In this document: piece by piece, positions 1 to 64,000 of the stretch
How the letters are laid out: each line of letters starts with the position of its first letter
Position numbering within the stretch: the stretch's first letter is position 1
Origin: Sphingobacteriaceae bacterium
Lineage (GTDB): Bacteria; Bacteroidota; Bacteroidia; Sphingobacteriales; Sphingobacteriaceae
Length of the DNA stretch: 64,000 nt
NCBI GenBank assembly: GCA_947479815.1
Contig: CANKAT010000001.1
Location: 1-64,000 of the forward strand
Direction of reading: 5' to 3'
Program-made: the position numbers and the translations under genes
Notes under the pieces: model-generated
Told to the model about the DNA's origin: nothing
What the model saw: only the letters and a program-made list of their open reading frames with translations
Database searches by the model: none

Positions 1-104
1 AATTTAAGAAGGAAACAAGAAAGAAGAAAAGACCTGAAATAAAGAAAATTAAACCTAAGTTTGAATTAACACATACATCCAACTGGTGAAAAGTCCACTT
101 TAGT

Positions 105-887
105 TTGAAGACATACAGCCCTGAACAAGCATCTTTATCCTTTCCTATAGATCAGCATGAAGATATTCATGTTGTATGGAACAATATTTGGTTCGAAAAA
201 GATCAACTGATATTTAAAAACACTAAATCCCCTTTAAAACCTACTCCCCTTAGGGGTGTTCACAAAGGATTGGATACTATTCGAGAAGATTACTTTTTAA
301 GACTTCACAAAGGCAAAGCTTACAGGCTTTGTCATTCAAAGGGTGTTATTAATCAAGAATTTTCGCGTGGATGGAAATCACTCACTAAATTAATAGAGAT
401 TGGTATTCAAAAGTACGAATTCAAAACATCTGCATTCTCCAAAATAGGGAGTACAATTGACAAAGAACAAATATCTGTCTTTTTTAATGTGAGCCATGAA
501 AAGGAACCTTTTATTAAATATTTAGCAGGCCTTCAAGATGCATATTTTCCTATTATTCCAATTTTGGAGGTGAATAGTATTGGAAGAGAAGAGAGTATTA
601 TCTTTCGTTTTTTCACAAAAAAGAGAAGTGTGGTGGTGGTTTGGGAGAATATAAATCAAGGTAGAGCGTCGCATTTATTCTTAACAGCTATCGAAAATCA
701 CCCTGATAAAATGGCAGAAATCGAAGCTTTAATATTAACTAACATTAAAAGGAAAAGATCAATATTACATGGGGGGTATACCAACAGTTCCACGGTGAAA
801 AACCGAGTATCATATCTCGACAATCTTCAGCACAAATCAATTGAAAGTTATAAGGAACGAATTCAAAATATAATTGACAGCTATTAA
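105..887 (+). CDS. hypothetical protein (TTG start proposed by ORF track)
   Basis: Open frame of 260 aa, in-frame stop upstream at 87-89; no family recognised. Confidence 0.5.
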   Translation: MKTYSPEQASLSFPIDQHEDIHVVWNNIWFEKDQLIFKNTKSPLKPTPLRGVHKGLDTIREDYFLRLHKGKAYRLCHSKGVINQEFSRGWKSLTKLIEIGIQKYEFKTSAFSKIGSTIDKEQISVFFNVSHEKEPFIKYLAGLQDAYFPIIPILEVNSIGREESIIFRFFTKKRSVVVVWENINQGRASHLFLTAIENHPDKMAEIEALILTNIKRKRSILHGGYTNSSTVKNRVSYLDNLQHKSIESYKERIQNIIDSY

Positions 888-973
888 GCTATTGCTCGAT
901 TTGTATAAATGATTTAGGGGTAAGTGTATTAGCCGTTAATGGATAGACATAAATTAACAAAATGAAATAACTT

Positions 974-2113
974 ATGTATTTAATAGACAGAGTCAGTAAT
1001 AAAATAAAGAAAATTAAACAGATGACTTTCTCTGAACTTGGTTTCAAAGAGAGAGGTCATCTTCAAGAATGGTTAGAAGGAAATCCAGAAGCTCTTGGTG
1101 AAGAGCTTTTAATTATTCAAAAGGAATTTAGTGGATTTAACGACACGAATGAACGACTCGACTTATTAGCGCTTGACAAAAAAGGTAATGCAGTAATCAT
1201 TGAAAATAAACTTGACGATACGGGCAAAGATGTAACTTGGCAAGCGTTAAAATATGCTTCATATTGTTCAACCTTGACAAAGGAGCAAATCAGAAATATT
1301 TACCAACAATATTTAGACAAACAAGCGAAAGGTGAAGAAGCTACTAACAAACTAGTTGAGTTTTTCAATAACACAGAATACGAAGAGCTAACAATAAATC
1401 ATAGCCAATCCCAACGACTTATTTTAGTTGCTGGAAGTTTTAGAAAAGAGGTTACTTCAACGGTTTTGTGGCTACTCAATTATAAAATAAAAATGCAGTG
1501 TTTTAAAGCGACACCATTTGCATTAGACGACCAGCTTTTTTTAACACTTGAACAAATTATTCCAACTAAAGATGCCGAAGATTATACAATTAGCATGGTT
1601 GATAAGGCGCAAGAAGATTTATCAACCCGAGAAGAACTAAAAACAAGACACCACATTCGTTTGGAATTTTGGAGTAAGTTAATCCCTAAAATAAAAGGTA
1701 AAGCAACAATATTTCAAAATTCAAGTCCTTCAAAAGACCATTGGATAAGCTCAGGTGGGACAGGCATTTCAGGACTTTCCTATAATTTTATTATTACAAA
1801 ATCCTACGTAAGTGTAGAACTTGCAATTTCAAAAAGTGACACATTAGCTAATAAACAAGTTTTTGATGAATTGAAAAAATTTGAAACAGAAATTACCAAT
1901 GATTTTGGCAATACTTTATCTTGGGAAAGACTAAACAATAAAAAAATGTGCCGAGTTTCTTACTATTTAGAAGGTGTGAATTTATTTGAAAAAGCAGATT
2001 GGGATAGAATGATGAACTTTCTGATAGAGAATATGATTAAACTTGAAAATGCAATGAAAGAACCGTTGAAAAAAGTTAAACGAAAACTAAATGAAAAAGA
2101 GGACGCTGAATAA
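974..2113 (+). CDS. DUF4268-type protein with PDDEXK/NucS-like N-terminal domain
   Basis: N-terminal 'NERLDLLALDKKGNAVIIENKLDDTGKDVTWQALKYASYCSTL' resembles a nuclease-fold motif (D...E-x-K); C-terminal region resembles DUF4268. Confidence 0.7.
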   Translation: MYLIDRVSNKIKKIKQMTFSELGFKERGHLQEWLEGNPEALGEELLIIQKEFSGFNDTNERLDLLALDKKGNAVIIENKLDDTGKDVTWQALKYASYCSTLTKEQIRNIYQQYLDKQAKGEEATNKLVEFFNNTEYEELTINHSQSQRLILVAGSFRKEVTSTVLWLLNYKIKMQCFKATPFALDDQLFLTLEQIIPTKDAEDYTISMVDKAQEDLSTREELKTRHHIRLEFWSKLIPKIKGKATIFQNSSPSKDHWISSGGTGISGLSYNFIITKSYVSVELAISKSDTLANKQVFDELKKFETEITNDFGNTLSWERLNNKKMCRVSYYLEGVNLFEKADWDRMMNFLIENMIKLENAMKEPLKKVKRKLNEKEDAE

Positions 2114-2285
2114 AACACCAGCACCTAACACAACCTACAAGAAATTGGCGATTAAGTGCTTAAATTAAGTTTTTTACTTATTGTCCTGAAGAATCTTGAC
2201 TATTGATGACACTAAAATTAAGCCATAGCAAATTGGAAACTTATCTTAGAACAGATTATTTAACAATTATAAAATAAATCGAAAA

Positions 2286-2864
2286 ATGAAAATAAAGCTT
2301 TCTATTGTATTAGTTATTGTGTTCAATAATCTGATTTATTCTCAAGTTAAAACAACTAATAATATTTGGGCTGCAAAGGAATTCAGTAAAGAGATATCAC
2401 TTTTTAAATCAAAAGAGTTTTTATTTAATACAGTATTAGGGTCATCAGAACAAGTAGTAAAATTTGAAGTTACATCACTTGCGGCTGCAAATTCAGGAGA
2501 ACTAACCACATTGCTTTATAAATGTGAATCAAAACAAAAAGAAGGCTTAATTCTTGGTTTTTACGGCGATTATTGGAATGAAGCAGGAGTGTTATATCAA
2601 GGATATTCATTCAAGCACCTCGAAAAAGATAAAGCAACTCAACTTTTGAATAAAATCAAAACATCCCTTGAAGAAAATAGTAAATTTCTTGAAGATAAAA
2701 GTGACAACAATAATATATATTTCAAATACGATGACATGAATATATTAATTTGGACAAACGGAGGAAGTTATTCTATTAGGATTTTTTGGCAAGGCTTTGA
2801 CTCAACTTGGGAAAAAACAGCATTTGAGCGCTCAAAAAGAAGATTTGAGAAAAAAATTAAATAA
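2286..2864 (+). CDS. hypothetical secreted protein
   Basis: 192 aa ORF with N-terminal signal-like hydrophobic segment 'MKIKLSIVLVIVFNNLIYSQ'. Confidence 0.55.
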   Translation: MKIKLSIVLVIVFNNLIYSQVKTTNNIWAAKEFSKEISLFKSKEFLFNTVLGSSEQVVKFEVTSLAAANSGELTTLLYKCESKQKEGLILGFYGDYWNEAGVLYQGYSFKHLEKDKATQLLNKIKTSLEENSKFLEDKSDNNNIYFKYDDMNILIWTNGGSYSIRIFWQGFDSTWEKTAFERSKRRFEKKIK

Positions 2865-2890
2865 TATATCTTCAAAAATATTAAACCCAA

Positions 2891-2965
2891 TTTAGCCACG
2901 CCTTTTCACAGGTAAACAATCTCTTTTCTATTACTGATACCCTTAACCTACAGGGATTATCCTTG
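2891..2965 (+). repeat. dispersed repeat copy A (about 75 bp)
   Basis: 'tttagccacgccttttcacaggtaaacaatctcttttctattactgat...cagggattatccttg' is closely similar to 4965-5042. Confidence 0.75.
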
Positions 2966-3274
2966 AAATATAGATGCAGGTTATATTATGATATTTCATG
3001 TACTATCGATATTTAAAAATAATTTTCTTACAAAAATTAAGCGTACTAAAGTAAATATTTAGTTAAACACGCATTGTAGAATAAATGAGTAGGCCTGCCA
3101 AGGTTACAGTATAATTATGAGTAGTGTTAGCTTTGAGTCAAACCAATGTTTACTAAAAATATTTAATTCACTTAAAGTTAATTATTTAACCTTTTTATTG
3201 CGAAAATGGCCTATTAGGGGCTATAACAATAGCTGGCTTGTGGCATTATTGCCATAAGTATATTTTGTCTTAAA

Positions 3275-4870
3275 ATGAGATTTATGAAAGGAATTATTAA
3301 GTATTCAATCGGATTTATCACTATTACATTAGGTATATTAGCCTGTCAAAAGCAGGTTGATTACGGTCCAGAGATTACACAACTTAAATCCGATGTTGTT
3401 TCCTTAAAAAACAGTATTACTGCAATTACTTCCCAGCTTACTAATTTGGAATCCTCCTTAAAGGCCAAGATTGATTTAACAAATTCCAAAATTGATATAA
3501 TTAATACCTCTATAAGCACACTAAATACAAAAACAATAACTGGACTATCAGCTGATATTCTTGCTATTAACAGTTTATTAAAAAATACAAACACAGAAAC
3601 AATAAGAAGACTTGACTCAATTAAAATTGCAATATTACAAATTGATAAATTAGTTAGTAATAATACAACCTCAGCATCAACCCTTTCTACTTCTTATAAT
3701 AAACTTTTATCAAACTATATTACCTTATTAAAAATCGTACAGACAACTACTATCATTACTGAAATTAATGGTTCTGTTTTTAAAGGTAGTTTCTTAAGAG
3801 GTTCGTTACTAAACTTTTATGAGTTAGACTCAAATTTATATCAAACTGGTAGAAGCTTTAATTCTACAATAAAAGATGACTATGGAAATTTTACACTAAA
3901 AGCACAAAACCTAGCAGGTAAATTAGTGAGAGTTGTTGGGGACGGCTTTTATTGGAATGAAGTTTTAAATGAAAATTCTTCAAGCCGAATTACCTTAACT
4001 GCATTATGTAAGATTGACTCAAACGAAACAGTTAATGTTAATGTTCTTACGCAATTAGAAAGGCCACGAGTAGAATATCTTTACAATACTAAAGGATTAT
4101 CTTTTGATAGTGCAAAATCACAGGCAGTTAAAGAAGTATTAAAGGCTTTTGGTTTTGAGAATACAGGAATAAAAAGAGCTGAGAAAGTTGAAGTTGTTGG
4201 AGTTGGCGATGAAAGTAAGATACTTTTAGCAATCTCAACTTTAATGCAGGGATATAGAACAGAAAGCGAGGTGAGTCAAATATTAAGTGACTTTGCAGAA
4301 GATTTAGAAAAAGATGGAATACTTACAGATGCTACAATTGGAAATGATTTAGAAACTCATTTATACTATACTGATACTTCTGCAGTGTTAAACAACTTCA
4401 AAGTAAAATATAGAAAACTATACAATACTGATATAGTTAATAGCATTGACATGAGATTTGTAAAGCATTTTCAAAACAATACAACATTCAGTAAGGATAA
4501 AGATTTATTTGAATTCCCTGAGTATGAAAAAAATGGTACATATAAAAATATATTAAGCCCATTGAATTCGATTTTTACAACAAACTCATATGGCGTAACT
4601 GCAAATGTTACACGACGAGGTATGCAAATTAAAATTGAAATTTTAAAAGAAGACGGAAGTAGTGTTGGTTGTACTTTTGGTTTTCCACAAGGGATGGAAG
4701 TAGGCTGGACTTTAGCTAGACCAAATTGTATAATGCCAACTTATACTTCTAATGGGCAAACACTTCAAGATGCCTGGACAATGTTTGGGTCTAAACAAAG
4801 ATATCGTGTTAATATTTATGAGAAAGGATTGACTACACCTACTCGATTTAAAATAATCACTTATGAATAA
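3275..4870 (+). CDS. putative lipoprotein with N-terminal coiled coil
   Basis: Signal peptide with lipobox-like 'GILACQKQ'; heptad-like region 'LKSDVVSLKNSITAITSQLTNLESSLKAKIDLTNSKI'. The second ATG (3284) may be the start. Confidence 0.65.
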   Translation: MRFMKGIIKYSIGFITITLGILACQKQVDYGPEITQLKSDVVSLKNSITAITSQLTNLESSLKAKIDLTNSKIDIINTSISTLNTKTITGLSADILAINSLLKNTNTETIRRLDSIKIAILQIDKLVSNNTTSASTLSTSYNKLLSNYITLLKIVQTTTIITEINGSVFKGSFLRGSLLNFYELDSNLYQTGRSFNSTIKDDYGNFTLKAQNLAGKLVRVVGDGFYWNEVLNENSSSRITLTALCKIDSNETVNVNVLTQLERPRVEYLYNTKGLSFDSAKSQAVKEVLKAFGFENTGIKRAEKVEVVGVGDESKILLAISTLMQGYRTESEVSQILSDFAEDLEKDGILTDATIGNDLETHLYYTDTSAVLNNFKVKYRKLYNTDIVNSIDMRFVKHFQNNTTFSKDKDLFEFPEYEKNGTYKNILSPLNSIFTTNSYGVTANVTRRGMQIKIEILKEDGSSVGCTFGFPQGMEVGWTLARPNCIMPTYTSNGQTLQDAWTMFGSKQRYRVNIYEKGLTTPTRFKIITYE

Positions 4871-4964
4871 CCATTGAAATTAGGATTAGTGAATGAGCAA
4901 ATGTAAATTATTCTTTTCCCTTGCTTTAAGTAGATTTAAATAGTAATCCAAATATTCAAATTCC

Positions 4965-5042
4965 TAATTCAGCCACCCCCATTCACAGGTAAACAATTTC
5001 TTTTCTATTGCTGATATTCTTAGACTGTGGGGATTATCCTTG
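4965..5042 (+). repeat. dispersed repeat copy B, cut at its right end by the IS
   Basis: 'attcagccacccccattcacaggtaaacaatttcttttctattgctgat...ggggattatccttg' similar to copy A; homology stops at the IS left terminus (5043). Confidence 0.75.
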
Positions 5043-5069
5043 TGTAGCCTTCCCATTTTTAAGACAGGA

Positions 5070-5831
5070 TTAATTTAGACTTATTTCTTCAATTAATTTA
5101 GTTGTATTGTTAAAAGTCTTTTGTTGTTTGGCTATCATAGCAGGTACCATGCCTTTAAGGGCACTATGAGGTTTCATATAATTATAATCATAAACCCATT
5201 CATCGCATAATATCCTTAACTGCTCCAGGGTTTCGAACAGGTAAGCATCCAAAACATCTTCTCGAAATGTTCTGTTCAAGCGTTCGACATACCCGTTCTG
5301 CATGGGCTTTCCTGGTTGAATAAACTGCAGAATAACTCCATTCTTCTCACACCAGCCTTTGAGCTCTTTACTAATAAATTCCGGACCATTATCCGTCCTG
5401 ATCTTAACAGGCTTTCCTCTCTCATTTACAATCTGATCTAAAACCATAATTACCTTCCATGCGGGAATACTGTAATCTGCATATGCAGCAAGACACTCTC
5501 TACTGCAATCATCCATTATATTTAATATCCTAACTCTTCTGCCATTTGTCAAAGCATCGCTCACGAAATCCATACTGTAACTGTAATTTATCTGCTGTGG
5601 CACCTCTAATGGTTGTTTAATTCGCTGCGGTAATCTCCGCTTATGTTTACGCCTAAATACTAATCTCATTGATCTATATATCTGAAGAACACGTTTACGG
5701 TTCCATACCAACCCCTCTAATCGGATCTTGCCATAGTAATCATCAAATCCTCGTGTAGGATAGCGTTCTGCAAGGCTTTGAAGCTTAGTCATTACATCGG
5801 TATCGTCTTTCCTGCTTTGATAATACCACAA
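5070..5831 (-). CDS. IS3-family transposase OrfB (integrase catalytic domain, rve)
   Basis: DDE residues in context: 'SMDFVSDAL', 'RTDNGPEFIS', 'NGYVERLNRTFREDVLDAYLF'. The frame continues upstream into the orfA overlap. Confidence 0.93.
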   Translation of the reverse strand: MWYYQSRKDDTDVMTKLQSLAERYPTRGFDDYYGKIRLEGLVWNRKRVLQIYRSMRLVFRRKHKRRLPQRIKQPLEVPQQINYSYSMDFVSDALTNGRRVRILNIMDDCSRECLAAYADYSIPAWKVIMVLDQIVNERGKPVKIRTDNGPEFISKELKGWCEKNGVILQFIQPGKPMQNGYVERLNRTFREDVLDAYLFETLEQLRILCDEWVYDYNYMKPHSALKGMVPAMIAKQQKTFNNTTKLIEEISLN

Positions 5832-5926
5832 TGAACGGTGCAGGCCGGCTATACGACAAGCCCTGTCAATACTGACTCCTGTTTCACTAACCGACCATTC
5901 TGCCAGCTCTCGCTTTTGACAAGGCT

Positions 5927-6193
5927 TTAAAACTTTTTTTCGATGACTGTTTTAGCGAGTTGATAATCCAGGCTCAGCTCTGCATACATCTGCTTAAGCC
6001 TACGGTTCTCATCTTGAAGTGCTTTAAGTTCGCGCAGATGAGAGGAATCCATACCACTGTACTTCTTGCGCCAATTGTACAAGGTGGCTTTACTGATTCC
6101 GTACTCCCGGCATACATCATGTGCCTGGCGACCACCCTCATATTGCTTAAGAGCAGTCGTGATTTGTGTTTCTGTAAATTGTTGCTTCTTCAT
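5927..6193 (-). CDS. IS3-family transposase OrfA (HTH)
   Basis: 'FTETQITTALKQYEGGRQAHDVCREYGISKATLYNWRKKYSGM' typical IS3 OrfA HTH followed by leucine-zipper-like helix. Confidence 0.93.
   Translation of the reverse strand: MKKQQFTETQITTALKQYEGGRQAHDVCREYGISKATLYNWRKKYSGMDSSHLRELKALQDENRRLKQMYAELSLDYQLAKTVIEKKF
5933..5939 (-). promoter_or_regulatory. programmed -1 ribosomal frameshift heptamer A AAA AAG
   Basis: End of orfA on the minus strand reads GTC ATC GAA AAA AAG TTT TAA; slipping -1 gives KKVLKPCQKRELAEWSVSETGVSIDRACRIAGLHRSLWYYQS, which joins orfB without a stop. Confidence 0.75.
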
Positions 6194-6295
6194 TTTTCTG
6201 ACATTTAAAATTAAACATTTTGTCTAATTAATGAATGTCTTAATATCGGGGAAGCTTACAAAAATGGGAAGGCTACAATATCGGGGAAGCTTACA

Positions 6296-7311
6296 GAAAC
6301 ATATTATTAGCAGAACAAAACAAGCCATTAGGAGGAAAATGGACCTTTGATGATGAAAATCGTTTAAAATATCCCAAAGGAAAAACTCCGCCCAAAGTTG
6401 AATTTTTAAACCCTAACAAGTTTTATACTGAGGCAATTGCCTACACTCAAAAATATTTTCCTGATAACTATGGAAAATTAAATGACAGTTTTATTTATCC
6501 GTCAACTTTTTCTGAGAGTAAGCAATGGCTGAATGATTTTTTCAAATCAAGATTTTCAGAATTTGGGGCTTTTGAAGATGCCATTCTTTCAGATGAACTA
6601 ATTTTACATCATAGTGTTTTAACGCCCATGATGAACGTTGGATTATTGTCGCCACAATTCGTTGTTGATGAGGCTTTACAATATGCCAGTAAAAATGAAA
6701 TTCCATTAAACTCTTTAGAAGGTTTTATCAGACAAATTATTGGCTGGAGAGAATTTATTAGATCAGTGTATGAGTTAAAAGGCTCTAAAGAACGAACAAG
6801 AAATTTCTGGGGTTTTACCCGAAAAATACCCGCATCGTTTTGGAACGGAACCACAGGAATTGAGCCAATCGACCTCACAATTAAAAAAGTTTTAGAAACA
6901 GGCTATTGTCATCATATTGAGCGATTAATGGTATTGGGAAACTTTATGCTCTTGTGTGAATTTGATCCGGATGAAGTTTACCGTTGGTTTATGGAACTTT
7001 TTATTGACGCGTTTGACTGGGTAATGGTTCCAAATGTTTACGGAATGAGCCAGTTTGCTGATGGAGGATTAATGTCGTCAAAGCCCTATATAAGTGGTAG
7101 TAATTATCTGATGAAAATGAGCAATTATCCTAAAGGAGAATGGCAAGAGGTTTGGGATACCTTATTCTGGAATTTTTTAGACAATCAACGTACTTTTTTT
7201 CTAAAAAACCCGAGACTTAGTATGCTAGTGAGAACCTTCGACAAATGGGATGATAATAAGAAGAAATTAATGCATACTACTGCTAATAAATACCTTTCAA
7301 GTTTGAGTTAA
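6296..7311 (+). pseudogene. 5'-truncated cryptochrome/photolyase family gene (DPRP/FeS-BCP, PhrB-like)
   Basis: Frame open from the IS junction: 'LLAEQNKPLGGKWTFDDENRLKYPKGKTPPK...GFIRQIIGWREFIRSVY...GNFMLLCEFDPDEVYRWFMELFIDAFDWVMVPNVYGMSQFADGG...'. The ORF-track Met at 6628 is internal. Confidence 0.85.
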
Positions 7312-7400
7312 GCAATAATCTGGGGCGATTGCGCAAGTTTCGGTGAAGTTGACCATATTCTACTCATTAATTTGTATACCTGTGGTGTTTACAAAAGTGT

Positions 7401-7575
7401 CCTTTCGAACACCTATTTATTTTTCAATTGAAATGGAGTATTGAAAGGTGGAGAAATCTGATCAGTAAGGAGGCTTTTTCAATTAAAATCAGCATTAATC
7501 TCAATAGATTTCTCCACGCTTAAAATAAGTTTAGCCTAAAACTAGTATTTGCGTGTTCGAAATGACGGTTTGATT
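7401..7575. repeat. MITE-like palindromic element, copy 1
   Basis: Similar over about 170 bp to 17168-17355; ends ttcgaacac...gtgttcgaaatgacg. Confidence 0.75.
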
Positions 7576-7806
7576 TGATAGAATATTTAATTTCTGTGCT
7601 TCTTGGGGTTCACCATGCATAAGAAAATTATGTAAATCTAGAGTATATACAGAATAATGTATCCCATCTGTCTATTTAGTGAGCGCAATGGAGCCTACTA
7701 ATCGTAATAATATCAAAATTTTTGAGTGCTTTTTTTAGAAAATAGTACCTTAATCAATATAATTTAGCTGATTAGTCCTAATCAAATAAGCGGCATTTAT
7801 ATTTAG

Positions 7807-8082
7807 TTGAAGATTTATATATTTGAATATCTACATTATATGAAAAATATTAAATCTAAATTGGCCATGAACACTCCTGACCTAGAACTAATCAAAAAGC
7901 ATTACAAAAAACTTCATAAAGATTGGTCGGATGAGGAGGTAGAACGCCGGGCTTTGGAAACAATGAATAAATATCTTTTACTGAATAAGTATAAATTATC
8001 TGAGGCAGAAAGGCAAGACAAAGTTGAATTCGAAAAAGCGCTAGACAGGGAGTCTTTGAATTTATATTTCGATAATATTTAA
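7807..8082 (+). CDS. small hypothetical protein
   Basis: 91 aa ORF directly upstream of the giant ORF; the in-frame ATG at 7840 or 7867 may be the real start. Confidence 0.45.
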   Translation: MKIYIFEYLHYMKNIKSKLAMNTPDLELIKKHYKKLHKDWSDEEVERRALETMNKYLLLNKYKLSEAERQDKVEFEKALDRESLNLYFDNI

Positions 8083-8121
8083 GTGTAGTATTAAAATTGG
8101 TTTTCATCAAACATCTCTAAT

Positions 8122-11100
8122 ATGGCAACAGAATCATCTAATAATTCAGAATTAAGTTTACAGGAGCAACTATTTACTGCTATCCAGAACAAATATCCTG
8201 ATGCAGAAGCGAAAAAAATCAATAAAGATAATTTCTTAGATATCTATATCCCTTCCATTAGTGCTGGCAGAGGAACTCATCTATTTTTTAACACCGTAAA
8301 AGGAGCGATAAAAATCGGTTATTATACTAGAGATGAAAGTTTCATCAATAAGGTTGTTTCTATTGCATCAAAATCTATAGAGGGGGCTAGTAATGGCTTA
8401 AGAATTACTGGCAATCCTAAATTTGATGATGTAAAAGATGCATTAAGTGCAGCTTTTGACTTTTTATCCGATATGACTAATGATAGTCCAGTCAGCACAA
8501 TTATTGAAGATAAAAAATCTATTGAGATAGAATCAATTGAAGATGTTGCAACAAAATTTCGTGATAGTTATTTGGATGAAGAAGAGCTTGCCGAGTCTAT
8601 TTCCTCATATCTAGACGATTTTAGTGAAAAAGGAAAGATAGTAGTGCTTCAAATAGAAGAAGAAGACTTGATAAAATCAACAAAGAATCATGACCTATTA
8701 TCAGGTGATTTATTCACATTGATTGGAATTGTAGGCATGAATTCATGGCAGCATTTGTCAAAACTAATTGGGAAAGAAGAATCAGACTGGGTAAATAATG
8801 AATTTGAAGATGAGGATCCAGAAGGCATTGTGCTCTTGTATTGTGATGGAAAATATGTTTATTCATTTTCTAATCCGAAAGAAGAGGTTTCAACTGAAGA
8901 CTCTGCTGACGATGATGATGAAGGCGATTTAGATGATATCTTACGCGAAATGGGATATGGTGATGATGAAGAGAATGAGACGGTTACACTAAATAAATTA
9001 ATGATTCCGCAGATTCTAGAAGAAATAAAGTCGGATAAAAAAATAACCCAAATCGATATCAGTTATTACACGAAAGAATATTCTGATTTGACGTATACGC
9101 TGAGCTTCAAGGTGCAAAAAATCGATATCGAAGTATCTCGTGTTAATTGGTTTAATGATTCTTATTGGTCAGGAAAAATCGAAAGAAAAGAGTTAATAGA
9201 AGGCTTAAAAAACTTTTTGAAAACAGAAGATTCGGCTGAATTAATTGAGAGCTATTTCCATCCAGATATAGTTGATTATGAATTTAGTGGGGCCGGGAAG
9301 TTAGAAAATGGATTAGATTATCAACTAGATACTGTGCCGGACGAATTAACAGATATCCCGGAAGATTTACAAGATGAGGATGGAGATTTGGATGTAATAG
9401 CCTTGACTAATAATCTGTTACCTGTAAAAGAAAGGCTTTCAGATTCTAATATAGGTAAAATACATAGTTATCAAATTTCATTAAATGGTACGGTTTATGA
9501 GTTAGAAGTTGAAGAATTGGGCGAAGAGTACTCTGATGAAGATGATGATGAAGAAGAATTGGATTACGAGGTAGAAGATGATGAGACTGAGGATGAGGAT
9601 GAAGGGGATGACGATGAAACAGACGATGACGATGAAACAGAAGATGACGATGAAACAGAAGATAATGAAGAGGAGGATGCCGAATCGATTACCAATAAAT
9701 ACCCAGTCAACGATTACAGTGATTTAGAAAAGCTAAAAAAAATCATTAAAGAAGATGTAGACCAAATTCGATTTGCTGATAATTCATTATTGAAAATAGA
9801 ATCGAATTTAAAGGCCTTGATTTTAGTTAATGTAGACATATTTCCGCTCTTACCCGAAAATTGTACTGCCTCTAAAAGTATCAGACATTTTGCGGTTGAA
9901 AATGGATATTATGACTCAGAATTTTTAGAAGATATTGACTTGAATGATACAACTATTTTATATAAAATCATCAATAATAATTCTAACTATTACACAGATT
10001 TACCTGATCAATATAAAGATAGAGAACTAACAAAAATTGCAATCAAGAATCAAGCAGCTGATATTACTTTTGATGATTTACCTGCTAGTTTGCAAACTGA
10101 TTCTACCTTTTTTAAGGAGCTGTTAACGTACCTAAACGAAAACTTAACCTATGAACCTATTTCAGGGTATTCTTATTGTGATACCTTATTAGACGGATTT
10201 AAGAAATCTTTTACTGACGATGCTGATTTTATAATTAAGAATCGCTTATTTGAATATGCGAGCAAACGGTTAACTCAGGATAAGGAATTCAATTTAAACT
10301 TTCTAAAAGCAAATCCAGAGTGGTATGATAGACTAATTGAACACAATGATTCGCTAAAGAATGATGAAGCCTTCGCTAGGCTGGCTGTTCAATTAAGTGG
10401 AGTTAATTTTTTAGAACTTACTGAGGAATTTAGTAATAACCGTGAAATTTTAAACTTAGCCGTTGAAAATTCAAAGGGGAGTTTAATGATAAACCAAATT
10501 TCTGAAGACCTGCTTTATGATGATGATGGAAATGTTGATGTAGATTTACTCTTAAAACTGGTCAAGTCTAATCACTTTAATATCAGCAAAGTTCCTGATG
10601 CAATTATGCTAAATAGCGCAGTTGCATCTCAACTTATTTTAGCTGCCAGTTCCAAGAATAATGTATTATACTATGCTCCTGAATTCCTAAGAACAGATAA
10701 AGAGTTCATCACTAAATTAACTAGTGAAAATATTTTTACCATTGCATTTGCTGATAAATCGATATTAGCAGATCGGGAGTTTATGCAGGGCATTGTTGCA
10801 AAGATGCCTGTGTTAATTAAGTTCTGTTCTGCGGAGTTAAAAGCTGATAAACTTTTTGTAAAAGAGGCTGTCAATTTAAACGGTTTAGTTATTCGTTATA
10901 TTGATGAAAAGTTATTAACTGATCCAGAAATTTACTGGGCCGCGCTGCGTCAAAATCCAGAATCATATAAAATTCTACCTTCAGAAATATACACTGATAA
11001 AGCAATTTTAGATTATATTTCCAAAATCAATGGGGGTATTTTAACCGCATTTAGCACATCACTTCATCACAAACTAATTAAATTTAATTGTATTTTAAAT

Positions 11101-13527
11101 TCAGCTGATGGCTCATATCCTGAAGAATTAACAGTTTTTAAGACCTTAGGAGATAAGCCAAGTAAGAATGAAATTTTGGAAGTGATTAAAATTGATCCTA
11201 CCCAGATTGTATTCCTATCCGAAGAGTTCTTTGTGAATAACAAAGATTTATTAGGATCAATTTTAGAAATTACTTCTTATCCACTGAAATTTAAATCTTG
11301 TAGAAAGGCATTAGGTGAGCAAGAGCTTAAAAAACAATTAAAAACTCACTCTTGGGCTTTAAAATACATTGAAGCAGATGAATCATTATCCAATGAATTC
11401 TTAAAAGAATTATTGTCAATTAATGGAAATCTTCTTCAGTTCCTAACGCAGGAGCAAAGAAAAGATAATTCTTTTGTTGAAATTGCCTTAAAACGCAATC
11501 CTGAAGCTTGTCATTTTGTAGCTGAAGAATTCGATTGGAAAACGCAGGAAGCTAAGGCTATTGCCAAACAAATACTATCAGTTGACCCACTTTTATTTAC
11601 TTATTTTATAGAGAAAGATCCAGCTCCAATTGATGAATTTTTTGACCATGCCTATTTTCTTGATTCGTATGTTTTAGAGCTGATGGACCATTCTTACTTC
11701 GAAGAAGAATGGTATTTCATTTCCGATTCAAATGGATCATACCCACTAATAGAAGACCAATTGATCAGTGGATTAAATCAGAATCATAAGGTTTACTATT
11801 ATGACCCTATTAGTAATACAAGCAAAAATGTTTGCTTAGCCATTGAGAGTGGATTAAATTTTACTTGGGATGAATTATTTACAAATTGGGAATATAATTT
11901 ACAAATAATAGAAAAAGCGTTCGAGTATTTCCCAGACGAGGAAACGTATGAAGCCTTAAAGAAAAAATTGGGTAAAAAATTCAATGAGAACGACTATGTT
12001 AATGCTAAAGTAATAGCTAGGGGATCAGAATTATATCCTCTTATTTCTGAAGGTTTAAAGCAAAACCATGATCTAGCACATGCCTATCTAAAATCGGAGG
12101 GGATGGCCGATCAATTATCTAAATTTGAATGCCTACCAAATTCATTCAAAAAAGACAATAATTTTTTACAAAGTCTTTTAGGCTTGAAAATTGATTTTGA
12201 ATTTGAAATATTAGACGGATTTTTTGACCCTAGCATTCTGTATACTGAATCATTTTTAATTCCTTACCTGAAATTAAATTTTGATCAGTATCCTAATTTG
12301 CCAGAAAAGCTACAAAAAAACAGAAGTCTGGCACTTCAATATGGTATAAATAACAATGAAACGTCTTATTGGGGATTAACAGACCTAGCTTTGCCAGTAG
12401 AAATAAGTCAAGATAAAGAGCTTATTTTAGAAATTGCAAAAGGAAATAAGTCTAGAAATATAAAATTTGATGATGCTTTACTCAATGATTCTGATTTCCT
12501 ATTAAAATTAATTGAGTTTCAACCACAATTAGTGCAATCGCTGGAGGAAGATAATCGCAATCTAACTTCATTAATGAAGTTATTACAAAAGAACATTGAT
12601 ATATTTGATCATCTGGAATTAGAAGAGAAGTTTATACCTGAAATCTTTAATTTCATGGTTGCTCATGATCCTACAAAAATACGGAATATAACTTGGTCTT
12701 ACACTTTAAGTGATTCATTAGTCGAGATCACAAAAAAGTTAAACATACTTAACTATGTTAATTTATTTGAAGACACCGATTTTGGCGATACCCTGTCAAC
12801 TCACTATACTATTGAAAGTTTACTATTAAATAAGCAAGTCGACAGCAGCAAAAACAAAGTAGGAACTCAATTCTATTTTGATGAGCCGGGTACCATTACT
12901 CTTGGATATGATAGAAATTGTTACTTGAGTGAGGATGTTGCGGGTGAAATTTCTGATGAGATAATGCTTGAATTTTTAGAGAGTGATGATAGTTGGTCAG
13001 ATTATATCTATGGTAATTCTTGGTATGACTGTAGTGATATTTTTCATACCTATGGCATGGGTGAGCCCGCCACTGATATGCAATTGCCTAATGGAAAAAT
13101 TTTACCTATAGCTTTAAACTATGAACGACCTGAAATAGATAATCTTTTAGAATGCTTTAATATGTCAAGCAAAGGTAGTTTTGTACACATCGCTGTTTCA
13201 GATGAAAAAGCCTATGGTTGGGGCCAATGGAAAAGTTATACTTTAGAAGTTAAGCCTGGTATATTTGATATTGATAATATATCGGTAGAGATTGAGTCAG
13301 GTATTGTTTCTTCATATTCGTATAATTATCCTAATGGTGACGATGACCAATTTGAAGAAAATGAAGATTACAACACCACCGGCCAAGGATTTACCTCCAC
13401 CTTATATTTTAACAATGGTAAGCAGATGATTGATGTTGATGATATCAAAGATTTGCTAGAAGAAAACGAAATTGAGACTACGGATATGGAAGCAATTAAA
13501 GAATTTTTATTGCAGCATTATGATTGA
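8122..13527 (+). CDS. giant acidic repeat protein, DUF4116-like repeats
   Basis: 1801 aa uninterrupted; recurrent motif of the type 'yaPEfLRtDKEFitkl...n...I.faDKSILaDReFm..iv..mP.LikF' resembling DUF4116; central Asp/Glu-rich tract. Confidence 0.7.
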   Translation: MATESSNNSELSLQEQLFTAIQNKYPDAEAKKINKDNFLDIYIPSISAGRGTHLFFNTVKGAIKIGYYTRDESFINKVVSIASKSIEGASNGLRITGNPKFDDVKDALSAAFDFLSDMTNDSPVSTIIEDKKSIEIESIEDVATKFRDSYLDEEELAESISSYLDDFSEKGKIVVLQIEEEDLIKSTKNHDLLSGDLFTLIGIVGMNSWQHLSKLIGKEESDWVNNEFEDEDPEGIVLLYCDGKYVYSFSNPKEEVSTEDSADDDDEGDLDDILREMGYGDDEENETVTLNKLMIPQILEEIKSDKKITQIDISYYTKEYSDLTYTLSFKVQKIDIEVSRVNWFNDSYWSGKIERKELIEGLKNFLKTEDSAELIESYFHPDIVDYEFSGAGKLENGLDYQLDTVPDELTDIPEDLQDEDGDLDVIALTNNLLPVKERLSDSNIGKIHSYQISLNGTVYELEVEELGEEYSDEDDDEEELDYEVEDDETEDEDEGDDDETDDDDETEDDDETEDNEEEDAESITNKYPVNDYSDLEKLKKIIKEDVDQIRFADNSLLKIESNLKALILVNVDIFPLLPENCTASKSIRHFAVENGYYDSEFLEDIDLNDTTILYKIINNNSNYYTDLPDQYKDRELTKIAIKNQAADITFDDLPASLQTDSTFFKELLTYLNENLTYEPISGYSYCDTLLDGFKKSFTDDADFIIKNRLFEYASKRLTQDKEFNLNFLKANPEWYDRLIEHNDSLKNDEAFARLAVQLSGVNFLELTEEFSNNREILNLAVENSKGSLMINQISEDLLYDDDGNVDVDLLLKLVKSNHFNISKVPDAIMLNSAVASQLILAASSKNNVLYYAPEFLRTDKEFITKLTSENIFTIAFADKSILADREFMQGIVAKMPVLIKFCSAELKADKLFVKEAVNLNGLVIRYIDEKLLTDPEIYWAALRQNPESYKILPSEIYTDKAILDYISKINGGILTAFSTSLHHKLIKFNCILNSADGSYPEELTVFKTLGDKPSKNEILEVIKIDPTQIVFLSEEFFVNNKDLLGSILEITSYPLKFKSCRKALGEQELKKQLKTHSWALKYIEADESLSNEFLKELLSINGNLLQFLTQEQRKDNSFVEIALKRNPEACHFVAEEFDWKTQEAKAIAKQILSVDPLLFTYFIEKDPAPIDEFFDHAYFLDSYVLELMDHSYFEEEWYFISDSNGSYPLIEDQLISGLNQNHKVYYYDPISNTSKNVCLAIESGLNFTWDELFTNWEYNLQIIEKAFEYFPDEETYEALKKKLGKKFNENDYVNAKVIARGSELYPLISEGLKQNHDLAHAYLKSEGMADQLSKFECLPNSFKKDNNFLQSLLGLKIDFEFEILDGFFDPSILYTESFLIPYLKLNFDQYPNLPEKLQKNRSLALQYGINNNETSYWGLTDLALPVEISQDKELILEIAKGNKSRNIKFDDALLNDSDFLLKLIEFQPQLVQSLEEDNRNLTSLMKLLQKNIDIFDHLELEEKFIPEIFNFMVAHDPTKIRNITWSYTLSDSLVEITKKLNILNYVNLFEDTDFGDTLSTHYTIESLLLNKQVDSSKNKVGTQFYFDEPGTITLGYDRNCYLSEDVAGEISDEIMLEFLESDDSWSDYIYGNSWYDCSDIFHTYGMGEPATDMQLPNGKILPIALNYERPEIDNLLECFNMSSKGSFVHIAVSDEKAYGWGQWKSYTLEVKPGIFDIDNISVEIESGIVSSYSYNYPNGDDDQFEENEDYNTTGQGFTSTLYFNNGKQMIDVDDIKDLLEENEIETTDMEAIKEFLLQHYD
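9607..9660 (+). repeat. 18-bp in-frame tandem repeat (3 copies)
   Basis: gatgacgatgaaacaga[c/a] x3 encoding DDDET[D/E]. Confidence 0.9.
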
Positions 13528-13705
13528 TGAAAATATAACAGCACTGATTAAAGAAATTGAGGAAATCCAAGCCAAAGAGTATCAGAATTCGATTAGTGCC
13601 TGGTCAAGAAAGGTTAGGGTAAATAACTTACATGAAAAGCTAGATGCTTTGAAATATGAGGGCCCTCGACCTCCCAGAGATTGGAATCAGGTTTTTCGAA
13701 GTTAA
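13520..13705 (+). CDS. small hypothetical protein, overlapping the giant ORF
   Basis: ATG at 13520 overlaps the TGA stop (13525-13527) of the upstream gene (ATGATTGA). Confidence 0.55.
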   Translation: MIDENITALIKEIEEIQAKEYQNSISAWSRKVRVNNLHEKLDALKYEGPRPPRDWNQVFRS

Positions 13706-13839
13706 TTTTAGTGGTTTTTGCAGTTTGCGATAGTGAACTCCAGCAAAAACTTTGACTCAATTGATTAAAGAAACGGGGCAGTTATAAATGATCAACAAAT
13801 AATTGCCCTGAAAAAATTAAGTTTAATATTGAAAATTGT

Positions 13840-13871
13840 ATTTGGGCTGGCCTTAGCCAGCCAACCCAAAT
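13840..13871. terminator. hairpin between convergent genes, possibly bidirectional terminator
   Basis: atttgggctggc-ctta-gccagccaacccaaat with a small bulge, located between ORFs ending at 13705 (+) and 13918 (-). Confidence 0.6.
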
Positions 13872-13917
13872 TTATATTTTTAACAAACTATAGCGAATTT
13901 ATTTTTACGCCTTTTTA

Positions 13918-16881
13918 TTAGTATCCATAAAAATCCCATCTTAAATTATACGTGTAAGAATCACAAGCCCCTCCAGAATTTGTTATTGAAACCGCTACTG
14001 GAACTAATTTAATTTCGGTTATCGTTTTTCCTTGCAAAGATCCGGAAACAGCAGACCAATTAGGATCTGTTGAAGTTTTAGGAAATCCCGTTCCACCGCC
14101 CCCAATTTGAAAATTAACATATTGATAATTGAGATTTGAAAAATACAAAACTTGGCTAGCAAAATTATTAGTATTAGCCGCAGTAAAACTCACACTAGTA
14201 GTTTGACCATTAGTAAGGTTTGCTGAGAATTCTGCCAGACTTGTACTATAATAACTGTCTGCTAAAGACAATTTAGCTGTAAGGCCTGAATTATATAAAC
14301 CCGAAGAACAATTACCTGCTCCAGCTGTTCTAGTAAAAGAAGTAAGTAAACTACTACTACCACCACTACTACTTAAAGCTCCCGAAGCAATTAGTTGTTG
14401 TTTTAATGTTGCAATTTCTGCCTTTAATAAATCAATTGCAGTGGTTACAAAGGCAGTGGTTGCTAATTGTGTTGTATTGGTACCAGCAGAGGCTGTAGGT
14501 GCAGCGGGGGTTCCTGTAAATGTGGGTGATGCTAAATTAACACTTAAAGCGCCAAAAGAATCTGTAGTTAACCCAGAATTAGATCCTAATTTAACCCTTA
14601 AATCCCCAGTGTAAATATCTTTGGTTAAACCAGAATTAGATCCTACACTAATTCCTAAAGCGCCAAAAGAATCTTTGGTTAAACCAGAATTAGATGCTGT
14701 ATTAACACTTAAGGCACCCGTAGTCATATTTTTCGTTAAACCAGAATTATAGTCTAAATTAACACCTAAAGCACCAGAATTATCTGTAGTTAACCCAGAA
14801 TTAGATCCTGTAAATACTCTTAAAGTCCCCACAACATCTGCCGTTAAACCAGTTCCTACTCTTATTCCTCCTAATGTCATTGAACTTGCTGTTGGTAAAG
14901 TATACGTGCTACCACCACCACTAGAAGGTGTTGTCCAGGTTGGAATTCCGTTTCCATTAGCAGTTAATACCTGACCTGCAGTTCCATCTACTTTAGGATA
15001 AGTAACCGCACCTGCTGTAATGGTACCGCTGGTTTTTACATCGGTGACACTTGTATTTCCCAATTGAATAGTATTGCTAGCGGCAACTACGGCTTGATAA
15101 CCTATTGCGGTAGCATTATTTAAATTATTAGCGAAAACATTTGACTCCGCCCCTATAGCAGTGTTATTTGATCCAGTTGTATTTGTAGTTAGTGCCGAAT
15201 TTCCAAAAGAGGTGTTCTTGCTTCCTGTAGTATTACTTGTATTAGATACAAAACCCATTGCAGTGTTGGATTCTCCATTCGTATTATTTTGCAATGCAGC
15301 AGAACCCACTGCTATATTATAATTTCCCTTATTATTTAATAAAGCATTTGTACCTACAGATGTATTAAAACCTCCTGTTAAATTAGTCTGTAAAGCTCCA
15401 GTCCCTACTGCAGTATTATATCCTCCTGTCGTATTTGAACTTAGCGCATCACTACCTGCAGCTGTATTCGTTGAAACATTACCAGCGCCCTTACCCACTT
15501 TAATACCATTTACCGTTAAATCATACGCTCCTAAATTAACTGCAGAAGTTGCACCAGTATAAGGTACACCACTACCAGATGCTGCAGCCGTTCCATAAGT
15601 AATTTCTTTTGTAGCAGAATCATAAAATAGTGAATTGGATGCGGAAGCATTTCTGATAGGAGCTACATAAAATCCAGTTGTTGATGGATTTAGTGAAGCT
15701 CCCGTTGCGTTCAAGGCGATGCTATTTGCGGCTTGCACATTACCCGCAAACGATCCTACGGCAACCGAATAAGCGCCTTGCCCATTTTGGCCAGCTGCAA
15801 AACCTAAAGCTACGGCCTGTGTACCCTGATTACTCTGTGCCGCATTTGAACCAATAGCAACAGATGCATTGCCTTGATTATTATATCCAGCAACGTAACC
15901 CACGGCAACGGAGCTGCTACCTTGATTAGTTGCCCCTGCTCCTCCTCCTACGCCCACCGTAGATCCGCCTTGATTTGTTTTACCTGCTTGATCTCCAATA
16001 GCAACACTAGGAGAATTGAAACCTAATAAAGATTTAATACCTACCACACTAGTTGTACCAGTTCCTCCATTGGCAACGGGAACAACTCCCGTTATTGAGT
16101 TACTTGCAGCAGCACTTAATACGCCATCAGCATCAATACTGAGGTTAGCACCAACTTTAACACCCCCTAATTCCGAAGCACTTGCTTTGGGCATAACGTA
16201 AGCAGATGGAATATTTGGTTTATTTGCTAAATCATTGTAATTACCAGAAGTAGCAACCGTAGAAAGACTGGAGATATTTGCTTTTGATGCCAAAGCTGTT
16301 GTTACATCGGATGTATTTGCTTTTAAAGCTAAACCTGTTGTTACATCGGATGTATTTGCTTTCAAAGCTAAACCTGTTGTCACATCGGATGTATTTGCTT
16401 TTGATGCCAAAGCTGTTGTCATATTGGATGTATTTGCTTTTAAAGCTAAACCTGGCACGGTAGGAGCAGCAGCTGTTCCACCAAGATCTCCAGCTAATTG
16501 GATTTTTCCTTTTGTGTTAGCATCGGCATCCGCAATTGTTGCGGCGGCTATTTTATCGTCAACATAGGTCTTAGCGCTTGCTAATTTATTGTCTAAATCC
16601 GTTTGGTCAACAATCAATTTCCATACCGTATTGGTATAATAATAAAAGCCAATAGGTGCCGTGGTTTGATACACTAATAAGCCTTCGGCAGGACTCACTA
16701 TCGCGTCTTTTTGGGTAGCAGTTAATCTTGGAATTAAGATTCCTTTATTATTTCCTATTGAAGTAACTTCTAAAGCTGCAGAAGGAGCAGGAGTTTTGGT
16801 TCCAATACCAATTTGTGCAAATGTTGGTACTGAACCCAGCAAAAGTAAAATACTAAATAGCAAGTAAAAATTAGACTTCAT
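13918..16881 (-). CDS. secreted fibre-like protein with YadA-head-like and phage-tail-fibre-like repeats
   Basis: Signal peptide 'MKSNFYLLFSILLLLGSVPTFAQIGIGTKTP'; 'SVAIGSNAAQSNQGTQAVALGFAAG' and 'NTAVGTGALQTN' head repeats; 'TFTGTPAAPTASAGTNTTQLATTAFV' tail-fibre motif. Confidence 0.8.
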   Translation of the reverse strand: MKSNFYLLFSILLLLGSVPTFAQIGIGTKTPAPSAALEVTSIGNNKGILIPRLTATQKDAIVSPAEGLLVYQTTAPIGFYYYTNTVWKLIVDQTDLDNKLASAKTYVDDKIAAATIADADANTKGKIQLAGDLGGTAAAPTVPGLALKANTSNMTTALASKANTSDVTTGLALKANTSDVTTGLALKANTSDVTTALASKANISSLSTVATSGNYNDLANKPNIPSAYVMPKASASELGGVKVGANLSIDADGVLSAAASNSITGVVPVANGGTGTTSVVGIKSLLGFNSPSVAIGDQAGKTNQGGSTVGVGGGAGATNQGSSSVAVGYVAGYNNQGNASVAIGSNAAQSNQGTQAVALGFAAGQNGQGAYSVAVGSFAGNVQAANSIALNATGASLNPSTTGFYVAPIRNASASNSLFYDSATKEITYGTAAASGSGVPYTGATSAVNLGAYDLTVNGIKVGKGAGNVSTNTAAGSDALSSNTTGGYNTAVGTGALQTNLTGGFNTSVGTNALLNNKGNYNIAVGSAALQNNTNGESNTAMGFVSNTSNTTGSKNTSFGNSALTTNTTGSNNTAIGAESNVFANNLNNATAIGYQAVVAASNTIQLGNTSVTDVKTSGTITAGAVTYPKVDGTAGQVLTANGNGIPTWTTPSSGGGSTYTLPTASSMTLGGIRVGTGLTADVVGTLRVFTGSNSGLTTDNSGALGVNLDYNSGLTKNMTTGALSVNTASNSGLTKDSFGALGISVGSNSGLTKDIYTGDLRVKLGSNSGLTTDSFGALSVNLASPTFTGTPAAPTASAGTNTTQLATTAFVTTAIDLLKAEIATLKQQLIASGALSSSGGSSSLLTSFTRTAGAGNCSSGLYNSGLTAKLSLADSYYSTSLAEFSANLTNGQTTSVSFTAANTNNFASQVLYFSNLNYQYVNFQIGGGGTGFPKTSTDPNWSAVSGSLQGKTITEIKLVPVAVSITNSGGACDSYTYNLRWDFYGY

Positions 16882-17167
16882 AGAATTAATTGATAAGGTT
16901 CAAAATGAGGTTTTTTATAATTAGAAAATAAACTAGAGGGGCTACTTTCTCAATTATTTATGATTAAAATGTATTCCCATGAAGTAAACATATGGAGTAT
17001 AAATTCTCAACAGAAAGAAAGGAACACTAAATATGTCTTATAATTTGGTTGTGAGACAACAAAAGACTTACTAATAGATTTTTTTAAACATTGGAGAAAT
17101 AATCGAAGAAAAAAGAAGACTCAACACGAGGTAATTTTGATACTGCCAATATCACCTACAGAATAAG

Positions 17168-17355
17168 CGTCATTTCGAACACCTATTTTTTTTCAATTGA
17201 ACTGGAGTATTGAAAGGTGGAGAAATCTGATCACTAAGGAGGCTTTGTTTTCAACTGAAATCAGCATTAACCACAACAGATTTTTCCACGCTTAAACTAT
17301 GCATACCCTAAAACTATTCGTCGCGTGTTCGAAATGACGGTTTGATTTGATTGGA
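17168..17355. repeat. MITE-like palindromic element, copy 2
   Basis: Perfect 15-bp terminal inverted repeats CGTCATTTCGAACAC (17168-17182) and GTGTTCGAAATGACG (17325-17339); homologous to 7401-7575. Confidence 0.85.
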
Positions 17356-17457
17356 TTGAATAGTTAATCTATGCTTGCTGAAAACACCAAGCACAGGCAA
17401 AAATCCAAATATTTCATTATTTTTATTTCCAGGATTAAAAAATAACCTCATTCACCC

Positions 17458-19188
17458 ATGTTTAAAGTCAAATTCAATTTCCTACCCTCCAAAAAAATCA
17501 ACTTCCTATTCGCAGTTTTATTGATTTGGGGTAACCATCAGGTATTCAGCCAAACTGCTCAATTGTACGACATCGTTGTTTATGGTGGTACATCTGCAGG
17601 TATATCTTCGGCAATTCAAAGCTCAAGATTGGGTAAAAAAGTGATTTTGATAGAGCCAACGAATAGGATCGGCGGGTTAACAACCGGTGGATTAGGACAG
17701 ACAGATATTGGAAATAAGCAGGCTATTGGTGGAATATCCAGAGAGTTTTATCAAAATGTAAAAAGCTATTACCAAAAACCGGAAAACTGGAACTGGCAAA
17801 AACGGGAAACATATCGCGATGGCGGACAAACCACGTCTGCATCGAATGAAGATGCCATGTGGACCTTTGAACCATCGGCAGCACTGAAGATTTATAAAGA
17901 CATGCTCAGCAAGGAGAAAAATATTACCCTAGTTTATTCTCAGCGCTTAAACCGGAAAACAGGTGTTAAAAAAACTGCCGGAAAAATATCATCCATTCAA
18001 ATGGAAAGCGGTCAGATCTATACAGGCAAAATGTTCATTGACGCCACCTATGAGGGCGATCTAATGGCAGCGGCAGGCATTAGCTATACGGTTGGGCGTG
18101 AGTCAAATGCACAGTATGGAGAATCTTTGAATGGCATTCAGGCCAATAAAGTAAGTTTAACACTCCGCAAAACGATTTCCATGAACGGTGCGTATCATAA
18201 TTTTATTGATGGCGTTGATCCATACATCAAAAAGGGAGATCCAAAAAGCGGTTTACTGCCCTTTATCAATCCCGGAAAACCGGGTGTTGATGGCAAGGGT
18301 GATAACAAAATACAAGCCTATTGCTACCGGATGACTTTAACCAATCACCCCGACAATCGGATTTTGTTCAGTAAGCCTGCAGGCTATAAAGAACTAGATT
18401 ATGAATTACTACTCCGGAATTATGAAGCTGCTGAAGGACCGGTAGAAAAAATGTATGAATATGGTGATCCACTGGTACCATGGATCAATTCAGACATGCC
18501 TAACCGTAAAACAGATACCAATAACCAAAAAGGTTTTTCTACAGATTTCATTGGTCAGAATTATACCTACCCAGAAGCAACGTATGAGGAACGTGAGAAG
18601 ATGGCTCAGCGACACAAACAGTATCAGCAGGGTTTAATGTGGACGCTTGCTTATCATCCCCGCATCCCTGCTAAAGTTAGAGCAGCTGTTTCTCAATGGG
18701 GAACTTGTAAAGATGAATATGAAAGTAAAGATGGATGGCAATCCCAATTATACATCCGTGAAGCAAGGCGCATGATCAGTGAATATGTAATGACTCAAAA
18801 AAACTGTGAGAAGTTGGAGGTGGTTCAAGATCCTGTTGGCATGGGCGCTTACGGAATGGACTCTCACAACATCCAGCGATACGTTGATGTGAATGGCTAT
18901 GTTAAAAATGAAGGCAATGTGGAAGCACATGTAGCCAGTCCATTTCCGGTAAGTTACCGCAGCATTGTACCTAAAAAATCGGAAGCCAGTAACCTTTTTG
19001 TTCCGGTTTGTATCTCTGCTACGCATATTGCCTTTGGATCAATTCGGATGGAGCCTGTTTTCATGGTTTTAGGACAATCGGCAGCGATTGCCGCATCCAT
19101 GGCGATTGATAATAATTATGCCATTCAGGATATTCCCTACAAAGAATTGGAAACTCATTTGCTGAAAAACAAACAAGTTCTTCAGTAG
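17458..19188 (+). CDS. FAD-dependent oxidoreductase (FAD_oxidored / PF12831 type)
   Basis: Signal peptide then 'DIVVYGGTSAGISSAIQSSRLGKKVILIEPTNRIGGLTTGGLGQTD' dinucleotide-binding motif. Confidence 0.88.
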   Translation: MFKVKFNFLPSKKINFLFAVLLIWGNHQVFSQTAQLYDIVVYGGTSAGISSAIQSSRLGKKVILIEPTNRIGGLTTGGLGQTDIGNKQAIGGISREFYQNVKSYYQKPENWNWQKRETYRDGGQTTSASNEDAMWTFEPSAALKIYKDMLSKEKNITLVYSQRLNRKTGVKKTAGKISSIQMESGQIYTGKMFIDATYEGDLMAAAGISYTVGRESNAQYGESLNGIQANKVSLTLRKTISMNGAYHNFIDGVDPYIKKGDPKSGLLPFINPGKPGVDGKGDNKIQAYCYRMTLTNHPDNRILFSKPAGYKELDYELLLRNYEAAEGPVEKMYEYGDPLVPWINSDMPNRKTDTNNQKGFSTDFIGQNYTYPEATYEEREKMAQRHKQYQQGLMWTLAYHPRIPAKVRAAVSQWGTCKDEYESKDGWQSQLYIREARRMISEYVMTQKNCEKLEVVQDPVGMGAYGMDSHNIQRYVDVNGYVKNEGNVEAHVASPFPVSYRSIVPKKSEASNLFVPVCISATHIAFGSIRMEPVFMVLGQSAAIAASMAIDNNYAIQDIPYKELETHLLKNKQVLQ

Positions 19189-19533
19189 AAAATTAGGTAT
19201 TCCGAAAAATTTCAGTAAAACAAATTATAGCAGCGGTAATACGGTTTGCGTTAACGATGGTAGCGGCATCCTTTTTGGCTATTTGAGGCCAAAAAGATAG
19301 AGCGGACAGCGTGTTTAAACGCCCAAATAAATCTCATCTATCCGCTTTGCTGAAAAACAAACAAGTTCTTCAGTAGAAAATTAGGTATCTCGGAAAATTT
19401 CAGTAAAACAAATTATAGCAGCGGTAATACGATTTGCGTTAACGATGGCAGCGGCATCCTTTTTGGCTATTTGAGCCCAAAAAGATAGAGCGGACAGCGT
19501 GTTTAAACGCCCAAATAAATCTTATCTGAATTC
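19158..19533. repeat. 188-bp tandem duplication (2 copies)
   Basis: 'tttgctgaaaaacaaacaagttcttcagtagaaaattaggtat...' begins at 19158 and again at 19346; copies differ at a few positions. Confidence 0.92.
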
Positions 19534-19571
19534 ATTGATCCGCATGAATAAACCTGGTTGAAATCGTTTAA

Positions 19572-20228
19572 TTACTTATCCTGCTCTTCTGAAAATCTGA
19601 AATTCTTTTTCATCGATTTAAGGTGATGATCATTCACTTGCTTTTTCAGATTTTCCAGATTGAAGTTTTGATTGGTGCCACAATCTAGCATATTGAAATA
19701 AATAGAAGGTTTAAGGCTCTCTAAATATTCGGGGATATTGCTACTCCAAATCAGTTGGCAATTACCTTTAATCTTTGGAACTAGTTGAGATAGTCCATCT
19801 TTAAAAACAATCTCTCTGACATGGCTTGACTCCAGATTACCTTGAGGATAAAAAAGCAATAAATTACCCGGAACCGACAATATTTCTGCGGCATAGTCCA
19901 GACTTTCATTGACAGAACGGCCATAAGGCGCAATAGAGAATGCACCAAAATACCTAGACCATTTGTTCTTTTGTATTTGCTTTTTTAGGCTCATAATATA
20001 AGTGCATTTTACGGTATCCTCTTTATAAATTGCATGTAAACCCAAATAACTGGCAAGTACCGTATCCCAGAAACTAAAATGATTGCACATTAATAAATAA
20101 GAATGACCGGGTTTAATATCTATTGGATAGATGACCATTTTATTGAAGCGTCTCCTAACTAATTTTGTAAGGAGCATAAAACTCCATAAGAGCAATTTTT
20201 GGGGAAGTGGTTTGGCCTTGATAATCAT
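19572..20228 (-). CDS. lysophospholipid/1-acylglycerol-3-phosphate acyltransferase-like (PlsC family)
   Basis: HX4D motif in 'MCNHFSFWDTVLASY'; 'FYPQGNLESSH'. Confidence 0.8.
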   Translation of the reverse strand: MIIKAKPLPQKLLLWSFMLLTKLVRRRFNKMVIYPIDIKPGHSYLLMCNHFSFWDTVLASYLGLHAIYKEDTVKCTYIMSLKKQIQKNKWSRYFGAFSIAPYGRSVNESLDYAAEILSVPGNLLLFYPQGNLESSHVREIVFKDGLSQLVPKIKGNCQLIWSSNIPEYLESLKPSIYFNMLDCGTNQNFNLENLKKQVNDHHLKSMKKNFRFSEEQDK

Positions 20229-21046
20229 GCTAATATCGCTGATAGGGTATCTGCAAAATTCTTGTTGATCAACTCATGGTTTTCATCTAAAACGATCACC
20301 TCTGCTGATTTTAATTTTGGTATTAAGTAGTTACCTATTTTCTGTGGATACATTTTATCTCGTTTACCAAATACAAATATGCTTTTTACCTGATGCTGCA
20401 GCAGACCTTGCTCTAGCCTGACAAAATCTGTATCCAGAAAACGAAGATAGGTAAGTGAGGCATAAAAATTAAATCTGAGCTCCCGGGTACCAATCTCTTT
20501 CAGTAAAATTTCATGACTTTTTGAATCGATAAGCCTCAGTTTCCTGTAAAAATCAAGAAAATGAAGTATGGCTTTATCGCTAAGGGCCAGCTGTTCAAGA
20601 ATCTTATTGCCAAGCTTATTGGTGCTAAAAAAACGGACCAACACTCCCGGATTCAATGCTGACGGAGCGGCAACGATATACTCATCGATCCGTTGAGCAA
20701 GTTGCTCTGCAATAGCAGTTGCATAGTGAGTACCCATTGAATATCCAATCACAGAAAATTGCCCAATATTTTCATAAGCACAGAACTGTATGAAAAGTTC
20801 AGCCAGCTCCTTCTTGCTGATGCCACGTTTGATGTGTTTAAGGCTTTGATCAACCAGCTTCGTTTCCTTATGAAAGAAAAGATCAAACCCGTAAAAAGTA
20901 TATTTTGCACCTAACTTATCTTCCAGTATCCTGAATTGCTTTCCGTGCATACCATAGCCATGAAAACATAACATCGCATTTGGGCCAGTACCATATTTAT
21001 AGTAATGGAGCTTTACGAGTGAATTCTCAAAATAATGATTCGTCAT
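20225..21046 (-). CDS. alpha/beta hydrolase
   Basis: 'AMLCFHGYGMHGKQF' oxyanion region and 'VIGYSMGTHYA' nucleophile elbow (GXSXG). Confidence 0.85.
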   Translation of the reverse strand: MTNHYFENSLVKLHYYKYGTGPNAMLCFHGYGMHGKQFRILEDKLGAKYTFYGFDLFFHKETKLVDQSLKHIKRGISKKELAELFIQFCAYENIGQFSVIGYSMGTHYATAIAEQLAQRIDEYIVAAPSALNPGVLVRFFSTNKLGNKILEQLALSDKAILHFLDFYRKLRLIDSKSHEILLKEIGTRELRFNFYASLTYLRFLDTDFVRLEQGLLQHQVKSIFVFGKRDKMYPQKIGNYLIPKLKSAEVIVLDENHELINKNFADTLSAILA

Positions 21047-21451
21047 TTATTTAACAGGCATTAAAAGTGCAATAGCCCATGCATATTCGCCATCATGGGA
21101 AATAGATAAACTAATACTATAATTCTTTTGTTGCCCATGGATGGTTGCTGTTGGCTTGCCGGCAATCTTTTCCCGGGTTATTTCAATCTTTTTCCATGAG
21201 ATGGCAGCAGCGTCAAATTGCTTCAAAGCTTTGTAAACGGCTTCTTTTGCTGCCCATGTTGAGGCATATCGAATTATAGAGTCGTCAAAAAGCTCACAAT
21301 AAGCTAATTCCTTTGCTGTATAAACCTTTCTTTTGAATTCTTCTGTCAGTGACTCCTCAAAATCAGGGATAAAAACAAGATCATTCCCCACAAAAGTTTG
21401 CCCTTGTATGATTAAATCATCCGGAATATTCAATAGTTCATTCTTCATCAT
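21047..21451 (-). CDS. 4'-phosphopantetheinyl transferase, AcpS-like
   Basis: 'VGNDLVFIPDFEESL' and 'TWAAKEAVYKAL' motifs; probable start at 21451/21448 rather than the ORF-track start 21568. Confidence 0.8.
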   Translation of the reverse strand: MMKNELLNIPDDLIIQGQTFVGNDLVFIPDFEESLTEEFKRKVYTAKELAYCELFDDSIIRYASTWAAKEAVYKALKQFDAAAISWKKIEITREKIAGKPTATIHGQQKNYSISLSISHDGEYAWAIALLMPVK

Positions 21452-22250
21452 TTGGCACTCCCATGATATTGAATCCGCCATCAACAAAATGAAGGTTACC
21501 GGTAACTTTTGTAGAAAGGTCAGAAAAGTAATAAAGTGCTGCATTCCCAACATCGCCTGCGCTAACATTACCCAGCGGAGCGGCCAGCTTGCCTAGCTTT
21601 CTTAACCTGCGTATACCACTTACAGCTCCAGATGAGGTAGTCATGATCAATCCAGCTGATAGTGCATTTACACGTATATTCTGCCCCCTGAAATAGTCGG
21701 CAAGATAAAGTACTATATTTTCTAATGCTGCTTTATTGATTCCCATGCCGGCATAACCTGAAAAAACGCGTTGGGATGCATTATAAGTAAGTGTTAAGAT
21801 AGAGGCGTTCTTAGCCAATAGCTCTTTGGCAGATCGGCAAATTCGGATTAATGAATAAGCACTAATGTTAAAAGAGTCCACCAGATCTTCAAATGGAATG
21901 TCGAGATACGAAGGTGCAGGCTCAGTGCTTCCCGGAAGGCTGTAGCACAATACCTTCTGATTACCATAGGCCACCCCATGTAAAATATAGTTTATTGGCC
22001 CCATTCCCTGGTATACCTTACTAAGAAACTGATCTATTTGCTCTGAGCTCCTTACATCTACCTGAGATGCATAATTACTATCCATTCCATTCTTAACCAT
22101 CAGGGCCAGAACCTCATCTTTTGTGTCTTCCACATAGCTCAATGCTACTTTACACCCCGACAAGTGGAGCTTCAGGGCTATATCCCAGGCTATAGAGCTA
22201 TCATTTCTGACTCCAAATACCACCGCAACTTTGTTTTTATTATTAATCAT
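21438..22250 (-). CDS. enoyl-ACP reductase-like SDR (FabI family)
   Basis: 'VAVVFGVRNDSSIAWDIALKLHLSGCKVALSY' and 'LTYNASQRVFSGYAGMGINKAALE' match the FabI cofactor and Tyr/Lys catalytic regions. Confidence 0.85.
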   Translation of the reverse strand: MINNKNKVAVVFGVRNDSSIAWDIALKLHLSGCKVALSYVEDTKDEVLALMVKNGMDSNYASQVDVRSSEQIDQFLSKVYQGMGPINYILHGVAYGNQKVLCYSLPGSTEPAPSYLDIPFEDLVDSFNISAYSLIRICRSAKELLAKNASILTLTYNASQRVFSGYAGMGINKAALENIVLYLADYFRGQNIRVNALSAGLIMTTSSGAVSGIRRLRKLGKLAAPLGNVSAGDVGNAALYYFSDLSTKVTGNLHFVDGGFNIMGVPNDEE

Positions 22251-23599
22251 TAATAATCGTTTGATATGGACATTGCACTATTCGTACCTCCGAAACCATA
22301 ATTAAGGCAAGTAATATGATTAATCTCTTTGGCAAAAGCCTGCTGAGGGATCAAGTCCCGGTAAGCTTCAAGGGGTTTCATGGGTCCATTCCAGTTTGGG
22401 CCCGTTTGAAAGTTCTCCAATTCAGGATTCAGGTTTGTAGAATTCAGGCAAGGAAGAACCATCTGATTTTCAAGCATCAGAATGGAAGAAATTAACTCAA
22501 CAGCCCCTGCAGCGCCAAGCATATGTCCAAACTGTGATTTAGGAGCACTTACATGGTAACCCGTTTCACCTAAAGTATCTACAACACTTAACAGTTCGAT
22601 CGAATCGCCGGTAGGTGTTGAAGTTCCATGAACCTTTACAACATCAGGCCTATGACCCGTTTCCTGGAGCAAGCCTTTCCATAGCCGCTGTTGTCCGGCA
22701 AAAGATGGATAGAACATATCTCCGTCGCCATCAGAATTATTAAAATAGGTATCGATAACAGCCAAGATCTTTGCACCTCTAGACTTGGCCATTTCATATT
22801 CTTCAAGGGCAACAATGCCACCACCGAATGAGCAGACAAAGCCATTTCTGTTTTTATCAAAGGGGCGTGAGCTTTCTTGCGGGCTAAATCCTCTGCTCAG
22901 CACTTGCATGGCATCGAATCCAATAAATGTTTCCAGGGCAGTTCCTTCTACTCCACCTGCAATTGCACGATCCTGAAGACCATACTTAATCAGGCGATAA
23001 GCATGTCCAATATTCCCTAAGCCGGTTGCACAGGCAGAACCTATAGATTCAGAAACCCCTTTATTTTTGATCAAGCAAGATACATTGGCAGCTTCACGAA
23101 AAATCATGGTACGATCTACTGTATGCCCTCCTCCTTGCCTTGATTTAGCACCTAGCTCAAAGAACGTATGCCACGCATTTCTAAGAATTATGTTTCCAGC
23201 ACTTCCGGAGCTTATCACAACGGCTGTTTGCTCAGATTCGGTCTCAGCTGTGGTCCAGTTTGCCATTTTAATGGCATCCAGGGTATTCAACATGGCCCAG
23301 ATACTGCCAATGTCTGCTGTTGCAAGATTCCCATCGGGGATCCTGCTTAATTTATCGATATAGGTATCAGGATAATTTTGAAAGATGGTTGACCAAACAA
23401 CTTCTAAGCCTGCTTCCTCTTCTGTAATATAGCCAGAAACAGTAGATCTGACTTTCTTTCCATGGGAAAGAGCTTGATCCCATTCTCTGATCAGACTTTG
23501 ATTACTGAATAGTTTTTGGTTGAAGTCGGCAAGATCTGTACAGTTCGGAAAAATTCCTCCCATACCCACTATTGCCACTTTTCTTCCTTTCAACTGCAT
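22250..23599 (-). CDS. beta-ketoacyl-ACP synthase (FabF/KAS II-like)
   Basis: Cys-His-His triad contexts: 'SIGSACATG', 'VHGTSTPTGD', 'KSQFGHMLGAAG'. Confidence 0.9.
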   Translation of the reverse strand: MQLKGRKVAIVGMGGIFPNCTDLADFNQKLFSNQSLIREWDQALSHGKKVRSTVSGYITEEEAGLEVVWSTIFQNYPDTYIDKLSRIPDGNLATADIGSIWAMLNTLDAIKMANWTTAETESEQTAVVISSGSAGNIILRNAWHTFFELGAKSRQGGGHTVDRTMIFREAANVSCLIKNKGVSESIGSACATGLGNIGHAYRLIKYGLQDRAIAGGVEGTALETFIGFDAMQVLSRGFSPQESSRPFDKNRNGFVCSFGGGIVALEEYEMAKSRGAKILAVIDTYFNNSDGDGDMFYPSFAGQQRLWKGLLQETGHRPDVVKVHGTSTPTGDSIELLSVVDTLGETGYHVSAPKSQFGHMLGAAGAVELISSILMLENQMVLPCLNSTNLNPELENFQTGPNWNGPMKPLEAYRDLIPQQAFAKEINHITCLNYGFGGTNSAMSISNDY

Positions 23600-23601
23600 G
23601 A

Positions 23602-23862
23602 TCAGCCTTTTTCCTGCGTTTTAATGATCAGATTCACAGTATCCCTTACTTTAGAGCCTAAATCATCAATATCATCGTCATCAAACTCTAAATTGAATTT
23701 TTGCTCAATTTTTGCAACAATATTGATCATTTCTGTAGATGGTGTTTTCAAATCTGCAATAAAGTCTGTTTCTTCAGTCACAGAATTCAACTTTTCTTGA
23801 TTTACTGTTCTTACAGTTCTTAATATCTCAACTAAACCATCAATAATCTCTTGTCTTTCCAT
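23602..23862 (-). CDS. acyl carrier protein
   Basis: 86 aa, phosphopantetheine-site-like 'FIADLKTPSTEMINIVAKIEQKFNLEFDDDDI'; the DSL motif appears as 'TPSTEM'. Confidence 0.8.
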   Translation of the reverse strand: MERQEIIDGLVEILRTVRTVNQEKLNSVTEETDFIADLKTPSTEMINIVAKIEQKFNLEFDDDDIDDLGSKVRDTVNLIIKTQEKG

Positions 23863-24434
23863 TAAATTTTAATTTGATTCAATCGTTCTTTTTTTATTCC
23901 TCTTCCCGTAATATCGAATAATTCAGCTACCAGTGTAAAATCTGTGCTAAGATCGTATTCCATTAGCTGCTTTTCGGTGAAATGAAGAAAATATTCATCT
24001 AAATCAAGGCCCTTGGCAACTTTATAAATTCTCCCATCAGAAACCATTTGCCGGAACTTACAAAACTTGATGTAACCAATATTAATAAAGGTATCTCCTT
24101 CCTCCAAATAATTGTGAAAAATTACTTGTCCGATACTGATGAACCGAGGGAAAAATTTTGCGCCTAATTCTAAGGGCTCAAGGCCTTCTTTCTTGCACTC
24201 CAGAAAGCCATTGCACGATCCAGCTATTGCCTGTGCGCAGGATTCTATTTGATCTACCCCTCTGAAAAGACCAAAATGATCTACCACATCCCTACTTTTT
24301 GGAGTATAGCTCGCTACAATACCAATATTAGGAGAATGCCAATGGTATTTATCGAGCAACAATTTTGTAGGGCCATGATGTATCATCAAATCCTTGGGGT
24401 GAACACCAGTAAGATTTTCCTTATCCAATATCAT
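23862..24434 (-). CDS. hotdog-fold 3-hydroxyacyl-ACP dehydratase-like protein
   Basis: 'VVDHFGLFRGVDQIESCAQAIAGSCNGF' aligns with the FabZ/FabA His...Glu active-site region. Confidence 0.7.
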   Translation of the reverse strand: MILDKENLTGVHPKDLMIHHGPTKLLLDKYHWHSPNIGIVASYTPKSRDVVDHFGLFRGVDQIESCAQAIAGSCNGFLECKKEGLEPLELGAKFFPRFISIGQVIFHNYLEEGDTFINIGYIKFCKFRQMVSDGRIYKVAKGLDLDEYFLHFTEKQLMEYDLSTDFTLVAELFDITGRGIKKERLNQIKI

Positions 24435-25168
24435 CGCATACCCCCATTAATTTGAATATTGGTGCTATTTATATAGGATGCCTTATCTGAAAGGAGAAAG
24501 GAAATAGCTTCAGCAATATCCTCTGCTTTACCGAACCGCTTGGAGGGTATCTTTTGCAAATACTTATCCTTTTCTGCCTGCGGGATGGCATCGGTCATGT
24601 CTGTTTCAATATAGCCTGGAGATACACTCAATACCCTGATCTGATGCTCCTGATTTAAAGCTGCAGCCTCTTGTGCCAATGATTTAGACAAAGCAACTAA
24701 ACCGGCTTTAGTGGCTGCATAAACCGACTGAAAGTCATTTCCTGTCTCACCAACGCATGAACTAATATTGATAATTACTCCGCATTTACTAAGTGTGAAA
24801 ATTTTCATGGCAGTTTTACAAATCATGATAGGAGCCTTCAGGTTCACATTCAGCATCCTGTCAATTTCATGCTCTGGCTGAAAGATCAGCGATTTATCTA
24901 AGGTAATTCCTGCATTATTGATTACCCCATAGAGCGAATCTCCATGCTCCTTCTTAAGCTTTTTGCAAAAATCAGATAGCTGAACCGGATCAGAAAAGTC
25001 GGCATATAACGCATAATTCCCTTCTCCAATTGATTTAATATTACCTTCTTTAGAAGCATGAAGAATGAGCGTATATTCTTCAGAAAGTTTTTTGGAAATC
25101 GCTAAACCTAAACCTCTCCCAGCGCCTGTTATTAATATCTTTCTCTTCTGCTTAGCTATACTACTCAA
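24431..25168 (-). CDS. 3-oxoacyl-ACP reductase-like SDR (FabG family)
   Basis: 'KILITGAGRGLGLAISKKL', 'NNAGITLDKSL', 'YAATKAGLVALSKSLA', 'INGGMR'. Confidence 0.9.
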   Translation of the reverse strand: MSSIAKQKRKILITGAGRGLGLAISKKLSEEYTLILHASKEGNIKSIGEGNYALYADFSDPVQLSDFCKKLKKEHGDSLYGVINNAGITLDKSLIFQPEHEIDRMLNVNLKAPIMICKTAMKIFTLSKCGVIINISSCVGETGNDFQSVYAATKAGLVALSKSLAQEAAALNQEHQIRVLSVSPGYIETDMTDAIPQAEKDKYLQKIPSKRFGKAEDIAEAISFLLSDKASYINSTNIQINGGMR

Positions 25169-25429
25169 AACTATCTAGGTTAACGTGTATTAACAAATTT
25201 GCGCATAATTATAATAATAGGCAATATATAATACAAATCAGAACCTTTATAATACGGAGAATACCAATTTGAAGATATGAAAAGCTTGAGTGATCCCTTA
25301 AAAAATCTGAGTGATAGAGTTATGGATTAGGCTTTGAACATTAATTGAGAAAAAAGGCGTTACGGAATTGAAAATTAAATTAAATTACAATTGAAATTGT
25401 TCACCTATAATTTTATTCAAAATCATCTA

Positions 25430-26812
25430 ATGAAGCATTTTTTATCTTCAATACTCCTTTTTTCTCTTCTCATTTTATCCAAGCCCGCAAGTGCAGGTAA
25501 AAATAATGAGGGCGAAACCTGGAAAGCCGGCGTTGCCAGTGTGATCATCACACCAGTAGAATCTATATGGATGGCCGGATTTGCCCATCGCACAAGTCCG
25601 GCAAGCGGAAAACTTCATGACCTTTGGGTAAAAGCCTTAGCCATTGAAGATGCTTCTGGAAAACAGGCAGTACTCCTCACATCCGATCTTTCGGGCATTC
25701 CAAAGAGTATTTCTGACTCTATCAGGAACCGAATAGAAAGAAAATTTAAATTATCAAGAAGTCAGATCATTTTCAATACCTCGCATACGCATTCTGGTCC
25801 GGTATTGGTTGATGCACTTTGGGATTTATACCCGCTTGATTCTGAACAAAAATCAAGAATAACAAGCTATACCAAAGCGTTGGAAATAAAGATTGAATCT
25901 GTGGTCAGGAAAGCACTGGCTTCCATGAAACCGGTAGATATCTCTTCACAAAATGGTATCACCCGATTTGCGGTTAACAGACGCAATAATATTGAAAGCG
26001 CAATAACTGCTCAAACTGATTTAAAAGGCCCTAGCGATTATGCCGTGCCGGTTATCAAGCTGAGCGACAAAAAAGGAAAGATTATTGCTTTAGTATTTGG
26101 ATATGCTTGCCACAATACTGTTCTTCATGGATATGAATGGTCGGGCGATTATGCCGGTTATGCACAGATTGCGCTAGAAAAAGCACACCCCGGTGCCACA
26201 GCGATGTTTTTTCAGGGCTGTGGTGGTAACCAAAATGCATTACCCAGAAAATCTGTCCCACTGGCAACACAATATGGAAAGGAACTTGCCCTTGCGGTAG
26301 ATGCTGTGTTGGAAGCAGACATGAACCTTCTTGAACCCAAATTGAGCACTGCCTATTCAGAGGTTAAGCTTGAGCTAGAAAAGGCACCAAGCAAAGAAGA
26401 ACTTTTGGCCATCGCTGCCAAAGAAACTAGTTACATCAAGAACTGGGCACTGAACATGATCAAAAAAACGGATAAGGGCGAAACCTTCATTAGCACATAC
26501 CCCTATCCTGTTCAGTTTTGGCAACTTGGGAATCAGTCGGTGGTAGCCCTGGGAGGTGAGCCGGTTGTGGATTATGCCCTCAACTTAAAAAAGATTTTTG
26601 GCCCTGATTTATTTGTCATGGGATACTCGAACGATGTAATGGCTTATATTCCAACGGCAGAAATAATACGTGAAGGCGGCTATGAAGGTCATACTTCACA
26701 AATGGCCTTTGGAATGCCTGCAAAATGGAAGGAGTCCATTGAACCATTAATCATGAATGAAGTAATGACTTTAGCCAAAAAGCTCAGGATAGTAATTCCT
26801 GAATCAAAATGA
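25430..26812 (+). CDS. neutral/alkaline non-lysosomal ceramidase-like protein
   Basis: 'WKAGVASVIITPVESIWMAGFAHR', 'FNTSHTHSGPVLV', 'GYACHNTVLHGYEWSGDYAG', 'FFQGCGGNQNALPR'. Confidence 0.85.
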   Translation: MKHFLSSILLFSLLILSKPASAGKNNEGETWKAGVASVIITPVESIWMAGFAHRTSPASGKLHDLWVKALAIEDASGKQAVLLTSDLSGIPKSISDSIRNRIERKFKLSRSQIIFNTSHTHSGPVLVDALWDLYPLDSEQKSRITSYTKALEIKIESVVRKALASMKPVDISSQNGITRFAVNRRNNIESAITAQTDLKGPSDYAVPVIKLSDKKGKIIALVFGYACHNTVLHGYEWSGDYAGYAQIALEKAHPGATAMFFQGCGGNQNALPRKSVPLATQYGKELALAVDAVLEADMNLLEPKLSTAYSEVKLELEKAPSKEELLAIAAKETSYIKNWALNMIKKTDKGETFISTYPYPVQFWQLGNQSVVALGGEPVVDYALNLKKIFGPDLFVMGYSNDVMAYIPTAEIIREGGYEGHTSQMAFGMPAKWKESIEPLIMNEVMTLAKKLRIVIPESK

Positions 26813-26873
26813 TCTACTGGGGTCCTTATTTATTCCCTACAATTATATATATTTAGATATAACAACATTAACA

Positions 26874-27371
26874 ATGAAACGAAGAGAAATACTTAAAGGC
26901 CTAACCATTTTGCCTTTAGCAGGAGTTGCAGTAAATGCCATTGCTAATCAGGCACTTACGGAAGGAACAAAAGCTGAAAATTCGACAGCTGATGAATGGC
27001 TACCAAAGAAAGAACTCATTAAAACTCCCGCTGGATCCTGCCTTCGCTCAGGGCACTTGATATTTATCGGAGGTATTGGAGGCTGGTACGCCAACCAGAG
27101 AGCTGAACCTGGAGATATTAAAGTCCAGATTAGAAGTGTTCTAACCACCATGAAAGGAATTCTAGAAGGCGCCGGTTCTTCCATGTCAAACGTCCTGAAA
27201 ATTCAGATGACCGTGGCCGAACCCAACAAAAATATCCCAGCATTGAATGAAGCTTACAGTGAATTCTTTCCCGAAAATCCGCCTGTACGTTCTTATAGCG
27301 GATCCAAAACAAGCCAAATGGGTAGAGATGGCATCCTCTGCCAGGTTAGTTGTATTGCCTACGTAGATTAA
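26874..27371 (+). CDS. RidA family protein with Tat-like signal
   Basis: N-terminus 'MKRREILKGLTILPLAGVAVNA'; body 'LRSGHLIFIGGIGGW...GDIKVQIRSVLTTMKGILEGAGSSMSNVLKIQMTVAE' matches YjgF/YER057c/UK114. Confidence 0.85.
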   Translation: MKRREILKGLTILPLAGVAVNAIANQALTEGTKAENSTADEWLPKKELIKTPAGSCLRSGHLIFIGGIGGWYANQRAEPGDIKVQIRSVLTTMKGILEGAGSSMSNVLKIQMTVAEPNKNIPALNEAYSEFFPENPPVRSYSGSKTSQMGRDGILCQVSCIAYVD

Positions 27372-27412
27372 AAACGAACCTTAATTTTAATAAGAACCTA
27401 GAAATATATCAT

Positions 27413-27970
27413 ATGAATCGTAGAAATGTATTAAAAAGTCTTTCACTCCTTCCATTGGCAGGAGCAGCTGCAGCAATCCCAAATGAAGCTAATGCTCAAA
27501 AAAAATCTAAAAAAGATCCATGGACGCCTAAAAAACAAGTGATCCGCAAAAGTAATAGTGGTGGTAACACCAATCCCACAGTTGCAGCTCCTGCAAACGG
27601 AACAAAACCTGCTGCACCTGCAGCAATTCTCTCAGGATGTATCCGCTCAGGCCACCTGCTGTTTGTATCTGGAATTGGAGGTTGGTATGCCGAAAGAAGG
27701 GCTGAACCAGGAGATATTAAAGTGCAGATTCAAAGCGCCTTAACAACCATGAAAGAGGTATTGGAAGATGCAGGCTCATCGATGGCCAATGTATTAAAAG
27801 TACATATGACCGTTGCCGAACCCAACAAAAATATTGCATTACTGAATGAAGGTTACCGCGGATTTTTTCCTGACCCTCCGCCGGTACGTTCTTATACTGG
27901 CTGCGGCGTCGATCAAATGGGACGCGATGGTATTCTGGTACAGGTAGATTGTATTGCTTACGTAGATTAA
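27413..27970 (+). CDS. RidA family protein with Tat-like signal (paralogue)
   Basis: 'MNRRNVLKSLSLLPLAGAAAAIPNEANAQ'; body very similar to the preceding gene. Confidence 0.85.
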   Translation: MNRRNVLKSLSLLPLAGAAAAIPNEANAQKKSKKDPWTPKKQVIRKSNSGGNTNPTVAAPANGTKPAAPAAILSGCIRSGHLLFVSGIGGWYAERRAEPGDIKVQIQSALTTMKEVLEDAGSSMANVLKVHMTVAEPNKNIALLNEGYRGFFPDPPPVRSYTGCGVDQMGRDGILVQVDCIAYVD

Positions 27971-27988
27971 AAATTAATACTATAAAAC

Positions 27989-28033
27989 AGGCCCGGATTG
28001 AAGATTTACTGTCTTAACCCGGGCCTTGCTTTT
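27989..28033 (+). terminator. Rho-independent-type terminator
   Basis: aggcccgg ... ccgggcct stem followed by tgcttttta, just downstream of the RidA gene. Confidence 0.75.
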
Positions 28034-28152
28034 TAAACATGAATTGCAACTATGCAGTGCAAATACATTGCTCAGAAATGGTAAATTTGAGATCCGGAAA
28101 ATAAAAAATCATCTGTTTCGGAATTAAAAACTCATTTCCAAAAATCCCTTTC

Positions 28153-29016
28153 ATGAGAATCTGGCTATCTATCATCTTATTAATTTTCTCAACTACCCTA
28201 TTTGCACAGTCAAAACCTGAAGGCAATAGCAAGCCATTTATATTGGGACAGATAGATGAGATCTTTTCAAAAGAATTAGGAGAAAATAGAATCCTAAATA
28301 TTTACTTACCTGATGGGTACCAGAAAGATGAAAAGACCCTCTATCCCGTGATCTATTTGCTGGATGGTTCAGCAGATGAAGATTTTATTCACGTAGCCGG
28401 ATTGATACAATTCAATAATTTTTCATGGATCAAGCGGGTTCCCAAATCTATCATTGTTGGGATTGCCAATATTGACCGTAAACGAGATTTTACCTATCCA
28501 ACAGGTATTGATAAAGACTTGAAAAGATATCCTTCTTCTGGTAAATCTGATCAATTCATCTCTTTTATTGAAAAGGAATTACAACCCTATATCAATCAAA
28601 AATTCAGGACGAATGAGTCTAAAATGATTATCGGGCAATCATTGGGAGCACTATTAGCCACCGAAATTCTGTTCAAGAAACCTTTATTATTCAATAAATA
28701 TATTATTATGAGCCCGAGTTTATGGTGGGATAATGGCTCATTGCTTAATTCTAGTTCAGAACTATTTCAAGAAAATTTTTTGCAAAAAACAGCGGTCTAC
28801 ATCGGAGTTGGGAAAGAGGGGCTTGCACCCAGTGACATTCCCCATGTAATGGAAGTGGATGCAAATTTGCTTGCAGAAAAAATAAAAGGTACAAAAAGTA
28901 AAAACGTACAGGTTTATTTTGATTATTTACCTCAAGAAGACCATGCTACAATCACACATCAGGCAGTTTTTAATGCTCTCAGACTTTTATATCCGCTTAA
29001 GCCCGCAGAAAATTAA
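28153..29016 (+). CDS. alpha/beta hydrolase, esterase D/BesA-like (PF00756)
   Basis: 'YPVIYLLDGSADEDF', 'MIIGQSLGALLATEILF', 'MSPSLWWDNGSLL', 'EDHATITHQAVFNALRLL'. Confidence 0.85.
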   Translation: MRIWLSIILLIFSTTLFAQSKPEGNSKPFILGQIDEIFSKELGENRILNIYLPDGYQKDEKTLYPVIYLLDGSADEDFIHVAGLIQFNNFSWIKRVPKSIIVGIANIDRKRDFTYPTGIDKDLKRYPSSGKSDQFISFIEKELQPYINQKFRTNESKMIIGQSLGALLATEILFKKPLLFNKYIIMSPSLWWDNGSLLNSSSELFQENFLQKTAVYIGVGKEGLAPSDIPHVMEVDANLLAEKIKGTKSKNVQVYFDYLPQEDHATITHQAVFNALRLLYPLKPAEN

Positions 29017-29094
29017 TGCCTTGCATTGTCCTAAAATGTAACAGCTTGACGGATAAAAAATTGGATTTAATATCGGGCTTTTTAACCCTGTCTC

Positions 29095-30045
29095 TTAAAC
29101 GCCAGCTTTCTTCAAAATTTCTAGTGTTTTTCTAAGCCCAGTCTCTGCTACATTTTGCAGGTCGCCTTTCCAGTACACCGGATTATACATTTCTAATGAT
29201 ATACATCCTTTATAACCAGTTCCCTTGAGGTCTTTAAAAATCTGTTCCAATGGCAAAATACCATCACCTGGGTAAACTCGATGCTCATCATTAAGCTGTG
29301 CCAAAGCAGGAGAAGCCGGAGCATCGTTGAACTGAAAAATAGCGATTGACTCTCCTCTTAGCATTTTGATTGCCTCAAATCCGCCCTCACTAATATACAT
29401 GTGATAAACATCTGGAATAATCATGGCACGCGGGTGATTGGCATCCATGGCTATGCCTGTAGCCTGCCCCAAAGTTTTGACCGGAAAATATTTAACAAAT
29501 ACCAGTGCAGGGAGAATATTAAATTCGTTTATTCCTATTTCTAAGATGTCTCGGTAACGATCTGCGACCCACTTCTGACTGTAGTTTTCTCCTACTGTAT
29601 TGGGTATGGTCTGGATATGCTCTGCTCCAATAGCAGCCGCCATACGCATCCGATTACGGGTATCTTTAAGAGAGGCATCCCATAACTCTTTGGTAGGAGG
29701 CAAAGCATTCCATAGTCCAATCACACTGGGAACAAACAGACCCAGATCTTTAATTTCTTTGCCCAAATCTTTTAGATTACCGCCTTCTGCTTCAAACTTC
29801 TGTAATTCACCATCCCAAGGTTCGATAGCGTCAAAACCGGCTTTGGCCGCAATTTTAACTTTATCTTTTAATGATGCAGGCCTGATGGTAGCGGTATCCA
29901 AGCAAACTGGCCAAGGACTAATTCCTTTCTGATACCTTTTCTCCTTTTTATCAATTGCAGGCATTTCGGCACGTGCAATTTCGGGTAAAGAGGCTGCAGC
30001 AATACTGGCAGCCGCCCCAAGTGTAATAAATTTTCTGCGCTCCAT
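29095..30045 (-). CDS. sugar phosphate isomerase/epimerase-type TIM barrel (AP endonuclease 2 family), Tat signal
   Basis: 'MERRKFITLGAAASIAAASLPEIARA'; 'AGFDAIEPWDGEL', 'GYKGCISLEMYNPVYWKGD'. Confidence 0.82.
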   Translation of the reverse strand: MERRKFITLGAAASIAAASLPEIARAEMPAIDKKEKRYQKGISPWPVCLDTATIRPASLKDKVKIAAKAGFDAIEPWDGELQKFEAEGGNLKDLGKEIKDLGLFVPSVIGLWNALPPTKELWDASLKDTRNRMRMAAAIGAEHIQTIPNTVGENYSQKWVADRYRDILEIGINEFNILPALVFVKYFPVKTLGQATGIAMDANHPRAMIIPDVYHMYISEGGFEAIKMLRGESIAIFQFNDAPASPALAQLNDEHRVYPGDGILPLEQIFKDLKGTGYKGCISLEMYNPVYWKGDLQNVAETGLRKTLEILKKAGV

Positions 30046-30056
30046 ATTAAAATGAA

Positions 30057-31358
30057 TTATTTATTAAAAAAGTCAAAAACAGAACTGCCCATGTATTTTC
30101 CACCAAGCTGCTCGTTGATTCGGAGGAGTTGGTTATACTTGGCAAGTCTGGAAGATCCTGCTACTGAGCCGATCTTTATTTGTCCGCCATTGAGCCCAAC
30201 GGCAAGATCAGAAAGTGTAGCATCTTCAGTTTCGCCTGATCTGGCAGAAACAATTGTTTTAAAACCCGCATTCTTTGCCATATTCAACGTAAATACGGTT
30301 TCGGTAAGTGTCCCTATCTGATTCATTTTTACAAGAATTGAATTGCCTGCCTTCAAATCAAATCCCTTTTGTAAACGGCCAGGGTTAGTAGTGAACAGGT
30401 CATCACCAATCAGCTGAATATGTTTGCCCAGCCTTTGAGTCAATACTGTCCATCCCTCCCAATCATTTTCTGCCAGACCATCCTCAATAGAAATAACTGG
30501 GTGCTCTTTTGTCCATTTTTCAAGCATATCGATCATTTCTACGGAGCTCAGCGAGCGGTCCTCGGAATTTAGTCTATAGCTATTTTTTTGGGCATCATAA
30601 AAATGAGATGAGGCCACATCTAAAGCAATAGCCACATCGGTATGGGGTTTATATCCGCATTGATGGAATACTTCCGATAATACCTCTAATGCTTCTTCAT
30701 TGGATGAAAGCTGTGGCCCAAAACCACCTTCGTCGGCCAGCAGGTAGGCATTATGCCCTTTTTTAATCAGTACTTCTCTGGTTTTCCAATATACATTGTA
30801 GATCATTTCCAAGGCTTCCGGGTAGGATGTTGGCGATACGGGAATAATTAAAAAATCCTGTAAATCGATATTCTTTCCGGCATGCAATCCACCGCTGATG
30901 ATATTGACCATTGGAACGGGAATAGATAAGGCCTGGGCAGCTGGAAGATACTTTTCTGCCAAGTGCCTAAACAATGGCAAGCCAGCCTCATTGGCAGCGG
31001 CATGGATACAGGCAAAAGAAGCACCTAATATTGCATTAGCCCCCAGATTTGATTTTTCTGGAGTGCCATCTAGTGCAATCATCAGATTATCCAAATGTGC
31101 CTGATCTTCTATATCTTGTCCGATAAGCGCTGACCTGATTAGGGTATTGGTATTTTCAACTGCCTTGGTTACTCCTTTGCCCCTGTGTCTGCTTCCACCA
31201 TCGCGTAATTCAAGCGCCTCAAACTGTCCGGTTGAAGCACCCGACGGAACCATCATCCTACCTGTTATACCGGATTCCAGAATCACATCTACCTCTACCG
31301 TAGGATTACCGCGTGAATCAAATATTTCTCTTGCTCTTAAATCTTTAATTTTAGACAT
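30057..31358 (-). CDS. enolase family protein (divergent paralogue)
   Basis: 'REIFDSRGNPTVEVDV', 'VPSGASTGQFEALELRDG', 'SILVKMNQIGTLTETV', 'SARSGETEDATLSDLAVG'. Confidence 0.92.
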   Translation of the reverse strand: MSKIKDLRAREIFDSRGNPTVEVDVILESGITGRMMVPSGASTGQFEALELRDGGSRHRGKGVTKAVENTNTLIRSALIGQDIEDQAHLDNLMIALDGTPEKSNLGANAILGASFACIHAAANEAGLPLFRHLAEKYLPAAQALSIPVPMVNIISGGLHAGKNIDLQDFLIIPVSPTSYPEALEMIYNVYWKTREVLIKKGHNAYLLADEGGFGPQLSSNEEALEVLSEVFHQCGYKPHTDVAIALDVASSHFYDAQKNSYRLNSEDRSLSSVEMIDMLEKWTKEHPVISIEDGLAENDWEGWTVLTQRLGKHIQLIGDDLFTTNPGRLQKGFDLKAGNSILVKMNQIGTLTETVFTLNMAKNAGFKTIVSARSGETEDATLSDLAVGLNGGQIKIGSVAGSSRLAKYNQLLRINEQLGGKYMGSSVFDFFNK

Positions 31359-31413
31359 GTTCTTTTTATTCTTAAATCCCTAAAGATTCCTTATGCATTA
31401 TAATTTATCATTT

Positions 31414-32397
31414 CTAACTGGATTGAAATTGCTGTTCGATAGCCTCCAAAACATTTACATCAGGCGATGCATTCGTGATCCAGTTAATTGCTACCAAACG
31501 GATGGTATCCTTCAAACGCTCGTCCTGAATATAATTTACTGGCGATTTACCATCCATTCTGGCCAGTAACATCAGCCCTAGATGTGGTAAAAGATTAATA
31601 ACCTCACCTTTATACGAATCTAGAAAAGCGCTAATCAAACCTAAAAGCTCATCATATTTTTTAAGATGCCAGGCTTTCAGCATCAGATGTCCAAGACAAT
31701 AGGCCAAATCAAATACCGGATTCCCCCAATGTGCCACTTCAAAGTCAATCAGTACAATTTCACCATTCTTTTGAACCAGCATGTTTTTGGGTGAGAAATC
31801 ACCATGTACCAAACAGGTTTGTTGTAGGCTGAGCTCATCAATAAGTTTATTGATGTTTGCTGTAAGCTCAGGATATTTTTGAATCAAGAAGCGGTGAAAA
31901 GGATCAATTCTGAGCTGATTAAAATATTTCTGGTCGCTGAATTCTGCTTTTTTTTCCTCATCAATTTTATCACTCTGCAAATGGATCTGGCTCAATAAAG
32001 AGGAGGCACTTTTTGCAGTACTGACATTAAAAATACCACTCATCATTATATTCTTCCAAGTATCAACCCCCTCTTCGGCGCAGGTCATCATATACACATG
32101 ATTGGTATAATCAACATGCAAAACCTTGGGCACATTCGAATCAGGAACAATGAATTCGATCTGCTTCATCACCCGGTGTTCCCTGTGAATTCGCTCTACA
32201 TCTGAGAACCAATCTGCTTGAACATCTAGTTTTTCAAGGGCCTGCTTGATTACCCAACGATGATTGTTTTGTACGATCTTCCAAACCCGGCAAGACACTC
32301 CACCCGACAAATATTCAACATGGACATTGTCATCTGGACTTACAAGTAATTCTTGGTTCAGGTATATTTTTACCTGTTCAATCGTATCAAGAATCAT
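31414..32397 (-). CDS. phosphotransferase family protein (APH/choline kinase-like)
   Basis: 'CLVHGDFSPKNMLVQKNGEIVLIDFEVAHWGNPVFDLAY' Brenner and DFG-like motifs. Confidence 0.88.
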   Translation of the reverse strand: MILDTIEQVKIYLNQELLVSPDDNVHVEYLSGGVSCRVWKIVQNNHRWVIKQALEKLDVQADWFSDVERIHREHRVMKQIEFIVPDSNVPKVLHVDYTNHVYMMTCAEEGVDTWKNIMMSGIFNVSTAKSASSLLSQIHLQSDKIDEEKKAEFSDQKYFNQLRIDPFHRFLIQKYPELTANINKLIDELSLQQTCLVHGDFSPKNMLVQKNGEIVLIDFEVAHWGNPVFDLAYCLGHLMLKAWHLKKYDELLGLISAFLDSYKGEVINLLPHLGLMLLARMDGKSPVNYIQDERLKDTIRLVAINWITNASPDVNVLEAIEQQFQSS

Positions 32398-32403
32398 AAG
32401 ATA

Positions 32404-34059
32404 TTACCAATAAATACTGTACATGGCTACAACAAAGCCAATCACAATCAATGCTCCAACTGTAAATGCTGCCGTAGGGCGGAACATACTCTTATCAATT
32501 TCGAGTCCATCTGTTATCACTCCATTCCTGTTTTCGTACATGCTAATGATATACATAAATACCACACAGATCACAAAAACAAAACCCATACGGTCAATGA
32601 AAGGAATTTCGAAAATCCCCTCGGCATTGGGGATTGCATAGCCTGAAGCATGAAGGAATTCCAGATCCACATAGTTAGGTGATATCTTAAACAATACCGA
32701 TAAAATAAAACCTCCGATTGTTGCAAAAAGCGCTGCATTGGAAGTGGTTTTTTTCCAGAAAAAACCTAAGATGAACATGGCAAAAATTCCGGGAGAAACA
32801 AATCCGGTATACTCCTGAATGTATTGGAATCCGCCTTTTTTATCAATTCCGAGGTAGGGGGCAATGGCCACTGCCATGATCATAGAGATCACAATAACCC
32901 AGCGTCCCACCTGAACTTGCTTTTGCTCTCCGGCAGATGGATTAATTATTTTTTTATAGATATCAAGTGTAAAGATGGTCGCAATACTATTGGCTTTACC
33001 TGCAAGTGATGCCACCACAGCGGCTGTCAATGCAGCGAAAGAAAGCCCCTTTAGACCTACAGGAAGCAGGTTTAATAAAACCGGGTAGGCGCGATCACCA
33101 ACTACTTCGCCATTCAGTGTCATTTCAGTAGTAAAAACACCTTCTTTATAAAGAACAAAGGCTGCAATACCAGGTAAAACAACAATTACAGGCATTAATA
33201 ATTTAAGGAAAGCAGCAAATAGAATTCCGCTTCTTGCAGTTTGAAGATCTGCTCCTAGTGCTCTTTGTGTGATGTATTGATTACAACCCCAGTAGTTCAG
33301 GTTTACGATCCACATGCCACCAACCAATATGGCAAGACCTGGAAGGTCCATGTAATACGGATCATCTTTTTTAAATATCATTTTAAAATGATCTGCAGAA
33401 TTCTCGGTCATTAAGTTGAAGCCGTTCAATGCTCCGGATGAACCATAATGCTCAGCCACCAGATCGAGTGCAAGATAAGTGGTGACCAATCCTCCAAGTA
33501 TCAAAAACACAACCTGAATCACATCGGTATAGCCAATCACATTCATCCCCCCAAGGGTAATAATAACCGCAAATACTGCCAGAGCAATCATACAAAGTCC
33601 GAAATCAAGTCCTGAAATACTACTGATTGCCAGCGCCCCCAAAAAGAGTATTGAGGTAAGATTGACAACCACATATAAGAGCAGCCAAAATACCGCCATG
33701 ATCATAGCCACTGTATCGTTATACCTCGTTTTAAGAAACTGAGGCATAGTGTAGATCTTATTCTTAAGATAGATAGGAATGAAAAAAACCGCTACAATGA
33801 GCAGGGTTATTGCCGCGAGCCATTCATAGGCTGCTATGGCAAGTCCCATGGTAAATCCAGATCCGCTCATACCAATGAATTGTTCGGCTGAGATATTAGA
33901 TGCAATCAATGATGCACCAATTGCCCACCAAGTGAGCGAGTCTTTGGCAAGAAAATAATCTTTAGAATCTTCATGCTTCTTTTTCTTGTAGACGTACCAG
34001 CCGTAGGTACTTACAATAATGAAATAAATAAAGAATACTATATAGTCAGGAGTTTTCAT
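32404..34059 (-). CDS. sodium:solute symporter (SSS/SGLT family)
   Basis: 'SLIASNISAEQFIGMSGSGF', 'NLNYWGCNQYITQRALGA', many TM helices. Confidence 0.92.
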   Translation of the reverse strand: MKTPDYIVFFIYFIIVSTYGWYVYKKKKHEDSKDYFLAKDSLTWWAIGASLIASNISAEQFIGMSGSGFTMGLAIAAYEWLAAITLLIVAVFFIPIYLKNKIYTMPQFLKTRYNDTVAMIMAVFWLLLYVVVNLTSILFLGALAISSISGLDFGLCMIALAVFAVIITLGGMNVIGYTDVIQVVFLILGGLVTTYLALDLVAEHYGSSGALNGFNLMTENSADHFKMIFKKDDPYYMDLPGLAILVGGMWIVNLNYWGCNQYITQRALGADLQTARSGILFAAFLKLLMPVIVVLPGIAAFVLYKEGVFTTEMTLNGEVVGDRAYPVLLNLLPVGLKGLSFAALTAAVVASLAGKANSIATIFTLDIYKKIINPSAGEQKQVQVGRWVIVISMIMAVAIAPYLGIDKKGGFQYIQEYTGFVSPGIFAMFILGFFWKKTTSNAALFATIGGFILSVLFKISPNYVDLEFLHASGYAIPNAEGIFEIPFIDRMGFVFVICVVFMYIISMYENRNGVITDGLEIDKSMFRPTAAFTVGALIVIGFVVAMYSIYW

Positions 34060-34232
34060 ATGCTTAACAGATTGAATGATTAAACCTATTAAAAATTTTG
34101 CAATATTTTACCCGCATAAAGTGTGATAAAAAATAAAGAATAAGAATTGGCGAAGTTAGAATGAAACATAGCGTTCATTTTCAAAATCATGTAGAAGAAA
34201 TTGTTCTTAATTAGAATCGGCTAATTATGTTT

Positions 34233-35252
34233 TTAATAAACAGTTAACTCCCCGCGCAAATCAGTTTCAAGGTATTCAGCAATTTTTTTATTGCTTTTTA
34301 CATTGCCTAAGAGGTACATCAGCTTGGTTACAGCAGCCTCAAAGGTCATGTCAAAACCACTTACTACACCCATTTCCAGAAGTTTTCTACTGGTTTCATA
34401 GCGTCCCAGCTCTACAGTTCCTACCTTGCACTGCGAAATATTAAGGATTAGCTTTCCTCCATCTATTGCTTCTTTCAATAAATCAAGAAACCATTGTTGA
34501 GTGGATGTATTGCCTGAGCCGAAGGTTTCCATGATCACTGCCTTGCATTCTGCAGAAAGGGCAGACTTCACTATTGCCGGACTAATACCGGGATATAATT
34601 TCAGAATGCCGATGGCACTATCCAGTTTAGTATGAAATTTGACCGGTTCTATACTTGGTTTCAGGATGACATTCTTATTGAACTTCAGATAAACACCGGC
34701 TTCGGCAAGAATGGGGTAGTTTGGAGATCTAAAGGCTTCAAACTTCTCTGAATTATATTTAAAAGAACGGTTAGCCCTAAAAAGTTTATAATCAAAATAG
34801 ATGCATACTTCGGGCACCATTGATTTTCCTTTTCGCTTTTCTGCTGCGATTTCAAGAGCTGTAATCAAATTTTCCTTGGCATCTGTACGAATTCCATTGA
34901 CAGGAAGCTGCGAACCCGTAAAAATTACTGGTTTACCTAAGTTTTCAATCATAAAACTCAAAGCCGATGCCGTGTACGACATGGTGTCTGAACCGTGAAG
35001 CACAACAAATCCATCGTAATGCTCATATTCCTTTTTAATCAGTTGAGCAAGTTCTTTATAAACCTCGGGGCTCATATTTGAAGAATCGATCAGAGGATCA
35101 AATGAATGGACTTTAAACTGATATTTCAGCCTCTTAAGTTCGGGCACATGATCTGTGATCTGCTCAAAATTGAAAGGTACAAGTACCCCCGATTTTGGAT
35201 CATTAATCATACCGATAGTTCCGCCGGTATAGATAATCAGAACATTAGTCAT
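34233..35252 (-). CDS. ansA: type I asparaginase
   Basis: 'VLIIYTGGTIGM', 'DGFVVLHGSDTMSYTASALSF'. Confidence 0.9.
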   Translation of the reverse strand: MTNVLIIYTGGTIGMINDPKSGVLVPFNFEQITDHVPELKRLKYQFKVHSFDPLIDSSNMSPEVYKELAQLIKKEYEHYDGFVVLHGSDTMSYTASALSFMIENLGKPVIFTGSQLPVNGIRTDAKENLITALEIAAEKRKGKSMVPEVCIYFDYKLFRANRSFKYNSEKFEAFRSPNYPILAEAGVYLKFNKNVILKPSIEPVKFHTKLDSAIGILKLYPGISPAIVKSALSAECKAVIMETFGSGNTSTQQWFLDLLKEAIDGGKLILNISQCKVGTVELGRYETSRKLLEMGVVSGFDMTFEAAVTKLMYLLGNVKSNKKIAEYLETDLRGELTVY

Positions 35253-35373
35253 GGAATATTTTATTATTTGTTAGGAACAGTAAAGATATAAAAAGTGCTC
35301 AAATGAGACTATTTAAGGTGCAATTTTTGATTTTTTTTAAAACAATGTTTACAATTATTATTCATCTAAGGTA

Positions 35374-36018
35374 GGTAGCTAACTCCAAGCACAGGAAAAC
35401 TTAGTTCAATCTTAAACAAATCGTCCATTCACTGAACTACTTTTAATAGAAAGAAATATTAGCGCTTGTGCAGCATTTTTTTTACTATTTAAATAGGCTT
35501 TAAATAAATTCGTGCGAATTCTATGAAGGTCTCTCACCTGCTAAAGGGCAGGTTTCGGGATGACATTTGCTTTAAATTTAATTAATTTTTTTAAGCTCTA
35601 TTCAGATGTAATCCCTGCCTACTAGCAGGCAATGCCGCGCAAAACGGTTAATCCAATTATTTTTATCCGACACGCTCGCTCCAAAGGAGTCCTACGTACA
35701 CAGACCTTTAATAACCGATCTTCCGTCACGTCCCGTACCGATAGCTATCGGGAGCTATCGGGAGCTATCGGGATCTGTTGCGGCACGCACTCCATTGGCC
35801 AACCCACTGCCTTTCATAGCAGCAGGCGCAGCGGTAGCATTTATTCGGTGTAGTTTATTGTTTTTTAAAGGTACTCATGGTCTCGTCGTACCGCCTCGGC
35901 ATGGGTACTTTTTTGCCCGTCCGAACGGATTCATCCGGGCGGGCTACAGAAAAAGAACTAGGCCCCCGAGGCTATGAGCGGAATGAAATTATGAAAGGCA
36001 GGTAGCTAACTCCAAGCA
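35374..36018. repeat. composite intergenic repeat block flanked by 18-bp direct repeats
   Basis: ggtagctaactccaagca at 35374-35391 and 36001-36018; internal ccgatagctatcggGAGCTATCGGGAGCTATCGGga tandem/palindromic block near 35740-35775. Confidence 0.7.
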
Positions 36019-36047
36019 TAAAGGAATATAAAAAGTGTATTTAGGCA

Positions 36048-36983
36048 TCAGGCAAATTCAGATGAAGTTCTATTTGAAATCACGACCCATTTTCCGCTAT
36101 TCCCCACTTGAGGGACATTAATGTTTGATGTTTTTCGGTATTCACTTGGTGTCATATTTTTAATCTTCCTGAATTGTCTATTAAAATTTGCCAGATTATT
36201 AAACCCACATTTATATGCAATTTCAACTACATACTCTTCATGCTCACCTAATAACTTACATGCATGGCCAACTCTTACTTTATTCAAATACTCAACAAAT
36301 GTAACCCTATAATGTTCTTTAAAATAATTGCAAAAAGTACTGACGGCCATATTCGCAACAGATGCAACCTCATTAAGGGTTATATCGCGATCAAAGTTTC
36401 GCAGGATGTAGGCATTAACCTTACTAAATTTATCTGAACAATCTAATAACCCTTGTTTTAAGTAGCCCGGACTTGCAAGAAGGTCATATTCATTATTAGC
36501 ACAAAGGATATCAAAAATTGTCAGTAGTGAAGCCAGCCGCAATACCCCACTCATATTCTGCATTTCATGCATTAAAGCAGCAATTTTATTCCGTGTATTA
36601 CCTTTAATTACAATTCCATGTTTGGATAGTTTCAAAAGATTGTTAATAGGTTCCATCTCGGGAAGATTAAAAAAATCAGGCCCTAAGAAATTTTCAACAA
36701 AATGAATCACAGTTGCTTCAGCAGTTAGATTTCTCTTCCCCTTAAAATATTGAGGATCATTTGTCCAAAGATGCGGAAGTGAAGGCCCCATTAATACAAG
36801 GTCGCCCTCCATAAAATAACCGATATGATCACCAACTTGCCGCATACCCGTACTTCTATTGACTAACACTAATTCAAATTCAGAGTGATAATGCCATGGG
36901 CAAGGGAAATATGGACCTTCTTCCTTAAATATTATGAAAGATTTATCTAATTCAAGCGGGATATGGTATTGTAAAGCTTTCAT
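36048..36983 (-). CDS. AraC family transcriptional regulator (cupin + HTH)
   Basis: C-terminal 'ITLNEVASVANMAVSTFCNYFKEHYRVTFVEYLNKVRV...IAYKCGFNNLANFNRQFRKIKNMTPSEYRK'. Confidence 0.92.
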   Translation of the reverse strand: MKALQYHIPLELDKSFIIFKEEGPYFPCPWHYHSEFELVLVNRSTGMRQVGDHIGYFMEGDLVLMGPSLPHLWTNDPQYFKGKRNLTAEATVIHFVENFLGPDFFNLPEMEPINNLLKLSKHGIVIKGNTRNKIAALMHEMQNMSGVLRLASLLTIFDILCANNEYDLLASPGYLKQGLLDCSDKFSKVNAYILRNFDRDITLNEVASVANMAVSTFCNYFKEHYRVTFVEYLNKVRVGHACKLLGEHEEYVVEIAYKCGFNNLANFNRQFRKIKNMTPSEYRKTSNINVPQVGNSGKWVVISNRTSSEFA

Positions 36984-37331
36984 GATAAAATCATTTTAAG
37001 TTCTTAACCTAAATTAATGTAAAAAGGCAATAAAAATTGATTTATAGAAAATAGTATCAGGAATATAAACAAAAGTAGCAGGAAAATGGCCTCAAGCTAA
37101 ATAGTTTTGAAACTTAGACATGTGTATAATACTTTTTTATTAAAATTCTTGATATAGAAAAAGACTATTTTTTTACCTTAATTATACTTAATTGAAATTA
37201 AGCATATCTGACAGAACTTATTATGCATTATTAAATGAAAAATGTTATTTTTAAATAGCTAAATAAAGATATTGGAACAATTTATTTCTATTTGAATAAT
37301 ACACTTAAAATAACTAGGTAAACAAACTATT

Positions 37332-38567
37332 ATGCAAGCACAAATCAAAACTAAATTATCAATCTTCATGTTTCTTCAATATCTAATTTGGGGATCATGG
37401 TATGTGAGTATGGCAAGCTATTTAAGCAAAACACTACAGTTTAGCGGGGAGCAAATCGGACTAGCTTATGGCGCCTTTGCTATTGGAGCTATGATCGCAC
37501 CTTTCTTTGTTGGCTTAATCGCCGATCGGTATTTTGCATCTGAAAAGATATTGGCTTTTCTAGGTATTTTTGGCGGATTACTCTTATTTCTGCTTCCTGA
37601 AATGACTACATTCGGAGGCTTCTACCCAATGTTGATACTGTATTGCTGTACTTATGTGCCTACTTTGGCACTTGGAAATTCAGTTTCGCTACACCACCTT
37701 GAAAACCCAAAACGCGATTTTCCATTAGTGAAAACTCTCTCAGCAGTAGGATGGATTGCTGCAGGATTAATGCTCAGCTTTGTATTTCATGGAGAACTTT
37801 CTGCCATACAGTTTTATGTTGCAGGAACAATATCAATACTATTCGGACTTTTCAGTCTTACTTTGCCCCATACTCCTCCGATGAAAACCGGAAAAGATGT
37901 GAGTCTGGGAGAGATTCTTGGATTAGATGCCCTGGCCTTATTGAAAAAACCATCATTTGCCATCTTTATTGCGTGTATGTTCCTGATCTGCATACCCCTT
38001 TATTTCTACTTCGTAAACATGAACCTCTACGTTACGGAACTAGGCTGGACCAATTCGGCAGCAAAAATGTCGCTGGCACAGGTTTCAGATATATTATTCC
38101 TGATTTTATTACCAATCCTACTTAGCACTTTTGGATATAAGAAGACGATCTTCATCGGAATTTTAGCCTGGGCCGCACGTTACTTCTTTCTAGCAGGAAG
38201 TGTTGACGCTGGAAATATGCAGACAACATTTGTATTCACAGCAATTCTGCTTCATGGTGTCTGCTACGACTTCCTATTCATAGCCGGACAGTTATATGTA
38301 GATGGAGAAGCTAATGAGCGAATCAGAGGCGCTGCTCAGGGATTAATCGCATTCATACTTTGGGGTTTAGGAGCATTTGTAGGGACAAATTTGGCAGGTA
38401 TTTCGCAGGCGGCTTATACGCTAGAAAATGCTAGTGGAACAATTGCACATGACTGGCAAGGCATCTGGATTTATCCTGCTTGGGGCTCTGTTGCTGTACT
38501 TTTGATTTTTGTAATTTTCTTCCGTGAACCTAAAAAAGTTGTGAAATTAGACGCTGAGAAAAGCTAA
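37332..38567 (+). CDS. MFS transporter, nucleoside:H+ symporter (NupG) type
   Basis: 'LSIFMFLQYLIWGSWYVSMASYLSKTLQFSGEQIGLAYGAFAIGAMIAPFFVGLIADRYFASEKIL' typical Nuc_H_symport N-terminus. Confidence 0.85.
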   Translation: MQAQIKTKLSIFMFLQYLIWGSWYVSMASYLSKTLQFSGEQIGLAYGAFAIGAMIAPFFVGLIADRYFASEKILAFLGIFGGLLLFLLPEMTTFGGFYPMLILYCCTYVPTLALGNSVSLHHLENPKRDFPLVKTLSAVGWIAAGLMLSFVFHGELSAIQFYVAGTISILFGLFSLTLPHTPPMKTGKDVSLGEILGLDALALLKKPSFAIFIACMFLICIPLYFYFVNMNLYVTELGWTNSAAKMSLAQVSDILFLILLPILLSTFGYKKTIFIGILAWAARYFFLAGSVDAGNMQTTFVFTAILLHGVCYDFLFIAGQLYVDGEANERIRGAAQGLIAFILWGLGAFVGTNLAGISQAAYTLENASGTIAHDWQGIWIYPAWGSVAVLLIFVIFFREPKKVVKLDAEKS

Positions 38568-38594
38568 GAATGGAACGTAATTCATAATTCGTAT

Positions 38595-38654
38595 TTCGTA
38601 ATTCGTAATTCGTAATTCGTAATTGAAAACTAATAATTCGTAATTGAAAACTAA
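38595..38654. repeat. heptanucleotide tandem repeat (TTCGTAA x4) plus a 20-bp repeat (period 21)
   Basis: ttcgtaattcgtaattcgtaattcgtaa (38595-38622); aattcgtaattgaaaactaa at 38614-38633 and 38635-38654. Confidence 0.92.
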
Positions 38655-39636
38655 AATTCGCTGGGGGGTACTTAGCACCGCCAAAATAGGTGTAGTAAAA
38701 GTTATTCCCGCTATGCAAAAGGGGAAATACTGTGAAATTACTGCGATAGCCTCCCGAGGTTTGAATGAGGCAAAAAAAGTGGCAGATTCGCTTGGAATTC
38801 CAAAAGCTTACGGTTCATACGAAGAACTCCTTTCTGAGCCTATGGTAGATGCAGTATATATTCCTTTACCTAACCATTTGCATGTAGAATGGGCTATTAG
38901 GGCCATGGAGGCCGGAAAACATGTGCTACTAGAGAAGCCAGTTGGCCTCACCAGTAAGCAGGCTGAAAGCTTAATACAGGTTTCGAAAGGCAAACCCCAG
39001 TTAAAAATAATGGAAGGGTTTATGTACCGTCATCATCCTCAGTGGCAAAAAGCTAAAGAGCTGGTTGAAGATGGACAAATTGGAACACTTAAATCTATCC
39101 AGTCATTCTTTTCGTATCACAATACAGATCCAAGCAATATTCGTCATAATCCGGATTTTGGAGGGGGTGGCCTGATGGATATTGGCTGCTATTGCATTTC
39201 CTTGTCACGGTTTATTTTTGGTAAAGAGCCCAAACGAGTTAATGGACTTGTTGAGTTCGATCCGATATTTAAAACAGATCGGATGGCTTCTGGAATACTT
39301 GATTTTTCATGTGGAATTTCCACATTTACCTGTTCAACGCAATTAATGCCCTATCAGAGGGTAAATATTTTTGGGGATGCGGGGAGTATAGAAATAGAAA
39401 TTCCGTTTAATGCTCCACCAGACAAACCAACCAGGTTATGGATAAATACCTCAGAAGGCACTAAGGAAATTATCTTTGATATCTGTGACCAATACACCAT
39501 TCAGGGCGATCTCTTCTCGAAGGCGATTCTGGATAACACAGTGGTTCCTACCCCGCTTGGAGACGCACTTCATAACATGCTGGTGATTGAAGCTGTTTTT
39601 AAGAGTTCTGAAAGTGGGGAATGGGTAAGTATTTGA
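38644..39636 (+). CDS. Gfo/Idh/MocA family oxidoreductase
   Basis: 'IRWGVLSTAKIGVVKVIPAM', 'VDAVYIPLPNHLHVEWAIRAMEAGKHVLLEKPVGLTSKQA'; TTG start lies inside the repeat. Confidence 0.88.
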   Translation: MKTKIRWGVLSTAKIGVVKVIPAMQKGKYCEITAIASRGLNEAKKVADSLGIPKAYGSYEELLSEPMVDAVYIPLPNHLHVEWAIRAMEAGKHVLLEKPVGLTSKQAESLIQVSKGKPQLKIMEGFMYRHHPQWQKAKELVEDGQIGTLKSIQSFFSYHNTDPSNIRHNPDFGGGGLMDIGCYCISLSRFIFGKEPKRVNGLVEFDPIFKTDRMASGILDFSCGISTFTCSTQLMPYQRVNIFGDAGSIEIEIPFNAPPDKPTRLWINTSEGTKEIIFDICDQYTIQGDLFSKAILDNTVVPTPLGDALHNMLVIEAVFKSSESGEWVSI

Positions 39637-39684
39637 GATATTTTCTTCTATTGAATTTTAAATGTTCTGTAAATCAATAATTGA

Positions 39685-40971
39685 TTAAGTCAAATCCCAT
39701 TCCTTCCGCTTTTCTACTGACAATAAGCTGTTTGCTTCGCGATCTCCTTTAAATTTCTCTCTATTCTCGCTCCATTCAAGCTTTCTACCCACTTTATAGG
39801 AGATAAGTCCTAACTGCATTGGCAGTGTAAGTTTGCGAGCATATTCCAAATTAGATTCTGGTTGTGTACGTGATTTAACTGCATTCACAAAATTCTGCTG
39901 ATGACCTGGCGAACGCTCAACGGTGATCGGAACTTTAGTTAAATCAAGTATTAGCTCTCCGCCTATTCTAACCTCATGCGTATTATAATCACAAATCAAC
40001 GTACCTTTTTCACCCTCAAAATAAGCGCCGATATTACTACGGCTGGCCGCTCCAGGTACATTAGGTGCCTGACTGGTCCAGAAAATATTTAAATTTTCGT
40101 ATTCATAGTCCACATCAATCCAACGCTGAACATTAGAAATTCCTGTATTTTGTTCACCTCTGGCATTGATGCTTTTCAATCCTTGAGGTTGTAGAGCCCA
40201 AAAAGCTACGTCGGCAATATGCGACCAGAAATCGCCAAAAACACCGCCGCCATAATCAGAGAAATAGCGCCAATTAAAATGACAGCGCTGTGGATCATAC
40301 TCCGATAATGGAGCTGGGCCAAGCCACATATCCCAATCCAGATTCTTTGGAGCCGGCTGATATGCTGCCGGACCAAAATCAGGAGGAAAACCAGATTTCC
40401 ATAAGCGAACCGTATGAACTTTACCCAAAATACCAGAACGAACCAACTCCACAACGCGATGATAATTATCACCCGCATGAATCTGGGTACCCAATTGAAA
40501 AACCCTATCGTACCGATTTAGATTCTTAAGCATCTCCTGCCCTCCCCGAACATCATGAGATAACGGTTTTTCACAATAAACATCTTTACCAGCCTTAAAC
40601 GCAAGAGTAGCAACTTGACTATGCCAATGGTCTGGTGTAGCACAGCTTATCGCATCAATATCCTTGCGATCAAGTATATGCCTGAAATCTTTGTAAGCCT
40701 GTGCTTTATGCCCGGGACGAAGCGTGTCCAGAGTTTTCATCGTGGAATCTAGATGAAGCTGATCCACGTCGCATAAGGCTACTATTTCAACTTCCGGAAT
40801 TGCTGCAAACCATTTCATATGCGCATTACCCATTCCACCAAGACCAATATGGGCAACTCGTAAGCGATCACTTGCAGCTACCTTGCGCAGCATGTCAGGA
40901 AACATTAACATTCCCATCCCGGCAATGCTAGTTTTCTTGATAAATTCCCTTCGGTTTGAATTCAATTTCAT
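39685..40971 (-). CDS. Gfo/Idh/MocA family oxidoreductase with Tat signal
   Basis: 'NRREFIKKTSIAGMGMLMFPDML'; 'RVAHIGLGGMGNAHMKWFAAIPEVEIVALCDVD', 'DVYCEKPLSHDVRGG'. Confidence 0.9.
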   Translation of the reverse strand: MKLNSNRREFIKKTSIAGMGMLMFPDMLRKVAASDRLRVAHIGLGGMGNAHMKWFAAIPEVEIVALCDVDQLHLDSTMKTLDTLRPGHKAQAYKDFRHILDRKDIDAISCATPDHWHSQVATLAFKAGKDVYCEKPLSHDVRGGQEMLKNLNRYDRVFQLGTQIHAGDNYHRVVELVRSGILGKVHTVRLWKSGFPPDFGPAAYQPAPKNLDWDMWLGPAPLSEYDPQRCHFNWRYFSDYGGGVFGDFWSHIADVAFWALQPQGLKSINARGEQNTGISNVQRWIDVDYEYENLNIFWTSQAPNVPGAASRSNIGAYFEGEKGTLICDYNTHEVRIGGELILDLTKVPITVERSPGHQQNFVNAVKSRTQPESNLEYARKLTLPMQLGLISYKVGRKLEWSENREKFKGDREANSLLSVEKRKEWDLT

Positions 40972-40981
40972 ATAGATTTAG

Positions 40982-41011
40982 ATATGAGATATGAGATGTG
41001 AGATGTGAGAA
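40982..41011. repeat. short tandem repeat (TGAGATA/G)
   Basis: gatatgagatatgagatgtgagatgtgaga between two divergent-spaced minus-strand genes. Confidence 0.7.
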
Positions 41012-41060
41012 AGGCTCTTGGTCAAACACTCATTCCAAATAACATATTAACTAATTATAC

Positions 41061-42431
41061 CTATTTCGTACTTAAATCCTTGATTCTAATATTTCTAAAA
41101 AGCAATTCAGAACCATGTCCCAGAAAACCGATATGTCCACTATCACGCAATAATCCGGGATGAGCTTTACCGTCGGCAGCACCATTTTTCCTGGCATCTG
41201 TAATATCCCCATCAAGAATCACGGTACCATTTAAAATAACTTTGATCTTTGGTCCCTGCACGATCACTTCCTGATAATTCCATTCACCAACAGGCTTCAG
41301 CGAGCCTCTTTTTGCAGGAATTGTACCATAAACAGATCCATGGTACTGATAAACATGAAGATCCTTATACACAGGAGCATCATTATCTAATATTTGTAAT
41401 TCCATACCTTCATAAGCTGCATCACCGGTTATAGGTGACCTGATACCCAGACCATTATTAGCACCCGGAGTCAATTGAAATTCAAAACGGAAAACAAAGT
41501 CGCTGAATTCTTCTTTGGTAAATAAATTATTGCCAAGAGTACTTTTTCCAGGCTTAGGGCGAACGGCCAAATTGCCATTTTCGGTGATGTAATCTCTGGT
41601 ATTCCCCCTCCAGTTGTACATATTAGTTCCATCAAAAAGCACTTTAAACCCTTCTTTCTGTTCCTTTTTACTCAGCTCAAATGATTTTGCACGTGGCAAT
41701 TCCTTGATGTAAATATTACGATAAGAAACCGGTGAGCCATGTGCCTGCAACTCAATCTGTTCTTCAGCAAATATTGGCAGGTTCTTGTCCCAGTAATTTT
41801 CCAGGATCACATTATCAGTAACCAGCTCACCATTCAAATAAACAGTCACGCGATCAGCTTTCATAATGATCCGGAACGTATTCCATTCATCCAATTTCTT
41901 ATCAGCCACTTTTAATGGCTTACTTTCATTGACCTGATTATTGTATAATCCGCCTGAACCTACCTGTGCTCCTGATTTTACACGGGCATTATCCCAAATC
42001 TGCACCTGTGGTGTTCCTCTTAGATAAATACCAGCATCACCCTCCTGCTTTCCATTGTCAATGATCTTCCAGTCAACCATCATCTCAAAATCGCCATATT
42101 TCTTAACTGTAGTAATATTATTTCCATGCCCAGTAAATTGAAGCTCGCCATTGACCACTTTCCAGCTGTCACGCATTTCTGCGTCAGCTTTTACCTGTTC
42201 TGCTGCCAAAGTTTTAGCATCCATTTTAGACCTTTTAATTGGGTCAGCAACCAGGCCTTTCCAGCCTGTAAGATCTTTACCATTGAATAAGGCGGTAAAG
42301 CCATTCATTTGAGGGTTCTCAATAGTCTGCCCAACAGCGTTTGTTGATAGAGGATTCTCTGCCAATGCAAAAATTGCAGGAAGAACTAATGCAGCCAGAA
42401 GAAATAGACGAATTTTTTTTGGAGAAAACAT
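41061..42431 (-). CDS. DUF1080 (3-keto-disaccharide hydrolase) protein with two DUF1080 domains
   Basis: 'GFTALFNGKDLTGWKGL...FEMMVDWKI...GNAGIYLRGTPQVQIWD' and second module 'GFKVLFDGTNMYNWRGNT...FRFEFQLTPGANNGLGIRSP...GMELQILD'. Confidence 0.88.
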   Translation of the reverse strand: MFSPKKIRLFLLAALVLPAIFALAENPLSTNAVGQTIENPQMNGFTALFNGKDLTGWKGLVADPIKRSKMDAKTLAAEQVKADAEMRDSWKVVNGELQFTGHGNNITTVKKYGDFEMMVDWKIIDNGKQEGDAGIYLRGTPQVQIWDNARVKSGAQVGSGGLYNNQVNESKPLKVADKKLDEWNTFRIIMKADRVTVYLNGELVTDNVILENYWDKNLPIFAEEQIELQAHGSPVSYRNIYIKELPRAKSFELSKKEQKEGFKVLFDGTNMYNWRGNTRDYITENGNLAVRPKPGKSTLGNNLFTKEEFSDFVFRFEFQLTPGANNGLGIRSPITGDAAYEGMELQILDNDAPVYKDLHVYQYHGSVYGTIPAKRGSLKPVGEWNYQEVIVQGPKIKVILNGTVILDGDITDARKNGAADGKAHPGLLRDSGHIGFLGHGSELLFRNIRIKDLSTK

Positions 42432-42518
42432 ATTTTCCTTTTTTAAGATTAATTTATAGAATTGAATTTAGCTTTTATATCGTGAAATTAAAATCTGATT
42501 CGATTGATTTATAAAATA

Positions 42519-43343
42519 TTAGTTTGCAGTAAGAGGTAGGATCTCAACTTTCCGGACAAACATTTCTGCTCCTTCAGACTGAATCTGAATTTTTCCTTTG
42601 GTGGGGCTTACATGATAAGCATCATTCACCAGAACTCCATTTAAATAAGCTGAAACTTTATCGCCTATAACCACACACTCTACTTTATTCCATTGACCGA
42701 CTGGTTTTTCAACATCATTCTTACCTCTGAACCCAAGAACATCCTTCCATTCAGGGTCTCTGGCAAACCAATCGATACGGCCACCATTTATCGTAAGCGG
42801 CTGCCCGCTTGCCAAATATACATTCCCTTTACCCTGCTGCTTAGGGGCCACATTGCTAGTTAAAGAAAACTTTTTGCTTCCATCACCCACAACCAGAAAA
42901 TCACCGGTCCCGCCCTCAATAATCTGACATTCAATAGAATACATCCATGTTCCAGAATAACCGCCATCTACACCAGTTGAATGTAAAAGGATACCACCAT
43001 CTCTTGCTCTATCAACTCGTGGTGCAAATGTTTTAGCGCCCCATTTAAATTCAACAGTTAGTTTATAATTACTATACTCCTCATTTGAGGTGATACATCC
43101 ATATTCCTCTCCTGAGATATGGATCAGTCCCTTATCCACGCTGAATACATTCTTTGGGTCAATATCGCGTCCGCGACCTTTAACAAATTTGTACCACCCA
43201 TCCAGATTCTGACCATTGAAGAGCGCAATAGATTTTGTGTTGCTGAGAGTTGAAGAACTTGATTTTGATTTAGTGGTGCCACATCCACCAAAGATGAATG
43301 ATACCGAAACAAGGGCTAGGGCGAATAGAAATACTTTTTTCAT
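42519..43343 (-). CDS. DUF1080 (3-keto-disaccharide hydrolase) lipoprotein
   Basis: Lipobox 'FIFGGCGTT'; 'IALFNGQNLDGWYKFVKGRG', 'DGGILLHSTGVDGGYSGTWMYSIECQIIEGG'. Confidence 0.87.
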   Translation of the reverse strand: MKKVFLFALALVSVSFIFGGCGTTKSKSSSSTLSNTKSIALFNGQNLDGWYKFVKGRGRDIDPKNVFSVDKGLIHISGEEYGCITSNEEYSNYKLTVEFKWGAKTFAPRVDRARDGGILLHSTGVDGGYSGTWMYSIECQIIEGGTGDFLVVGDGSKKFSLTSNVAPKQQGKGNVYLASGQPLTINGGRIDWFARDPEWKDVLGFRGKNDVEKPVGQWNKVECVVIGDKVSAYLNGVLVNDAYHVSPTKGKIQIQSEGAEMFVRKVEILPLTAN

Positions 43344-43368
43344 GTTAAAATCGATAAATGTTAATTGA

Positions 43369-46300
43369 TTACTTTCTTTTTACTAAGTTCCCTAAACCAT
43401 CCGGAAGGGTATTCAAATAAGCCATCAGATCTGATAATTCTACAGGGCTCAATTGTTTATCTAATCCTGGAGGCATCATTGATATACTAAGTGGCTCAAT
43501 TGCCGTAATTTCTGACCTTGGAATACGAACCTGTAATCCCGGACCAGTTGCAATTAGTATAGCATCAGGTAATTGCTCCTTAAGAACACCGGTATATGTT
43601 GCAGTTTTTGTGGTAATTCTACTCGTTTCATACTCTCGGGCAAAGCTGGCACTTGGATATAAAATAGCTTCCAGAATATCATGTCCAGAGCGTATTTGAC
43701 CAATATTGGTCAGGTCTGGCCCAAAGATAGCGCCTTTTCCGGCCACAGCATGGCAAGAAGAGCAGACGCCCTTGCCGAAGAATATTTTTGCTCCTGAGGC
43801 CACATCGCCTCGGGTTAAACTTGCTTCAAGTTTTGTTAGTTCTGCCAACCTTCCCGCATTTTTCTCTGCTAATTTTGCTAATAAAGGATCTGCCGAACTC
43901 TTAATTTTTTGAGAATATGCATTTAATAATCCTTTCAATTCTTCTTCTGAAACATTGTCCAGCCGATCAGGACTTGCACTTAAAGCAGCAACCAAAGCTG
44001 AACCAACCTGCTCGTTTTTATTATTTTTAAATGCACTTATTAGGTTTGGCAAGAGGTAAACATCGGTTTTTGCCACCTGCTCTTCTGCAAGTTTAATCAG
44101 TTGGTCATCTGTCAGTTTTGCATTGGAAAGCAAACGGGCCGACATTTGCCTGATCGGCGATTCATTTTTATTCCCTAGAAAAGAGAATGCCATACTAAAT
44201 TCCGTATCCGACAAAACAGGTACCGAAAGTAATTTAGAGCTCAAGGCTTTCAATCGAAAATCAGGGCTTGTATTTACATTCTGTACAATTTGACTGAGCT
44301 GACCATTCAATGCTTTAATTCTTCTAGATTCAATCAGTCCCAAAACCTGAGATTTAATTTCAGTGCTCCCGCTATCAAGTAATTTACCTAATGCCTGAAC
44401 CCAAACTTGAGGAATAGTGTTCACCGAAGCATGGGCCATCACATCCAGTAAAAATGCCTTTTTTGTATCTGAGGGCGAATTACTTCCCAACTGATCAGCA
44501 AGAAAAGCCTGTAATTGTTTATCGTTACTAAAAGTGATCATTAGATCGCGGATAGCTGTAATATCTGTACCTGCAATTTCAAGCGCATTCAAACGGCCTT
44601 TCAGGAAGTCGATTACAATATCCGACCAATCGGGATGATGGGAAGCAACCCAGATTCCAATTTTTAGCAATTGAGAATTTTTGCTTGTTAGGAAAGGAGA
44701 TACGTTTTCCTTGTTAAGAGCGGTACCCCCAATTTGATCGAGTGCAATCAATGCCGTTCTTTTCACATTGGCAGAAGGGTTATTCAATGCCGCCTGCAAT
44801 AAATTCGCATCGTTCAATTTGATTAGAGCATAAATTAATGCATGCTCTTCAAAACGATCATTATTGATTACTGACGCTTTCAAAAGTGCAGGAACGGCAC
44901 GCTTATCGCCTATTTGACCCAAAGCAGTTGCAGCTTGCCTGCGGACAGCAAATCTATCTTTCTGAACCAGCTCCATCAGTTTGTTTACAGAGAGTTTGTC
45001 TTTAGCCAATCCTAAAGCACGGGCAGCAGAAGTTTTTACTAAGCCCGAAGGATCAATCAGGCCTGAACGTACTCCGATCATGGCATTTGGCGTAGCGATA
45101 CGCGAAAGTGCAAATATTCCAGCTGCACGCATTTCTTCACTCGCAGACTTCAGTAATGAACTTTTAATTGGCAAAACTGCTGCTTCTCCCTTACTAATCA
45201 ATAGCTCGATGGCATGATCACGAACAGCCATACGAGGGTCTTTCGTTGCGGCAACAAGTGCGGGTACCGCCATTGATTTCAAGTTCAATTTAGTACCCCA
45301 GGGATCATTAACTTTTGCAGCACCAGTTTTTCTGATTCTGTAAATTCCTCCTGGAACATCCAGCTTTGCAACCCTTGAAAGTGGACATCCTAAGATAAAC
45401 CAGCCACCAGTATTTACGACTAGCATACTACCGTCGGCATCTTCAAGCACATCCGTGAGGTGCATATCCTTAACGTTTGAGGTCACAAATGGCTCATCGG
45501 TAGTTTTATAAGTTGCACCATCAGCAATAACCTTATGGCGCATAATGCGCCCTGTATTAAATTCAGCACTAAAGAGGCTTCCCTGGTATTCATTACCCAT
45601 GGTGTTTCCACGATAACGCATAATTCCGGATGGAGCCACTCTAGCCATTTTATTCATTACTGGCATCAAATCGCCGGTTAAAATAAATTTATCCTTTTCA
45701 ATCACCGGATTATTTTTTGGATACGTTCCTCCTTCTACCCAGTGCATAATTGCATCACGCATACCTGCCTGAGGATCAATAAAATAAGTCATTGTTCCAA
45801 CGGTCTCACCGGATGGCATAAATGCCAGCTCAATCGAATTGTCGAAACCGCCACCGGCCATGGATTCTAATCCGCTGCCATCAGGTCTGCATCTCCAAAT
45901 ACGGGCGGTATTTCCTTTCAGATTGACCCCCTCTTTAGTAGTGATGTCAAATCCGCGGCGGGCATCTGTCATGTATAACCAGCCATCTGGACCCAGAAAT
46001 GGACCTCCCAATAAAGCTCCATTTGAATTTAAAACCCAACCCGTAAGAACTACTTCGCGCTTATCGGCAACACCATCTCCATCTGTATCGGTAAGGCGTA
46101 AAAGATCTGGCGAAGAAGTGACATACAAACTTCCATTATAAAATACACCTCCTTTTGGAAAGGATAGTGAATCGGCAAATATCTTGCTCTTATCAAATTT
46201 TCCATCACCATCGGTATCTTCCAACAAGCGAACGTGATAGGGTGGGTTCTTCAACATTCCTTGGTTTGTTGGTGAACTGCCATCCGATTCGAATACAAAC

Positions 46301-46521
46301 AACCTGCCATCAGCATCAAAAGAGGCAAACATGGGATAAGAGATCATACCGGGATCAACAGCCCGTTCAATGGTAAATCCTTCGGGAACTTGGAGCCCGT
46401 CGAGTTCAGGAACAGCAGTTTCTTTTTCTTTATTGCCAAGGAAAAACAAGACACTGGCAGAAAGAACTAATACTGTTGCAAGCTGAAAAGGTGATTTAAA
46501 GATTTTTGTAAAATAGCTCAT
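43369..46521 (-). CDS. PVC-type heme-binding CxxCH protein (beta-propeller dehydrogenase-like + HEAT repeats + cytochrome c)
   Basis: 'PEGFTIERAVDPGMISYPMFASFDADGRLFVFES', HEAT-like 'AATALGQIGDKRAVPALLKA', heme motif 'GVCSSCHAVAGKGAIFGPDLTNIG'. Confidence 0.9.
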   Translation of the reverse strand: MSYFTKIFKSPFQLATVLVLSASVLFFLGNKEKETAVPELDGLQVPEGFTIERAVDPGMISYPMFASFDADGRLFVFESDGSSPTNQGMLKNPPYHVRLLEDTDGDGKFDKSKIFADSLSFPKGGVFYNGSLYVTSSPDLLRLTDTDGDGVADKREVVLTGWVLNSNGALLGGPFLGPDGWLYMTDARRGFDITTKEGVNLKGNTARIWRCRPDGSGLESMAGGGFDNSIELAFMPSGETVGTMTYFIDPQAGMRDAIMHWVEGGTYPKNNPVIEKDKFILTGDLMPVMNKMARVAPSGIMRYRGNTMGNEYQGSLFSAEFNTGRIMRHKVIADGATYKTTDEPFVTSNVKDMHLTDVLEDADGSMLVVNTGGWFILGCPLSRVAKLDVPGGIYRIRKTGAAKVNDPWGTKLNLKSMAVPALVAATKDPRMAVRDHAIELLISKGEAAVLPIKSSLLKSASEEMRAAGIFALSRIATPNAMIGVRSGLIDPSGLVKTSAARALGLAKDKLSVNKLMELVQKDRFAVRRQAATALGQIGDKRAVPALLKASVINNDRFEEHALIYALIKLNDANLLQAALNNPSANVKRTALIALDQIGGTALNKENVSPFLTSKNSQLLKIGIWVASHHPDWSDIVIDFLKGRLNALEIAGTDITAIRDLMITFSNDKQLQAFLADQLGSNSPSDTKKAFLLDVMAHASVNTIPQVWVQALGKLLDSGSTEIKSQVLGLIESRRIKALNGQLSQIVQNVNTSPDFRLKALSSKLLSVPVLSDTEFSMAFSFLGNKNESPIRQMSARLLSNAKLTDDQLIKLAEEQVAKTDVYLLPNLISAFKNNKNEQVGSALVAALSASPDRLDNVSEEELKGLLNAYSQKIKSSADPLLAKLAEKNAGRLAELTKLEASLTRGDVASGAKIFFGKGVCSSCHAVAGKGAIFGPDLTNIGQIRSGHDILEAILYPSASFAREYETSRITTKTATYTGVLKEQLPDAILIATGPGLQVRIPRSEITAIEPLSISMMPPGLDKQLSPVELSDLMAYLNTLPDGLGNLVKRK

Positions 46522-46565
46522 TTGTTTATTATAAATTTTAAAATGGTAATCTGTTTAATTTGAAA

Positions 46566-48182
46566 TTATTTCTTAAAAGCGGTTTTTATTCCGCAACGGT
46601 TTAAAAAGTTAGTCGTAATTTGTTGGACCCGCTCATCTACGCCATGTGAACGCCCAAAATGTGAATATGGAACAATAACTCCAGGAGGCTGCGACAATCC
46701 AAATGACCAATAGATAGTTGCGGCATTGAAAACCCAGTTACCTTTTCCACCGGGATAAACCGTTGCAGTATACTGTGATTTGGCATTTGTAGTATTAATC
46801 GTTTCGCCTTCGGCCACCACTTCTAAACCCGGAATATCAGCAGGATCGCCATGATGCTCCCATCCTACAAGCCCGGGGATCTTATCTCCCTTCTTCATAC
46901 CCGTACCTTCAAATATCCAATGTTCAGGTTTACTCACAATCCAGTCGGCAGAACCATTGAATGGATACATGGTTCTGGCACCGATCAGGGTATTTTCATT
47001 GGGCCAGTCATTCCGTTCAAATGGCCCCATGATACCAAGCGCTTCCTCTACCTTGCTAACCCCTCCAAAACGACCAATTCTAAAAATTGTACGATACGGA
47101 TTCTTCTTGGCATCGGTTACAGCCTGTTTTCGATCAAGCTCATCTTTTGCAAGGCCTGAATCTTTGTTAAGTTTTGCAGAATTCGTTTTAACCTCCGGCT
47201 TTAGATCAATCACCCACATCAATGAATTCCCGGAAAGAAATGCAGCATTAAGCCCACGAGCTACCGAATTTTTCACATTCTCAAACATTTGAAGCGTCCA
47301 GTATTCATCATGACCTATAGAAAGAAAGCATTTCACCCGGTCAAGGCCTTTAGCATCTGTATGGGTATCAATATTACTACAATAGGTAACATCATATCCT
47401 TCCTTTTCTAGCCAGTAGCAAAGTGGGTATTCCCAAAGTAAAAACTCACCAGACCCTTGTGAAAGCGGCTGATCCACTACCTGTGGATATTTCGAAAATG
47501 GGCGATTAAAGCTCGACCAAGTTCGTGCGCTATGCGGTTGCAGGGGAGGATCGCTGTTATAAAGTGAGTGCCTAGAATCAGGCCATTTATTATAAGCCTG
47601 CCAGGTGGCATCACTAGTTTGGAACATCAAATCAGCTTTTCTATCATCACGAACGATGAAAATGATATAACTCTCGTATCGGTGTGCGGTACAAGATAGT
47701 TTTCCTACATAAACTCCACTCATCCAATGTTCAGGAATTTTAAATGACGTAGTTTTATTCCAATCGCATTCTCGCAAACGATGTTCAGCAATTGGAGGAA
47801 CAAGCTGTGGTTGCACAGAGAATGGCCCCAATTTTTGCATGAAACGTCCACCCTTGCCTCCATAATATCCCATGCGATAGAAATCAATGTTTACATCAGT
47901 TTGGGATGATGCACTTAAAAAAATATCAATCGACTCGCCGGCACGAAGACTCATTTTGGAACAGTAGCCTTCGATTTCTTTGGAACGTAGTTCTTCAGAT
48001 TTTACATAAGTTAGTTGCCAGTCAGTAGTGCCCTGCTTTTTATTCTCTGCTACAATCAGGTTGCTTCTTTGCTGCTCAGCATTTGAAAAACCAGACAATG
48101 GTAGCAAAGCAGCAACCAATCCTGCATTAACAGCCCCTTTAAGAACATCCCTACGACTTATTTTATTCTTTGATTTCTTCAT
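46566..48182 (-). CDS. N,N-dimethylformamidase beta/large-subunit-like protein, Tat signal
   Basis: 'SRRDVLKGAVNAGLVAALLPLSGF'; 'IEGYCSKMSLRAGESIDIFLSASS...FYRMGYYGGKGGRFM', 'FLSIGHDEYWTLQMFENVKNSVARGLNAAFLSGNSLMW'. Confidence 0.8.
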   Translation of the reverse strand: MKKSKNKISRRDVLKGAVNAGLVAALLPLSGFSNAEQQRSNLIVAENKKQGTTDWQLTYVKSEELRSKEIEGYCSKMSLRAGESIDIFLSASSQTDVNIDFYRMGYYGGKGGRFMQKLGPFSVQPQLVPPIAEHRLRECDWNKTTSFKIPEHWMSGVYVGKLSCTAHRYESYIIFIVRDDRKADLMFQTSDATWQAYNKWPDSRHSLYNSDPPLQPHSARTWSSFNRPFSKYPQVVDQPLSQGSGEFLLWEYPLCYWLEKEGYDVTYCSNIDTHTDAKGLDRVKCFLSIGHDEYWTLQMFENVKNSVARGLNAAFLSGNSLMWVIDLKPEVKTNSAKLNKDSGLAKDELDRKQAVTDAKKNPYRTIFRIGRFGGVSKVEEALGIMGPFERNDWPNENTLIGARTMYPFNGSADWIVSKPEHWIFEGTGMKKGDKIPGLVGWEHHGDPADIPGLEVVAEGETINTTNAKSQYTATVYPGGKGNWVFNAATIYWSFGLSQPPGVIVPYSHFGRSHGVDERVQQITTNFLNRCGIKTAFKK

Positions 48183-48261
48183 TCTTATTGGAACTCAAGA
48201 TCATAATTGATAACACCTATTGGTATGCCTTTTTAACTAATTGAATGAGTGTTTAAATGAT

Positions 48262-49800
48262 TTATAAAGCTTTCGATTTACGCAACAAATTATGCATAAT
48301 TTGCTGAACCCGTTTATCAGGACCATGCGGACGGCTCCAATGCGACCATGGTAGCGTATGACCTGGTGGCATACCTAAAGCCTGTGCCCAAAAAATGGTT
48401 GAAGCACTGAACACAATATTTCCCTTTGGAGCAGTATAGATTGTCGAGGTCCATTGTTGAGGTTTTACTCCGCCACTCCAAGCGGTACCTTCTGCAACAA
48501 TCTCAAGTCCTGGAATTGGAGCGGGTTCGCCCATATATTCCCAGCCAATAAGCCCCGGAATACGATCTCCCTTTTTAATCCCAGTATCCTTAAACATCCA
48601 GTGCTCAGGTTTGGTGATAATCCAATCGCCACCCCCTGTTATAGGATTTATATTGCGAACCCCCATTAAGAATCCTTCATCAGGGCCGCGCTCAGGAAAT
48701 GGTCCGTTAATATTCTCGCGATCAATGGCATACTTGTTTTGAGCCCCATATGGGCCACCCCTAAAAATTATCCGGTTTTCGTCTCCATTGCTATTTGCCC
48801 GAAATGGTGAAACCCAGCAAACTGAATTACCTGATAAAAACAATAGATTAACGCCCTCGTCACGCATCTTTACCACACTGTTATACTGACGAATGTCCCA
48901 ATACTCATCATGTCCAACACTTATAAAAGATTTACACTTTAAACCACGTTCAGGTGAAATCATGTCGCTATTAGAACAATAGCTTACATCATATCCATGT
49001 TCTTCAAGAAAATAGGTTAACGGATGTTCGAGTGAAAGAAATTCGCCCGAACCAAAGGAAAGGGGGTCATTTACAACACCTGTATATTGCGACTGACGAC
49101 CATAGGGACGATCAAAGCTAACATCAGCCCATGGACCTTCATTACCTTTGGGGTGGGTATAAACCGAATAATTATTTGGCCATCTATTATATGCCTGCCA
49201 AGTATTATCAGAACATTGAAAAAGCACGTCGGCAGGACGGTCATCTCGGACTATAAAAATGATATAACTTTGCCAGTAAGGAACATTCTCATCACCGGGT
49301 AAAGTTGTTAAACGACCCAGATAAATCCCACTTAACCAATCATCGGGAATAGTAATTGAAGTACAGGGCTTCCATTTACATTCATGCAAATTTTTGAGCC
49401 CAAGCTTAGGTACAGGCTGTGAATAACCCTCAAAAGGGCCCATTTTAAGTAACAATCGAGCACCGCATCCGCCATAATATCCAGTACGGAAGATCTCGAT
49501 CTCAAATTTCACATTCTGATCTGTTGAAACCATAATATCAATAGATTCTCCGGCTTTAGCACTTTGTTTTGAGCAATATCCCTCAATCGAAGGACAACGC
49601 TGACCATCACGATCGGGACGTACACGGGTTAACTGCCAGTCTATTGAACCTTGTTTTTTATTCTCAGCCTCAATCAAGCGACTTCTTTGCTGGTTTACCT
49701 CATTAAAGCCTGATAATGGCAAAAATGCTGCTGCTAATCCAGCCTGAGCAGCATTTTTTAGCAATTTACGACGTGATAAGTTGGTTATATTTTTTTTCAT
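48262..49800 (-). CDS. N,N-dimethylformamidase beta/large-subunit-like protein, Tat signal (paralogue)
   Basis: 'SRRKLLKNAAQAGLAAAFLPLSGF'; same motifs as the preceding gene. Confidence 0.8.
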   Translation of the reverse strand: MKKNITNLSRRKLLKNAAQAGLAAAFLPLSGFNEVNQQRSRLIEAENKKQGSIDWQLTRVRPDRDGQRCPSIEGYCSKQSAKAGESIDIMVSTDQNVKFEIEIFRTGYYGGCGARLLLKMGPFEGYSQPVPKLGLKNLHECKWKPCTSITIPDDWLSGIYLGRLTTLPGDENVPYWQSYIIFIVRDDRPADVLFQCSDNTWQAYNRWPNNYSVYTHPKGNEGPWADVSFDRPYGRQSQYTGVVNDPLSFGSGEFLSLEHPLTYFLEEHGYDVSYCSNSDMISPERGLKCKSFISVGHDEYWDIRQYNSVVKMRDEGVNLLFLSGNSVCWVSPFRANSNGDENRIIFRGGPYGAQNKYAIDRENINGPFPERGPDEGFLMGVRNINPITGGGDWIITKPEHWMFKDTGIKKGDRIPGLIGWEYMGEPAPIPGLEIVAEGTAWSGGVKPQQWTSTIYTAPKGNIVFSASTIFWAQALGMPPGHTLPWSHWSRPHGPDKRVQQIMHNLLRKSKAL

Positions 49801-49934
49801 TCACTCAGGTTAACAGCAGGTTTAGTATTTAATATAGTGTATTTGGCTTTGAAAAAAGGGGGCAATTATTTATTAAAATCCTCTTTAGACTATAAAATTC
49901 ATGCCCTTTTGAAATCATAGCCTTTAACTAGTTA

Positions 49935-52907
49935 TTAAGAGCCTCCCTTTAGGTAAGCGATCAATTTTGACATTTCATCTTTAGTAATATTTTGTTCCAA
50001 TCCATCGGGCATCAAGGATAGTCCCGAATTACCCAGGTTTGCAATGTTCTTACGCAAAACGGCTTCATCTGTACCAAAAGTTGTACGCAAGGTAAGGCTG
50101 TTTTCCGTTTCTGAAACCAGCCAACCGCTGATTGTTCGCCCATCTTTTGTAGTTACTGAAACTGATTGGTATGCTGGTAAAACCTCGTAATTGGGAACCA
50201 GAATATGAAGTAACAATGCCTCTGCTGGTTGATTTTTTACCCCTGTCAAATCTGGGCCTACTTTACCGCCCTCTTTTTGATAGGTATGGCAAGCTGAACA
50301 AGATTTTTGAAAAACAGCTTTGCCCAATCTTCCATCTGCGGAAGCGCTGAGACTAAGTTTATAACCCTGATAAATCTTCATCCGATCGCCCCCCTCTAGT
50401 TCCTTAAACAGCAGCTTTGCCTGATCACTTACCTGAACATCCTTACTTGAAAGTAGGCGGGTACGGTCGGCAGAGGAAATTTCGGCCTCTTTGATATCTC
50501 CTTTTTCAATGGCCCTAAATAGCTCTTTGATAAATATTGTTTTAGAAACCAATGCCGAGGTTACTGCTGATTTTAGTCTCGGTGTATAAGCCGACCAAGA
50601 TTGCTTGGCCGTAAGCATAGCTGCGCCTCTTGCATCATTCAATCGTGAGATCGAAGAAACCACTCCTAATAAAAGTTCAGGTGGATTACCAGGGTCAAGC
50701 AATTTCTGTAATGTTTTATTGGCACGATCAAAATCAGTAAACCCGAGCAAGGCCGTTGCGCGAACGCGCGCTGCACTTGCCACTGTAGGATTCTCAGCGA
50801 TCTTACTTGTTGCTGAAATAAAATTATCTAATTGAAGATCTGAAACTTGTTCTCCCTGCAAAGCATAAATAAATCCTTTGCTTGAGCTACTGAAATCTTT
50901 TGCTCTTCCAGAGGCCCCTTCAGCTAATCCTAGCAAGCTTGATACCCGCCAGTCCATACCTGAAGAAGCATCCAAAACATCCTTCATAAAAATACGAGAC
51001 TCGGCAACAGTGCCACCATTGCCAAGCAATCGTCCCAGATCCTGCATCACTAATGAAAAAGCTATTGGATCGGCATTTTTCTGAGCTTTGAATGCTGCTA
51101 AAAACTGAGGAATACGTTTTTCAATTCCACTTAGCACTCCAGCACGAACCCATTGATCAGCACCATCGCGTGCTGCAACTACGGCCATTGCATTTATCAC
51201 ACCAGGACCTTCTAGAGAGCCCAATACCAATGCTGTATTAAAACGAACACGCATGGCCTCATCTTTTGCAGATATAGTTAACATCTGCACCAATTCAGGA
51301 TATTTATCACTCAACCCTCCGGCAAGCAATACTGCCTGCTCACGAACTCCAGAAACCTTATCCTTCAAGGCCATCTTAACAATACTTAAATTCAGAGAGT
51401 TTAGTGAATGAAGCAACCATAAAGCACGTGCGCGGCTTTCTGGATAAACTCCCTCTGATGCAATTTTGCCAAGTCCATTTACTAGTGTAGTGGAAGCATC
51501 ATTTTTTTCGAGCAATAAACGGTGTGCTGTGGCACGCTCCCACTCCTCAGAAGAAGCAAGAGAAGCCAATATTTTTACCATACTACTTTTAGAACTCAGG
51601 CGGGAAGAGATTTCTGCTATATTATCTTTGAAGTCTTTTCTAACAATACGGTAGATTCTGCCATCCGTTTTTCCACTTTCCCAATCCAAACCTGGTCTTG
51701 CCTCTTCGGGAACATAGGACGGATGATCGATGACCTTGCGATGCATATCGGCCAGGTAAAGAGCCCCCTCAGGACCATGCTGCAGAAATACAGGGCGGAA
51801 CCATTCATCTGTTGAGGATAAAAACTCGCGCCCTTCATAAGGAATTTTGGAACGAAAGGAAACAGTTTCGGGATTGACAAGCTGTCGCTGAACCAGATTT
51901 TGAGCCGATTCACAAATAAATATATTGCCCTGATGAGCTGGTGTTAGAGCTGTTCCGTTAAAAGCAAGCAGTCCACTAGCCGCCGTGAACGTACCCGCAT
52001 GTGAGCGGCCAATAAGTTTTGGGATGAAGTCAGCACTAGTTACTGAATGTGAGATGGGATAAACCACTGCATCGGCCTCAGTTTTAGAAACATTCTGCAC
52101 ACTTTCATTGAAAAGCAGGTTTGGGTTTCTCTTCAAATACCAGGGTTCCATCACAGTATGCATAACGGGATGACGGTTTGAAGACCCGAAACGTCTGCCA
52201 TAGGGATCGAATGTTAAACCAAACTGGCTTTTTCCTCCGGTAACCTGAAACTCAAAAGTTTCGGGATGAAAACGGCCGTCGGCAGACTTATAGGATACAG
52301 CTGGGCGATCGGGATGTTCAGGAGAAGTAATCGATCCGCCATTCAAACCTCCGGTCACATAGATCCAGCCATCGAGGCCCAGAATCGGGTGACTCGTTCT
52401 GATCTGGGCAGTTTGAGTGGCAAAAAAACCAGTAAGCACTACTTTTTTAATATCAGCAACACCGTCACCAGTGGTATCTTTCAGATAAAATAGATCTGGC
52501 GAACAGGTAACAAATACCCCTCCTTTCCAGGGAAGTATCCCATTGGGATAGGTCAAGCCAGTGGCAAATTCAGTTCGCTTATCGTATTTCCCATCGCCAT
52601 CTGTATCCTTTAATAAGGCAATCCGGCCAAGACGAGTAGGTGACCCCCCTTCTGCAGGGTCAGGATATCCGCGATCTTCAACCACATACATTTGCCGATC
52701 TTCATCAAATACCAAGGCCACAGGATCAATAACAAGAGGTTCAGAAGCGATCAGGTCGATGCGCATTCCGGGCTCGATCTGGAAACTATCTAGAGCCTTT
52801 TTCAGCCGTGCAGAACGCGGATCGGGTTGAAGCGCAGCTATTGTAAGTGTAAATGCTATGAATAACAAGCCAAAAATCAGGTATCGTTTGAAATAAAATT
52901 TGTTCAT
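49935..52907 (-). CDS. PVC-type heme-binding CxxCH protein (propeller + HEAT + cytochrome c)
   Basis: 'FQIEPGMRIDLIASEPLVIDPVALVFDEDRQMYVVEDRGYPDP', heme motif 'KSCSACHTYQKEGGKVGPDLTGV'; probable start MNKFYFKRYL at 52907. Confidence 0.9.
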   Translation of the reverse strand: MNKFYFKRYLIFGLLFIAFTLTIAALQPDPRSARLKKALDSFQIEPGMRIDLIASEPLVIDPVALVFDEDRQMYVVEDRGYPDPAEGGSPTRLGRIALLKDTDGDGKYDKRTEFATGLTYPNGILPWKGGVFVTCSPDLFYLKDTTGDGVADIKKVVLTGFFATQTAQIRTSHPILGLDGWIYVTGGLNGGSITSPEHPDRPAVSYKSADGRFHPETFEFQVTGGKSQFGLTFDPYGRRFGSSNRHPVMHTVMEPWYLKRNPNLLFNESVQNVSKTEADAVVYPISHSVTSADFIPKLIGRSHAGTFTAASGLLAFNGTALTPAHQGNIFICESAQNLVQRQLVNPETVSFRSKIPYEGREFLSSTDEWFRPVFLQHGPEGALYLADMHRKVIDHPSYVPEEARPGLDWESGKTDGRIYRIVRKDFKDNIAEISSRLSSKSSMVKILASLASSEEWERATAHRLLLEKNDASTTLVNGLGKIASEGVYPESRARALWLLHSLNSLNLSIVKMALKDKVSGVREQAVLLAGGLSDKYPELVQMLTISAKDEAMRVRFNTALVLGSLEGPGVINAMAVVAARDGADQWVRAGVLSGIEKRIPQFLAAFKAQKNADPIAFSLVMQDLGRLLGNGGTVAESRIFMKDVLDASSGMDWRVSSLLGLAEGASGRAKDFSSSSKGFIYALQGEQVSDLQLDNFISATSKIAENPTVASAARVRATALLGFTDFDRANKTLQKLLDPGNPPELLLGVVSSISRLNDARGAAMLTAKQSWSAYTPRLKSAVTSALVSKTIFIKELFRAIEKGDIKEAEISSADRTRLLSSKDVQVSDQAKLLFKELEGGDRMKIYQGYKLSLSASADGRLGKAVFQKSCSACHTYQKEGGKVGPDLTGVKNQPAEALLLHILVPNYEVLPAYQSVSVTTKDGRTISGWLVSETENSLTLRTTFGTDEAVLRKNIANLGNSGLSLMPDGLEQNITKDEMSKLIAYLKGGS

Positions 52908-53060
52908 AAACTTGTTAAATAAAATAGTAGTAGAAAATTCTCTAATTAAATATAAATGCTTAAAGCATAACATGATAGTACTTTTCCAAAGAAGAAATAT
53001 ACTATTTTATCACCTGCTTAAACCAATAAATTAACATTTTTTTTAATCAATTCTTAAATT

Positions 53061-54557
53061 TTAAGGTTGTTCATCTTTAAGTTTTTTCAGCAGACCAACA
53101 AGAACAGTACTGATTTTGGTAGATGCATCCACTTCCAAGTAGCTAGACCGGGCTCTCCATGTTTCATAACCACCCAGTTTATGATGCTCCGGAGTAGGCA
53201 AATAGCCATTGTAACCATTGGCTAGGGAAGTTGTAAATGTTGGCTTGAAAGGGCTTTTTGATTTGATATCTAATCCAATTTCAACAAATATTTCACAAGG
53301 AAGGGCAGCAATTGCCAGATCTCCCACACGGAAAGCCTGAATAATTAAAGGTACTTGTTTTGGAAAATCCTTAATCAACATCGTCTCGCGTGCATAAATC
53401 TCTTCCATTGTATTCATAACCGGCCCATTAGTTTTGGCGATGATCCCTTTTGCCCGATCAATTTCTTCCTTTTTAGGTAATCTTACCCCTAAATTAATCT
53501 CTGTTTGGGCAGAACTTAAAGAAATCCAATCCTGATACCGAATAGTTTGAACCGTTTTATAAGCTTCGGCAGCTACAACATTAGCGACCTGCCGCATTTT
53601 AGCGTATGGCGGCATAGCCGGAGGAGCTTCATTTGCAAACCAATTGATATTATTAATATTACCACTTGTCCCGTTAGAAAGCATCGCAACAAAGGGAGGA
53701 AAACCTTCATTATCCGACTCAAGCAATCCTTTCATCCGTTCTGCAAACATTCCAAAGTAATCGGCGGATATTTCACCTGGGCCAGTTCCTCCTACATAAT
53801 GTAGCGAGTAATTTGCAAGTAAGGCTATCGGTCTACCTTCCGTACTTTGTACAGATATAATTGGAAGTTCCGGATCTGTAGGGCCGGCTGGCTCCAGGCG
53901 ATCTGGATTACCTATACCCGGATTCATCTTTACCTGATCTTCTGTACCAAATGGGTTCATTAATGGCTTTCCTGGTTTCATTTTCCAGCGGCGATTAAAT
54001 ACCTGAGTTGGCTCATTGCCAACAGCCCATCCGATACGGGCAGGCACAAGATTATTATTTGCACGAACTACCGCATCAGCAATTCTTTCTCTGAGGAATT
54101 TCAGATATTCCGGATCCGGATCACTTTGAAATACCGAGCAAGCTGTCCCGCCTGAATGCGTATGAATGGCGGATATCATCATGTTTTCTATAGGAATATT
54201 GGTTAATTCATGTGCCCTGCGTTTAGCTGCATCCAATTCCTCCCTATAAATCATACAAAGATCTACAGTAAGTATAGCCAATTTGGTTTTCCCATCATCC
54301 AATACAATACAGCGAGCATGTGTTTCATCATGAATTTGTTTGACCATACCATCCTTCATATTTCCATTGATGGATGTTCCAATTTTAGGAGTGATATTAC
54401 TTGTAGCAGCACCGGCCCTGAAAAGTTTTCGGGAAGCATCCTGGGCATTGGCTGAAAAATTTGTCATAATCAGCACAATTAACATCAAAAAAGGATTCCT
54501 ATTGATGGAAAACAAAATTAGATGCGGGACTTTTAAAAGGACTTTGGATTTTTTCAT
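53061..54557 (-). CDS. neutral/alkaline non-lysosomal ceramidase-like protein
   Basis: 'FRAGAATSNITPKIGTSINGN', 'MISAIHTHSGGTA', 'NYSLHYVGGTGPGEISADYFG', 'MLSNGTSGNINNIN'. Confidence 0.85.
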   Translation of the reverse strand: MKKSKVLLKVPHLILFSINRNPFLMLIVLIMTNFSANAQDASRKLFRAGAATSNITPKIGTSINGNMKDGMVKQIHDETHARCIVLDDGKTKLAILTVDLCMIYREELDAAKRRAHELTNIPIENMMISAIHTHSGGTACSVFQSDPDPEYLKFLRERIADAVVRANNNLVPARIGWAVGNEPTQVFNRRWKMKPGKPLMNPFGTEDQVKMNPGIGNPDRLEPAGPTDPELPIISVQSTEGRPIALLANYSLHYVGGTGPGEISADYFGMFAERMKGLLESDNEGFPPFVAMLSNGTSGNINNINWFANEAPPAMPPYAKMRQVANVVAAEAYKTVQTIRYQDWISLSSAQTEINLGVRLPKKEEIDRAKGIIAKTNGPVMNTMEEIYARETMLIKDFPKQVPLIIQAFRVGDLAIAALPCEIFVEIGLDIKSKSPFKPTFTTSLANGYNGYLPTPEHHKLGGYETWRARSSYLEVDASTKISTVLVGLLKKLKDEQP

Positions 54558-54672
54558 TTCTTATAATTTAACGATGTGTTTCTGATTTAAAATTTCCCTG
54601 TGATCGGTGTTATCACCGTACCACTAGCTCTCTGGTCGGCGAAAACACCGACTAGTATAGCGGGATTTTTCT

Positions 54673-54739
54673 CTCGCAAAGACGCAAAGACGCTAAGCCT
54701 TACAATTTATTCACTTGCGTCTCTGCGTCTTTGCGAGAC
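54673..54739. repeat. palindromic intergenic element
   Basis: ctcgcaaagacgcaaagacgc ... gcgtctctgcgtctttgcgag inverted repeat. Confidence 0.8.
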
Positions 54740-54800
54740 CATTTTTTAAACCGCAATCCCTTGGCGAGGCTTGCGCTTTGTCATTGCGGGTGTTGCGCTT

Positions 54801-54908
54801 TGTCATTGCGAGCATAGCGAAGCAATCTCTTCGCTAATACCACTAACCGTCAAAAGATTGCTTCGTCATACCTCCCTGCTCGTCCGGTCAGGCGGGCTCG
54901 CAATGACA
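54801..54908. repeat. palindromic MITE/REP-like intergenic element
   Basis: 13-bp perfect inverted ends tgtcattgcgagc (54801) / gctcgcaatgaca (54896-54908) with inner agcaatct/agattgct. Confidence 0.82.
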
Positions 54909-54916
54909 TCACCCTG

Positions 54917-56443
54917 TCACTTCAATTCCGGTGGCAGATTTCCATAGGCCCACGGTGCTTTAAATGGTGGCGGTGGAGGAGGTAATGGCACTTTACCGGG
55001 TATCATTTGGTTAGCCAGTTCAATTCCTGTATTGGCAAACTGTCTTCCGGCAGAAACTTCCAGGTTACTGTATGAAGTGAGACGCGTTTCATAACCTCCA
55101 CCATTAGGGCCTAATGCTTCTTCTGTTGGAACATAGCCTGTTATACCATTGGCGAGTTCAACCACGAAAGTGAATGGGAATTTGCTTGCCGCCTTGATAT
55201 CCAATTGGTACTGAACAAAATATTCTGCAGGATTCGACACGAATACCATCGGGCCAACCTGTATAGCTTGTACTTCAACTTCCACTAATGGCCTGGCTTT
55301 TATGATTGCATCCAATACAAGAATCTCTTTTGCAAAAGTCCATTCAGTAGTACCCGATTTCTCAGGACCTGCCTTTACCAGTTCCAATGCATTTTGAACT
55401 TTCTCAGGAGTTGGGATACGACGCTTAACCGTCCAGACCCGCTGCCTGCTATCAAGCGGAATTTCACTTCCTGCACCACGGCGAATTAAAAGGAGGGTTT
55501 TATAAGCCTCAGCACCCACGCGGCCTCCAACAATATCCCACCATTCTTCAGCCCCCGGATTTTGAAATTTAGTTAGGTTATCCACCTGAGTAATATCACC
55601 ACAAGCACCCTGCATAAAAACTACCGGCAATGCTGCATTTCCAGTTGCCCCGCGTATGGTCCTTTCCATTGAACCAATCCAACTTGCTGAAATACCTCCC
55701 GGACTCGTTGTGGCATGGCATGAGAAATTAACTACAGTGCCCAACAAATTCCCTTTTAAATTCCATACACCAACGGTCCCTACCTGCGGATCAATTGGCC
55801 CTGCGTAATCAACAATATCAGGATTTCCTGCACCAGGATGGGAATAGCTCAATCCATTTTTCATCCGCAAACGACGGTTGTATGAAACTTTATCTTCATG
55901 CCCATTCCCAACGGCAAGCTTAGCATCTACACGATTTTCATTCGCAAGCACCACCGCATCAACTATCTGTTTTTTAAGAACTTGTGTATATCCGGGATTA
56001 GAAACGATAGAATTATTATTGACCAGATCTTTCACCAAAGGTGAGGCTTTGTCAAAATCTCCAGGTTCACCCATCCCGATTGGCCCTGATGAATGAGAGT
56101 GAGATGCTCCAATCATCACATCAGCCGGCAGGATGCCGCAACGCTTCTGAATCTCAGCCCGTACTTCCTGTACTAGATGACGGGTTACAAAAAGCAAATC
56201 GATCCCAACCAGAGCTACACGCTTCTGTCCATCATCAAATACGACGGCACGAACTTTACAGGGGTCATGAAAGGTCTTATGATAAGATTTTCCATAATTT
56301 CCAGGCGATTCCATACCAATATCCGGGGTAATATCCTGCTCAGCAAATCCGGCTTTAAAAATAGGTGCCGGCTTAGTACCGTCAGCTGCCATAGTTGATA
56401 CAGCGAGGAGGCAGAGATTGAAAATTGTTAAAATATAGTTCAT
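54917..56443 (-). CDS. neutral/alkaline non-lysosomal ceramidase-like protein (second subtype)
   Basis: 'FKAGFAEQDITPDIGMESPGNYGKSYHK', 'MIGASHSHSSGPIGMG', 'NFSCHATTSPGGISASWIGSME', 'FMQGACGDITQVDN'. Confidence 0.83.
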   Translation of the reverse strand: MNYILTIFNLCLLAVSTMAADGTKPAPIFKAGFAEQDITPDIGMESPGNYGKSYHKTFHDPCKVRAVVFDDGQKRVALVGIDLLFVTRHLVQEVRAEIQKRCGILPADVMIGASHSHSSGPIGMGEPGDFDKASPLVKDLVNNNSIVSNPGYTQVLKKQIVDAVVLANENRVDAKLAVGNGHEDKVSYNRRLRMKNGLSYSHPGAGNPDIVDYAGPIDPQVGTVGVWNLKGNLLGTVVNFSCHATTSPGGISASWIGSMERTIRGATGNAALPVVFMQGACGDITQVDNLTKFQNPGAEEWWDIVGGRVGAEAYKTLLLIRRGAGSEIPLDSRQRVWTVKRRIPTPEKVQNALELVKAGPEKSGTTEWTFAKEILVLDAIIKARPLVEVEVQAIQVGPMVFVSNPAEYFVQYQLDIKAASKFPFTFVVELANGITGYVPTEEALGPNGGGYETRLTSYSNLEVSAGRQFANTGIELANQMIPGKVPLPPPPPPFKAPWAYGNLPPELK

Positions 56444-57918
56444 GGTTTTACCTGGTTAAAAAGTTTAAGAATTTCAGTTACAATTTTTCGGGATGCTTCT
56501 TTTTCAACTTTATTGGTACCTAGCCAAGTTTCATAACCACCTAACTGATGTTGTTCAGGGGTAGGAAGGTATCCATAACTACCATTTGCCAGTTCAATGG
56601 TAAAGGAAGATTTGAAAGGACTTTTTGCTTTGATTTCAAGACCTATTTCTGTAAAAACCTCAAAAGGAATAGCTGCTACACCTAATTCTCCGATCCGAAA
56701 GGTCTGCATAAGCACATCAATATTATCAGGCCATCCATTCATTTGCATAGTTCGTTCTGCATAGGTTTTCTCTAGACGGTGAACAGGCGTTTCTGTCTCA
56801 GGCTTTGCAAGAACCTTTTGAGCATAGGCAATCATTTCAGGACTAGGTCTGCGAACTTTCAAATTCAGTTCCGACTGTGCCGCACGCAAGGGAACCCAAT
56901 CTTTGTATTGTATGGTCTGATATACGCGAAGAACTTCGTTAGCAACATCATTGGCAACGATACGCATTTTGGCATAAGGTTCATGCTTTTCTGCCGGACC
57001 ACTGAAATTGATATTGTTTACATCTCCTGATGTACCATTAGACATGATTCCTACAAATGGAGGATCCTGACGGTCTGCCTTTACTAATTCCTGAATACGG
57101 CCTGCAAAAACTGCAAAATAATCTGCCGAAATATGATCCTTGGGTACACCACCAACGTAATGAAGGGAATAATTTGCCAGTATCCCAATTGGACGTCCTT
57201 TTAGAGATTGAACCGAAATGAATGATACTTGCGGATCTGTTGACCCTGCCGGTTCAAGCAGCTCCGGATTTTTGATCCCCGGATTCATCAGTACCTGATC
57301 CATACCACCGAATGGATTGACTACCGGATTTTTCATTTTCCATCGGCGGTTAAAAAGGTGCTGAGGCACATTCCCGGCACCCCAACCAATGCGGGCAGGT
57401 TCCAAATTATTTACTGCTATACGCACTCCATCCGCAATCCGGCGGACAAGAAAACGCTGGTAATCATCAAGAGGCATTCCAGCATTCCATCCACCTCTTA
57501 AGTTTCCAAGTCCGCTGGCACTACTGGCAGAATGTGTATGGTCTGAAGATATCAGAATCTGGGCTGTGGGAATCTTTGTTTCTTCAAAGATCAATCGTTT
57601 GGCCTCATCAAATACTTCACGGATAATACCCACATTATCTACCACAACAAACACCAGTTTTGTGGTTCCGTCATCCAGAACAAGGCTGCGTGCATGCAAT
57701 TCGTCGTGGACATAATTTGCAGGAGGTGGAATACCAAAGTTTCCCACTAAACCTGAACCCAAGGGTGGAGTTATGTTTGCAGTTGATGCACCAGCTCGGA
57801 AAGTAGTATTCTGAGCATAAAGCTGGGAATCAAATAATAGCATCAGTATAAAACTGAAAACCATAGTTAAAAGCCTAGCAGTACAACCATAATTTAGAAA
57901 TTTAATTATATTTTTCAT
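56440..57918 (-). CDS. neutral/alkaline non-lysosomal ceramidase-like protein
   Basis: 'FRAGASTANITPPLGSGLVGNFG', 'ISSDHTHSASSAS', 'NYSLHYVGGVPKDHISADYFAVFAG'. Confidence 0.85.
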   Translation of the reverse strand: MKNIIKFLNYGCTARLLTMVFSFILMLLFDSQLYAQNTTFRAGASTANITPPLGSGLVGNFGIPPPANYVHDELHARSLVLDDGTTKLVFVVVDNVGIIREVFDEAKRLIFEETKIPTAQILISSDHTHSASSASGLGNLRGGWNAGMPLDDYQRFLVRRIADGVRIAVNNLEPARIGWGAGNVPQHLFNRRWKMKNPVVNPFGGMDQVLMNPGIKNPELLEPAGSTDPQVSFISVQSLKGRPIGILANYSLHYVGGVPKDHISADYFAVFAGRIQELVKADRQDPPFVGIMSNGTSGDVNNINFSGPAEKHEPYAKMRIVANDVANEVLRVYQTIQYKDWVPLRAAQSELNLKVRRPSPEMIAYAQKVLAKPETETPVHRLEKTYAERTMQMNGWPDNIDVLMQTFRIGELGVAAIPFEVFTEIGLEIKAKSPFKSSFTIELANGSYGYLPTPEQHQLGGYETWLGTNKVEKEASRKIVTEILKLFNQVKP

Positions 57919-58009
57919 ATTTATTCTTGTTATTGCTTGTTTAAATTAAAACCTTGCAGGTAAAAAATTATATTGCTAGACTTATTTAATTCTAATTTCC
58001 AAAAACCAA

Positions 58010-59503
58010 TCATAATTTTACCTGATTGAAAAGTTTAAGAATTTCAATCACTATCTTTCGGGAAGCTTCTTTTTCGACCTTATTGACACTCATCCAGGTC
58101 TCATATCCTCCCATTTTATGCTGTTCAGGAGTTGGGAGATATCCATAACCTCCATTTGCCAATCCGATGGTAAAAGACTTTTCAAAAGGGCTTTTGGCTT
58201 TGACCTCTAATCCCGTTTCTGCAAAGACCTCAAAAGGAATTCCCGCTATTCCTAAATCTCCGACTTTGAAAGTCTGGAGAATCACATCTATGTTTTCAGG
58301 CCATTCCTTCATTTGTATAGTTCGCTCGGCGAAGACCTTTTCCATAGCATGATCAGGCTTTTCTTTCTGCATGGCTTTCTCAGCCCAGGCAAGCGCTTGT
58401 GCATCTGGCCTTCTTACATCCAGAGTAAGTTCAGTTTGCGCTGCACCAAGGGGCACCCAATTTTTGTACTCTAGGGTCTGATAAACACTGAACACTTCTT
58501 GTGCGACGTCATTCGCAACTATCTTCATCTTGGCATAGGCTGGATATGGTATAACCGGCCCCCGAAAATCAATATTGTTTGTATCTCCCTCTGTACCATT
58601 TGACATAATGCCTACAAAGGGGATATCCTGGCGATCGGCTTTTAACAGTTCTTGAAGGCGATCGGCAAAGACTGCAAAATAATCTGCAGAAATATGTCCT
58701 TTAGGCACTCCTCCAACATAGTGAAGGGAATAATTAGCCAATATTGATATAGGTTTTCCCTTCAATGATTGAACAGACAAGAAGGAAACCTGAGGATCAG
58801 TCGGCCCGGCTGGCTCCAATAAATTGGGGTTAGCAATACCCGGATTCATCTGAACCTCTTCAGAAACTCCAAAAGGATTATTAACCGGTGTTTTCAATTT
58901 CCAGCGGCGGTTGAAAACATGCTGCGGCACACTTCCTGCGCCCCATCCTATACGGGCAGGTTCCAGGTTATTCAATGCTACACGCACTCCATCAGCCATT
59001 CGACGCACCACAAAACGCTGATAATTATCGAGAGGTTTAGGGTATTCTACTCCCGAACTGGCACGGATGCTCAACGAAGGCTCCGGGGGATTGATTTCAT
59101 GACCCGCCCAGGTAGTAGAATGGGAATGTGTCGATGACATCATTATCCGCTCTTTTGGAATCGCTGTTTCTTGGGTGATAAGTCGTTTTGCCGCATCAAA
59201 AACTTCACGTGGGAGCTCCACATTATCTATAACCATAAAAACAAGACGAACTTTGCCATCATCCAGAACCAGAGAGCGGGCATGCAATTCATCATGAATA
59301 TGAGTAGCTATGGGCAAGGGCATCCAACCTCCAGCAATTCCCTCACCTAGAGAAGGACTGATATTTGCAATTGAGGCTCCGGCACTAAAAACCGGATCTT
59401 GTGCAAAGGAAGGAAACTGAAAAAGCAAAATGAAAATACCGCCGATTAATCTCAGAGGGATATAAAAGTCATTGGATTTTAGAATAATCAATGTTCTTTT
59501 CAT
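58010..59503 (-). CDS. neutral/alkaline non-lysosomal ceramidase-like protein
   Basis: 'FSAGASIANISPSLGEGIAGGWMP', 'MMSSTHSHSTTWAG', 'NYSLHYVGGVPKGHISADYFAVFAD'; probable start at internal Met MKRTLIIL. Confidence 0.85.
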   Translation of the reverse strand: MKRTLIILKSNDFYIPLRLIGGIFILLFQFPSFAQDPVFSAGASIANISPSLGEGIAGGWMPLPIATHIHDELHARSLVLDDGKVRLVFMVIDNVELPREVFDAAKRLITQETAIPKERIMMSSTHSHSTTWAGHEINPPEPSLSIRASSGVEYPKPLDNYQRFVVRRMADGVRVALNNLEPARIGWGAGSVPQHVFNRRWKLKTPVNNPFGVSEEVQMNPGIANPNLLEPAGPTDPQVSFLSVQSLKGKPISILANYSLHYVGGVPKGHISADYFAVFADRLQELLKADRQDIPFVGIMSNGTEGDTNNIDFRGPVIPYPAYAKMKIVANDVAQEVFSVYQTLEYKNWVPLGAAQTELTLDVRRPDAQALAWAEKAMQKEKPDHAMEKVFAERTIQMKEWPENIDVILQTFKVGDLGIAGIPFEVFAETGLEVKAKSPFEKSFTIGLANGGYGYLPTPEQHKMGGYETWMSVNKVEKEASRKIVIEILKLFNQVKL

Positions 59504-59665
59504 CTGTTTATTTTTATTGCTTTTATCATTGCCAGATGTAATTTTTAAAAATCCCATTAAGAAATGATTAATTAAAGCATTAATATACTAAAGGATAGTA
59601 TCATAATGTTATACATATCTGTTTTCCCCCAGAAATATATTTAAATAGTATAGATTATGAGGCTC

Positions 59666-60700
59666 CTATCGAAATTTGACTTCGTTGTAACCAAAATTCT
59701 CTCCAAGTTTCAAACACTCCTGCCATGGAACAATACTTTCGGAAGAACTGGCATCCATTAAACTGGCAGCGGCAACATTTACTCCTAATAACAAGCATTT
59801 CGCCATCGTCCAATCATCATGAAATCCTGCTAAAACACCTGCTGCAAAAGCATCTCCGGCACCAACCGACCCTTTGATGTTCTCTGCCGACATTTTAACA
59901 CTTGGCTGAAATAATTTATCCCCACTTTTATTCAGTGCTATTGCTCCTTTCGGAAAATGAATAATTACCCATCTTTGAACCCCGGCATTTAAAATAGTAT
60001 CAGCTGCCTTATATGCATTAACAATTGAGCATTCCCCTTCTTCATCGCAGATTTCAATACCGGTTAACATCCCGGCTTCAAACTCATTAACAAACAGGAT
60101 ATCAACATACTGCAATGCTAGGGGAATAATAGTTTTGAATCGTTCAGATTGTTCACTGACCAAATCTGCCGATGTGACCATCCCACATTTTCTGGCTTCC
60201 TTTAGTACTTTTGCGGCACCTGTAAGTCCATCTGAACCAATAGCGTCCAATCGATCGAGAAGTAATAAATACCCTAAATGAAATATCTTCGATTTATGAC
60301 CTGAAAAGTTAAAATAAGATTCATCTAAGTGAGCATTGGCACCTCTTGAATGAAAAAAAGTACGTCTTCCGGTCCCAAGTACAGTCATTACATCAGTATA
60401 TGATGTATTTGAATCCTGCACTTTGATAATTTGACTCGAATCAATATTAAGCTTTTGACATTCGTTCAAAATATAATCACCTCTTTCATCATCTCCAATT
60501 GCTCCGATTCCTTTTAATGGAAACTGGAATCCCATCCTACTGATTGCTTTTAATACACTATATGGAGCACCACCATTACTGTTACTCTCTTTGAGGATAT
60601 TCGCTAGTTTATCTTCCTTTGGATAAACATCTATGATTTTGACATTATCAATGATCCAGTTACCTCCAGCTAAAATCCCCATTCCAATATTTTCCTTCAT
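59666..60700 (-). CDS. PfkB family carbohydrate kinase
   Basis: 'NSNGGAPYSVLKAISRMGFQFPLKGIGAIGDDERGDYI', 'ENIKGSVGAGDAFAAGVLAGFHDDW'. Confidence 0.92.
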   Translation of the reverse strand: MKENIGMGILAGGNWIIDNVKIIDVYPKEDKLANILKESNSNGGAPYSVLKAISRMGFQFPLKGIGAIGDDERGDYILNECQKLNIDSSQIIKVQDSNTSYTDVMTVLGTGRRTFFHSRGANAHLDESYFNFSGHKSKIFHLGYLLLLDRLDAIGSDGLTGAAKVLKEARKCGMVTSADLVSEQSERFKTIIPLALQYVDILFVNEFEAGMLTGIEICDEEGECSIVNAYKAADTILNAGVQRWVIIHFPKGAIALNKSGDKLFQPSVKMSAENIKGSVGAGDAFAAGVLAGFHDDWTMAKCLLLGVNVAAASLMDASSSESIVPWQECLKLGENFGYNEVKFR

Positions 60701-60710
60701 ATCGAATACA

Positions 60711-61835
60711 TCATACTACATCCATAACAGATTTAGTCTCGTAAGATTTTAAAGCCGCATTAAATAATTGATGGCTCATGAGTGCTTCTTCAGGAGTAAC
60801 ACAGCCGAAACGGTCATTCAAAAATCCTTCCCGCTCCGCAAAATATGCCGCCAGCATCTGCAAAAAACAATCAGAGAATCCAGGCTCAAATATTGAACCA
60901 GTACTTGTAGGAAATGGAACCTGAAAACCAAGATCCACCCGTTTCCAAAACTGTTCCTTTTCCCGTTTAAAGATCCATAACGCCTTGGTATCTTTAGTGT
61001 TATAACGTACACCTCCTTCGGTTCCCAGAACTTCTATATACCAGGAATTAGTCTCCCCTGGTTTTAATCGCTTCATTTCAAGAGACATTGGAATATCTTT
61101 TTTATCTATGTTAACTGAGGTTGACAAAGTTGCATTATTCCAGGTATCACATTCACTCCAAGCACCTTTTCCATCAGGCCTTGTAGTGATGATCTTTTGC
61201 AGATGAGCATATACCTTGTTAGGTATCCATCCCAATCTTACCGGAATATGCATAACATGCATACCCAAATCTCCCATTACACCTATTTCACCACAGAATT
61301 TTGACTGTCTTTTCCAGTTGATCGGTTTGAGAGGATCCATATCACTTGAATGACAGAAGCCTGCATTTATTTCGATGATCTCACCGATTCTCCCCGAAAG
61401 GGCTTCGCTTATCACTCGCTGAGGACCCGGCAAAAAGGGCATCTCAGAACAGCATCTTACAAAACTCTTCGAATTTGCAATTTTTGTATTGATCCTTTTT
61501 GCTGCCGCGAGGTCCATTCCAAAAGGCTTTTCAGCCAATAGATCTTTACCTGCTTCAATTACTTCGATATAATATTGTTCATGAAGAAAATGAGGTAGGG
61601 CAACATAAACTACATCTACCTTGGAAGATGCCAATAACTCTTTATAATCTGTGGTCAATAATTCAACAGAAGGAATTTGCTCATACCATTTTAAGGTATT
61701 AACATTTAGATCACAAACGGCCTTTAACTCCACTTTAACAGGATAATCATTTAATGAGAACCAGCGTCCAAAAGCACCGGCCACTTCCTTGCCCATTAAA
61801 CCACCTCCTATAATGCCAACATTTACAACTTTCAT
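60711..61835 (-). CDS. Gfo/Idh/MocA family oxidoreductase
   Basis: 'VGIIGGGLMGKEVAGAFGRW', 'VDVVYVALPHFLHEQYYIEVIEAGKDLLAEKPFGMDLAAAKRI'. Confidence 0.9.
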   Translation of the reverse strand: MKVVNVGIIGGGLMGKEVAGAFGRWFSLNDYPVKVELKAVCDLNVNTLKWYEQIPSVELLTTDYKELLASSKVDVVYVALPHFLHEQYYIEVIEAGKDLLAEKPFGMDLAAAKRINTKIANSKSFVRCCSEMPFLPGPQRVISEALSGRIGEIIEINAGFCHSSDMDPLKPINWKRQSKFCGEIGVMGDLGMHVMHIPVRLGWIPNKVYAHLQKIITTRPDGKGAWSECDTWNNATLSTSVNIDKKDIPMSLEMKRLKPGETNSWYIEVLGTEGGVRYNTKDTKALWIFKREKEQFWKRVDLGFQVPFPTSTGSIFEPGFSDCFLQMLAAYFAEREGFLNDRFGCVTPEEALMSHQLFNAALKSYETKSVMDVV

Positions 61836-61841
61836 AATAAT

Positions 61842-62681
61842 TTATTTACTTCCCTTAACCCAGGCAATAACGTCTGCTGGTTTTGCGCCATCGTGTACAA
61901 TAGCCATTAATGCCCTTGTCATACCGCCTGGATTAGCATGCTGTACTACATTTCTGCCATACACGATCCCTTTAACACCCTGTTGCATCAATTTATAGGT
62001 ACGATCCAATAATTCTTCATCCTCAGCACGACCACCTCCTCTAACCAGAATTGGAACAGATCCTGCTACCTCAACAACTTTATGATAATCTTCTACATTC
62101 TCGCAAGGGTCTGCCTTAATAATATCAGCCCCCAATTCTACCGCCTGCCTTACAAGAGGCAAGATAATATCTATATTTCCATCAACCATATAGCCTCCAG
62201 CCTCACTGTTTGGGCGGAATACTAATGGCTCGATCATTAATGGCATAGCGTAATAGTCGCACATTGGCTTTAACTTCAAAATATTCTGAATACACTGATC
62301 TGTTACTTCAGGAGCTCCAGGAATACGAAACAGATTAACAACCACACAGGTAGCATCAAGACGAATTGCCTGAAGCACAGGCTCTTCAATCATTCTGCTG
62401 TATAATACGGATTGAAGTTCAAGACCGTAAACATTGGCAACATCTGTTCTTAAAACTAAAGAAGGCTTTTTCTTTCCGGACACAGATTGTAAATGATGTG
62501 CCTGTCCAACTGTCAGCTGAATTGCATCTGGATCTGCATCAATCAGAATTTTGACTGACTTTTCAATGTTCTCTATCCCACCTAAAAAAGTTAATTCATT
62601 AAAAAACCCATGGTCAAGGGCAACATCAAAACATCTACCTGATTTTTCATTGAATAATCTATTTAATCTACTCGCTTTCAT
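61842..62681 (-). CDS. class I fructose-bisphosphate aldolase-like (DhnA/DeoC/LacD superfamily)
   Basis: 'CFDVALDHGFFNE', 'GADIIKADPCENVEDYHKVVEVAGSVPILVRGGGRAEDEELL', 'GVKGIVYGRNVVQHANPGGMTRALMAIVHDG'. Confidence 0.87.
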   Translation of the reverse strand: MKASRLNRLFNEKSGRCFDVALDHGFFNELTFLGGIENIEKSVKILIDADPDAIQLTVGQAHHLQSVSGKKKPSLVLRTDVANVYGLELQSVLYSRMIEEPVLQAIRLDATCVVVNLFRIPGAPEVTDQCIQNILKLKPMCDYYAMPLMIEPLVFRPNSEAGGYMVDGNIDIILPLVRQAVELGADIIKADPCENVEDYHKVVEVAGSVPILVRGGGRAEDEELLDRTYKLMQQGVKGIVYGRNVVQHANPGGMTRALMAIVHDGAKPADVIAWVKGSK

Positions 62682-62846
62682 CTTTATTTTTATTTATTTA
62701 ATAATTAATTAATTTTTCATCTCAGATCCTACCCAGTATCATACACCTGATTTTCTTTGATTTTTTGATATGAATTTTAAGTTATGGGCTATGTGCTTTC
62801 ACAAAAGCTGGATAATCAGAGAAGGATAAAATTCACTACACGAAAT

Positions 62847-63842
62847 TCAAGAATTGAAATCCATCAGGAAAGCACCGCCTTTATTTGTTTTTTTTGTCCG
62901 TAATAATACTTCAGACAGGCTAATTGGAATACCCCCGAGTCTTTTACTTTCATCTGCAGCCTCCATAAAGGTATAAATCTCTATCGTTTCTTCATTACTT
63001 ACAGGAGCTATGCCTGAACGAAAAAACTCTACAATGGCTACCACCAATGGGCGATAGCCAGTAAATACTCCAATAGAAGTTATTCCTTTATCTCCAAATG
63101 CTGTACCTCCAAAGCCACTTCTTCCTTTACGGGCACCACGAAAGACTCCTACCCGGCCATTTTCCCAGTTTCCAACAACTACATCGGCATCATCTGTAAA
63201 CGTTCGGGTAACTGTTTTACATCCGGTTCCCCCCATTACAGTATACAGGGATTCAACCGCATGAATACCATCCCAAAAGAGATCAGCATGAGATTTCTGT
63301 ATAGGCGCCGGACCATAGGTACTTGCACCCAAAACCTTCCCTACTAATTTCCCCTGACGGAGGTCCTGAGCTTCTTTGACATAACGGAGTGGTGAACAGG
63401 AAAACAGGGGCACTTTATATTTTCCTGATACTTTAAAGATGGCCAGTACATCCGATAGCGTTGCAGCAAGTGGTTTATCCACATAAACTGGTTTCCCTGC
63501 CCTCAATACCGGCATGATCTCTTTCAAATGGGGTCGACCGTCGTTAGTTAATACCATGACCGCATCAACCTTTTTTACTAATTCTTTAATTGAACCAACA
63601 AACTCTACACCTTGACCTTTTATCGTATCTGTAAAACTCTGCAGCTGTTTTTCAGCGAATTCCACATCCGGATTACCCTTAGGATGAAAAATAGCTACCA
63701 CTCTACAGCCAGTAAATTCCGGGCTCGATGCACCGGAATTCATAATTTCTGTATACGCTGCACTATGAACTGAAAGGCCTATAATTCCTACCTTAATCTC
63801 TTGTTGAAGATTGGTATTGCTCATTTTTGATTTCGAGTTCAT
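62847..63842 (-). CDS. Gfo/Idh/MocA family oxidoreductase
   Basis: 'KVGIIGLSVHSAAYTEIMNS', 'VDAVMVLTNDGRPHLKEIMPVLRAGKPVYVDKPLAATLSDVLAIF'. Confidence 0.85.
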   Translation of the reverse strand: MNSKSKMSNTNLQQEIKVGIIGLSVHSAAYTEIMNSGASSPEFTGCRVVAIFHPKGNPDVEFAEKQLQSFTDTIKGQGVEFVGSIKELVKKVDAVMVLTNDGRPHLKEIMPVLRAGKPVYVDKPLAATLSDVLAIFKVSGKYKVPLFSCSPLRYVKEAQDLRQGKLVGKVLGASTYGPAPIQKSHADLFWDGIHAVESLYTVMGGTGCKTVTRTFTDDADVVVGNWENGRVGVFRGARKGRSGFGGTAFGDKGITSIGVFTGYRPLVVAIVEFFRSGIAPVSNEETIEIYTFMEAADESKRLGGIPISLSEVLLRTKKTNKGGAFLMDFNS

Positions 63843-63900
63843 CAGTTCTTGATATCTAAACTTTAGTTCAAGTGTTAATACTGTATATTTTATTTCACAA

Positions 63901-64000
63901 TTATTTTACCACCTTCATAATTCCACGCATCGTAAACGAGTGACCCGGGAATGTACAAACGAAAGGATAATCTCCTGCTGTTGCGGGAGCGGTAAATTTA
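63901..64000 (-). CDS. C-terminus of a cupredoxin (azurin/plastocyanin-like), cut by the window edge
   Basis: Minus-strand translation '[32 protein letters not shown]' carries a Cys...His...Met type 1 copper-site pattern; not in the ORF track. Confidence 0.8.

Follow-up and report, generated by a model that had tools for sequence, protein, structure and literature searches.

The described systems closest to the locus analyzed here are the rhizobial AcpXL VLCFA cluster (acpXL-fabZXL-fabF1XL-fabF2XL-lpxXL), the aryl polyene and flexirubin clusters and the CruD-type carotenoid glycoside acyltransferases. In the AcpXL system, the acyltransferase is able to act without the special synthase (PMC5613085). 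The gene table of the E. coli aryl polyene cluster (ape) contains no malonyl transacylase (PMC8253772), and the excerpted text of the flexirubin report mentions none (PMC3992019). CruD-type enzymes of Rhodothermus esterify the glucose of a carotenoid with fatty acids (PMC5822342). Here we describe an eight-gene operon from a Sphingobacteriaceae bacterium of soil or freshwater, located at positions 19572-25168 of a window of 64,000 nucleotides, which is the whole stretch of DNA that was analyzed. The operon is probably a lineage-specific secondary type II fatty acid synthase (FAS) with its own attachment step; its product has apparently not been described in the literature.

The eight open reading frames that an earlier note had read as a FAS-like operon are all present on the minus strand, and families were assigned to their products with Pfam and NCBIfam profiles. 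Successive intergenic spacings are -4, -1, +2, -1, -14, 0 and -4 bp. The proposed packing with overlaps of 0-4 nt or tiny gaps thus holds at all junctions but one, that between the enoyl reductase and the phosphopantetheinyl transferase (PPTase) genes, which overlap by 131 nt with the longest PPTase frame and by 14 nt with the likely start at 21451 (ATG ATG). The first gene (24431..25168, with a putative TTG start) encodes a FabG-like 3-oxoacyl-ACP reductase, which scores 200.7 bits on TIGR01830, below the equivalog cut-off of 297.75, and is 57-78% identical to its counterparts in other Sphingobacteriaceae operons and 51% to that of Zobellia. The product of the second gene (23862..24434) matched no Pfam or NCBIfam family. 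Its AlphaFold model (pLDDT 88.7) resembles FabZ 3b7j (Foldseek E 2.7e-8, TM 0.80 on the target), and H53 and E64 are invariant in 17 members, so that the earlier call of a hotdog dehydratase is supported by the predicted fold. In the dedicated ACP (23602..23862), PST replaces the canonical DSL motif; P41 and the phosphopantetheine serine S42 are invariant in 13 members. The solved structures nearest to this ACP are those of mycobacterial AcpM, a weak hint of long chains that we leave out of the argument.

The beta-ketoacyl-ACP synthase (KAS; 22250..23599) is related to FabF, and its catalytic Cys-His-His, reported earlier as intact, is invariant in 12 family members (C190/H324/H359). It reaches 226 bits on the fabF model (cut-off 494), as against at most 82 and 64.5 bits for type I PKS and PUFA models. 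The proteins of the operon are discrete and the KAS lies far below the cut-off of 1010 on the PfaA model (64.5 bits), arguing against a PUFA or type I synthase; a chain-length factor (CLF) gene, as expected for a type II aromatic PKS, is not found in the operon. The FabI-like enoyl-ACP reductase (21438..22250) scores up to 189 bits on FabI models, and its Tyr-x6-Lys is kept as YAGMGINK, in agreement with the earlier reading of this region. It is followed by an AcpS-type PPTase (21047..21451; PF01648, 46 bits; TIGR00556, 60.6 bits, above the cut-off of 45.35), whose probable ATG-ATG start overlaps the FabI stop. The last two genes encode an alpha/beta hydrolase (20225..21046; PF00561), with the triad S103/D230/H257 invariant in 12 members, and a PlsC-type (LPLAT) acyltransferase (19572..20228; PF01553, 25 bits) with an invariant NHFSFxD motif. 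The AF2 model of the latter (pLDDT 83.0) has T. maritima PlsC 5kym as its best fold match (E 8e-5), and by fold it resembles PlsC more than LpxM.

All eight genes occur in the same order and on the same strand in 61 of the 75 independently found loci (genome contigs), and dN/dS relative to a close relative lies between 0.036 and 0.134 for every gene. Purifying selection thus acts on all eight genes, and the operon is not a chance arrangement. It is nearly confined to the Sphingobacteriaceae, where it is patchily distributed (44 of 298 genomes), with one further case in Zobellia; across 396 sampled Bacteroidota genomes, the dehydratase and KAS profiles matched in Sphingobacteriaceae genomes only. 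Carriage on plasmids was rejected, since the best plasmid matches to the KAS are all at most 36% identical. The in-operon PPTase adjoins every operon whose contig spans that part, except for two eroding MAG loci (L068, L078). In total, three MAG loci are eroded and have lost parts (L068, L074, L078); in L078 the KAS gene is followed by a gene for 819 amino acids that appears methyltransferase-like from reading its sequence.

Among the alternatives to a largely fully reducing secondary FAS, the one that survives best is a polyene or partly reduced (PUFA- or aryl-polyene-like) chain, in which the action of FabI would be limited to some cycles or to the first double bond, giving a pigment-like or antioxidant envelope lipid. 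The architecture resembles that of aryl polyene clusters, which include a lysophospholipid acyltransferase and a thioesterase (PMC8253772), the operon of Zobellia has an additional FabA-type dehydratase (PF07977), and FabI is absent from one natural operon (L123/L051), L123 lacking the hydrolase as well. Thus, full reduction is not universal. However, a FabI-like reductase with intact Tyr and Lys is present in nearly all operons, there is a single KAS and no chain-length factor, and neither aryl starter genes nor LolA/RND exporter genes accompany it. Furthermore, the KAS prefers the FabF model over NF006587 (152.9 bits) and NF006618 (96.6 bits), and the FabG-like protein scores 158.6 on the FlxB model, below the cut-off of 340. 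We therefore regard a polyene or partly reduced chain as rather unlikely.

With regard to primary metabolism, the same genome encodes a separate set comprising AcpP and FabF (at C66), FabI (C45), FabD (C6) and an Sfp-type PPTase (C23). The operon KAS and FabI are each only 29% identical to their housekeeping counterparts, and the housekeeping AcpP retains DSL. Because of these separate genes and the low identities, the operon is not a housekeeping system and not the sole or primary fab set. Enzymes of a full elongation cycle, an ACP and an acyltransferase are encoded in it apart from the housekeeping set, with which it shares a homologous reaction set but from which it differs in the KAS and FabI sequences, the divergent ACP and the missing FabH and FabD. 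A back-up housekeeping FAS, for example to escape enoyl-reductase inhibitors or for growth in the cold, would yield an ordinary membrane fatty acid. The general FAS homology of reductase, dehydratase, KAS and ACP would fit such a role, but the divergent ACP with its own PPTase, the dedicated acyltransferase, the lack of FabH and FabD and the patchy distribution alongside a complete primary set make it improbable. No near-identical characterized cluster was found in the literature either, and the best solved KAS matched with a phmmer E of 2.3e-46. The first proposal of a distinct FAS-like operon, with a carrier-activating enzyme of its own and probably a step of acyl attachment at its end, is thus borne out. 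The term self-contained was too strong, however: since the operon encodes neither a malonyl transacylase nor FabH or a priming ligase, FabD and a starter would have to be borrowed.

Three genomes (G139, G114, G120) have kept the hydrolase-PlsC pair but not the synthase half, and the glycogen synthase gene next to the relic pair of G139 also flanks the intact operon of G002. The operon therefore consists of two separable modules, one for synthesis and one for attachment. The hydrolase, previously assigned to offloading, is absent from the natural operons L066, L120, L123 and L124 and co-occurs with PlsC rather than the synthase, so that this assignment was overstated. The closest wider relatives of both proteins are found in carotenoid loci (CrtD, CruG-like glycosyltransferase, CruF, CrtW). 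In the PlsC tree, the housekeeping PlsC outgroup was useless for rooting (branch 7.75). These paralogs, together with the CruD precedent of Rhodothermus (PMC5822342), prompted the idea that the operon supplies the acyl group for an acylated carotenoid glycoside. Within the Mucilaginibacter group, 30 genomes have the carotenoid-locus pair and 9 the operon pair, none having both, but this mutual exclusion is confounded by clade structure. Moreover, CruF is no commoner in operon-bearing genomes (16/28 versus 106/198 overall, Fisher p 0.84). As 12 of the 28 lack it (G003, G021, G026, G033 and G035 are listed among operon-bearing genomes without CruF), a carotenoid of the CruF type is ruled out as the general acceptor, and we consider this explanation quite unlikely.

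Across 20 loci, no conserved neighbors were found besides c8, and no exporter or glycosyltransferase dedicated to the operon adjoins it. One type of c8, c8-A, is a secreted TPR protein whose sequences form one group in the tree (100/100), and all 38 genomes bearing it also bear the operon. The two are unlinked in the window's genome; in G035, PlsC adjoins c8-A, and some 45 kb separate the two from the synthase genes, and in the lineages of G079, G117 and G249, c8-A is found at its ancestral locus. Three operon-bearing genomes in the tree have the other c8 type. Shared ancestry may be part of the cause of this co-occurrence. The c8-A association, the division into two modules and the hydrolase-PlsC kin in carotenoid loci are new. 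In about ten Mucilaginibacter loci, c8 is followed by a conserved NRPS-PKS (A-PCP-KS-AT-ACP-aminotransferase, then C-A-PCP-TE), but that the operon makes the fatty acyl starter of a lipopeptide there is very improbable, as no NRPS lies near most operons, the window's included, and the NRPS locus, restricted to this subset, loads itself: it encodes an AMP-binding loading domain, an AT and a PPTase of its own, and exopolysaccharide-type genes come after it.

For the secondary FAS that we favor, the enzyme activities, chain structure, acceptor, role of c8-A and use of FabD that we infer would combine as follows. The in-operon PPTase would convert the divergent ACP to its holo form, malonate would be loaded by housekeeping FabD, and the starter would come from general metabolism. 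KAS, FabG, the FabZ-like dehydratase and the FabI-like reductase would then carry out iterative, largely fully reducing cycles on the operon ACP, the finished chain being held separate from membrane phospholipid synthesis. The PlsC-type acyltransferase would move the chain to an envelope lipid or glycolipid, with the hydrolase assisting or editing, and the acylated lipid might be handled beyond the inner membrane with the aid of secreted c8-A. More specifically, and only tentatively, we suggest an undescribed Sphingobacteriaceae envelope lipid with a dedicated chain built on a private ACP and joined by PlsC and hydrolase to an acceptor other than a carotenoid; the co-inherited c8-A would handle it at the cell surface. 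The operon predicts, in bacteria common in soil and freshwater (Pedobacter, Mucilaginibacter, Daejeonella), a membrane or envelope lipid that has not been seen so far. Cultured type strains are among the carriers, and Daejeonella lutea DSM 22385 and Pedobacter aquatilis are examples of cultured carriers; FabI-less natural operons, synthase-less relics and a secreted partner whose gene is not part of the operon provide genetic handles. The PST-for-DSL ACP with its own PPTase is in addition a natural test of carrier-protein separation between pathways.

Overall, the operon shares features with each of the known systems. As regards the CruD-type enzymes, its acyltransferase has relatives in the carotenoid loci of the family, but the operon shows no association with CruF and includes a whole synthase. 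With aryl polyene and flexirubin clusters, as far as the excerpted sources describe them, it has type II FAS-like enzymes, an ACP, a lysophospholipid acyltransferase and a thioesterase in common (PMC8253772; PMC3992019). The missing malonyl transacylase, earlier taken as a distinguishing mark, is no distinction, because aryl polyene clusters carry none either (PMC8253772). According to curated NCBIfam models and the same paper, the real differences are the single KAS with intact Cys, in this operon and its relatives, and no chain-length factor, the FabI-type enoyl reductase and the in-operon PPTase, the latter two being absent from ape; among the operon's own neighbors, neither genes for an aryl starter (ammonia lyase, ligase) nor any for Lol/RND export were seen. 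The AcpXL cluster belongs to another phylum and differs from the operon, which has one KAS, its own FabG, FabI, PPTase and hydrolase, and an acyltransferase of the PlsC rather than the LpxL type. Both combine a dedicated ACP, dehydratase and KAS with an acyltransferase, which in the AcpXL system transfers the special chain to an envelope lipid and would do so here, and the relic hydrolase-PlsC pairs suggest that here, too, the acyltransferase may act without the synthase.

The eight genes lie on the minus strand from 25168 down to 19572 in the order FabG, FabZ-like hotdog dehydratase (DH), ACP, beta-ketoacyl-ACP synthase (KAS), FabI-like reductase, AcpS-type phosphopantetheinyl transferase (PPTase), alpha/beta hydrolase (ABH) and PlsC-type acyltransferase, with successive intergenic spacings of -4, -1, +2, -1, -14, 0 and -4 bp. 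The PPTase ORF nominally begins at 21568; its conserved portion starts at an ATG-ATG at 21451/21448 that overlaps the FabI stop and is taken as the probable start. On the 3' side a convergent gene ends at 19188. Pfam and NCBIfam scans back all assignments but that of DH, for which they gave no family match. By its AlphaFold model (pLDDT 88.7) DH resembles FabZ structures (E 2.7e-8), and the His and Glu that occupy the catalytic positions of FabZ do not vary among family members. The top fold match of the acyltransferase model (pLDDT 83.0) is T. maritima PlsC.

Several other features of the window were assigned by reading the sequence. The divergent plus-strand gene 5' of the operon (25391-26812) resembles four tandem secreted, neutral-ceramidase-family-like paralogs at 53061-59557, and two adjoining near-duplicate RidA-family-like genes with signal peptides lie at 26874-27970. 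A run of secreted proteins resembling DUF1080-type, HEAT-repeat/c-type cytochrome and Gfo/Idh-type oxidoreductase families (39685-52973) may be a locus for degrading sugars or cyclitols. Within the AT-rich first 13 kb, an acidic putative protein of 1801 aa with repeated leucine-rich units is encoded at 8122-13527.

All eight genes occur in the same order and on the same strand in 61 of 75 loci from named genomes, and the majority of the remaining loci are truncated by contig ends. KAS C190/H324/H359, ABH S103/D230/H257, ACP S42 and the NHFSFxD motif of the acyltransferase are invariant across the operon family. Compared with a close relative (L056, proteins 91-98% identical), dN/dS over the eight genes is 0.036-0.134. 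The operon described in the earlier note at 19572-25168 is thus real and conserved. Nor is it the organism's only fab set, as that note had considered: in the same genome AcpP with a canonical DSL adjoins FabF on contig 66, and a second FabI, FabD and an Sfp-size PPTase are found on contigs 45, 6 and 23, respectively. Between the operon's KAS and FabI and the genome's own FabF and FabI, identity is 29% in each case. Overall, this is a non-housekeeping, secondary FAS operon. Neither malonyl transacylase nor FabH is among its eight genes; we therefore infer that FabD and the starter must be shared with primary metabolism.

Of 298 Sphingobacteriales genomes, 44 have DH homologs, all within Sphingobacteriaceae (7 of 17 genera), and the DH and KAS profiles had no matches outside this family among 396 genomes sampled across Bacteroidota. 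Named carriers are Pedobacter, Mucilaginibacter, Daejeonella, Pelobium, Desertivirga, Albibacterium and MAGs, with Zobellia barbeyronii as the single outlier. The Zobellia locus (L128) reads unrelated-looking hydrolase, FabG, FabA-type dehydratase (L128:9307-9993), DH, ACP, KAS, FabI and PPTase, and PlsC is absent. Among the best plasmid hits no related KAS exceeded 36% identity.

The sole conserved neighbour is c8, a secreted TPR protein of ~495 aa, present at 12 of 20 and at 51 of 75 loci and usually convergent with PlsC. Of 298 genomes, 38 have a c8 sharing at least 50% identity with the query, and every one of these contains the operon. Of 30 c8 proteins placed in a tree, 20, exclusively from operon-bearing genomes, form one branch (support 100/100); on the opposite side are seven from operon-free and three from operon-bearing genomes. 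In the window's genome c8-A, the type found only in operon-bearing genomes, is unlinked to the operon (G000:C12:29027-30511, equivalent to L135:9027-10511), and in genome G035 PlsC and c8 lie together ~45 kb from the synthase genes. In three lineages c8-A occupies the site, flanked by genes read as NIF3-like and zinc-ribbon-like, where operon-free genomes keep their c8, which suggests that shared ancestry explains part of the co-occurrence. Next to c8, in L136, L138, L139 and roughly ten Mucilaginibacter loci, lies a conserved NRPS-PKS (A-PCP-KS-AT-ACP-aminotransferase; C-A-PCP-TE) that has a PPTase of its own and precedes a bacterial sugar transferase and genes of exopolysaccharide type.

Natural variants separate a synthase (FabG, DH, ACP, KAS, FabI, PPTase) from an attachment end (ABH, PlsC). 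ABH is absent from L066, L120 and L124, and FabI and ABH from L123. In a Sphingobacteriales MAG (L078:9605-12064) an 819-aa methyltransferase-like gene follows KAS, and FabI, PPTase, ABH and PlsC are absent from the locus. Genomes G139, G114 and G120, none of them DH-positive, have an ABH-PlsC pair without adjoining synthase genes. The G139 pair is a relic of synthase loss: the glycogen synthase gene next to it is the one found at the edge of the intact G002 operon, and the G139 ABH groups with the G002 ABH (support 99/95). Such pairs suggest that the attachment end can use acyl groups from other sources, as LpxXL reportedly does when AcpXL is missing (PMC5613085).

As a general mechanism, which we consider moderately likely, the PPTase would activate the operon ACP, KAS, FabG, DH and FabI would lengthen and reduce the acyl chain, and the PlsC-type enzyme, with ABH, would transfer it to an envelope lipid. 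In the operon ACP, Pro replaces Asp directly before the modified Ser, a change that plausibly hides this carrier from other pathways.

More distant ABH-PlsC pairs (30-44%) are located in carotenoid loci with CrtD, CruG-like glycosyltransferase, CruF and CrtW. In Mucilaginibacter-group genomes the carotenoid-locus pair occurs in 30, the operon pair in 9 and both in none (p 1.3e-6 if independent, but confounded by clades). CruF is no commoner with the operon (16/28 operon-bearing genomes, the 12 without it comprising five listed as such and seven deduced from not appearing among the matches, versus 106/198 overall; p 0.84), and a CruF-type carotenoid glycoside is therefore ruled out as the general acceptor. 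The window's genome has a carotenoid locus (L200; G000:C31:5641-11121) with CrtD, acyltransferase, CruG-like glycosyltransferase, CruF, an IspH-like gene and CrtW.

No published description of the operon was found in the open-access literature. Aryl-polyene and flexirubin clusters likewise combine type II enzymes with a lipid acyltransferase (PMC8253772, PMC3992019); however, KAS/CLF pairs, genes for aryl starters and export genes are present in them and not in the operon, whereas the operon has FabI and a PPTase. The malonyl transacylase that the earlier note ascribed to such clusters is not borne out for the E. coli aryl-polyene cluster ape (PMC8253772). Closest to the operon in logic is the rhizobial AcpXL system (PMC5613085).
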